From NCBI GenBank assembly GCA_021732845.1, contig JAKFUF010000160.1, positions 1-34,609 of the forward strand: a stretch of DNA of 34,609 nucleotides. The letters run 5' to 3'. The notes beneath the pieces are model-generated. The model was not told the DNA's origin. It ran no database searches and saw only the letters and a program-made list of their open reading frames with translations. Below, piece after piece: positions 1-34,609 of the stretch. Positions within the stretch are counted from its first letter, which is position 1, and each line of letters opens with the position of its first letter. The translations under genes were made by a program, and so were the position numbers. This DNA comes from Planctomycetaceae bacterium. GTDB lineage: Bacteria > Planctomycetota > Planctomycetia > Planctomycetales > Planctomycetaceae.

Positions 1-337
1 GAAACAAGGTCGCGAGCAGGTCGTTCGGGGAAACGGGACGGGACTTGGGAACGTCGCCCATGGCGGCGGACTCTCCGATGATCTGCCCCATCTTCAGGCC
101 GCCGCCGACCAGCACCTGGTTTCCCAATTGCGGCCAATGCTCGCGGCCGCCGTCCTTGTTGATGTGCGGTGACCGGCCGAATTCACCGACGATGGCGAGC
201 AGCACCTGCTCGTCCAGTCCGCGGTCGTACAGGTCTTCAATGAAGACCGAGACGGCGTGGTCGAATTCCGGCGCGAGTTTTCGCATCTCCTCTCGTTGCT
301 TCAAGAGTTCATCCAGCTCCATCCCTCCGCGGGTCAT
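1..337 (-). pseudogene. DUF1501 protein, C-terminal fragment (runs off the left edge)
   Basis: Read on the minus strand, this stretch gives a continuous frame typical of the DUF1501 (sulfatase-like) family common in planctomycetes. It includes GEFGRSPHINKDGGREHWP, then a GGGLKMGQIIG segment and RPVSPNDLLATLF. Full family members have roughly 400-480 residues, usually with a Tat signal and often beside a DUF1549/DUF1553 cytochrome gene. Only about 110 C-terminal residues are present before the homology stops near base 337, where helicase-like sequence begins on the other strand. A methionine codon at 337 could be read as a start, but the N-terminal two thirds are missing. I infer a truncated, probably non-functional remnant. 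Its 3' end lies outside the window. Confidence 0.75.
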
Positions 338-898
338 CCCGTCGTCTGCCTGGACATCGCGACAATGCAGGCGCAGTGTGAACAGTGCAGGGGGAGTTGG
401 CAGAACCCTGTCTCCGCCGGCATCAGCATGGAGTTGGCCAAGACTATCGTCACTGCCACAACCAAACCCGTGAAAATTGCCATCATCACGCCGTATCGCG
501 CACAGGTAAGCTTGCTTCGGCAATTGCTGCGAGCTGAGCGAAATGCCGTCCCCAATCCGTACGGTGGAGATGAAATTGAGGTGGGAACAGTCCATCAGTT
601 TCAGGGAAGTGGTGCCGGTGTCGTGATCTTCGATGTGGTCGACGGCGACGGCCGGGGGGAGTTGGGGAGACTCTTGAGCGATGACGGCGGAATTCGCCTC
701 GTAAATGTGGCAATTACGCGAGCACGGGGAAAGTTCGTCGTGATTGCCGACAGATCCTGGTGCAGCCGGATTCGAATTTCACTACAAAATCGCCTGTTAG
801 GCGGATTGGTCGATGGTGACAGGCAGACGACCACACTGAGCGTGCAGCGGCATTTGCCGAAATTTGAAATTGGCTTTTGTCGGAAACGTCAAATTTGA
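338..898 (+). pseudogene. Superfamily-1 (AAA_12/UPF1-like) helicase, C-terminal fragment
   Basis: The plus frame carries the C-terminal RecA lobe of a DNA2/NAM7/UPF1-type helicase. A GSWQNPVSAG segment is followed by IAIITPYRAQ (motif IV region), EVGTVHQFQGSGAGVVIFD (motif V; the usual HxFQGxE glutamate position is occupied by Ser/Gly) and NVAITRARGKFVVIAD (motif VI with the conserved arginines). Walker A, Walker B and the whole first lobe are absent. The frame stays open upstream to 257, but that part is only the antisense of the DUF1501 fragment, so the open frame is a chimera and not a real start. I infer a 5'-truncated remnant left by a rearrangement, unlikely to be an active helicase. 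Confidence 0.75.
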
Positions 899-940
899 GA
901 TCTGGGATTCCACTGTTGTCGGACACGTCAGATTTGAATT
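875..940 (+). repeat. Two tandem copies of a TTGTCGGA-N2-CGTCA intergenic motif
   Basis: Two imperfect copies, at about 875-913 and 914-940, share TTGTCGGA, CGTCA and ATTTGA. They lie between the helicase remnant and comF. A third copy is at 31994-32025, upstream of the secreted NPCBM protein. Function is unknown. The motif could be a dispersed intergenic repeat or a regulator site. Confidence 0.5.
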
Positions 941-946
941 GCTTCC

Positions 947-1756
947 ATGTGGCAGAATCTCCGCTCAACGATCGCGAACGGATTGGGAGGCTGCCGCCGG
1001 GCCGCTGAAGAGGTGTGGCGCGGTGCCGTGGACTTTGCCTACCCGCCCGCTTGTGCGTCGTGCCTCGGGGATCTGCCGGCGGAGACCTCAAGTACGACCA
1101 CCGAGTTCTGCGATAGCTGTTGGAAGGGGTTGAGCCGGACGCTGGATATGCCCGCTTGTTTGCGGTGCGCGGCGACCATTGGGCCGAACCTGAATCCGGA
1201 CGGCTGTCCAATGTGCCGGAACGAGCACTACCGGTTCGATCGGACACTTCGGTTTGGCGTCTACGATGACGACTTGCGGATCGCCTGTCTGCGGATGAAG
1301 CATGGCGGCGCGCGGCGGCTGATCGCCGGATTGGGATGGGCCTTTCTGGATCGGCATGCGGCCAGTTTGAATGCTGAGCCACTGGATTTGGTGGTCCCCG
1401 TGCCACGCGACTGGAAGCAGCGGTTCTTCGACTCCCACTCTTCTGCGGCAGTGCTGGCGGAAGTCTGGTCGCGGGCATTGAAGGTGCCGCTGGCCCCAGA
1501 CCTGTTGCGGAAAACCCGCCGCACACCGCCGCAGGCACGGCTCGTTCCCTCCATTCGACGGACCAACTTAAAAAACGCCTTTACCGTCCGCCGCGGAGAA
1601 GATTTGACGGGAGCCACGATTCTGCTGGTGGACGATGTGATGACCACCGGCGCGACCGCCAACGAATGCTCCCGCGCCCTGCGCGAAGCGGGAGCCACGC
1701 GCGTTGTGGTTGGCGTACTCGCCCGTGGGCTGGGCCGGCGGGAATTGAACACCTGA
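947..1756 (+). CDS. comF: ComF-like phosphoribosyltransferase
   Basis: The 269-residue protein has the ComF/GntX layout. An N-terminal zinc module has CxxC pairs at C36/C39, C55/C58, C71/C74 and C87/C90. A type I phosphoribosyltransferase domain follows, with the PRPP-binding loop ILLVDDVMTTGATANE at residues 225-240 (two aspartates, then a TTGAT turn) and the usual VVPVPRDWKQRF segment near 149-160. ComF proteins are needed for natural DNA uptake in some bacteria; in others the role is unclear, and the phosphoribosyl acceptor is not known. The length is normal for the family. The ATG at 947 has no clear Shine-Dalgarno. The gene stands alone, between the helicase remnant and the kinase-TIR gene. 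Confidence 0.9.
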   Translation: MWQNLRSTIANGLGGCRRAAEEVWRGAVDFAYPPACASCLGDLPAETSSTTTEFCDSCWKGLSRTLDMPACLRCAATIGPNLNPDGCPMCRNEHYRFDRTLRFGVYDDDLRIACLRMKHGGARRLIAGLGWAFLDRHAASLNAEPLDLVVPVPRDWKQRFFDSHSSAAVLAEVWSRALKVPLAPDLLRKTRRTPPQARLVPSIRRTNLKNAFTVRRGEDLTGATILLVDDVMTTGATANECSRALREAGATRVVVGVLARGLGRRELNT

Positions 1757-1918
1757 ATGCGGTGGCGAAAGTCGGAAGCGGCCGGCTTGGCACTCGGTTT
1801 GCTCTAAATGGCAGTTGCGTGAATCCGTCGCAGAGCCCAATGCCCGGCACTGATGGGAGGCAGTGGATTGTCCTGATCGCCGGTTGTAGCATCAGGGCAG
1901 ATTCTCCACGGCAAACTG

Positions 1919-4900
1919 ATGGCCACCAGCATGAACACCCCTGTCGACTGCCCGCGATGCGGTGCGCCCAATCTCCCGTTAGAGTCCGAATCCTCCGGTA
2001 GACAATTCATCTGTCGATTCTGCCAACATGTGATCTCAATCGGCGTACCGTCCACAAAGCAAACGGCAACAGACGAAACTGTCCTCTCGTCTCCTGGTCA
2101 GGATCAAATTCAACAGAAGTTGCCGAGCCACATCGGGCGGTATCGGATCCTGTCCGAATTGGGCCACGGCGGGACGGGAGCGGTTTACAAGGCCGTGGAC
2201 GAGATGCTGCGACGGGTTGTCGCCCTGAAGGTGCTGAAGCAGGATCTCACCTCAAACGCCGAATTCATCGGACGCTGCCGCCGCCAAATGGCGGCGGTGG
2301 GTCGGCTGGATCATCCCAACATTGTGCGCGCTTTTGATGCTGGTGAAAGCGGAGGCAGGTTTTACGTGGCGACGGAGTATGTTGCCGGCCAGGACCTGCA
2401 CCAGTATCTGGCGTCACGTGGGCGGCTGCCTCTGCACGTGGCCTGCGACTTCATCCGGCAGGCTGCCCTCGGCCTGCAGCAGGCCCACGAAAACCGCCTT
2501 GTCCACCGGGACATCAAACCCTCACACCTGCTGCTGAGCATTCAGGGACAGGTCAAGATTCTGGACCTGGGGCTGGCGTGGCTTTCGAGGATTGCGGGCG
2601 AAGACGGGCCGGTCGCCGAACTCTCCCACGAGACTTGCCTGGGGACGCCCGACTACATGGCTCCCGAACAGTGGGAATCGCTGAATGAAGTTGACGGCCT
2701 GGCGGATCTGTATTCGCTCGGTTGCACGCTGTTCGCTCTTCTGGCGGGCCGCCCACCATTCGCCGAGGCCACAACAATTCCGGCCAAGGCTGTGGCTCAT
2801 ATGCGGTCACCCGCCCCTGATGTCCGCAGATTCGCCCCGGAAGTTCCCGCAGCGGTTGCGGTATTGATCAACCGGCTCCTCGCCAAGGAGCGGGACCAGC
2901 GGCCCGCTTCAGCCGCCGAAGTGGCGACCATCCTCAGCCCGTTTTGCAGACCTATCGCCCCGCCCGCGAATGCTCCAGAAAGTTCCACGTCATCTCCGCC
3001 AAAGGCACTCCGGGAAATCCAGCCCTTGGCGAGTGAACCAAAATCTCTGAAGGACATTCTAAACAGCGAGAGTGTTGATCGAGAGCACGAGCTGAATCTG
3101 AGCGAGGCGCTTTCACTGATCAATGACGATGTCAGCGCTGACGATCCTGCGGACGCATCGGACGCGACGGGATGCTCAATTCCCATGGCCTCAGTTGCAG
3201 GCCCTGAAAAACCAGGGAGAAGTGAGTCAAGCCGTAAACTCGACGAAAATGTTCAGTTCACCGTCTACCGTCCGCATCGCATTGGCCCCGACAAATGGTA
3301 TCCGCTCCTGGCGTTTGCGCACCTCGACAAGAACCCGCCTGATGCGCCGAAAGACCAGCCCGACCCGTTGCAGGAGGTGCGACGGCAGGCCGCGCGGGTG
3401 CTGGGGCCGCAAGCCAAGGATTATGCCAACACCACGCAGGACAGCCTGCAAGCCGTCCCGCGCGAAGGCGAACTGACTTTCATCCCTCAAGTCGAAGGCA
3501 TTGAATTCAATCCTCGGAGCCAGACCGTTCTTTGGCTGGAACCAGTTCATCGAGTCGAGTTCCGCATGAAGGCCCACCCGGTCACAGCCGAGACCACACG
3601 GAGGGGCCGGGTTAGCATTTTCCTGGGCGCGATCATTCTGGCGGATGTGCCGATCCGTATCACGGTCGGTGAAACGGCTCCAGAAGCCACCCAGACACCA
3701 ACGCTCATGGCCGACTCGGCAAAGCCGTATCGAAAGATCTTCGCGTCCTACTCGCACAAGGATCTGGAAATCGTTGAACAGTTCGAACATTTTGTCCAAA
3801 CACTCGGCGATCGTTACTTGCGGGACTGGCGCGAACTGCGTTCCGGTGAGAATTGGAATGACCGCCTGCTGAGGATGATTGAGGAAGCCGACGTGTTTCA
3901 GTTGTTTTGGTCGCAGCACTCAATGCGGTCTGAGTTCGTTCGCCGGGAGTGGGTTCATGCCATCTCACTGACGCACAAGGGACCGGGTTTCATCCGACCA
4001 ACCTATTGGGAGGATCCTTTTCCAAAGGATGATGCCGACAACTTACCGCCCCCCGAATTGCTGCAGTTGCATTTCACCAAGCTCGGGCAAATGAATGAAT
4101 CTGCGCCCGAGGCCGTTGCGGCACCGCCGAACTTGGCGGAGGCGACAAGTGGCTACTACATACAATCTCAACGAACCGGAAAGGTAGTTGGCCCCTTCAC
4201 CTTGGAGCAATTGAAAGATCTGAGACGAAGAGGGCAATTGAGTCAGTTTCACAATATTTCGCTTGATCGCCACACATGGAACCCTTGCATAAGCCTGGCC
4301 CAAGTCTTTGTTGAATACGACTCAGACACGATCAGCGAGGGGACGGCCACTGAAGCACAAACTGAGCCAAAAATCGATAACGGCCACCATCCCCAACGTA
4401 TAGGATCGGGGCCGGTAAAATTCCGATGTATTCATTGCCGCCAGCTTTTGGGAATCTCCCGCAAGAAGATGGGGCAGACCACGGAATGCCCGACTTGCGG
4501 CAGGACTATCCTGGTTCCCACGGAAGATGGTGACGCACGAACGGCACCGGCTCCGGTCATGCGGTCAGTGCGGTTCGATCAGAACCCAAATCCCGCGGCC
4601 AGCCGCGAGGCGATGTGGGTCACGCCCGAGGCCGTCCCCACACCGCCGCCGCTCCCTTCAGCGCATGTTCCCGTTCATTCCCTGCCGCCCACCCACCGCG
4701 GGGCGAAGCCGACAAGCTTCGCCCCGCGAGAAGATGATGATCTGGGTACGCCGGTTCCTTTATTGGATCCCTCCCCCTTTTCTGACTTGCCCAACCAGGG
4801 AGCATGGGGCAAATCAATGCCGGCAGCACCCAATGCCGTCAAGTCGCGTCAGGCGCAAAAGCGACTGGGTTTGGTTGGCCTCCTGTTCGCAATGGCGGTT

Positions 4901-5023
4901 GTCATCGGCTTCTTGATTGTTGTCGGAATCGTGGTCCTGTTGTTCTTGACTCCCTCGAACTCATCGAGCGAAAGTGAACCAGCCAACAAGGCCCTCGATC
5001 GACACTCAGACAACGCCCGTTAA
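1919..5023 (+). CDS. Kinase-TIR-GYF-like-zinc-ribbon membrane protein
   Basis: The 1034-residue protein has these parts in order: a zinc ribbon (CPRC at 11-14, CRFC at 32-35); a Ser/Thr kinase domain, about 75-340; a beta-rich domain, about 444-583, that I do not recognise; a TIR domain, about 603-700, starting KIFASYSHKD; a GYF_2-like domain, about 745-798; a second zinc ribbon (CIHC 837-840, CPTC 857-860); a Pro-rich linker; and one C-terminal membrane helix, about 984-1010. This puts nearly the whole protein in the cytoplasm. The kinase keeps the Gly-rich loop, K104, HRD (197-199) and DLG (216-218). The alpha-C glutamate position is Q123 and the catalytic-loop asparagine is H204, so activity is doubtful. 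TIR keeps a candidate catalytic E677 in SEFVRREW, which argues for NAD cleavage as in known TIR effectors. A role as a signalling or defence sensor is inference. Confidence 0.85.
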   Translation: MATSMNTPVDCPRCGAPNLPLESESSGRQFICRFCQHVISIGVPSTKQTATDETVLSSPGQDQIQQKLPSHIGRYRILSELGHGGTGAVYKAVDEMLRRVVALKVLKQDLTSNAEFIGRCRRQMAAVGRLDHPNIVRAFDAGESGGRFYVATEYVAGQDLHQYLASRGRLPLHVACDFIRQAALGLQQAHENRLVHRDIKPSHLLLSIQGQVKILDLGLAWLSRIAGEDGPVAELSHETCLGTPDYMAPEQWESLNEVDGLADLYSLGCTLFALLAGRPPFAEATTIPAKAVAHMRSPAPDVRRFAPEVPAAVAVLINRLLAKERDQRPASAAEVATILSPFCRPIAPPANAPESSTSSPPKALREIQPLASEPKSLKDILNSESVDREHELNLSEALSLINDDVSADDPADASDATGCSIPMASVAGPEKPGRSESSRKLDENVQFTVYRPHRIGPDKWYPLLAFAHLDKNPPDAPKDQPDPLQEVRRQAARVLGPQAKDYANTTQDSLQAVPREGELTFIPQVEGIEFNPRSQTVLWLEPVHRVEFRMKAHPVTAETTRRGRVSIFLGAIILADVPIRITVGETAPEATQTPTLMADSAKPYRKIFASYSHKDLEIVEQFEHFVQTLGDRYLRDWRELRSGENWNDRLLRMIEEADVFQLFWSQHSMRSEFVRREWVHAISLTHKGPGFIRPTYWEDPFPKDDADNLPPPELLQLHFTKLGQMNESAPEAVAAPPNLAEATSGYYIQSQRTGKVVGPFTLEQLKDLRRRGQLSQFHNISLDRHTWNPCISLAQVFVEYDSDTISEGTATEAQTEPKIDNGHHPQRIGSGPVKFRCIHCRQLLGISRKKMGQTTECPTCGRTILVPTEDGDARTAPAPVMRSVRFDQNPNPAASREAMWVTPEAVPTPPPLPSAHVPVHSLPPTHRGAKPTSFAPREDDDLGTPVPLLDPSPFSDLPNQGAWGKSMPAAPNAVKSRQAQKRLGLVGLLFAMAVVIGFLIVVGIVVLLFLTPSNSSSESEPANKALDRHSDNAR

Positions 5024-5070
5024 ATCGCTGCAAGTTGGCCAGGCGCTGGTTCACGGCGCGTCATGGGCCG

Positions 5071-5087
5071 CGATCACCCGGTGATCG
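5071..5087. terminator. 17-bp palindrome between convergent genes
   Basis: CGATCACC and GGTGATCG pair perfectly around a single C. The site lies in the 72-bp gap between the stop of the kinase-TIR gene and the stop of the minus-strand gene at 5096. A role as a shared terminator is possible from its position, but there is no T-tract on either strand and the one-base loop is too tight for a normal hairpin. Confidence 0.3.
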
Positions 5088-5095
5088 AGCGGCAT

Positions 5096-5638
5096 TCATC
5101 GGCTCAGCACCTGAAACGGCGCGGGATCGTCGGTCTCCAGATCCATGTCGTGCCGGAAGCCCACCAGTTTGCGGCCCAGCGCTGCTGTCAGGTCGTAGAG
5201 GTAATCGACCTCGCTGTCGTCGATTTGCTTCTGCCGCAACTCTTTCAAGAGTTCATGGGTGATCGCCGGGACATTTCCGTTGACCGTTGGCTGCTGGCTT
5301 CGGCTCTCGCAGTCGTATTGGATCGACCAGGCGAGGTCCCCGTTTTTGAAGCAGATCAGGTCAGTCGCCATTACCGTGTCCGAACACCAGAAGTACAGCG
5401 TCTCATGACCATCGTCGGACAGAGACTGCGCCAGCGTGGCATCCAGTTCTCCAAAATTGTCAGTGCCGTCGGCGATCAGCACCACCCAGGCACCATGAGT
5501 CCCGGCGGAAAGCTCCAACAGGTAAAAGCCGACGTCGGGAAACTCGTGACGTTCGCCCGTGAGGCGGCGGCCGGAGACATCAATCAGTTCTGCCGTTGAG
5601 GTGCCAGCGCGTGCAATCCAAGAGACTCGGAATCCCAT
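5096..5638 (-). CDS. Hypothetical protein, 180 residues
   Basis: I do not recognise a family. The protein has no membrane segment or signal peptide. The first half looks mostly beta (for example GFYLLELSAG and GAWVVLIADG). A middle stretch with aromatic and acidic residues (LYFWCSDTVMATDLICFKNGDLAWSIQYDCE) is followed by a more helical acidic part (ITHELLKELRQKQIDDSEVDYLYDLTAALGRKL). The alternation resembles small cytoplasmic alpha/beta proteins, and no catalytic motif stands out. The frame is open with codon use like its neighbours, and the antisense frames look like shadows. It lies downstream of the SWIM-like gene on the same strand, but a 177-bp gap with an inverted repeat separates them, so they are probably not one transcript. 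Confidence 0.6.
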   Translation of the reverse strand: MGFRVSWIARAGTSTAELIDVSGRRLTGERHEFPDVGFYLLELSAGTHGAWVVLIADGTDNFGELDATLAQSLSDDGHETLYFWCSDTVMATDLICFKNGDLAWSIQYDCESRSQQPTVNGNVPAITHELLKELRQKQIDDSEVDYLYDLTAALGRKLVGFRHDMDLETDDPAPFQVLSR

Positions 5639-5720
5639 CGTGTTTGTGCCTGTTCACTCGTAGGGAAATTTGATGCATGAGGGCAATTCCGTCCCCCGTG
5701 ATTGCATGGAAATGACGAGC

Positions 5721-5782
5721 CACGGATTGAACACGGATGCTGCACGATGATGACATCCCGCCAATTCCGTGTTTCATCCGTG
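5721..5782. repeat. Imperfect inverted repeat CACGGATTGAACACGGAT / ATTCCGTGTTTCATCCGTG
   Basis: Arms at 5721-5738 and 5764-5782 are nearly complementary, with a 25-nt loop. The element sits just past the stop of the SWIM-like gene (minus strand) and before the next minus gene. It could act as a transcription stop or be a dispersed palindromic repeat. No T-tract follows. Confidence 0.5.
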
Positions 5783-5815
5783 TCTTAACTTAAATTTATC
5801 GATTCTTCCAAGCCC

Positions 5816-8173
5816 TTAAATCAGTGCCGCCGCCTGGCAGTGCAGGCGGTACAGATAAAAACTCCACAGGACATCCGGGGCGGGGCTGTCGCGGTGGCGT
5901 GCGTCATTGAGGATCACCGGACCACAGTGTTGGGCGGCGCGTTGCAGGGCGGTTGACAGTTCACGTAGTCCACCGCGGTCCAGCTTGTCCGCCAGTTCGG
6001 TCAATCGCTGTCGCGACTCGTCACCCGCCCCACGGACTCCGCTTTCGGCCAGGCGTCTCAGGGCCTGGTCGACATCCAGCAGTTGCAGTTTGACTCCCCG
6101 CGGCAGGCGGTCCGAGGCGTCCTGCGCGGGAGCATCGTCGCCGTACACGTCGGCGTGTGCGGTGAGCGTGGTGGCGATGCGGTTGCGGCGGTGCTTTTCG
6201 CGCAGGCGTTCCAGCAGGGCCGCTTGTCGACGTTCAATGCGGTCCTGGTCGAACGCCGGGTTGAGCACCCGGTCACCGCGTGGCGTGCCCGCGCTGAGCA
6301 GGGCGAGCGGTTCGAGGGTGAGCCCTTCGGCACCAAGCATGACACGGCCGACAATGCCTTCGAGGCGGTCGACTTCCGGATTCACCGATTCGAAAAAGCT
6401 GATGGCGGGCTCGTTGACGGTGAGCCACGGGAGTGAGAGGAGCAACACGTCTCCTTGGTCGTCGTACAGCGGCCAGACCAGACGCTGCAGCAGCTCGTCG
6501 AAGACCCGTTCGCCCCAGCGCGCCGGCCGCACAACCACGATCTGGTCCAGTGGCTCAACGGCCCGCAGGCCGAGCGGCACCGCCTTGCCGGCCAGTTCGG
6601 CGAGCGCCGTCCAACTGCGGAAATCACGGTCTCCGAACTCAGCTTGCGTGGCTCCCGAAACGTTCACTGTCGGCCCCGCCAGCATCGCAGTCGTCTGCTG
6701 CGACGACGACAGCCGGCCCTGGGCGTTCGCCTTCACATTTTGCAGTTTGAAGGCACTACGGCTGATCCGTTCGGGTGCACCGGCCCCCCACGGCGAAGAT
6801 GTCGTGTAGACGGTATGGACATCCCAGCCAGCCGTATTAGCGGAGGGCCGGCTCTCACCCCAGCTCCAGAACCGTTTTCGGTCCACGTCCCAAAACAGCA
6901 CCGACAACCCTTCAAACCCCGAAGCGGTGACCCACGGCCAGCAGCCGACGCCGACGAGGTTCATCTCACCGATCGTTTCATACTCGGACCGGTGCTGCCC
7001 GGCGAGCGTCAGCGATGGCCGCCCGGCAGCGCTGAGGGCGCGGGTCAGGGCATAGGCGGTGGCAAGCTGGTCCAGCAGCCGGCCCACATCGCCCGCGGCA
7101 TCACGGCGCAAGATCAAATCAATCTCTTCGGCCAGCGCGCGTAGCAGCCGTGCCAGCCGCGGCAGGTTGGCCCCGATCGCCGAGACCGACAGCGTGAACA
7201 ACCGCTGCACCATCCGGTCCGAAGGGTGGGCGAGGCCCGTGGAGATCATCCCTTCGGCCAGGTCGCGCGTGGCTTCCAGCACCTGCTCCCGGCTCCGCAA
7301 CGCGCCGCCCTTTTCTTCCGGCAGGGCCGCCTCCGGTTCCTCCAGGGTTCTACCAGCCTGCTGCCAGATGGCGAACACGGCCAGCACCACCCAGCGCTTG
7401 TGAAAGGCCCGTGGCGCGGTGGTGAGAAACTCATCCAGCAGTTTTGAGAGCGACCGGATGCTGGGTGGCGGCAGCAGCCGGGCCTCGATTTCGTGCTGGA
7501 CAAACCGCACGGTCAACTGGACGCCATGTACGACTTCCGCCTGCAAGCCGGTCTGCTCCGCTGACTGGGCCTCTTTCACAATCGACTTCCCGGCCCACTT
7601 GGCGAGATCCTCCAAGGCGGCGTCCCGGAGCCACCGCAGCGCGTTTTCGACCTCCGGAGTCATGGACGGCGGCGCATGCGAGGACGCCGCGGCAGGAGGG
7701 CGAGGCTCCTGCCGAGCCGTGATGGACGGGAGGCGTGCATCCCGTGGCGATTCCGGAGGGCCATCCTCTGGCGGTGCCGGTGTGGACGATCCAACGCCTT
7801 CACGATCCGCGGCTTGGCAGGTGCCGCGCCCTCCCGCGGCGTCGACCGGCGTTGCGGGCACCGCTGATGGAGCGACAGCGGCCAGCAGCCAGTTGTCCCG
7901 CAGATAAATCGTCGCCGCCAGAATCTGCCGGGTGATTCCCGTGGCTTTCGTGTCATCCTTGGCTTTGGCCGGACCCGCGACAGGCATGAACACCGTCCAG
8001 CCCGGACCGCAGACCTGCAGGTCGGCGTCGCGCTCTTCCACCGACAGGCTGCCGCCTTCTTCCAGATCCTTCATCGCTCGGCGCACGAGGCCCTTGTTGG
8101 CCAGAGCCACGAGGCCGGGCTCGTCGAAGGTGGACAGGATCTGCCGCAGCCGCGCGCGGTCGTCGGGTGTCAT
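5816..8173 (-). CDS. Large SWIM-like partner of the VWA protein (YehQ position)
   Basis: This 785-residue protein starts at an ATG that overlaps the VWA stop by 4 nt (ATGA), which decides the start even though the frame is open further upstream. Residues 1-95 look like the entry part of SWIM zinc-finger proteins. At residues 48-92, where a SWIM protein would show CxCx(n)CxH, only one cysteine (C55) remains, so zinc binding is probably lost. Residues about 100-190 are a low-complexity Pro/Ala linker encoded partly by palindromic repeat DNA. The rest is a mixed helical and beta region with no catalytic motif I can name. In E. coli the gene after yehP is the SWIM gene yehQ, so order supports the assignment. 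The MoxR ATPase usual in such operons is not in the window. The family call is inference. Confidence 0.6.
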   Translation of the reverse strand: MTPDDRARLRQILSTFDEPGLVALANKGLVRRAMKDLEEGGSLSVEERDADLQVCGPGWTVFMPVAGPAKAKDDTKATGITRQILAATIYLRDNWLLAAVAPSAVPATPVDAAGGRGTCQAADREGVGSSTPAPPEDGPPESPRDARLPSITARQEPRPPAAASSHAPPSMTPEVENALRWLRDAALEDLAKWAGKSIVKEAQSAEQTGLQAEVVHGVQLTVRFVQHEIEARLLPPPSIRSLSKLLDEFLTTAPRAFHKRWVVLAVFAIWQQAGRTLEEPEAALPEEKGGALRSREQVLEATRDLAEGMISTGLAHPSDRMVQRLFTLSVSAIGANLPRLARLLRALAEEIDLILRRDAAGDVGRLLDQLATAYALTRALSAAGRPSLTLAGQHRSEYETIGEMNLVGVGCWPWVTASGFEGLSVLFWDVDRKRFWSWGESRPSANTAGWDVHTVYTTSSPWGAGAPERISRSAFKLQNVKANAQGRLSSSQQTTAMLAGPTVNVSGATQAEFGDRDFRSWTALAELAGKAVPLGLRAVEPLDQIVVVRPARWGERVFDELLQRLVWPLYDDQGDVLLLSLPWLTVNEPAISFFESVNPEVDRLEGIVGRVMLGAEGLTLEPLALLSAGTPRGDRVLNPAFDQDRIERRQAALLERLREKHRRNRIATTLTAHADVYGDDAPAQDASDRLPRGVKLQLLDVDQALRRLAESGVRGAGDESRQRLTELADKLDRGGLRELSTALQRAAQHCGPVILNDARHRDSPAPDVLWSFYLYRLHCQAAALI
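7691..7713. repeat. In-frame palindrome inside the SWIM-like gene
   Basis: GGCAGGAG and CTCCTGCC form perfect 8-bp arms around a 7-nt loop, inside a coding stretch (about 7676-7860) that also has GGGAGG/CCTCCC-rich text typical of intergenic palindromic repeats. It encodes the low-complexity linker of the protein. I infer that a repeat inserted without breaking the frame. Confidence 0.5.
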
Positions 8174-9321
8174 GTGATGTTCCGGTTCATGATCCCTGCC
8201 AGCCAGTGGGCCAGCTTGACCGGCGTCAGCGCGGCGATCTCCATCCCTTCCAGCGCCAGGCGTCCCGCCAGTTGCTCGTCGTACCACGGATTCGCCTGGC
8301 CGTCGAGGGCCGCCAAACCCAGCAGCGTGACGCCGGTCTCGCGGAGGCGGCGGCAGGCCGAGATCAAGACGCGCGGGTCGGCCCCTTCACAAAAATCGGT
8401 CACCAGCACCAGCACGGTGCGTTTGGGTTGAGCGACCAGTTGTTCGCAGTAGCAGACGGCTCGGCCGATGTTGGTGCCGCCGCCAAGCTGCACGCTCATG
8501 AGGATTTCTACGGGGTCGGCCGCATGTTCCGTGAGGTCCACAATCGAGGTGTCGAACAGCACCAGTTTGACCCGCACGACGGGCAGCGCCGCGAGGATCC
8601 CGGCCATCACCGCCGAGTGAATGACACTGTCGGCCATCGACCCCGACTGGTCGATGCACAGGATCACATCCCACGGCAGGTGCCGCTTCACGCGGCTGAA
8701 AAACCGTGGCTGGTCCACCAGCAGCTTCTTGGTCTCGGGGTTCCAGTTTTTGAGGTTGCGGCGGATCGTATCGCGGGCGTCGAAGTTGCGGGCGACTTTC
8801 AATTGGCTGTGTCGGAAGCGGTTGAGCCGCCCGGCGATGGCGTTGCGGATCTCCTGTTCAAGCTTCCGCTTCAGTTCCTCGACCACGCGGGAAATGAGCC
8901 GCCGGACTTCGCCCATGACCCGCCCGCTGAGCTGGCCCTTCATGTTGAGCACGGCCCCCAAGAGTTCGGTGCTCGGCTCCAGTGAGGCCAGCGTCTTGGG
9001 GTCGTTGATCAGCTCCGTCAGGCCGTAGCGTTCGAGCGCGTGGCCCGTGATCCGCTCGCAGGTTTCCTGGGGAAAGAGTTCGCGGATCTCATTGAGCCAC
9101 CGCGGCACGTCGAGCTGGCTGGGATCCAATGAACCTGGCCCCAACTGCTTGTCCTGACGGACGCCGCGGCCTTTGTATTCGCGGGAATACAGCAGTTCGA
9201 GCGCTTCCGCCATCCGCTGCTGCTCGCCACTCATGCAATTCGGCATCTTCGGCTGCGCATACTTGCCCAGCACGAGCCGCCAGCGAGCCAGATTGGAGGG
9301 GTTTGGGTTGGGGGCGGGCAT
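8170..9321 (-). CDS. yehP: YehP-type VWA domain protein
   Basis: The 383-residue protein closely follows the YehP family. An N-terminal helical region includes RWRLVLGKYA and ELFPQETCERI. Residues 178-213 (ARNFDARDTIRRNLKNW) form the conserved linker. The C-terminal VWA domain has the MIDAS residues D224-x-S226-x-S228 (DQSGSM), T283 in LGGGTNIGRAV and D309 in LVTDF. The motif is complete, so metal-dependent partner binding is expected. YehP proteins occur with MoxR ATPases and SWIM proteins in ternary systems, and some such genes lie near defence loci. It is first in a two-gene operon, translationally coupled to the downstream gene by ATGA. Length matches E. coli YehP (378). No MoxR gene lies upstream: the next 880 bases hold only gene debris and repeats. 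Confidence 0.88.
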   Translation of the reverse strand: MPAPNPNPSNLARWRLVLGKYAQPKMPNCMSGEQQRMAEALELLYSREYKGRGVRQDKQLGPGSLDPSQLDVPRWLNEIRELFPQETCERITGHALERYGLTELINDPKTLASLEPSTELLGAVLNMKGQLSGRVMGEVRRLISRVVEELKRKLEQEIRNAIAGRLNRFRHSQLKVARNFDARDTIRRNLKNWNPETKKLLVDQPRFFSRVKRHLPWDVILCIDQSGSMADSVIHSAVMAGILAALPVVRVKLVLFDTSIVDLTEHAADPVEILMSVQLGGGTNIGRAVCYCEQLVAQPKRTVLVLVTDFCEGADPRVLISACRRLRETGVTLLGLAALDGQANPWYDEQLAGRLALEGMEIAALTPVKLAHWLAGIMNRNIT

Positions 9322-9555
9322 TTGGAGTGGTTCAATGACCCTGGGATGTGTCCGACAATGGTCGCTGCTTGGTTGAACAGCATGTCATGGAAGAAGTCCA
9401 TGCGTTCCCAGACGGGGTCTATCGTTTCAGACCAGATTGTGCATCAGACATCTCACCCATCTCCGCCGCAGGCCACCGCGACAGGCTACTCTATTCGTGA
9501 CACGAGGCGTCCGCCAGCCAATGACCGGCGACGAGCGGCCACGCGGCGACAAGCA

Positions 9556-9680
9556 CACCGCTTCGAGATCTTTTTTGACCCCCACGACGCGGTCGTCGCC
9601 CCCCACAAGCATGCCGGCTACCACCACATGCGGTCGGAAGCGTATTTGGCCATCGCCTGGACGTGGCGTGCGACGGGTAG
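9556..9680 (+). pseudogene. C-terminal fragment of a BamE/SmpA-like small membrane protein
   Basis: The plus frame reads HRFEIFFDPHDAVVAPHKHAG, then YHHMRSEAYLAIAWTW. This matches the C-terminus of the intact gene at 11678-12076 (TRFEIYFDSHDVVVSSYKRAG, then YHQTRPEEYLANAWQW), so it is a degraded paralogue. There is no start in a recognisable N-terminal region. The upstream 130 bases match the intact gene only weakly around 9536-9550. It appears separated from the matching N-terminal fragment (10020-10100) by repeats, and the two pieces are in reversed order. Confidence 0.7.
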
Positions 9681-9717
9681 CGCAGGTGGGAAGGGGTAGC
9701 GCAGGTCGGATGGGGTG

Positions 9718-9745
9718 TGCCACTGGTCAGCTTGTCTGCCAGTGC
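9718..9745. repeat. Small inverted repeat CACTGG...CCAGTG
   Basis: CACTGG and CCAGTG enclose a short loop with a further CAG/CTG pair. A related palindrome with the same CACTGG/CCAGTG core is at 13461-13477. The surrounding 9322-9555 stretch holds no gene I can support. Just upstream (about 9676-9714) GTAGCGCAGGT occurs twice in tandem. Confidence 0.4.
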
Positions 9746-9833
9746 GAACGGGGACCGACTCTGCTCGTGGAACGACTTGAACGTCTCGTCCCCTTCAAGT
9801 GGGCATCGCCGGACGTTCACACGACCCGCGAGC

Positions 9834-10022
9834 GAGGAACCCCGACAGCGGATGAAGCAGGGGGCGAAGCCACCCATCCGCGCCAGGGGTTCCGCAGCGA
9901 GCAGAGCTTACCAGAGGAACCCCGACAGCGGATGAAGCAGGGGGCGAAGCCACCCATCCGCGCCAGGGGTTCCGCAGCGAGCAAGAACTGACCCCGCGAG
10001 CGAGGAACCCCGACAGCGGATG
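9834..10022. repeat. Palindromic 70-bp repeat, two full copies plus a left-arm copy
   Basis: Bases 9834-9903 and 9914-9983 are near-identical direct repeats with 80-bp spacing. Each begins GAGGAACCCCGACAGCGGATG and ends CATCCGCGCCAGGGGTTCCGC, and the two arms are imperfect inverted repeats (about 16 of 21 positions pair) around a 20-nt loop. A third copy at 10002-10022 has only the left arm and runs directly into the membrane-protein fragment. It looks like a REP/MITE-like element that has multiplied inside a dead gene. Confidence 0.8.
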
Positions 10023-10100
10023 GCTCACGTGAAGAAATCGCTTCCCATCATTGTACTCGGCGTCGTCATCCTGCTCCTTGGTGCGAGCGTCTGGCTGTGA
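10020..10100 (+). pseudogene. N-terminal fragment of the small membrane protein, stopped after 26 codons
   Basis: From ATG 10020, or GTG 10029, the frame reads MAHVKKSLPIIVLGVVIL and ends in SVWL followed by TGA at 10098-10100. The intact gene at 11678 has MKKSLPIIVLGVAILLLGAS. This is the membrane anchor of a paralogue whose body is missing. It abuts a repeat left arm at 10002-10022. Confidence 0.75.
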
Positions 10101-10202
10101 CCCGAGTTTCTGCTTGACACGCGCTTCGCTCACGCCGACAATGGAAGCAGCTCATCAACCATGTGTTGAAGGAGTAACGAGGCCGTTCCGCAAGGGGCGG
10201 CT

Positions 10203-10709
10203 TCAGCCATTTTGTGCGGCCCAGAAAGCCAGGTACTCCCGCTGATATTTTTCCCTCTGATGTGATCGGTCCACCGGGAACTGGGTCCACGGCAAGACGT
10301 AATCTTCACGCTCCGCCACGATCATTAGATAGCTGAAATCCGGCAGGGCCAGCACGTACCGCCATTCGCCCCGGCGCTCGTTCTTCCACCAGACGATTCG
10401 ATCGCCTTCCGCTGGGCGTCGATTCGCAAAGGCTTCCATCGCGGGGCGTGGCCAACGGATCCGCTGGCAGCGGGCCATGTCTGGCAGCCGATCCGCCTCA
10501 GTGCTGCCTTCCGAGATGAAGTGCCAAAAGGTCGCCTCCTTGCCCTGAATGACAGGGTGGCGTTTGATGCCCACGCGCTTGCCAGGCCACGCAGGCTTGG
10601 ACTGAAGAAAGTCCGCGGTAAACCACTCATAAAGGACATTTTCATAGGCCTTCCAGTCGCCGGCGGAATCCACCAGAAGGACCAGGGGCGGCAACCAATC
10701 CTCATTCAT
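10203..10709 (-). CDS. Hypothetical protein coupled to DUF3800
   Basis: The 168-residue protein starts at the ATG that overlaps the DUF3800 stop by 4 nt (ATGA). The frame is open further upstream but that part lies inside the DUF3800 gene. It is rich in Trp, Arg and acidic residues with no membrane segment. Recognisable patches are VLLVDSAGDWKAYENVLYEW near residues 10-30 and the middle segment RIVWWKNERRGEWRYVLALPDFSYLMIV. I do not recognise a family. The tight coupling to DUF3800 argues for a joint role, for example as partner, regulator or substrate-delivery protein, but nothing in the sequence shows which. Confidence 0.75.
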   Translation of the reverse strand: MNEDWLPPLVLLVDSAGDWKAYENVLYEWFTADFLQSKPAWPGKRVGIKRHPVIQGKEATFWHFISEGSTEADRLPDMARCQRIRWPRPAMEAFANRRPAEGDRIVWWKNERRGEWRYVLALPDFSYLMIVAEREDYVLPWTQFPVDRSHQREKYQREYLAFWAAQNG

Positions 10710-11416
10710 GCCACCCGTCCCCGCTGGGCCTGCCACATGAAAAGATTGAACTTTGGCTCGCGCAGCAATGTGGACCGAGACAGCGAATAGCCCGTCCGCT
10801 CCTTGATCCGGGCCACCAACGCGCTCTTGGCCGCACTCCCGTTCAAGCCACGGCTCACATAGCCAACCGCGCCCAGCAGGAAGTCGGTCAGTTGAAGCTG
10901 CTCGACCGCGTCAGACTCCACCACCTGCAGGCGTTCGACGATTTCGCGGTTGAAGTCGTACAGGTTGTTGCACAGCACATCGTGGAGCCTGGCCACCTTT
11001 TGCGCGCTCCGCGTGTCCTTCTTGTCGAGATAGATGTGAAACCTGGCCTCCGGTGTCAGCAGCGGTTCCAGCAGGCCGAACATCATCTTGTAGTACCAGT
11101 CATCATGTGACTGGCCGAAATCGGCGTGCCGCAAATTCCCCTTCTGCGCCACCCAGGCGCGGAAATGCAGCTCGTCGTCCTCGAAAAATGCGTTGAGCAC
11201 CTCCATGTAGTACGCCAGCTTCGCAGGCGACACTTTGGACCATTTCAGCTCGAAGTCGGCCGCCAGCCCATGCTTGGATTTGATCTCGCGCAGCCGAATC
11301 GCGCTGTTCCGCGCATGCTCCTGCGAACACCATACCGTGCCGAGCGCCATCACCGGGTGATGGTCGTTCTCCAAGTGGCAGCTTTCATCACAGTACAGGT
11401 TGACGACGTGGCTCAT
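10706..11416 (-). CDS. DUF3800 domain protein
   Basis: The 236-residue protein begins MSHVVNLYCDESCHLEN, the typical DUF3800 N-terminus. It carries the conserved acidic residues D10, E11, D131 (YLDKKDTR) and D178 (QLTDFLLGAVGYV), spaced as in the RNase H-like fold proposed for the family. I prefer the ATG at 11416 because family members start just before the YxDES motif; the frame is open to 11575 but that extension has no family match. The function of DUF3800 proteins is not established; they are common near phage-defence genes. The downstream gene overlaps by ATGA, forming a two-gene unit on minus. The intergenic region 11417-11677 has no gene I can support. Confidence 0.85.
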   Translation of the reverse strand: MSHVVNLYCDESCHLENDHHPVMALGTVWCSQEHARNSAIRLREIKSKHGLAADFELKWSKVSPAKLAYYMEVLNAFFEDDELHFRAWVAQKGNLRHADFGQSHDDWYYKMMFGLLEPLLTPEARFHIYLDKKDTRSAQKVARLHDVLCNNLYDFNREIVERLQVVESDAVEQLQLTDFLLGAVGYVSRGLNGSAAKSALVARIKERTGYSLSRSTLLREPKFNLFMWQAQRGRVA

Positions 11417-11677
11417 GGGTGGCGTCCGCTCCAAGTCACGGTCTGGGAAGTGGAACATGCTTGAGCTGAAACCGGATCCATTCGACAGACTCCCGCACTG
11501 ACATGACTCTGTCCAGTGGCTAGCCTGCATGGACTTCGCAGAACTTCCGCTGGTTCCATTCCGCCGCGATCGCACGACGCTGCTGCCGCGTTCCGTCGTC
11601 GGAAATGGATTTCAACGGCAAACCGCCGTGCGGTCAATCAATCCCTGCCCTCTTTCAGCCCCCGCACCGAGGCTCAC

Positions 11678-12076
11678 ATGAAGAAATCACTCCCCATCAT
11701 TGTCCTCGGCGTCGCCATCCTGCTCCTCGGCGCGTCCTTCTGGCTCCGCCTCCGCCTCCGCCCGCGGCTGCGGGTCGAGAACTTCCGCCATGTCCACCCC
11801 GGCCTGACGCAGCGCGATGTGGAACGCCTCCTCGGCGGCCCCCCAGGCAATTTCGGCCTCGGTTGGGGGCATGGGATGATGACGCTGGAGAACTTTACCG
11901 GGCCACGTGGCTCCGTCGAACGGGTCTGGAAAGACGATTCGACTCGGTTTGAAATCTATTTCGATTCCCACGACGTGGTCGTTTCCTCCTACAAGCGCGC
12001 CGGCTACCACCAGACGCGGCCGGAGGAATATCTGGCCAACGCGTGGCAGTGGGTCGTGCGCCGGGTGGGGTTTTGA
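11678..12076 (+). CDS. Small membrane-anchored protein, BamE/SmpA-like
   Basis: The 132-residue protein starts MKKSLPIIVLGVAILLLGAS, a single uncleaved signal-anchor of about 18 hydrophobic residues followed by a basic Arg/Leu stretch (RLRLRPRLRV). The exposed part has HPGLTQRDVERLLGGPPGNFG and later RFEIYFDSHDVVVSSY, the pattern of BamE/SmpA-like repeats (a short helix after GLT, then beta strands). I chose the ATG at 11678 because both the signal segment and the pseudogene copy begin there. Two degraded paralogues lie at 9556-9680 and 10020-10100. The function is unknown; a role in envelope assembly is only suggested by the fold-like pattern. Confidence 0.7.
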   Translation: MKKSLPIIVLGVAILLLGASFWLRLRLRPRLRVENFRHVHPGLTQRDVERLLGGPPGNFGLGWGHGMMTLENFTGPRGSVERVWKDDSTRFEIYFDSHDVVVSSYKRAGYHQTRPEEYLANAWQWVVRRVGF

Positions 12077-12172
12077 AGGGGCTTCGCTGGAGAGGCCTCG
12101 TAATCTACCGTGGGGAGGGGTTATAGATGGCCGACAAGCAATGAGTGTCATTGTCAGGCAGGAGGAACCAGC

Positions 12173-12676
12173 GTGGGCCTACCGGGAATTCCTTTATGGA
12201 GCGATCAGGACGTTGTTCTTTACCATGGGACACTCGACATTCATGTGGCTTCGATCATGTATCGGGTCAACTCTAGCAAGTGCAAACACCTCAGGGACTT
12301 CGGACGCGGGTTTTACACGACGACAAATCGGTTGCAAGCTGAACGGTGGGCCGTGAATCTTGCCGCCCAGTTCGCGGGAGCAACACCCGCAGTCCTTGAA
12401 TTCACAGTCTCTCGAAGTGCTTTGGCGTCGCTGGACGCCTTGTTTTTCGTTCGGGGCGACCCTGCGGCTGTGGACTATTGGAGCTTCGTCCAGTTTTGCA
12501 GGATGTCGGCGACGGACCACGGCCGCGCGCAAAAACCTTGGTATGATGTCGTTGCGGGACCGGTCATGGGCTCCCTGCGGAAACAGACGGTAATCCCCGA
12601 TGGAGATCAAATATCATTCCACACACCGGCAGCCACGGCGCTCTTGGACAGGAGCCAAAAGGTTCAAGTGGTATGA
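12173..12676 (+). CDS. DUF3990 protein, ADP-ribosyltransferase fold
   Basis: The 167-residue protein has the DUF3990 signatures in order: VVLYHGTLD (14-22), DFGRGFYTT (42-50), AERWA (56-60), PWYDVVAGPV (122-131) and DQISFHTPAATALL (145-158). The Tyr-His-Gly-Thr start and the GFYTT segment fit the NAD-binding core of the ADP-ribosyl superfamily, to which the family is assigned. I chose the GTG at 12173 because GGAGG lies 7 nt upstream; the frame is open to 12110. The 92-residue gene downstream overlaps by ATGA. DUF3990 genes in other bacteria often sit beside DUF3791, and the pair has a toxin-antitoxin look. A toxic role here is inference. Confidence 0.85.
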   Translation: MGLPGIPLWSDQDVVLYHGTLDIHVASIMYRVNSSKCKHLRDFGRGFYTTTNRLQAERWAVNLAAQFAGATPAVLEFTVSRSALASLDALFFVRGDPAAVDYWSFVQFCRMSATDHGRAQKPWYDVVAGPVMGSLRKQTVIPDGDQISFHTPAATALLDRSQKVQVV

Positions 12677-12951
12677 AATCCTCAACCGTCATCCCCAAGG
12701 ACGAGCAGGACCGCTTCTGGCACGTTGTCCGGCAGTGTATTCGGAAGTTCCACGCCCAGAGCGCAACATCCGCACTGATGTCAGTGACACGCCTGAGAAA
12801 AAAGGTGAACGGTATGCCGGTTGACCAGATGGAACTGTTCTACCATGCAGAACCGTTCGATGTGGCCTGCAACATGGCGAACTCAGCCTTGGATGTCAAA
12901 GACCACTTGGAAGCGTACCTGATGATTCGCGACGCGGACGCACACCGGTAG
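12673..12951 (+). CDS. Small partner of the DUF3990 gene, putative antitoxin
   Basis: The 92-residue protein starts at an ATG overlapping the DUF3990 stop by 4 nt, so translation is coupled. It looks mostly helical: WHVVRQCIRKFH near residues 16-27, TRLRKKVNG near 39-47, ELFYHAEPFDVACNMA near 54-69 and KDHLEAYLMIRDADA near 76-90. It has no membrane segment and no DNA-binding motif I recognise, and does not look like DUF3791 by eye. Small size, coupling and order (enzyme first, small gene second) suggest an antitoxin or immunity role for the upstream protein, but this is unproven. Confidence 0.7.
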   Translation: MKSSTVIPKDEQDRFWHVVRQCIRKFHAQSATSALMSVTRLRKKVNGMPVDQMELFYHAEPFDVACNMANSALDVKDHLEAYLMIRDADAHR

Positions 12952-13029
12952 ATTGGCCATTGGGACACACCGCCCCCAGTTGGTACTGGCAGAGCCAACC
13001 GCGGGATGTCATTCCTTGGGAGAATGCTC

Positions 13030-13365
13030 ATGGCTTCAGCAACCACCTTTGTCTGTCCTGAATGCGATTTTGAGGCACTGCACTGGAGCGACGGCAACCC
13101 GTATTATTGCGACCCAGACGGCACCAGGCATCATGTCTACCATCCCAGCCCCAGGTCGTATGGGCCGCTCGACGGGAACGATCCCTCACTGCTCTGCACG
13201 GCCTGCGGTCAGAAGCTGATCGGCGAAGTCAACGATTTTTCCGCGGGATGCCCAAAATGCGGCTCAATGAGCCTCGTCGAAACCCGCGACCTCGACGGCA
13301 TCACCTGCCCGGCCTGCAAACGTGGCACCTTGCGGGTTGACCCGACGAAGATGAGGATCTCATAG
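13030..13365 (+). CDS. Zinc-ribbon protein of unknown function
   Basis: The 111-residue protein has four CxxC pairs: CPEC near the start, CTAC, CPKC and CPAC, plus a further Cys and His residues between the first two. This suggests two zinc ribbons or one large treble-clef-like unit. The ATG at 13030 is preferred over 13006 because GGGAG is 7-8 nt upstream. There is no membrane segment. Such proteins often bind nucleic acid or protein, but the partner is unknown. It follows the DUF3990 pair by 78 bp on the same strand and may share its transcript. Confidence 0.65.
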   Translation: MASATTFVCPECDFEALHWSDGNPYYCDPDGTRHHVYHPSPRSYGPLDGNDPSLLCTACGQKLIGEVNDFSAGCPKCGSMSLVETRDLDGITCPACKRGTLRVDPTKMRIS

Positions 13366-13460
13366 ATCCGGCCAGCGGCCACAGACTTCGCGCAGTTTCG
13401 GTGGTGAATCGTCACCGCCGAAAAGGCCTGACGGTGGGACAGACTCCGCCCTTCCACCAG

Positions 13461-13477
13461 CACTGGCAAAGCCAGTG
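13461..13477. repeat. Palindrome CACTGGC-AAA-GCCAGTG in a 515-bp gap without genes
   Basis: Perfect 7-bp arms enclose a 3-nt loop. The gap 13366-13880 shows no convincing gene on either strand; short frames there have no family resemblance. The same core with a longer loop occurs at 9718-9745. It is probably a dispersed repeat or a terminator for the zinc-ribbon gene. Confidence 0.45.
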
Positions 13478-13880
13478 GCACAGTGGCACACAACTTGACG
13501 GAGAATGTCCCCAGTGCCACACCCGCCGTGAGGTGTCGGAGTAACTGTTCGAGATAGAGACAAGTAGGGTTGACGTTCAATTTTCCAAGATTAGAATGGG
13601 ATAAGAATCAAATCCGAAGGAACGGATTTGGTCACTTCATACACGTGTTGCCAAATTGGTGATTACGTCCCCATTGAAGCGAGATCGAGACGAGTGCTTC
13701 GGCTTCTGTCGGAAGCGACTTCCGCTCCGCATGGAGCGGCCCCATTGAGCATGTCACCCAAACGTTCGGACGACATTGGGTCTCCAATATCATTTTAATC
13801 GAACCTTTAGGAGCCGCGGACTGTCCACGCATTTGCGTTAGCTTTTTTCGCATCGACTAATCTGCAACCTGGAGGCAGTC

Positions 13881-14108
13881 ATGGAATCCTACCGCAACCT
13901 AAGCGGCACGTCCGGTATCGCGGCGTTCGAGTTGGGCAGTGATTTCGTTCGTGTGCGATTTCTGGACAATTCGGTTTATCTGTATTCGTGCCGTAGTGCT
14001 GGTCGAGGCAATATTGATCAGATGAAGCGTCTCGCGGTCGCAGGTCGAGGACTCAACACGTTCATCAACACGGCAGTCAGAAAGGCATATGAACGAAGAG
14101 AATTCTGA
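13881..14108 (+). CDS. KTSC-like small protein
   Basis: The 75-residue protein starts at an ATG 5 nt after GGAGG, a strong ribosome site. The sequence resembles the KTSC domain: SGIAAFELGSDFVRVRFLDN, a VYLYS segment, then GRGLNTFINTAVRKAYERREF, which corresponds to the S/GKG-(Y/L)FN-x-x-I-R stretch of that family. KTSC domains occur alone or fused to lysyl-tRNA synthetase-like and phage proteins; function is not settled. The canonical Lys-Thr-Ser-Cys residues are not all visible, so the assignment is by overall pattern. Confidence 0.6.
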   Translation: MESYRNLSGTSGIAAFELGSDFVRVRFLDNSVYLYSCRSAGRGNIDQMKRLAVAGRGLNTFINTAVRKAYERREF

Positions 14109-14481
14109 AGCGTGGCTCTAGAGTCGATGCGAAGTATTGCCTGCTCTCGGAACTGTTTGTCAAGAGGGAGGTGAGGGTCTCGACTATCGCCATGTTCCGG
14201 TTAGGTTTTCGGATAGGGCTGCTTCGACTCGCTCTTGGCATTGTCGATCGTGGAGTTCCAGCCGACCGTGGATCTGCATCTATTCGGCTCAGAGCCGCCA
14301 GACTTTTGCGCTGGTTGCCCTGACTAACGCCTCTGGTGGTCAGCCACCCCTGCCAGCGCCATCTTGGCTTCCGCAACAGTCTTGAATTTGATGTACCTGT
14401 GTATTACAGTGAAAAAGCCGCGGTCAATCTTTAGTCACGTGTCATCGCCGCTCACACGGCCCAAAACTTCGAGGTCACAAA
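14109..14481. other. Gene-poor gap before the winged-helix pair
   Basis: About 370 bases hold only short frames with no family resemblance on either strand. No repeat or hairpin stands out. The promoter of the next operon should be here. Confidence 0.5.
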
Positions 14482-15096
14482 ATGGCAAAATTTGAAGTCG
14501 AAATGGAACTCCAAGGGTTTAAGCTGAGAATCAAAGCTCAGCGAGAGGAAGACGTCCCGCGGATCGTCGGCCAGATTAGCCAGCAAATGGCCGGTTTGGT
14601 ATCTCCCAGTGGCGCAATGCTGGAAGCCACTCCACGGCTCGGTTCGGTTGCCAGAGTGCAGGAGCTGCCTGCGCAGGAGCATTCCGAGGAGGAGAAAGGG
14701 AAAGCACGCGGGAAATCGACTCGGCGGCGTAGTGTGGCAGAATCTGCAAAGACGCAAGCGATAACGTGGCGGCATAATCCTGAAAGGTGGGGAACGCCAA
14801 AGCAGTCGTGGACGGCGGCCAAAAAGATTCTGTGGATAATGTACGTCATTAGCCACGAGTCAACACATTCCGAGGTCAGCGGCCCAGTCATCGCTGAGAC
14901 ATTCAATAGCGCGTTCCGTCAATCTGGCCCGCTGCACAAGCCCAGCATGCCTCGAGATCTTGGATCTCTGAAAACTCGGTCTCCGGCAAACGTGATGGAT
15001 GATGCCACGAAATCTCCGATCGCATGGTTCTTGACCGATGAAGGCAAAAAAGAAGCTGAGAAGCTCGTGGCTGAGGCAAAAACGGCACAACCATAA
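14482..15096 (+). CDS. Unknown protein with C-terminal predicted winged helix
   Basis: The 204-residue protein has a beta-alpha start (FEVEMELQGFKLRIKAQREE, residues 4-23, then VPRIVGQISQQMAG). A charged linker near 65-90 is rich in Lys/Arg and Glu. The C-terminal part (about 95-200) has a predicted winged helix with the common ending WFLTDEGKKEAEKLVAEA. I do not recognise the family. ATG 14482 follows GAGG by about 7 nt. The next gene starts 9 nt after this stop, so the two form an operon. The paired protein also ends in a predicted winged helix. A role in DNA binding or regulation, possibly in a defence module, is inference. Confidence 0.65.
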   Translation: MAKFEVEMELQGFKLRIKAQREEDVPRIVGQISQQMAGLVSPSGAMLEATPRLGSVARVQELPAQEHSEEEKGKARGKSTRRRSVAESAKTQAITWRHNPERWGTPKQSWTAAKKILWIMYVISHESTHSEVSGPVIAETFNSAFRQSGPLHKPSMPRDLGSLKTRSPANVMDDATKSPIAWFLTDEGKKEAEKLVAEAKTAQP

Positions 15097-15105
15097 GGGG
15101 ATGGC

Positions 15106-15888
15106 ATGGCGTTGATCGATAATCAGACCATGGTGAAGCGGCTTGTGCCACCGCTCGATCTTTTCCTCGCGGAGCAACTCGTTGAGGAGTTCGTAAAGCT
15201 TGAGCGGCGGTATATCCTAAGGGATTGGGAGCCAGCAGAATTGGATGGCGGACGCTTCTCCGAAATCCTTGCCCGCGTTCTCTATCATCAAGATTCGTCT
15301 AATCTCGATCTAGCGCGGGATTTTGGAGACTGCGGCAAATACATACATAACGATAATGTGCCGCATGCAATCAATCGCGAAGAAGCAAAAATGATCTTTA
15401 TGGTATTGACGGTGGTCCATAAATTTCGAAGCAAGCGAGGCGTCTGCCACGTTTCCCCTACATATACCGCGAATCACATGGATGCCCGTTATATGATGGA
15501 AGCAGTTCGTTGGAGCATGGTTGAAGCACTCCGAATATTCTGGAGAAATGACCGTGATGCTGCCGCTCGAGCTATTAGCGAATTGCTGCGGTTTGATGTG
15601 CCATGCGTTGGTCGCTTTGAGGAAGCAGTCGTAGTCCAGCGAACAGACTTACGACCCGAGGAGGAACTTCTCGTGCTACTCCATCACGCTGGCGAATCGG
15701 GGTTTAGCAGACGAGAGTTGGGTAAATATGCGATGCGCAACCCGCCGGCAATTACCAAGGCGCTTGATAGTTTGACATCGCCAATGCAACGGGCAGTGGT
15801 CTGCCTCGCGGATGGTCGATTTGTCCTCACAGACCTCGGGCACAAGTATTTGAGGGAACAGCTGGCAGCCAAGCTACTTCTTGAGTAG
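15106..15888 (+). CDS. HEPN-like helical protein with C-terminal winged helix
   Basis: The 260-residue protein is helical in its first 160 residues, then has a predicted winged helix (about 183-252) ending GRFVLTDLGHKYLREQ. Near residues 108-115 the segment RSKRGVCH fits the R-x(6)-H spacing allowed for HEPN ribonucleases, and DARYMMEAVRWSMVEALRIFW follows, as in proteins with an RGVGH-type motif. HEPN domains often act as RNases in abortive infection and toxin systems, but the match here is by eye. The gene follows the 204-residue gene by 9 nt and its stop lies 67 bp before the preferred HNH start, so the three genes may be one transcript. Confidence 0.6.
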   Translation: MALIDNQTMVKRLVPPLDLFLAEQLVEEFVKLERRYILRDWEPAELDGGRFSEILARVLYHQDSSNLDLARDFGDCGKYIHNDNVPHAINREEAKMIFMVLTVVHKFRSKRGVCHVSPTYTANHMDARYMMEAVRWSMVEALRIFWRNDRDAAARAISELLRFDVPCVGRFEEAVVVQRTDLRPEEELLVLLHHAGESGFSRRELGKYAMRNPPAITKALDSLTSPMQRAVVCLADGRFVLTDLGHKYLREQLAAKLLLE

Positions 15889-15955
15889 AGGCAGGCGTAA
15901 GGCGCGTGTTGTTATCCGTGTACAAAGCGTGATACCGACCGAGGAGAATGCCATC

Positions 15956-16888
15956 TTGTCATCAAATATCCCGTCTATCTCACCCAATTTCGTCACATCC
16001 TGCCTGCGCCGCCTGACCAGTCTCCGGGTTTACAAGGCAATCCACGGCGAAGCTCCGCACAAGCCGTTGCTTTTGCTGGTGCTGATCGAATTGGCGGAAC
16101 AGGGTGCATTGCCGGCTGACCGGCTGTGGCTCACGCCGGAGTTGTCCTACCGGTTCGACACCTACTGGGACGTGGTGGCGTATCGTCGCCCGCAGAAGTC
16201 CGACATTCGTTTGCCATTTCATCACTTGAGTGGCGATGGGCTGCTGTCGCCCTTTACGGAATCGGGAGTTCCTTCGACGGATACCAAGCTCACGCGGTAT
16301 GTTTGCATCGATCCGGAGTTCCTTGCCGCCGCCAGTGACGCCGGATTTCGCGAGCAGGCTCGGCGATACCTGATTGCCCGGTACTTCCAGCCGGCGGAGC
16401 GAAATGCGCTGTACAATCTCGTGGGAATGCCGATCCCGTCGGAGGATCAGGACGTTGCTGACGCCAGCTTTGTGGTGCCGGATGACGCGGCGGCGATCGG
16501 ACGTCAGGCACGATTTCGACTGAATATTGTGGCTGCGTACAACTACACCTGCGCTTTGACGCGCTACCGCGTCACCACGATTGGATCCGGGGCGATTGTC
16601 GATGCGGCGCACATTCACGAGTTCGCCGCATCCCGCAACAACGATCCGGCCAATGGCTTGGCCCTCTGCAAGAATGCTCACTGGCTGTTCGACGTGGGGC
16701 TGTGGAGCATCGACAATGAGTACCGCATTCTTGTGGCAAAGGGTGAATTCGACGAGTCGGCCCCAGAGCAGACTCCATTGATCGCGATGCACGGCAAAAC
16801 ATTGTACCTCCCAGCCAATCTGCAGCTCTGGCCAGATCCGGTTCATATGGCGTGGCATCGAAAGAATCGGTTTGTCGGCAGGGTTTGA
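15956..16888 (+). CDS. HNH endonuclease of the phosphorothioate-dependent (ScoMcrA-like) type
   Basis: From TTG 15956 the protein is 310 residues. The N-terminal half resembles the sulfur-binding domain of ScoMcrA-type type IV restriction enzymes: APHKPLLLLVLIELAEQG (33-50) and IRLPFHHLSGDG (84-95). The C-terminal half is an HNH nuclease with CALTRYRV, DAAHIHEF (H219), DPANGLALC (N233) and HWLFDVGLW (H242). Such enzymes bind phosphorothioated DNA and cut near it. The frame is open to TTG 15881; I prefer 15956 because GGAG lies about 10 nt upstream, but the start is uncertain. The gene converges with the dndB paralogue (12-bp gap) beside a full Dnd cluster. Its N-terminal family call is by eye. 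Confidence 0.8.
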   Translation: MSSNIPSISPNFVTSCLRRLTSLRVYKAIHGEAPHKPLLLLVLIELAEQGALPADRLWLTPELSYRFDTYWDVVAYRRPQKSDIRLPFHHLSGDGLLSPFTESGVPSTDTKLTRYVCIDPEFLAAASDAGFREQARRYLIARYFQPAERNALYNLVGMPIPSEDQDVADASFVVPDDAAAIGRQARFRLNIVAAYNYTCALTRYRVTTIGSGAIVDAAHIHEFAASRNNDPANGLALCKNAHWLFDVGLWSIDNEYRILVAKGEFDESAPEQTPLIAMHGKTLYLPANLQLWPDPVHMAWHRKNRFVGRV

Positions 16889-16906
16889 GTGAAGCGCGGT
16901 TCACTC
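16887..16906. terminator. Hairpin GAGTGAA / TTCACTC between convergent genes
   Basis: Seven perfect base pairs enclose a 6-nt loop (GCGCGG). The hairpin spans the end of the HNH gene stop and the stop of the dndB paralogue, so it could end both transcripts. There is no clear T-tract. Confidence 0.4.
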
Positions 16907-17968
16907 TTCCATCGCCCGTTCCTCCCGCGTCAGCTTCAGCCCCAAATGCAGCTTCACCGCGTTCCCGGCGCGGGCGACGGCGGAGTTGGACTTTGAGAGG
17001 CGGCTGCCGATCATGGCGCGGCCTTCCCAGAGGGCGGCGTTGGACCGGGACCAGTCGAGCGAGCCGAGTTTCTTGATTCGCTTTTGCCACGCTGTGGGGC
17101 ATTGGTTGAAGAGGGCGCGGCCGGCGCGGGCGATGGCGGCGATGCCAATGGCGTGGCAATGGACATAGCCTGAGCGGATCTCGGCGGCGGAAGTGTCGCC
17201 GTGGACGAGTTCGGCCCAGGCGGGGATCTGGGCGGCGACTTCGCCCCAGAACTCCGTCGCGAGGTTCAGGCGGTCGGCGTAGGGTGTGTCCTTGAGGTCG
17301 GCCAGCAGGAGTTGGTTGGCCTGATAGAGGGCACTCAAGGTGAACAACTTGCGGGAGCGGTTCGAGATCGCGGTCTTCTCCAGTTCGATCGCGTTCACGA
17401 ACACTGGTACAGCCTCGATCAGCTCCCGCGTGACGCGGGCGATCTCGTCGCGGTCGTCCAGCCCGATGCGGAGAGACTTGGCAGACGAGCGTTCGTGACG
17501 TTTCACATCGCTGTAGATATGACCACGACGGGAGCCGTCCGGATCGACATGAATCAACATCGCGATAGAGTCATCGCCAAGAGATGCGCACTCCTTCAGG
17601 GCACGTTGCAGGCCGTAGATGCGGTGGATGCCATCGACGATGATCAGGCGGGATTCCAGCGGAATCAGCAGTTCTCCCGCCGAGATGCGGTACTTGCCGC
17701 TGGAGGCGACGAAGCGAACCTTGTTTTCAATCGAGATGGTCACCGCGGCGAGGTGAAAGTCTTTGGGGTCTGCGAGGATTTCGCGGGCAATCTCGCGGAC
17801 CCGCGCGGGCACCGCCTTGCGAAACACTTGCGGCGCATCGCTCGTGCTCGCCTCGACACCAACCGGGAACAGCCGTGGCAGCAGGCCAATGGGGCACATC
17901 GCCGTGTAGAAGGCATGGCCACCCTGCATCCCCCGGATTGCGGGGAGGCTAAACTCCAAACCAGCCAT
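16901..17968 (-). CDS. Second DndB paralogue with DGIHR motif
   Basis: The 355-residue protein aligns with the plus-strand DndB along its length: MAGLEFSLPAIRGMQGGHAFY at the start, MCPIGLLPRLF, DGIHRIYGLQRAL (112-124), TAISNRSRKLFTLSAL, and LGSLDWSRSNAALWEGRAM near the end. The family hallmark DGQHR is DGIHR here. ATG 17968 begins one base after the dndA stop (TGA-A-ATG), which fixes the start and shows an operon; the frame is open further up inside dndA. DndB proteins regulate dnd transcription and PT modification level in studied systems. A second, divergent copy next to dndA may be a regulator with its own target, or a subunit variant; this is inference. Confidence 0.88.
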   Translation of the reverse strand: MAGLEFSLPAIRGMQGGHAFYTAMCPIGLLPRLFPVGVEASTSDAPQVFRKAVPARVREIAREILADPKDFHLAAVTISIENKVRFVASSGKYRISAGELLIPLESRLIIVDGIHRIYGLQRALKECASLGDDSIAMLIHVDPDGSRRGHIYSDVKRHERSSAKSLRIGLDDRDEIARVTRELIEAVPVFVNAIELEKTAISNRSRKLFTLSALYQANQLLLADLKDTPYADRLNLATEFWGEVAAQIPAWAELVHGDTSAAEIRSGYVHCHAIGIAAIARAGRALFNQCPTAWQKRIKKLGSLDWSRSNAALWEGRAMIGSRLSKSNSAVARAGNAVKLHLGLKLTREERAMEE

Positions 17969-17969
17969 T

Positions 17970-19382
17970 TCACTCCGACGCAACGAGAGGGTTAAGGGCA
18001 AGTATGATATTGAGGGCGCTTCTGAAACGGACGAGCCGCAGTTTCGCGTCAGGACCGAAGGATATCCGAATCGCACTGTCGATTCTTCCATCGTCCAACC
18101 CCATTGCTGTCAGCACATGACTCGGCTTGTAACTCGCCGACGTGCATGCCGAACCATTGCTCACGGCGATCAGATTCTTGGTGGACATCATGAAAGCTTC
18201 GCTGTCGAGACCGGGGAAGCTGACATTCAGCACATGCGGCTGGCAGCGGGCGGGGTCGCCGTTGATGTGGTGGTCGACGCGGGCGAGGTCGCGCAGGAGT
18301 TGCTCGCGCAGGCGGAGGGCGGCGGTGCGGCGGGTGGGCCATTCCAGGGCGGCCAGGCGCGTGGCTTCGCCCAGGCCGACGGCGAGAGCCACGGGAACGG
18401 TGCCGGGACGCAGGCCGCGTTCCTGTCCGCCGCCGAACTGCAGCGGTTGGACCGGGCGCTTTTGTGAGCCACGTCGTCGGACGAGCAGTGCCCCGATCCC
18501 CTGCGGGCCGTAAATCTTGTGGCTGCTGACGGAGACCATGTCGGCCTTCAACCGCTTCAGCGCCTCGACCTCCTTGCCGAACGTCTGGGCCGCGTCGGTG
18601 TGGAACAGTGTGTCTGAGCCACGCAGGAGGGTGGCGATCTCTTCGACCGGCTGCAGGATGCCGGTTTCGTTGTTGGCGTGCATCACGCTGACCAGCAGCG
18701 TGTCGGGCCGCAGCAGCCGCTGGATGGTGGCCGGCTCGACGTAGCCACCGGACGTGACTGGCGCGAGGTCGACTGCAAACCCCAACTGCGTCATCCGCTC
18801 CAGGGGCTCCAGGACCGCCTTGTGTTCAATCGCCGTGGAAATGATGTGCTTGCGGCCAGTGCGTTCGCCATGCTCGGCCAGGCCGAGAATCGCCAGGTTG
18901 TTGCTCTCCGTGGCTCCACTGGTGAAGAACACCTCCTCGGGCTGAGCCCCCAGCATGTCAGCCACCTGCCGCCGCGCGTTCTCGACCGCCTCCTTCGACT
19001 TCTGCCCGTAACTGTGCGTCCGGCTCCCGGCATTGGAGGGCGTGAGAAACCACGGCAGCATGACTTCCAGCACGCGCGGATCGAGCGGCGTGGTCGCGTT
19101 GTAATCCAAATAGAGCGGATCGGAATGGGCTTGGGTCCAGGCGCGAATCTCGTCGCTCGTCCCGCAGTATTGGCCGACCCCGCCGATTCGCACCTTGTTG
19201 ACAATCGGGGGCGCAGCGCGTGGCTCACGGATCGTCAGCCGGAACGAAGCCACAGTGGTTCCGTCCGGTGCCTCCACCACCCCCGATTCCTGCCCGTGGT
19301 CGCCGTCGCAAACAGTGACCTCATGGCCGGGAAAACTGCGCCGCACGCGGTCGAGCGCCTCGTTGTAAGGGATGGGGGGCAT
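17970..19382 (-). CDS. dndA: DndA cysteine desulfurase with an N-terminal extension
   Basis: The 470-residue protein is an IscS/NifS-type desulfurase from about residue 89 (DPLYLDYNATTPLDPRV). It has the PLP lysine K289 in VSSHKIYGPQG and the catalytic cysteine C413 in AVSNGSACTSASYKPSHVL, with RISFG at 439-443. It supplies sulfur to DndC in the Dnd pathway. The family is normally about 380-400 residues, so the first about 88 residues are extra: a compact domain with SFPGHEVTVCDGDHG, VASFRLTIREP and VRIGGVGQYCGTSDEIRAW. I cannot name this domain. The start is the ATG at 19382; no strong ribosome site precedes it. It is transcribed away from dndB and shares a transcript with the dndB paralogue. 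Confidence 0.93.
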   Translation of the reverse strand: MPPIPYNEALDRVRRSFPGHEVTVCDGDHGQESGVVEAPDGTTVASFRLTIREPRAAPPIVNKVRIGGVGQYCGTSDEIRAWTQAHSDPLYLDYNATTPLDPRVLEVMLPWFLTPSNAGSRTHSYGQKSKEAVENARRQVADMLGAQPEEVFFTSGATESNNLAILGLAEHGERTGRKHIISTAIEHKAVLEPLERMTQLGFAVDLAPVTSGGYVEPATIQRLLRPDTLLVSVMHANNETGILQPVEEIATLLRGSDTLFHTDAAQTFGKEVEALKRLKADMVSVSSHKIYGPQGIGALLVRRRGSQKRPVQPLQFGGGQERGLRPGTVPVALAVGLGEATRLAALEWPTRRTAALRLREQLLRDLARVDHHINGDPARCQPHVLNVSFPGLDSEAFMMSTKNLIAVSNGSACTSASYKPSHVLTAMGLDDGRIDSAIRISFGPDAKLRLVRFRSALNIILALNPLVASE

Positions 19383-19467
19383 TGTCGATTTTCGATTTTT
19401 GATTTTCGATTGGTCGTGTGGCAGAACCTGATTTCAGAGCGATCGCAGCCATTGGCTTCAACAAATG

Positions 19468-19531
19468 AGCCGGCACGCGTTAGCGTCCGGTTCGGGCGGC
19501 GTTGCAAACCGGACGCTAACGCGTGCCGGCT
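19468..19531. repeat. Perfect 25-bp inverted repeat in the dndA/dndB gap
   Basis: Arms at 19468-19492 and 19507-19531 are perfect complements (they begin AGCCGGCACGCGTTAGCG and end CGCTAACGCGTGCCGGCT) around a 14-nt loop. It looks like a mobile palindromic repeat, a class frequent in planctomycete intergenic DNA, here between divergent dnd genes. It could also terminate or insulate the two transcripts. Confidence 0.9.
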
Positions 19532-19649
19532 GATGGAGGAAATTGTTGGACACAAATGCACTCGCTGGCGTGTCGGGCTGATATGTCGGAGCAACACCCG
19601 CGCACGGTCAGCCACCAGTCGAAAACCCGCCTCCACGGTATCCGATGGG

Positions 19650-19705
19650 TTGACTCTTTGGAAGTTAAATGCATAGTGGTTGGAAGTGAAACATTTCACT
19701 TCCAA
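19650..19705 (+). promoter_or_regulatory. Putative dndB promoter with repressor-like operator
   Basis: TTGACT (19650-19655), 16 bp, then CATAGT (19672-19677) resembles a sigma-70 promoter. Just downstream lies a perfect palindrome with 12-bp arms, TTGGAAGTGAAA-CA-TTTCACTTCCAA (19680-19705). A second half-site TTGGAAGTTAAA (19658-19669; one mismatch to the left arm) sits inside the promoter spacer, exactly 22 bp upstream of the left arm, about two helical turns. This is the layout of a repressor operator that would block RNA polymerase. The regulator is not known; DndB or its paralogue are candidates by analogy. Not experimentally shown. Confidence 0.6.
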
Positions 19706-19717
19706 CAATGGTTTGCC

Positions 19718-20806
19718 GTGGCCAGTTTCGAGTACCATTTTCCGTCGATCCGCGGTGTCCAGGCGGGGCGGGAGTACTACGTTTCGATGTGCCCGCTGCG
19801 GCTGATTCCGCGGATCTTCCTGTTCGACGAAGAGGAGCTGCGGCCGGAGCTGCGGGCACAGCGGGTGCTGAACAAGCAGCGGATCCCCGAGATGGCGCGG
19901 TACATCAGCGCCAACACCACGGACTACACCTTCTCGGCCCTGACCGCCTCAATCGACGGGCGGGTGAAGTTCGAGGCTCTGGGCGACCCGGCGGCCGAAC
20001 GCAGCCTGGGCACGCTGCGCGTGCCGATGAACGCCAAGTTCGTCATCAACGACGGCCAGCACCGCCGCAAGGCGATTGAAGTCGCCCTGCATGACCACCC
20101 CGACTTGGGCGACGAGACGATTGCCGTCGTGTTCTTTGTCGATGTGGGGCTCAAACGCTGCCAGCAGATGTTTGCCGATCTGAACCGCCACGCGGTCCGA
20201 CCCACGCCCTCGCTGGGGCTGTTGTATGACCACCGGGATTTGGGAGCCACGCTCGCCAAGGATGTGATGGAGCGGGTGCCGGTGTTCAACGGGCTGACCG
20301 AGGTGGAGCGCAGCACGATCTCCAACCGGTCGATCAAGCTGTTCACGCTGAGCGGGATCCACAACGCCACGCAGGCCCTGCTGCAGGGGCTGGACTTGAA
20401 ATCGCACGAGGCACTGGCCAGCCTGGCGGCTGAGTACTGGAACGAGGTCAGCCGGCACATGCCCGACTGGCTGCTGGCGAAAGACCGGAAGATCAGCGCG
20501 GCCGACCTGCGGCGGGACTTTATTCATGCCCACACGCTGGCCCTGGCCGCACTGGCCCGCGTGGGCCACACGCTGTTATCGCAGCACCGCAGCGAGTGGA
20601 AGGCGCGGCTCAAACCGCTGGGGTCGCTCGACTGGTCGCGCGAGAACGCCGCCCAGTGGGAAGGGCGGGCGATGAACGCCGGCCGGCTGTCGAAAAAAAG
20701 CATCAACGTGACGCTGACGGGCAACCTGATCAAGCAGCACCTCGGGCTGCCCCTGACCGCCGATGAGCAGTCGCTCGAATCGAAACTGAAGAGGAGGGCG
20801 AAATGA
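19718..20806 (+). CDS. dndB: DndB, DGQHR-domain protein
   Basis: The 362-residue protein has the DndB/DGQHR signature VINDGQHRRKAIEVAL (DGQHR at 112-116). It also has MCPLRLIPRIF (24-34), STISNRSIKLFTLSGIHNATQALL and LGSLDWSRENAAQWEGRAMN. DndB controls dnd expression and influences PT level; it is dispensable for the modification itself in studied species. I place the start at GTG 19718 (VASFEYHFPSIRGVQAG), because this lines up with the start of the paralogue (MAGLEFSLPAIRGMQGG), although the frame is open to 19523. No clear Shine-Dalgarno precedes it. The dndC start overlaps the stop by 4 nt. Confidence 0.92.
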   Translation: MASFEYHFPSIRGVQAGREYYVSMCPLRLIPRIFLFDEEELRPELRAQRVLNKQRIPEMARYISANTTDYTFSALTASIDGRVKFEALGDPAAERSLGTLRVPMNAKFVINDGQHRRKAIEVALHDHPDLGDETIAVVFFVDVGLKRCQQMFADLNRHAVRPTPSLGLLYDHRDLGATLAKDVMERVPVFNGLTEVERSTISNRSIKLFTLSGIHNATQALLQGLDLKSHEALASLAAEYWNEVSRHMPDWLLAKDRKISAADLRRDFIHAHTLALAALARVGHTLLSQHRSEWKARLKPLGSLDWSRENAAQWEGRAMNAGRLSKKSINVTLTGNLIKQHLGLPLTADEQSLESKLKRRAK

Positions 20807-22356
20807 GCGCCGCGCCGGCCATGAACAACAACTCGGCGTTTGCGGAGATGGGGCTCGCCAAAACCGTCAAGGCGGTCTGCGACGAGATTCGCGAACTGTA
20901 CCTGTGGGATCAGATTCCGTGGGTCGTCGGCTACAGCGGCGGCAAGGACTCCAGCGCCGTCCTGCAACTGATCTGGCTGGCTCTCAAAGAACTGCCGCCC
21001 GAGCAGCGGCGCAAGCCGGTGCATGTCATCTCCACGGACACACTGGTCGAGCAGCCCGTGGTCGCGGCCTGGGTCACGGCGTCACATCTGAAGATGAAGG
21101 CCGCCGCGGCCGAACAGGGGATGCCGATCACCCCGCACAAGTTGACGCCCGACGTGAAGGACACCTTCTGGGTCAACCTGATTGGCAAGGGCTACCCCGC
21201 GCCGCGCAAGCTGTTCCGCTGGTGTACCAGCCGGATGAAAATCAACCCGTCGAACAACTTCATCCGCGACGTGGTGCGGGAAAGCGGCGAGGCGATTCTG
21301 GTGTTGGGAACCCGCAAGGCCGAAAGCCAGCGGCGGGCACTCAACATGGCAAAGCTGGAAACCAAGCGCGTCCGCGAACGGCTGACCCCCAACAAAAGCC
21401 TGCCGAATTCGCTGGTCTACACGCCGATTGAGGACTGGACCAACGACGACGTGTGGCTCTTCCTGATGCAGGTCAAAAACCCCTGGGGACACACCAACAA
21501 GTCGCTGCTGGGGATGTATCAGGGAGCCTCCGCCGACGGCGAGTGCCCCCTGGTGGTGGACACCACGACGCCCAGTTGCGGCAACAGCCGCTTCGGCTGC
21601 TGGGTCTGCACAGTGGTCGACAAAGACCGCTCGATGGAGGCCATGATCAAGAATGACGATGAAAAAATCTGGATGATGCCGTTGTTGGAACTGCGGAACG
21701 ATCTGGGGGATTTTTCCAAAGAGAAGGAACGCCGCGACTACCGACGAATGAGCGGGCGCGTGCAACTGTTTCATGACAGCGTCGTCCGCGGTCCCTACAC
21801 CAAGGAGTCGCGGGCATACTGGCTGCGGCGCGTGTTCGAGGCCCAGCGCGATCTGCGGCAACTGGGGCCGGACGAGTTTCGCGACATTGAGCTGATCTCG
21901 ATGCCGGAACTGCACGAGATTCGCCGGATCTGGCTTTACGAGAAACACGAATTCGACGACAGCCTGCCGAAGCTCTATCAGGAAGTCTTCGACGAGGCAC
22001 TGCCGGTGACGGCCTCGGATGACAACCTGCTGCGGGCGGAGGACTGGTCGATTCTGCAGGAAGTCTGCGGCGAAGATCAGGAGTTCTTCCAACTGCAGGC
22101 GAGCCTCCTGGACATCGAACGGGAGTTTCGCGGGATGTCCCGGCGGGCGGGCATCTACGAAGCACTCGATGACCGGCTGCGGGCCGGACAGTACAGCAAC
22201 GAATTAGAGGCGCTGGCCATTCGGAACGATGAAGAGGATCGACGCAATGAGATCGACAAGGATGTGGAATCGGCGAGCGTCATTCAACGGGTGTTGTTTG
22301 AAGCAAGTGCTGCGGAGGAGGACACGGCCGGCGGATCAGTAGAAATGTCCTCATGA
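20803..22356 (+). CDS. dndC: DndC, PP-loop ATPase/sulfurtransferase with iron-sulfur cysteines
   Basis: The 517-residue protein carries the PP-loop SGGKDS (45-50) in VVGYSGGKDSSAVLQLIW. Cysteines C141 (FRWCTSRMK), C248, C259, C266 and C269 (SCGNSRFGCWVCTVVDKDRSM) provide likely iron-sulfur ligands. The family is related to PAPS reductases and tRNA thiolases and is thought to activate the DNA backbone and pass on sulfur from DndA. The ATG overlaps the dndB stop by 4 nt. The dndD start overlaps its stop by 4 nt. Size is typical. The last 60 residues are acidic and less conserved. Confidence 0.95.
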   Translation: MSAAPAMNNNSAFAEMGLAKTVKAVCDEIRELYLWDQIPWVVGYSGGKDSSAVLQLIWLALKELPPEQRRKPVHVISTDTLVEQPVVAAWVTASHLKMKAAAAEQGMPITPHKLTPDVKDTFWVNLIGKGYPAPRKLFRWCTSRMKINPSNNFIRDVVRESGEAILVLGTRKAESQRRALNMAKLETKRVRERLTPNKSLPNSLVYTPIEDWTNDDVWLFLMQVKNPWGHTNKSLLGMYQGASADGECPLVVDTTTPSCGNSRFGCWVCTVVDKDRSMEAMIKNDDEKIWMMPLLELRNDLGDFSKEKERRDYRRMSGRVQLFHDSVVRGPYTKESRAYWLRRVFEAQRDLRQLGPDEFRDIELISMPELHEIRRIWLYEKHEFDDSLPKLYQEVFDEALPVTASDDNLLRAEDWSILQEVCGEDQEFFQLQASLLDIEREFRGMSRRAGIYEALDDRLRAGQYSNELEALAIRNDEEDRRNEIDKDVESASVIQRVLFEASAAEEDTAGGSVEMSS

Positions 22357-24368
22357 TTTTGCAGCAACTGACCCTGCGCAACTTCGGGCTGTACTGCGAC
22401 GAACATCTGTTCGACCTGGCCCCGGCGGTCAAGCGGCAGCGCGTCGCACCGATCATCCTTTTTGGCGGGATCAACGGCGGCGGCAAAACCACGATCCTGG
22501 ACGCCATTCAACTGGTGCTCTATGGCAACCGCGCGCGCTGTTCGAAGCGCGGTGACAAGGCCTACGACGATTTCCTGAGGGAGTCGATCCATCACGGCGT
22601 GGATCCGGCGATGGGCGCGGCCATCCAGCTTTGCTTCCGCTTTGCCGCCGAAGGCGAAGAGCATCTGTATGAAGTCACACGCGCCTGGTCCGTGGTGCGC
22701 GACCGGGTGAAGGAACGGGTCGAAGTTCAGAAAGACGGCGAACCCGATGGTTGGCTGTCGGAAAACTGGAATCAGGTGGTCGAAGAGCTGATCCCGTTTG
22801 GCATTGCCCAGCTTTGTTTCTTCGATGCCGAGAAAATCCGCTTCCTGGCCGAGGATGAAACCAGTTCAGCAGCGCTGGGATTGGCGATTAAATCGCTACT
22901 GGGATTGGACCTGGCCGAACGCCTCGTGGCGAATGCTGGCACATTGGAGGCCCGGCTCGCCCGAAAGACCCGCAAATCGCCCGACTTGGAGGAAGCCACG
23001 CGTCTGGAGACGGCGTTGAAGCAAAAGCAGGACGAAATTGAACGGGTGCAATTGGAAAAGGGTGCCGTCGAGAATCCGCGTCAGCGGGCAACGAAGCGGT
23101 TGAAAGATGCCGAGGAGGCGTTCGCCAAGGTGGGCGGCAAGCTTTGGAAGCAGCGCGAACAGCTCACAAAGCGCCGCGGTGAACTGGAGTTTCAACTTCG
23201 CGCCTGCCAAGAACGGCTGGTGACACTGTCGGCCAGCGAACTGCCGCTGGTCCTGGTGGCCGGGTTGGTCGACGATGTTTCGACGCAGGTGCATCAGGAG
23301 ACGATGGCGAGCGAAACGGACATTATCACCCGGCTGCTGACGAAGCGTGACGAGAAACTGCTGGCACTGCTGAAGCACGAGAAAGTTCGAGGCGAAGTCG
23401 TGCAGCGGGTGGCCACATTTCTGGACGCGGAGCGTCCGCAAAAGGGAGTTGGAAGCAAGCCACGGCTGCGGCTTTCGGACAGCGCACGGCGGGGGCTGGA
23501 ACACCTGCTTGCGCGGGGGCTCAAGGAGCATCGAGAAACCGCCACACAGTTGCTCGCGGAACTGGACAAGGGGCGCAGAGAGTTGGAGCAGGTTCAGCGG
23601 AGCCTGGCCGCGACACCGGACGAAGAGGCGCTGCACGGCGTCTCCGAGGAACTGAAAGCCGCGGCGAGTGACACTGCCGAATTGAACCAGCAGGCAGTCC
23701 GGCTGGAGAAGCAACTCGAAGCCCTTGTCGCTGAACGCGGGGAGATCAACGAGCGCTTGAAAAAACTGCAGCGGAAGGTGCTCGACGAGCAGATTCAATC
23801 CGAAGAGGGAGGCCGCATGGCCGCGCTACTGCAGCGGACACAGGGGACGATGAAGCAGTTCCTGCGGTTGGCCACGCATCGCAAGATCGACCGGCTGTCG
23901 GGGCTGGTGTCCGATTGTTTTCGGTATCTGCTGCGGAAGAAGACGCTCGTGCAGCGGGTGTTGATCGCCCCCGATACGTTCGCCATCACGCTCGTGGATG
24001 ATTCTGGCCGCACGGTGGCGAAGGAGCGGCTGTCCAAGGGAGAAAAGCAGATCTTTGCCATTTCGGTGCTGTGGGGGTTGTCGCAGGCGTCGGCGCGGCC
24101 GCTGCCGGCGATCATTGACACGCCAATGGCCCGGTTGGACGTGGCTCACCGCCGGCAGCTTGTCGAGAAGTATTTTCCCCGCGCGAGCCACCAGGTGATC
24201 ATCCTGTCGACCGACACGGAGATCGAGCGGAACTACTTTCACGAACTGCAGCCCCACATCGCCCGCGCCTATCACCTGAACTACGACGAAGCCCGCAAAC
24301 GGACGGTCGCCACCGAGGGGTATTTCTGGGACGCCGAGCCACGGGCGGAGGGGTCGGAAGGAGCTTGA
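22353..24368 (+). CDS. dndD: DndD, SMC/Rad50-like ATPase
   Basis: The 671-residue protein has Walker A FGGINGGGKTTILDAIQLVLYG (38-47 core) near the N-terminus. A long coiled-coil-rich middle (about 190-510) is rich in Glu, Lys and Arg. The signature LSKGEKQIFAISVLWGL lies near 558-575 and Walker B LPAIIDTPMARLD near 584-596. DndD is the ATPase of the Dnd complex and probably opens or nicks the DNA so DndC and DndE can act. ATG and stop overlap the neighbours by 4 nt each, so dndBCDE is one coupled operon. No CxxC zinc-hook is visible, which is normal for DndD. Confidence 0.95.
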   Translation: MILQQLTLRNFGLYCDEHLFDLAPAVKRQRVAPIILFGGINGGGKTTILDAIQLVLYGNRARCSKRGDKAYDDFLRESIHHGVDPAMGAAIQLCFRFAAEGEEHLYEVTRAWSVVRDRVKERVEVQKDGEPDGWLSENWNQVVEELIPFGIAQLCFFDAEKIRFLAEDETSSAALGLAIKSLLGLDLAERLVANAGTLEARLARKTRKSPDLEEATRLETALKQKQDEIERVQLEKGAVENPRQRATKRLKDAEEAFAKVGGKLWKQREQLTKRRGELEFQLRACQERLVTLSASELPLVLVAGLVDDVSTQVHQETMASETDIITRLLTKRDEKLLALLKHEKVRGEVVQRVATFLDAERPQKGVGSKPRLRLSDSARRGLEHLLARGLKEHRETATQLLAELDKGRRELEQVQRSLAATPDEEALHGVSEELKAAASDTAELNQQAVRLEKQLEALVAERGEINERLKKLQRKVLDEQIQSEEGGRMAALLQRTQGTMKQFLRLATHRKIDRLSGLVSDCFRYLLRKKTLVQRVLIAPDTFAITLVDDSGRTVAKERLSKGEKQIFAISVLWGLSQASARPLPAIIDTPMARLDVAHRRQLVEKYFPRASHQVIILSTDTEIERNYFHELQPHIARAYHLNYDEARKRTVATEGYFWDAEPRAEGSEGA

Positions 24369-24733
24369 AGCAGATCCGCCTCTCGGCACAGGCGAAGGAA
24401 CAACTGATCCGGCTGAAGACGCGGACGGGAATTTCCCAATGGAACATCCTGTGCCGCTGGGCGTTCTGCCTGTCGCTGGCGGAGCCGATGCCACCGACCC
24501 CGATTGAAATCCCCGCCGACAGCAACGTCGAAATGAGCTGGACGGTGTTCGGCGGAGACTTTCATGAATTGTATTTCGCCCTGCTGACGGAACGCACGGT
24601 GCAGGATGGAATCGAGATCGCGCCCGAGAATCTGAGCCGCCAGTTCCGGCTGCACCTGCACCGCGGCATCGGATATCTGGCCACGCCGAACAAGGTGCGG
24701 TCAATTGGCGATCTGGTGGGTCTCGTGCGCTGA
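24365..24733 (+). CDS. dndE: DndE
   Basis: The 122-residue protein fits the DndE family: MKQIRLSAQAKEQLIRLKTR at the start, GISQWNILCRWAFCLSLAEP, then the conserved FGGDFHELYFALLTERTVQDG and SRQFRLHLHRGIGYLA. DndE binds nicked DNA and is essential for PT modification. The start is a TTG overlapping the dndD stop (TTGA), as part of the coupled operon. The last 33 bases overlap in convergent orientation with the esterase gene. Confidence 0.93.
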   Translation: MKQIRLSAQAKEQLIRLKTRTGISQWNILCRWAFCLSLAEPMPPTPIEIPADSNVEMSWTVFGGDFHELYFALLTERTVQDGIEIAPENLSRQFRLHLHRGIGYLATPNKVRSIGDLVGLVR

Positions 24734-25477
24734 GCCAAGCAAAAAATTCACCGCCCGTTCCATCCACCCGCTGTCCCAGCGATGTTCGCGGCTGGGGCCG
24801 TCCTGGTAATCGTGGGGGATGCCGAGGCGGAGAAGGTGGTAGTGCAGGAACTGGTGCTGGCCGCGGAAGTCGGAGTGGCCGTAGAGGCCCAGGCGGGGGG
24901 CCGGGTGTGGCTGTGGGCCGCCGAGAGTCGTGGCTTGATTCAACAGGTCGACGATGCAGTACCGGTTCATGTTCTCCTGAGTCCCGAACACCGTGGCCAT
25001 CCCGTAGCGGTTCGGGGTTTCCCAGGCCAGCGGTGAGTCGAAGGCCGCCGCTTTGTGAAACAGGTGCGGATGCCGCAGCAGCAGGCTGTAGGCTCCCCAG
25101 CCGGATTTGCTGAAGCCCAGCAGCAACCGCCGTGGCTCGGTGTCCGCGGTGTATCCGTAGGCGTTCTCCACGAACGGCAGCACGACCTGCAACAAATGGC
25201 TCTCCTGCTGGATCTCGGCGTTCGTGGGATGATTCGCATACCACGGGGCCTGCATGAACGTCGGCTTCACGCAGACCATGTGCGGGACGTTCACACACTC
25301 CAGCTTCGCCACCTCGGCCAGGCAATCGCCGCATTCCGACCGGTCGAGGACCTCCACCGGCAGCACGTACAGGTAACACGTCGCCGAGCCGGGCTCGAAC
25401 CCGTCTGGCAGCAGGACATGCACCGGCGGATTCCCCACCTGAAACGGACTGTCTGGCTGGTGAGTCTCAAGGCGCAT
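24701..25477 (-). CDS. Alpha/beta-hydrolase, putative esterase
   Basis: The 258-residue protein has the esterase nucleophile elbow GFSKSGWG (Ser123) and a later acidic/His region (PSREHRWDSGWMERAVNFL) that fits the catalytic His. There is no signal peptide. I chose ATG 25477 because GGAG lies 7 nt upstream; the frame is open to 25657 with no family match. It resembles the Fes/EstA-type putative esterases in general pattern; the substrate is unknown. It converges with dndE with a 33-bp overlap, so it is probably not part of the dnd operon. Confidence 0.8.
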   Translation of the reverse strand: MRLETHQPDSPFQVGNPPVHVLLPDGFEPGSATCYLYVLPVEVLDRSECGDCLAEVAKLECVNVPHMVCVKPTFMQAPWYANHPTNAEIQQESHLLQVVLPFVENAYGYTADTEPRRLLLGFSKSGWGAYSLLLRHPHLFHKAAAFDSPLAWETPNRYGMATVFGTQENMNRYCIVDLLNQATTLGGPQPHPAPRLGLYGHSDFRGQHQFLHYHLLRLGIPHDYQDGPSREHRWDSGWMERAVNFLLGSAHETHQIAN

Positions 25478-25662
25478 ACCCCATCTCCGCCGCAGGCTGG
25501 ATGGCTCCGGTTCTCTAGGATCGAATGTAAACGGAAAAAGCGATCGAGTCGATGAACCTTCTGTGGTAGCATTCACCCCGTGACGCTCTCGCTCCTTCCC
25601 GTTGCACTGTCGTCCATCCCCTCTCCCGCCGGGCTGTGGAGCCTGACAGTTGAGCATGATCC

Positions 25663-25859
25663 ATGCCGCGAAAAATCCGAGAACTGATTGCAGACTTGGA
25701 AGCGGCTGGCTTCTGCAACATTGGTGGAAAAGGCAGCATCGAAGTCTTTCTCATTCCCGTATTGCCAAGGCCGTCACCATCTCTGGAAAATCGGGGGATG
25801 ATGCGAAGCTCGATCAGGAAAGAGCTGTCAAGCGCGCCATTGAGGAGTCACAGTCGTGA
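25663..25859 (+). pseudogene. hicA: hicA toxin gene with a one-base deletion
   Basis: The start MPRKIRELIADLEAAGF and GGKGS match HicA. The frame then fails near base 25736: after GGC AGC a single C appears to be missing. In the next frame the sequence continues HSRIAKAVTISGKSGDDAK and ends QERAVKRAIEESQS with TGA at 25857-25859. The deletion falls at the codon for the conserved GSH histidine, which is catalytic in HicA. HicA is a double-stranded-RNA-binding-like mRNA interferase. A sequencing error cannot be excluded. The stop overlaps the hicB start. Confidence 0.85.
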
Positions 25860-26095
25860 GAGAGGGTGCCCAATACGTCAAAATCGTTGAATGGTCGGTG
25901 GAAGACGACTGTTACGTGGGGAGTGCACCTGGACTGTTTTATGGTGGGTGTCACGGACAAGACGAACAGCAGGTGTTTGAAGAACTGTGCCAGATCGTTG
26001 AGGAAACCATCGAAAGCTATCGTCGCGACGGAAAGCCGTTGCCTCCGCCAACGGCAGGTCGCGATTTCGCGAACAAGATGCAGGATGTCGCCTGA
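25856..26095 (+). CDS. hicB: HicB-family antitoxin
   Basis: The 79-residue protein has the HicB core: YVGSAPGLFYGGCHGQDEQQ, then VFEELCQIVEETIESY and GKPLPPPT near the end. HicB binds and neutralises HicA and, in longer versions, represses the operon; this copy ends with no obvious DNA-binding domain. It starts at GTG 25856 overlapping the hicA stop (GTGA), the normal hicAB coupling. The frame is intact while hicA is broken. Confidence 0.85.
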   Translation: MREGAQYVKIVEWSVEDDCYVGSAPGLFYGGCHGQDEQQVFEELCQIVEETIESYRRDGKPLPPPTAGRDFANKMQDVA

Positions 26096-26574
26096 GCGTC
26101 CGTGCGAGAAATCTAGGGGACGGACAGGTGTCGACTGCCGGGCAAGTCCTGCCGCCATTCACGGATGTCCAAGTGGCGAGCCTCAACGAGTACCAGTCGT
26201 CTGGAGTCTTCCACCCGTTCATCCTGCCTCATCCTTTCAATCCTTTTCATCCTGTCCCGCTCCTAATCAGGACTGCCGCCTCGCTGGGTTGATTTTGCGC
26301 GGACCTTGGTTTTTCGCAGACTCGCAGGCTGCGTGAGGTTCTGCTATCGTCGCGGGACTCCAGTTCACCCACTTCAACCCACCTCCTGTCAATGATCTCC
26401 TTCATGGCGGATCGGGTGGCGGGGACGCAGATGGCCGATCTTTGAACTGAGACGGGCCGGATGCGACGAATTGGAGAAGCGCTCTACCCAGGGGCCGTGC
26501 CGCGCCCCGGGCATGAATTCAGGACCAGCAACGACCGTGTCGCGGCGACCGACCGGGCGGGAGGAACTTGAATC
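26096..26574. other. Intergenic region of about 480 bp with CATCCT-rich repeat text
   Basis: No gene is supported on either strand. Around 26217-26258 there is TTCATCCTGCCTCATCC followed by CAATCCTTTTCATCCTGTCC, the same kind of text as the inverted repeat at 27747-27853. The minus frame at 26389-26991 mostly opposes the NYN gene and looks like a shadow. Confidence 0.5.
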
Positions 26575-27618
26575 GTGCCACGACATTCGACACTTGCCGA
26601 CGGACGCCGGAACATGCCCGAACCAGAACGGACGCTCGCGCTCTTCATCGACTTTGAGAATCTGGCCCTCGGATTTCGGGGCAAGAACGACCGCTTCGAC
26701 ATCAAGCGGGTCCTGCGGCGCATGGTCGAGAAGGGCAAGATCGTCGCCAAGAAGGCCTACGCCGACTGGGGCCGCTTCTCGAACTACACCGAGGCCCTGC
26801 ACGAAGCCGCCATCGAACTGATCGAGATTCCCCGCCGCAACCAGACCGGCAAGAACTCCGCCGACATCCGCCTGTGCGTGGATGCGATGGACCTCGCGTA
26901 CTCGAAGGATCACATCAACACCTTCATTATCGTCTCGGGTGACAGCGATTTTTCGCCGCTGGTCTCGAAGTTGAAGGAACTGGGCAAGCATGTCATCGGA
27001 CTGGGGATGCAGCCCTCGACCTCTGAACTGCTCCGCGACAACTGCGATGAGTTCATCTACTACGAGGATCTGGAAGACGGAACGACAGCCGCGAGCGTGC
27101 CGGCCCTCGACGTGAAGGTCTCCGATGGACAGAAAAAGGCGTTCGCGCTGCTGCTCGACTCGCTGCTGGCACTCCGCCGCGAAAACAAGAACGTGCTCTG
27201 GTCATCCATGATCAAAGACACCATCAAGCGGAAGAAGCCATCGTTCAATGAAACGTATCACGGCTACCGCACCTTCAGCGCGCTGCTGGAGGACGCCGAG
27301 AAGAACGGCCTGGTGGAGCTGGAAACCGAAGGCCGCAGCGGGACCTATGTCGTGAGCCGGTTCGGCGATGAACTCAAGGAGGACGCTGAAGCCGCAGCCG
27401 CCGAGGGCGAAGGTGGCGAAGCCGCCGCCGGGGAAGGCCCGCGTGCCCGTTCCCGCCGCCGTCGCCGCCGTGGTGGACGTGGTCGCGGCCCGGCCGATGC
27501 CAATGGCACGCAGCCCGCTGCCGCCGCGGCCGATGGCAAGGTCGACAGTTACGATGACGACGCGGACGACGGCAACTCCCGTGGCGACAGCGACTGGTTC
27601 GACGACCTGCCATTTTAA
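26575..27618 (+). CDS. NYN-domain nuclease with LOTUS/OST-HTH domain and Arg-rich tail
   Basis: The 347-residue protein has an NYN (LabA/DUF88) domain at about 20-165 with the acidic residues D26 (LFIDFENL), D97 (SADIRL), D123 and D125 (SGDSDFSPLV). A predicted OST-HTH/LOTUS domain lies at about 185-262 (VLWSSMIKDTIKRKKPSFNE and later SGTYVVSRF). The tail (about 286-306) is RSRRRRRRGGRGRG, an RNA-binding-like RGG stretch, followed by an acidic end. It is probably an RNase acting on structured RNA. The start is GTG 26575 (GGAGG 10 nt upstream), with ATG 26614 as an alternative. Confidence 0.88.
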   Translation: MPRHSTLADGRRNMPEPERTLALFIDFENLALGFRGKNDRFDIKRVLRRMVEKGKIVAKKAYADWGRFSNYTEALHEAAIELIEIPRRNQTGKNSADIRLCVDAMDLAYSKDHINTFIIVSGDSDFSPLVSKLKELGKHVIGLGMQPSTSELLRDNCDEFIYYEDLEDGTTAASVPALDVKVSDGQKKAFALLLDSLLALRRENKNVLWSSMIKDTIKRKKPSFNETYHGYRTFSALLEDAEKNGLVELETEGRSGTYVVSRFGDELKEDAEAAAAEGEGGEAAAGEGPRARSRRRRRRGGRGRGPADANGTQPAAAAADGKVDSYDDDADDGNSRGDSDWFDDLPF

Positions 27619-27683
27619 CCGCTCCAGCCGGGTGAGGTCGCTTTCGCGAGGCATCTGACCAAGGGGCCAATCTTGGCAGTGGA

Positions 27684-27703
27684 ATTTCAAATTTCACAGT
27701 AAA
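27684..27703. repeat. 20-bp sequence with an inverted identical copy at 31937-31956
   Basis: ATTTCAAATTTCACAGTAAA here is the exact complement of the sequence at 31937-31956. An 18-bp AATCTGAAATTTGAAATT occurs at 27951-27968 and again at 31954-31971. These AT-rich repeats lie in gaps flanking the helicase and flotillin genes. Confidence 0.6.
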
Positions 27704-27746
27704 TTGCCTTAAGACGACGCATGTAAGTCTGCCTCAGAAAGGTTGT

Positions 27747-27853
27747 GGACAGGATTGAAGAGGATCGGAAAGGATGAAACAGGATTTGGACGTTGTCGGC
27801 ACCCGACCGAAGCTGATCCTTTCTGATCCTTTTTCGTCCCTTTCATCCTGTCC
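27747..27853. repeat. Long imperfect inverted repeat GGACAGGAT...ATCCTGTCC
   Basis: GGACAGGATTGAAGAGGATC and the following text are nearly complementary to the stretch ending TTTCATCCTGTCC at 27853. The gap 27619-28048 holds no gene. The 26217-26258 stretch has related text. It may be a dispersed repeat or a terminator for the NYN gene. Confidence 0.5.
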
Positions 27854-28048
27854 AAATTTCATGCGTGATTTCCGTCCACTAAAAAGTCCGCCGCTTCATC
27901 GTGGAATCTAGCCGACAGTTCGACGCCGCCAAACAGACTGTGAAATTTTAAATCTGAAATTTGAAATTACTTAGACCATAAGTCCGGCCACGTCGGTCAA
28001 GCCACCGGATTGCTGGAAAGAACGCAGCGTCCCGCCCCGAGTTTTCGC

Positions 28049-30607
28049 ATGTCGTCTGCCAGCGAATCTGCTTCGCCACCGTCCCGCGATGAACTCGCGC
28101 TCAAGTACCTCGAACTGCTCCCCTACGAACCGTATCCGGTGCAGGAACGGGCACTCTTCGCCTATTTCGAATCCGATGAGGGGGTGCTGGTTTGTGCGCC
28201 CACGGGAACCGGCAAGACGCTGATCGCCGAGGCGGCGGCCTTTGAAGCGCTGACCACCGGTTCGATCGTCTACTACACCACGCCGCTGATCGCGCTGACC
28301 GATCAGAAGTTTTTGGAGATGCAGGACGCCGCCGAGCGGTGGGGGTTCAAGCGGGAAGACGTGGGCCTGGTCACCGGCAACCGCCGCGTGAACCCGGACG
28401 CCAAGGTCCTGGTGGTCGTGGCTGAGATTCTGTTAAACCGTCTGCTGCAGCCGGACGCGTTCGACTTCAACAGTGTTTCCGCTGTCGTGATGGATGAGTT
28501 CCACAGCTTTGCCGACCCCGAGCGGGGTATCGTCTGGGAATTCACGCTGTCGCTCCTGCCGCGGCACATCCGGTTGCTGCTGCTCTCGGCCACGGTGGGG
28601 AACGCGGTCGAGTTTTTGGGGTGGCTGCGGGTGAGCCACAAGCGGAGTCTGGAACTGGTGCAGAGCAGCGACCGCAAGGTGCCGCTGCTGTTCCAGTGGG
28701 TGGCCGACAAGATGCTGACGGAGCATCTGGAGGAGATGGCGCAGGGAGACGCGGAAACACGCCGCACACCGGCCCTGGTGTTCTGCTTCAACCGCGATGA
28801 ATGCTGGTCGGTGGCGGAAGAACTCAAGGGCAAGTCGATGCTGGCGGAGGGTCAGCAAAAGCAGCTTGTGACCCTGTTGAACGGTTACGACTGGACGAAG
28901 GGCGTGGGCCCAAAGCTCAAACAGATCCTGATGCGCGGCGTCGGTGTGCATCATGCGGGGCTGCTGCCCAAGTATCGGCGAATTGTCGAGACTCTGTTTC
29001 AGAAGAAGCTGCTGTCGATCTGCGTCTGCACCGAGACCCTGTCGGCGGGAATCAATCTGCCGGCCCGCTCGGTCGTGCTGCCTTCTCTGCTCAAGGGGGC
29101 TCCTGGCCGGCAGAAGATCATCGATGCCAGCTCGGCCCACCAGATTTTTGGGCGTGCCGGGCGGCCGCAGTTCGACAAGCAGGGCTATGTCTACGTGCTG
29201 CCGCATGAAGACGATGTCCGCATTCTGCGGTGGAAGGAGAAGTACGATCAGATCCCGGAGGACACGAAGGATCCGGGGCTGATGAAGGCCAAGAAGGCGA
29301 TGAAGAAGAAGATGCCGACGCGGAGCCAGACGCGGCAGTATTGGAACGAGGCCCAGTTCGACAAGGTGCGGGTCGCTCCACCGCGGGACCTGATCAGCCA
29401 GGGTCCGCTGCCGTGGCGGATGCTCGCATACATGCTGCAGATCTCGCCGGATGTCGAGCGCGTGCGGCAACTGGTTCACAAGCGGTTGATGGAACCCAAG
29501 CAACTGCAGCAGGCGGAAAAGCATCTGCACCAGATGCTGCTGACACTGCATGCGCTGGGCGTGGTCAAGCTTCAGCCCGACCCTCCGCTACCGCCGGAAG
29601 AGCAGCCTGCGGAAGCCACCCCTGCGGCGGACGCCCCGCCCGCGCCGGCCAAGCGTTCGGTGATGGCTCAACTCATTCTTGAGGCTTTGCAGACCCAGCA
29701 CGAAGCCACGGGCACGGGGCCGGTCCCGGTTGATCTGCATCCGACAGCGGAGGCTGAGTACCGGCCGGAGTATGCGTATCCGACCGAACGGATGATGGAC
29801 TTTTTCCAGTTTCGCAGCATCAACCCGGTGTTCGCGTTGTTCCTACTGGATCAGATGGCGATTGCCGATCCGCACGAGCGGCTGCTGGCGTTCGAGAGCG
29901 TGCTGGAGTTGCCGAAGTCGCTCATCCGCTATGTCCGCGTGCCGAACTACGAACGGATGCCGGCCGGTTCGCTGGCCCGCAACAAGGTGGACATTGAGCT
30001 GGTGGCGCGGGGCTTGATCCCTGCGGGCGACCTGTATCCCGCGTGGGATCCGGACATCCCCTTCGAAGAGCGCAAATACGCTCCGACGCTGGGCGAAAAG
30101 CTGCGGATGCTGTTCGAAGCCGAATATCCCAACGTGCATGGCGTGTTTGTCCAGCCGGTCTGGGCGGCGGGCGACCTCTTGGAGTTTGGCGGCGACTTTC
30201 AAAACTACATCGGCGGTCGGGACCTGACCAAGCAGGAGGGCCTGCTGTTCCGGCACCTGTTGCGGCTGATTCTGCTCTTGGGCGAGTTCGCGGAGGTTGT
30301 GCCGCCGGGCATGGAGGGCGCGGCCTGGCGCGCGGAGCTGCGTGACTGGGCCGACAAGTTCACCGCAACCTGCCACGCCGTCGACCCCAAGAGCACGGAG
30401 AGTACTCTGGCGCACGCTGTCGACCGGGATCTGGTCGTCAAGGAAGCGGAAATCGCCGTGGCCACCGCGGAAGACGTCGCCCATCCCCCGGTGGTGCCGG
30501 TGCCGGCAACTGTTGCCGTTGGTGAGGGAGAGTCTGTCACTCAACCGGAACCAGAACCTGAGCCACTGGCAGATGACTTTGGGGCGGAGATTCTGGATTC
30601 GGAATAG
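28049..30607 (+). CDS. Ski2-like DExH RNA helicase
   Basis: The 852-residue protein is a Ski2/Mtr4-type superfamily 2 helicase. It has Walker A APTGTGKT (50-57), DEFH (149-152), SAT (180-182), a [17 protein letters not shown] segment, and QIFGRAGRP (motif VI with the two arginines). It has no signal peptide or membrane helix. The C-terminal half (about 440-850) includes a winged-helix-like part and an acidic Pro-rich tail. Such helicases unwind RNA in processing or decay; the partner is unknown. ATG 28049 is preferred; the frame is open to 28010. It follows the repeat-rich gap after the NYN gene. Confidence 0.9.
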
Positions 30608-30820
30608 CCAACCGTAGAATGGGCTTCAGCCCATCTCGAGCGACTTACGCTCCCTCCCAAACCCCACGATCAACGAACAGCATTCTTCAATCGCTGATCA
30701 CCTCCGCCGAGGCAACGAGGCAACTGGCAGCCACCCCTCCATTTGCATTCACCGGTGGACTGCTCTACATTGCACGTCTTGTCGGGCATTCTCGGCGAAT
30801 TTCAATGAAATTGAGTGATT

Positions 30821-31756
30821 ATGGAAATCTTGATCGGCGCCGCAGTGATTTTCGCACTGATCGTCCTGTTCATTTTCTTCGTGATTTTCGTCAAGTACTT
30901 CAATGTGTGGCTTCAGGCCAAGGTGACTCGCGCGGATGTGACGCTGTGGTCGCTGATCGCCATGTCGTTCCGCAAGGTGAACGCGAAGCTCATTGTTGAG
31001 TCCAAGATCATGGCGGTGCAGGCCGGCCTCGACCGGATGAGCACCAATGCCCTTGAAGCCCACTATCTCGCGGGCGGCAATGTCCGCCGCGTCGTTCAGG
31101 CGATCATCGTGGCTCAGCGGGCCAAGATCGATCTCGACTGGGACACCGCCGCCGCCATCGACCTCGCCGGCCGCAACGTGCTGGAAGCCGTGCAGACCAG
31201 CGTCGATCCCAAAGTCATCGACTGTCCCGATCCCCGCCGCACTGGTCGCTCCACATTGGACGGCGTGGCTAAGAACGGCATTCAACTCAAGGCCCGCGCC
31301 CGTGTGACCGTGCGCACCAACCTGGCTCAGCTCATCGGCGGAGCCACGGAAGAGACGGTCATCGCCCGCGTCGGCGAGGGGATCGTGTCGGCCATCGGCT
31401 CATGCAACACGCACGCCGAAGTGCTCGCGAACCCGATGCTGATCGCCAAAGCGGTGCTCGACAAGAGCCTCGATTCGCAGACCGCCTTTGAAATCGTGTC
31501 GATCGACATCGCCGACATTGATGTCGGCGACAACATCGGTGCCCGCCTGCAGGCCGACCAGGCCGAGGCCGACATGCGCGTGGCCCGCGCCCACGCCGAA
31601 GAGCGCCGCGCCATGGCCGTCGCCTTTGACCAGGAGATGAAGGCCCTGACCCAGGAAAACCGCGCCAAGGTGGTTCTGGCCGAAGCTGAAATTCCCCGGG
31701 CCATTGGCGATGCCTTCCGCATGGGAAACCTGCGGGCGGCACCGGAGAAGACGTGA
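30821..31756 (+). CDS. floA: Flotillin-like protein FloA
   Basis: The 311-residue protein has one N-terminal membrane helix (about 5-26), then the FloA pattern: [78 protein letters not shown], and a helical C-terminus rich in Glu/Ala ([21 protein letters not shown]). FloA proteins form functional membrane microdomains. The partner NfeD gene often found next to it is absent here. The ATG at 30821 is preferred over a GTG two codons upstream; no strong ribosome site is visible. The 213-bp gap before it holds no gene. Confidence 0.93.
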
Positions 31757-31791
31757 GCCGCAGTGGCATGCCAACGTTTTAGTTCAATGCA

Positions 31792-31846
31792 ATTTCAGAT
31801 TTCAGATTTCAGATTTCAGATTTCAGATTTCAGATTTCAGATTTCA
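31792..31846. repeat. Tandem array of seven ATTTCAG units in a 300-bp gap
   Basis: Seven exact copies of the 7-mer ATTTCAG span 31792-31840, then a partial ATTTCA to 31846. Other AT-rich repeats fill the rest of the gap 31757-32056, including the TTGTCGGA motif at 31994-32025. No gene is seen. Confidence 0.9.
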
Positions 31847-31993
31847 CGGTTTGTGCAGCGACATCGAACTGTCGACTGAGCTTCAGTGGTGTGAACGTAA
31901 CTTCTCCCCCGCAGAGCGAATCTTGCGAAAAAGCATTTTACTGTGAAATTTGAAATCTGAAATTTGAAATTGCATCGAATTCAGAGACGGGAC

Positions 31994-32025
31994 TATTGTC
32001 GGAATCGTCAGATCTGAGATTCCAC
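31994..32025 (+). repeat. Third copy of the TTGTCGGA-N2-CGTCA motif
   Basis: TATTGTCGGAATCGTCAGAT followed by CTGAGATTCCAC shares the core and tail of the two copies at 875-940. It lies 32 bp before the start of the secreted protein gene. Confidence 0.5.
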
Positions 32026-32056
32026 CAGCCTGCCCGCATCAACACTTCGAGATCTG

Positions 32057-34609
32057 ATGTTGAACTCTGGCGGGCCACCTCTGGAATTTCGCCGGCTCCT
32101 CGCGGCAGTGATCTGCGTGGTGTCACTGACCGGGCTCGGCTCAAACTCGGTCCATGCCGAAGATCCGCGGTACACGGCGGTGTTTGCCAACGGCACGCGG
32201 GTGGATGGCAAGGATCTGCACGACTGGCACGATCCCAAGAGCCAGCCCCGGCTGGACAACCAGAGTCTTGTTGAGCCACCGGTCCGGTGGCTCCAGGACA
32301 ACACGCGCTCTGGCACCCCCACCGCCCTGCCGCCAGCCTTTGTCGAGCTGCGTGGCGGAGACCGGTTGCCAGGCCGCGTCACCAGTGCGGAGGACGGCTC
32401 CGAGAGCATTGCCGACCGCTGGCCGCCGCATGTCATTGTCCAGCCCGATGTCAACGTGCTGCCGGCCGAGGCGCGGTTTGCCGGGGTCCGCGTGGTCGCC
32501 CGGTGGCTCCGCCGGGTGGTGTGGCAGCGGCGCGACGACGACCGCTACCAGCCGGGCACGCTGTTCCTCCGCGATGGCCGGCAGCTCGCCTATCGGGCGA
32601 TTCGCTGGGCCAACACGGGAGTGCGGGTCCTGCTTGAAGCCGAGACGCGTGAAATCCCCTACAGCGACCTGGCGGAGCTGCACCTTCCACAGGCGGATTT
32701 TTGGGATCAGTATTTTGAACAACTGGCGGTCCTTTCTCCCGAGGGCACCAGCCCGCTGCTCCAGCTTGAGACCGTTGACGGACTGCGGGCAACCGCTTCA
32801 GCCGAGCGGTTTCGGCCGCTGACCCTTGGTGGCGGTGACCGGCAAAACTGGCGGCACTTGGTCCAGCCGGCGTGGGCGCTGGAGCCGCTGTGGGTTCGTT
32901 TTCCCACCATCCGGCAATGGCGGTTTTTTGCCGCCAACGACCTCCCACTGACCGTGGTCGACCCGCTCGCGGTCACGCAACGGACGCTGCTGGGCGGTGG
33001 CTCGCAGCCACGGCTCAACAGCAATGTGCTGGGCGGTCCGCTGCGGTCGGGGGATCTGGCGTTTGGCTGGGGCGTGGGAGTCCAAACCTACAACCTGCTC
33101 GAGTTTCCCGTCCCTGCGGCGGCACGGTCGTTTCAAAGCCGCTTCGCCCTCGACCGCGCCGTCGGGCGCGGTGGCTGCGTGAAGGCGGCGGTGTACACCG
33201 GCCCACTGGACGCCGCCCCGCTGTTCCAATCGCCCATCATCGTGGGCACCTCCCCGGCCATCGACACGGGTGTGCTGCCCTTGGCTTTTGCCGACCAGGC
33301 TCCGCGACGGCTGGCGCTGGTGGCAGACCCGGTGTTGAAGGAGCGCCCGGCGGGTGCCGACCCGTTTGAAATTCGCGATCTTTGCGACTGGCTGGAACCG
33401 GTCCTGCAGCTTGATCCCCTGCTCTATCCGCAGGAGTTGAAACAGCGGGCCTCCCTGTCGATTCCGGCCTGGCAGGACTGGACTCCCGCCGCCATGCCGC
33501 CCGGCTCGCTCGCCGTTCAAAACCAATGGGATGACGCGGCCGGGGCGAAGTTATTTCGTGTGCAGGCTGTGCCTCGGCTGGGCTTCCATGCGATGTCTCG
33601 CAAACTCACGGTCAGCGACCGGCAAAAGTTTTTGCTGCTGGCGGTGAGCCGGGTGAACAATGAACCGTGTTCGCTGCAGGTGTCGATCGACAAGCGGGTG
33701 GTGGGCGAGTTTGAGCCACCGCTGCGGCCCGGCCACCAGGATGCCGATCCGCTGTTGATCCCCGTGGAAGCCTATCGCGGCAAGTCGATTCAAATTGAAG
33801 TGTCGCAGATGAGCACGCAGCCACAGGCGTGGCTCGATTGGCGGAACCTGGCGCTCGTCGAGGAGACTCCGCTGCTCAGATGCCTGTTCGATGAGGATGA
33901 CGCCTTCCCGGCTACGCTGCCTGGCGAGGCGGTGGCCCGGTTTGAAACGGCCGACCATGAACGCGGAATCGGTTCCCTGCGGATGAGCCCCGGCCAGCGC
34001 GGCGAGCCGAACCTGGGGTTCAACCTGCCCATCCGCGAGAACCCGCGGCTCGGTGAATACCGGTATGTGCGGTTTGCCTGGAAGAAGCTGGGCGGCGGGT
34101 CGATCGGCCTGCATCTGGCCCACGACGGTCAGTTTGCACCCGAAGAGACGAACATGGCCCGGGCCAGTTTTCGCTATGCCGCCGGTGTCGACCGCCGGGA
34201 GAAACGCCGGTCGGCGATCATCGACGGCATGAAACCGAACGAATGGCAGGTGGTGACCCGCGACCTCTACGCCGACTTCGGCCCGTTCCAGTGGACTGGA
34301 TTCATGCTCGACGCCCCCGACGGCGACGGGGCTCTGTTCGATGGCATCTACCTCGCCCGCCGCCGCGAAGATCTGGAAGCCCTGGCCGTCCCCAAGTCCG
34401 AAGACTTGTTGACCCGCCTCCCCGCCGACCTCCGCCAGCAGGTGCTCGCCCCGCTTCCAGCCACGGTTGTCGCCCCCAACCTCCCACAGAGCGTGGCTGG
34501 CCTCTTCCAAGCCGCCTTGAGCGATTTCAACCCCGGCTTCAGCACCCGCCAATCGGGTCACGAAGGGATCTGGCTCCTCAAAGAGTTCCGCGCCCGCCCC
34601 CGCATCCTC
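32057..34609 (+). CDS. Secreted protein with an NPCBM-like domain (3' end outside the window)
   Basis: From ATG 32057 the frame stays open to the last base (851 codons, no stop). Residues 1-35 form a signal peptide (FRRLLAAVICVVSLTGLG followed by SNSVHA), so the protein is exported. Around residues 335-380 the segment AFGWGVGVQTYNLLEFPVPA, then RFALDRAVGRGGCVKAAVY fits an NPCBM/NEW2 carbohydrate-binding module. The rest is beta-rich with no catalytic motif I can name. Such proteins in planctomycetes often form part of polysaccharide or sulfatase loci. The N-terminal part has long TRV/WLQ-type stretches of unknown type. The start has no strong ribosome site. Confidence 0.75.
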   Translation, partial: MLNSGGPPLEFRRLLAAVICVVSLTGLGSNSVHAEDPRYTAVFANGTRVDGKDLHDWHDPKSQPRLDNQSLVEPPVRWLQDNTRSGTPTALPPAFVELRGGDRLPGRVTSAEDGSESIADRWPPHVIVQPDVNVLPAEARFAGVRVVARWLRRVVWQRRDDDRYQPGTLFLRDGRQLAYRAIRWANTGVRVLLEAETREIPYSDLAELHLPQADFWDQYFEQLAVLSPEGTSPLLQLETVDGLRATASAERFRPLTLGGGDRQNWRHLVQPAWALEPLWVRFPTIRQWRFFAANDLPLTVVDPLAVTQRTLLGGGSQPRLNSNVLGGPLRSGDLAFGWGVGVQTYNLLEFPVPAAARSFQSRFALDRAVGRGGCVKAAVYTGPLDAAPLFQSPIIVGTSPAIDTGVLPLAFADQAPRRLALVADPVLKERPAGADPFEIRDLCDWLEPVLQLDPLLYPQELKQRASLSIPAWQDWTPAAMPPGSLAVQNQWDDAAGAKLFRVQAVPRLGFHAMSRKLTVSDRQKFLLLAVSRVNNEPCSLQVSIDKRVVGEFEPPLRPGHQDADPLLIPVEAYRGKSIQIEVSQMSTQPQAWLDWRNLALVEETPLLRCLFDEDDAFPATLPGEAVARFETADHERGIGSLRMSPGQRGEPNLGFNLPIRENPRLGEYRYVRFAWKKLGGGSIGLHLAHDGQFAPEETNMARASFRYAAGVDRREKRRSAIIDGMKPNEWQVVTRDLYADFGPFQWTGFMLDAPDGDGALFDGIYLARRREDLEALAVPKSEDLLTRLPADLRQQVLAPLPATVVAPNLPQSVAGLFQAALSDFNPGFSTRQSGHEGIWLLKEFRARPRIL

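What the first reader, a model, noticed from the sequence alone, without database searches (positions are those of the whole stretch)
15956..24733. PT-dependent HNH endonuclease beside a full Dnd phosphorothioation cluster
The sequence shows dndA and dndBCDE together with an HNH enzyme whose first half resembles the sulfur-binding domain of ScoMcrA-type enzymes, which cut phosphorothioated DNA. A cell that makes PT and carries a PT-cutting enzyme should damage itself. The enzyme may instead read a different PT context or respond to absent PT, as some PT-sensing restriction proteins do, or it may be inactive or tightly controlled. The genes converge with a 12-bp gap, so they are linked.
Basis: partly seen in the sequence, partly recalled or inferred. 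Interest (0 to 1): 0.85.

Follow-up and report, generated by a model that had tools for sequence, protein, structure and literature searches.

The report
Sulfur-reading nuclease tied to DNA-sulfur genes
A bacterium, probably a planctomycete, whose genes should put sulfur into its own DNA carries right beside them an enzyme built to recognise sulfur-marked DNA and cut DNA; a fair share of its relatives repeat this pairing, so the enzyme is probably part of the system rather than an accident.

Summary
Window 15956-16888 encodes an N-terminal sulfur-binding domain (AlphaFold model against SBDHga Z 15.6, SprMcrA 15.3, ScoMcrA 14.1) and an HNH nuclease (TagI Z 14.8), sulfur pocket and catalytic residues intact. 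Beside it lies a complete dndA-dndE set. No DptH and no DUF262 (DndI/SspE-type) protein was found in this genome.

It is not a lone oddity. In the nuclease's clade 14 of 41 genomes searched have dndC, in 13 within 3 kb of this gene, in several layouts; nine of these genomes showed no dndE. In the window, four planctomycete loci, a Chloroflexota plasmid and Nostocales loci the neighbour is a DndB/DGQHR-family gene; in five of six DndB cases the DGQHR motif is altered. Against: 27 of 41 genomes lack dndC.

Best reading: nuclease arm of a Dnd system, perhaps gated by the diverged DndB. A nuclease of this kind in Dnd loci is in print (2024); the DndB pairing and the dndC-nuclease pair were not found in my searches. 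Nothing was tested biochemically.

The parts
15956..16888 (+). SBD-HNH endonuclease, 310 aa from TTG 15956 (open frame from 15881). In 335-aa numbering: sulfur pocket P59 H60 K61 P62, lid L111, base P112; catalytic H244 N258 H267
   Evidence: HNH_2 PF13391 E 1.6e-10; NF045808 104.7 bits, under its cut-off of 180; A3 profile hits PDB SBDs; AlphaFold pLDDT 92.5, SBDs Z 13.3-15.6, TagI HNH Z 14.8; start
16901..18091 (-). dndB' : second, diverged DndB with DGIHR for DGQHR; converges with the nuclease (12 bp). Frame opens at 18091; a start right behind dndA (about 17968) is more likely (inference)
   Evidence: PF14072 E 6.6e-85; TIGR03233 307.1 bits, cut-off 328; groups with other nuclease-side DndBs, SH-aLRT 96; in-frame starts
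17970..19382 (-). dndA cysteine desulfurase; SNGSAC motif present; about 90 extra residues at the N-terminus of the frame as called
   Evidence: TIGR03235 478.6 bits (cut-off 480), matched from residue 91; motif
19523..20806 (+). dndB, canonical DGQHR
   Evidence: TIGR03233 520.7 bits; motif
20803..22356 (+). dndC sulfurtransferase; SGGKDS and CGNSRFGCWVC present
   Evidence: TIGR03183 657.2 bits; motifs
22353..24368 (+). dndD ABC ATPase; GINGGGKTT and LSKGE present
   Evidence: TIGR03185 598.8 bits; motifs
24365..24733 (+). dndE
   Evidence: PF08870 E 5.8e-41, TIGR03184 125.1 bits
15106..15888 (+). unknown 260-aa gene just upstream of the nuclease; not part of the conserved pairing as far as seen
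   Evidence: no family; no match over 45 bits in the 80 related loci; own genome plus 2 weaker matches in 343 genomes
14482..15096 (+). unknown 204-aa gene upstream of the 260-aa gene
   Evidence: no family; no match over 45 bits in the 80 related loci

Best explanation
The gene encodes a working SBD-HNH nuclease that belongs functionally to the adjacent Dnd phosphorothioation system and is its DNA-cutting arm, in place of DndFGH, DndI or SspE. Proposed mechanism: the SBD docks on the sulfur marks that DndA-E put on host DNA; docking and/or the neighbouring diverged DndB' (a ParB/DGQHR-fold, NTP-binding family) hold or steer the HNH domain so that host DNA is spared and invading DNA is cut. 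It would be a two-gene counterpart of SspE and DndI, in which a ParB-like sensor and an HNH nuclease are fused. Shown here: domains, intact pocket and catalytic residues, intact Dnd genes, recurrent linkage, the DndB-family neighbour, no DptH or DUF262 match in a 95.7%-complete draft genome. Inferred: that the SBD binds PT, that binding restrains rather than triggers cutting, that DndB' is the gate, and that the target is invader DNA. Rough odds: functional coupling to Dnd 0.8; restriction arm of some kind 0.55; gating by DndB' 0.3.
For: Linkage: dndC in 14 of 41 genomes of the clade, within 3 kb of this gene in 13, against 9 of 392 in the phylum (Fisher 2e-10, uncorrected for kinship and for different sampling and E limits). 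Layouts differ, so it is not one inherited block: nuclease tail-to-tail with dndB' (window, L090, L102); dndB' then nuclease on one strand (L105; L103 with a 140-aa frame between); dndC-nuclease pair (L101, L104, L108-L110, L119, L156). A Chloroflexota plasmid repeats nuclease> <dndB' <dndE <dndD <dndC <dndB. In Nostocales the tail-to-tail neighbour is a DGQHR protein, gap 0-10 bp in 14 of 16 loci (one representative typed). DGQHR is changed in 5 of 6 nuclease-side DndBs and in 0 of 16 others that I picked. Pocket kept in 5 of 5 full-Dnd and 8 of 8 dndC-linked clade members with full-length frames. DptH not found, with a positive control; DUF262 not found, 8 of 14 control genomes ringing.
Against: 27 of the 41 clade genomes (drafts) show no dndC and still keep the nuclease, including close relatives L091 and L092, and 21 of 23 unlinked members have the same pocket: the protein can live without Dnd, as a plain PT-cutting enzyme would. 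One Dnd-linked relative (G361, L074) has lost the start of its SBD. In the dndC-only layout a DndB neighbour was seen only in L109 (Pfam) and perhaps L128 (51 bits); tblastn missed L109's, so others may be missed. DGQHR is intact in L090 and in the 14 Nostocales partners where it could be read. Pocket changes do not track linkage: unlinked plasmid relatives have APNKP or APYKP as well. Known SBD-HNH enzymes cut PT DNA rather than spare it (Lutz 2020, passages and two sections read). No activity was measured.
Confidence: 0.5

Rival explanations
1. A plain type IV enzyme: it cuts foreign PT DNA of a motif that the host Dnd does not make, and sits beside dnd because both ride in a defence island.
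For: 27 of 41 clade genomes show no dndC; pocket the same in linked and unlinked members; Lutz 2020 offered differing sequence context as one explanation of such neighbours and found them in under 3.6% of cases.
Against: dndC lies within 3 kb of the gene in 13 of 14 genomes that have it; DndB-family neighbour in three phyla; short stretch at the base-reading loop and basic loop 34 argue for loose reading of PT context (inference from PMC7470945).
Confidence: 0.25
2. A suicide effector: it cuts the cell's own PT DNA when infection or damage removes an inhibitor (DndB' or NTP control), like a toxin held by its neighbour.
For: Known SBD-HNHs cut PT DNA; the nuclease-side DndB differs from the canonical DndB; an SBD-only gene in front of SBD-HNH in some cyanobacteria could shield PT sites. 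Rakesh 2024 also names suicide action as possible.
Against: No toxin-antitoxin test; most dndC-nuclease pairs showed no DndB neighbour (L109 does); no data on inducibility.
Confidence: 0.15
3. An inactive or silent gene, tolerated because it is weakly expressed or catalytically poor.
For: TTG start; a decayed copy in G361 and a dndB remnant at the nuclease's tail in L093; Lutz 2020 found its Dnd-linked enzyme Bsp48385I of low activity.
Against: H-N-H and sulfur pocket kept in the 13 linked full-length members counted; ribosome-site-like sequence before the TTG; confident two-domain model.
Confidence: 0.1

Closest known systems
SBD-HNH PT-dependent endonucleases (EcoWI, SprMcrA, Ksp11411I, Bsp305I; NF045808)
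   Same: Same two-domain architecture; SBD fold, sulfur pocket and HNH residues.
   Different: 104.7 bits, under the NF045808 cut-off of 180; the stretch holding the base-reading loop is 25 residues here against 31-41 in the other SBD proteins aligned; beside a complete Dnd cluster, which Lutz 2020 counted as rare.
SBD(wHTH)-SRA-HNH nucleases in Dnd loci (Rakesh, Aravind and Krishnan 2024, PMC10853773)
   Same: SBD-carrying HNH nuclease in Dnd neighbourhoods, there proposed as the restriction component (sections 17 and 24 read).
   Different: No SRA domain here; convergent with a diverged second dndB. The pairing with DndB and the dndC-nuclease pair were not in the passages read; its supplement was not read.
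DndI and SspE
   Same: HNH nucleases of PT systems that carry a ParB-like DUF262 domain (section 17 of PMC11662687 read; for SspE otherwise only abstract starts in a listing); DndI is reported to spare PT-marked self DNA.
   Different: Here the PT reader is an SBD, the nuclease domain is HNH_2 and any ParB-like sensor would be the separate neighbour DndB'; no DUF262 match in this genome.
ScoMcrA
   Same: Same SBD fold (Z 13.3-14.1); HK/HR and P pocket.
   Different: By the papers, ScoMcrA has an SRA domain, a tyrosine lid, an acidic loop 34 and the SRGRR reading loop; here leucine lid, basic loop 34 as I map it, shorter loop stretch.
DndFGH (DptFGH) restriction module
   Same: Partner of DndABCDE for restriction.
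   Different: No DptH match in this genome, with a positive control in the same call; DptF and DptG were not searched.

Membership tests
SBD-HNH PT-dependent endonuclease | N-terminal sulfur-binding domain fold | tested here: met
   VIA Z 13.3-15.6 to SBDHga, SprMcrA and ScoMcrA SBDs; next unrelated fold over this part Z 7.7; profile E 6.7e-26 to SBDHga
SBD-HNH PT-dependent endonuclease | sulfur pocket residues (ScoMcrA H116, R/K117, P165) | tested here: met
   H60, K61, P112; hydrophobic lid L111
SBD-HNH PT-dependent endonuclease | HNH nuclease domain with H-N-H | tested here: met
   PF13391 E 1.6e-10; H244 N258 H267; TagI Z 14.8
SBD-HNH PT-dependent endonuclease | score over the NF045808 curated cut-off | tested here: not met
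   104.7 bits against 180
SBD-HNH PT-dependent endonuclease | binds and cuts PT DNA | not testable with these tools
   needs purified protein and PT substrate
Dnd phosphorothioation system | dndA to dndE present and intact | tested here: met
   DndB, C, D, E over cut-off, DndA 1.4 bits under; motifs present
Dnd phosphorothioation system | PT in genomic DNA | not testable with these tools
   needs LC-MS or iodine cleavage
DndFGH restriction module | DptH/DndH | tested here: not met
   no match in G000 (draft, 95.7% complete), control plasmid 1305.5 bits
DndI / SspE | DUF262 domain | tested here: not met
   PF03235 without a match in the genome, 8 of 14 control genomes ring
ScoMcrA type (SBD-SRA-HNH) | SRA domain between SBD and HNH | tested here: not met
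   no SRA hit in Pfam; the SBD-like part (model residues to about 173) is followed by the HNH-like part from about 189

The most novel reading that the evidence does not exclude
Probability: 0.25. Interest if true: 0.8.

Novelty: new variant of a known kind. Interest (0 to 1): 0.6.

Why it matters
Cells that write sulfur into their DNA should not keep an enzyme that cuts sulfur-marked DNA. Lutz 2020 set such neighbours aside as rare exceptions; Rakesh 2024 proposed that SBD-SRA-HNH nucleases are the restriction arm. The loci here show a two-domain subfamily that sits beside dndC in about a third of the clade genomes examined (13 of 41) and often next to a DndB-family gene, which gives small cloneable gene pairs for asking whether PT reading triggers or restrains cutting and whether DndB has a role besides repression. 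If the dndC-nuclease pair makes PT, the usual minimal writer set (DndC, D, E plus a desulfurase) would need revision.

Tried and rejected
Pocket loss as the escape from self-cutting: rejected as a general rule. In 15 loci of a Nostocales clade (dndC in the locus of 13 of them) the pocket histidine is replaced in 14 (AQYKP, ALNKP and the like; L159 keeps it), while 12 of 12 other cyanobacterial loci keep it, and a Dnd-linked Chloroflexota copy has APYKP. But unlinked plasmid copies also have APNKP (L180, L192, L193) or APYKP (L195), another unlinked one (L194) keeps the histidine, and the dnd-linked L179 has APHQP; the window clade keeps the pocket whether linked or not. The Nostocales change is one clade, hence at most one event.

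The two genes upstream as partners: rejected; neither gave a match over 45 bits in the 80 related loci, and the 260-aa gene matched 3 of 343 genomes including this one.

A weak PDB match to phnF (E 1.1) was ignored. Paper searches; a paper on SBDHga that I recall was not found, so what is said of SBDHga comes from its PDB entry. No paper on a DndB/SBD-HNH pair or a dndC-HNH pair turned up in these five searches; subscription journals are mostly missing there. The supplements of Lutz 2020 and Rakesh 2024 could not be read, so overlap with their tables is unknown.

Rows dropped before counts: proteins under 200 residues were left out of the alignment (11: L075, L097, L113, L120, L124, L126, L127, L128, L149, L158, L164); the tree further left out L074, L082, L084, L085, L088, L129, L157 and lengths outside 251-459; its no-Dnd label includes short contigs. 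In one search, L115 (PHKA) was counted as intact. L093's dndB fragment was dropped from the DndB tree; the 16 comparison DndBs were picked by me (10 plasmid records of the 20 listed, one of them with two DndBs, plus the canonical copy of the Chlorohelix plasmid, the window's own and three from the phylum), and nearby SBD-HNHs were not looked for in the three unannotated ones. One search covered 48 of 50 handles sent (two not held) and left out L127, same assembly as L091.
Full report
WHAT IS THERE. The window is a whole contig (C98) of a 9.25-Mb draft genome, 95.7% complete. That it is a planctomycete is inferred from the titles of the nearest relatives of this gene (L090-L093); no call names the host. 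Open frames at 17970-24733 encode DndA, DndB, DndC, DndD and DndE. Four score above their NCBIfam cut-offs and DndA 1.4 bits under; P-loop, Fe-S cysteine, Walker A and desulfurase cysteine motifs (motif identities recalled) are in place. The HNH gene ends at 16888, 12 bp from the end of dndB'.

THE NUCLEASE. No Pfam SBD model hit it, and NF045808 gives 104.7 bits against a cut-off of 180. A profile of 52 proteins (A3) matches the solved SBDs of SBDHga (E 6.7e-26), ScoMcrA (1.3e-10) and SprMcrA (about 1e-5) over the N-terminal part, and TagI (1.5e-9) over the HNH part. The AlphaFold model (pLDDT 92.5, pTM 0.87) aligns to the SBDs of SBDHga (Z 15.6, 135 residues, 2.4 A), SprMcrA (15.3) and ScoMcrA (14.1) and to the HNH of TagI (14.8); the best row outside SBD and HNH nucleases, an ORC winged helix, is at 7.7. 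Pocket residues named by Liu et al. 2018 (PMC6224610, passages read) correspond to H60, K61 and P112 here, with leucine at the lid; the catalytic residues H244, N258 and H267 are present. Two features bear on specificity. The stretch that holds the base-reading loop is 25 residues in this clade and 31-41 in the other SBD proteins aligned, and ScoMcrA's SRGRR falls in an insertion relative to the profile. The stretch I map to loop 34 is net +3; Yu et al. 2020 (PMC7470945, passages read) link a basic loop 34 to relaxed PT context. From this I infer loose reading of PT, not a narrow foreign motif.

OTHER NUCLEASES. The genome gave one DndD and one DndC match, no DptH (with a plasmid as positive control; alone was silent) and no DUF262 protein; DptF, DptG and other PT-linked restriction families were not searched for. 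Six HNH (PF01844) hits lie elsewhere, and a second NF045808 hit (C83) covers only the HNH part of the profile.

RELATIVES. The tree splits them into the window's clade (35 tree rows, SH-aLRT 100) and a broader, largely cyanobacterial set. In the window's clade I asked 41 genomes for DndC: 14 have it, and in 13 it lies within 3 kb of the nuclease on the same contig (L090, L101-L106, L108-L110, L119, L128, L156); the fourteenth (L118) has a partial DndC not seen in the 10 kb around the nuclease. Two of the 13 genomes (G403, G405) have a further DndC match on another contig. In the phylum 9 of 392 genomes have DndC; in four of those nine an SBD-HNH or its remnant lies within 7 kb (G000, G361, G122, G049; G049's dndC is itself truncated), in five none was seen, two of these having dndC at a contig start. 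Linked and unlinked members are mixed on the tree: starred branches force at least 12 changes of the no-Dnd label over all 75 rows, so linkage has been gained or lost repeatedly, with the caveat that short contigs carry that label too.

LAYOUTS. (A) Full Dnd: nuclease> <dndB' <dndA dndC> in the window, L090 (contig ends after dndC) and L102 (the window has an extra canonical dndB); dndB'> nuclease> divergent from dndC-D in L105 and L103. L093 keeps only the tail of a dndB at the same place and no dndC was found in its genome. L105 has a second SBD-HNH directly behind the first, and that one passes the NF045808 cut-off (377.7 bits): a canonical PT-dependent enzyme family member in a Dnd locus. 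(B) dndC followed at once by the nuclease (from an 83-base overlap to a 15-base gap on the frames as called) in L101, L104, L108-L110, L119 and L156, with L106 (short ATPase between) and L128. In these nine genomes DndE was found in 0 of 9; of the seven others in that call, 3 of 5 planctomycete comparison genomes and both Nitrospirae genomes rang. DndD at E 1e-20 was found in 1 of 9, a 441-aa ATPase at 85.7 bits against a cut-off of 245.85, and in 3 of 3 controls and 0 of 2 Nitrospirae. These are draft assemblies. A cysteine desulfurase (DndA/IscS family) lies on the same locus in L104, L106, L109 and L110, a DndB-like gene in L109 and a HerA-like ATPase, under the Pfam cut-off, in L101 and L128. 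(C) Nostocales: a PbeA match (one representative), dnd_assoc_4 (TIGR04062, one representative), nuclease, a 532-aa DGQHR protein tail to tail with it, then dndC, dndD, dndE. (D) Candidatus Chlorohelix plasmid: nuclease> <dndB' <dndE <dndD <dndC <dndB. Of seven plasmid relatives whose surroundings I looked at, two are dnd-linked (L179, L181) and five are not (L180, L192-L195).

THE DNDB PARTNER. The nuclease-side DndBs of the window, L090, L102, L103 and L105 form one clade (SH-aLRT 96, quick tree) apart from the window's own canonical DndB. DGQHR reads DGIHR, DGQHR, DGLHR, DGLYR and DGTYR in these, and FGQNY in the Chlorohelix copy; 16 of 16 other DndBs compared read DGQHR. Fisher 2e-4 ignores kinship; the changes amount to at least two lineages. 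The Nostocales partner keeps DGQHR in the 14 of 16 loci where the motif could be read. DndB is a ParB-fold family, described as an ATP-dependent repressor; a DndB-like protein bound ATP and GTP in a 2025 survey (PMC12704722, passages read). SspE and DndI carry a ParB-like DUF262 on an HNH nuclease (PMC11662687, section 17). I therefore propose that nuclease and DndB' form a split version of that design; this is inference from gene order and family.

POCKET AND LINKAGE. In the window's clade the pocket is intact in 5 of 5 full-Dnd and 8 of 8 dndC-linked members with full-length frames, and in 21 of 23 unlinked ones (changed: L123, and L129 with a broken frame; L115, PHKA, counted as intact); the Dnd-linked G361 copy (L074) has lost the start of its SBD. 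So linked members have not simply given up PT binding. In a Nostocales clade the histidine is gone in 14 of 15 copies, but unlinked plasmid relatives have lost it too, so the loss does not mark linkage.

WHAT IS KNOWN. Lutz et al. 2020 (PMC7461809; sections 24 and 27 and passages read) reported under 3.6% of SBD-HNHs near dnd genes, and explained them by inactive enzymes or different motifs. Rakesh et al. 2024 (PMC10853773; abstract, sections 17 and 24 and passages read) counted SBD(wHTH)-SRA-HNH in the Dnd locus of 698 taxa and proposed that such nucleases are the restriction component. The window's case is therefore a new variant: no SRA, a distinct clade, a diverged DndB neighbour. Whether these clades lie in either paper's supplement could not be checked.

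VERDICT. The most likely role is the nuclease arm of this Dnd system (0.5), next a plain type IV enzyme (0.25), a suicide effector (0.15) or a silent gene (0.1).

Noticed in passing
L101 8690-10939, L104 1174-3439, L109 2862-5079, L110 101-2366, L156 8653-10882: dndC and an SBD-HNH gene directly joined, with no DndE found in the genome and no full-length DndD: a possible minimal PT writer-reader pair.
   Followed up: partly
L105 8985-10789: Two SBD-HNH genes in tandem beside a full Dnd cluster; the second passes the NF045808 cut-off at 377.7 bits.
   Followed up: partly
L136 9956-10456, L141 3087-3650, L153 8783-9337, L160 642-1211: A stand-alone SBD (no HNH), pocket intact, directly before an SBD-HNH in several cyanobacteria; it could shield PT sites from the nuclease.
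   Followed up: no
L139, L144, L150 and other Nostocales loci, right after the nuclease: A 532-aa DGQHR protein stands tail to tail with the nuclease, gap 0-10 bp in 14 of 16 loci, before the dndCDE genes.
   Followed up: partly
L074 15874-16803: In a same-family genome the SBD-HNH behind a Dnd cluster and a dnd_rel_methyl gene has lost the start of its SBD; two more HNH fragments lie about 170-185 kb away.
   Followed up: partly
L093 4112-5366: SBD-HNH with only the tail of a dndB left at its end and no dndC found in the genome: apparently a Dnd locus that was lost while the nuclease stayed.
   Followed up: partly
window 1919-5023: 1034-aa protein with a Ser/Thr kinase domain and a TIR domain.
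   Followed up: no
window 14482-15888: Two unknown genes in a row just upstream of the nuclease; the second matches only 2 of 342 other genomes, weakly.
   Followed up: partly
window 28010-30607 and 10706-11575: DEAD/DEAH helicase (865 aa) and a DUF3800 protein on the same contig, possibly part of a defence island.
   Followed up: no
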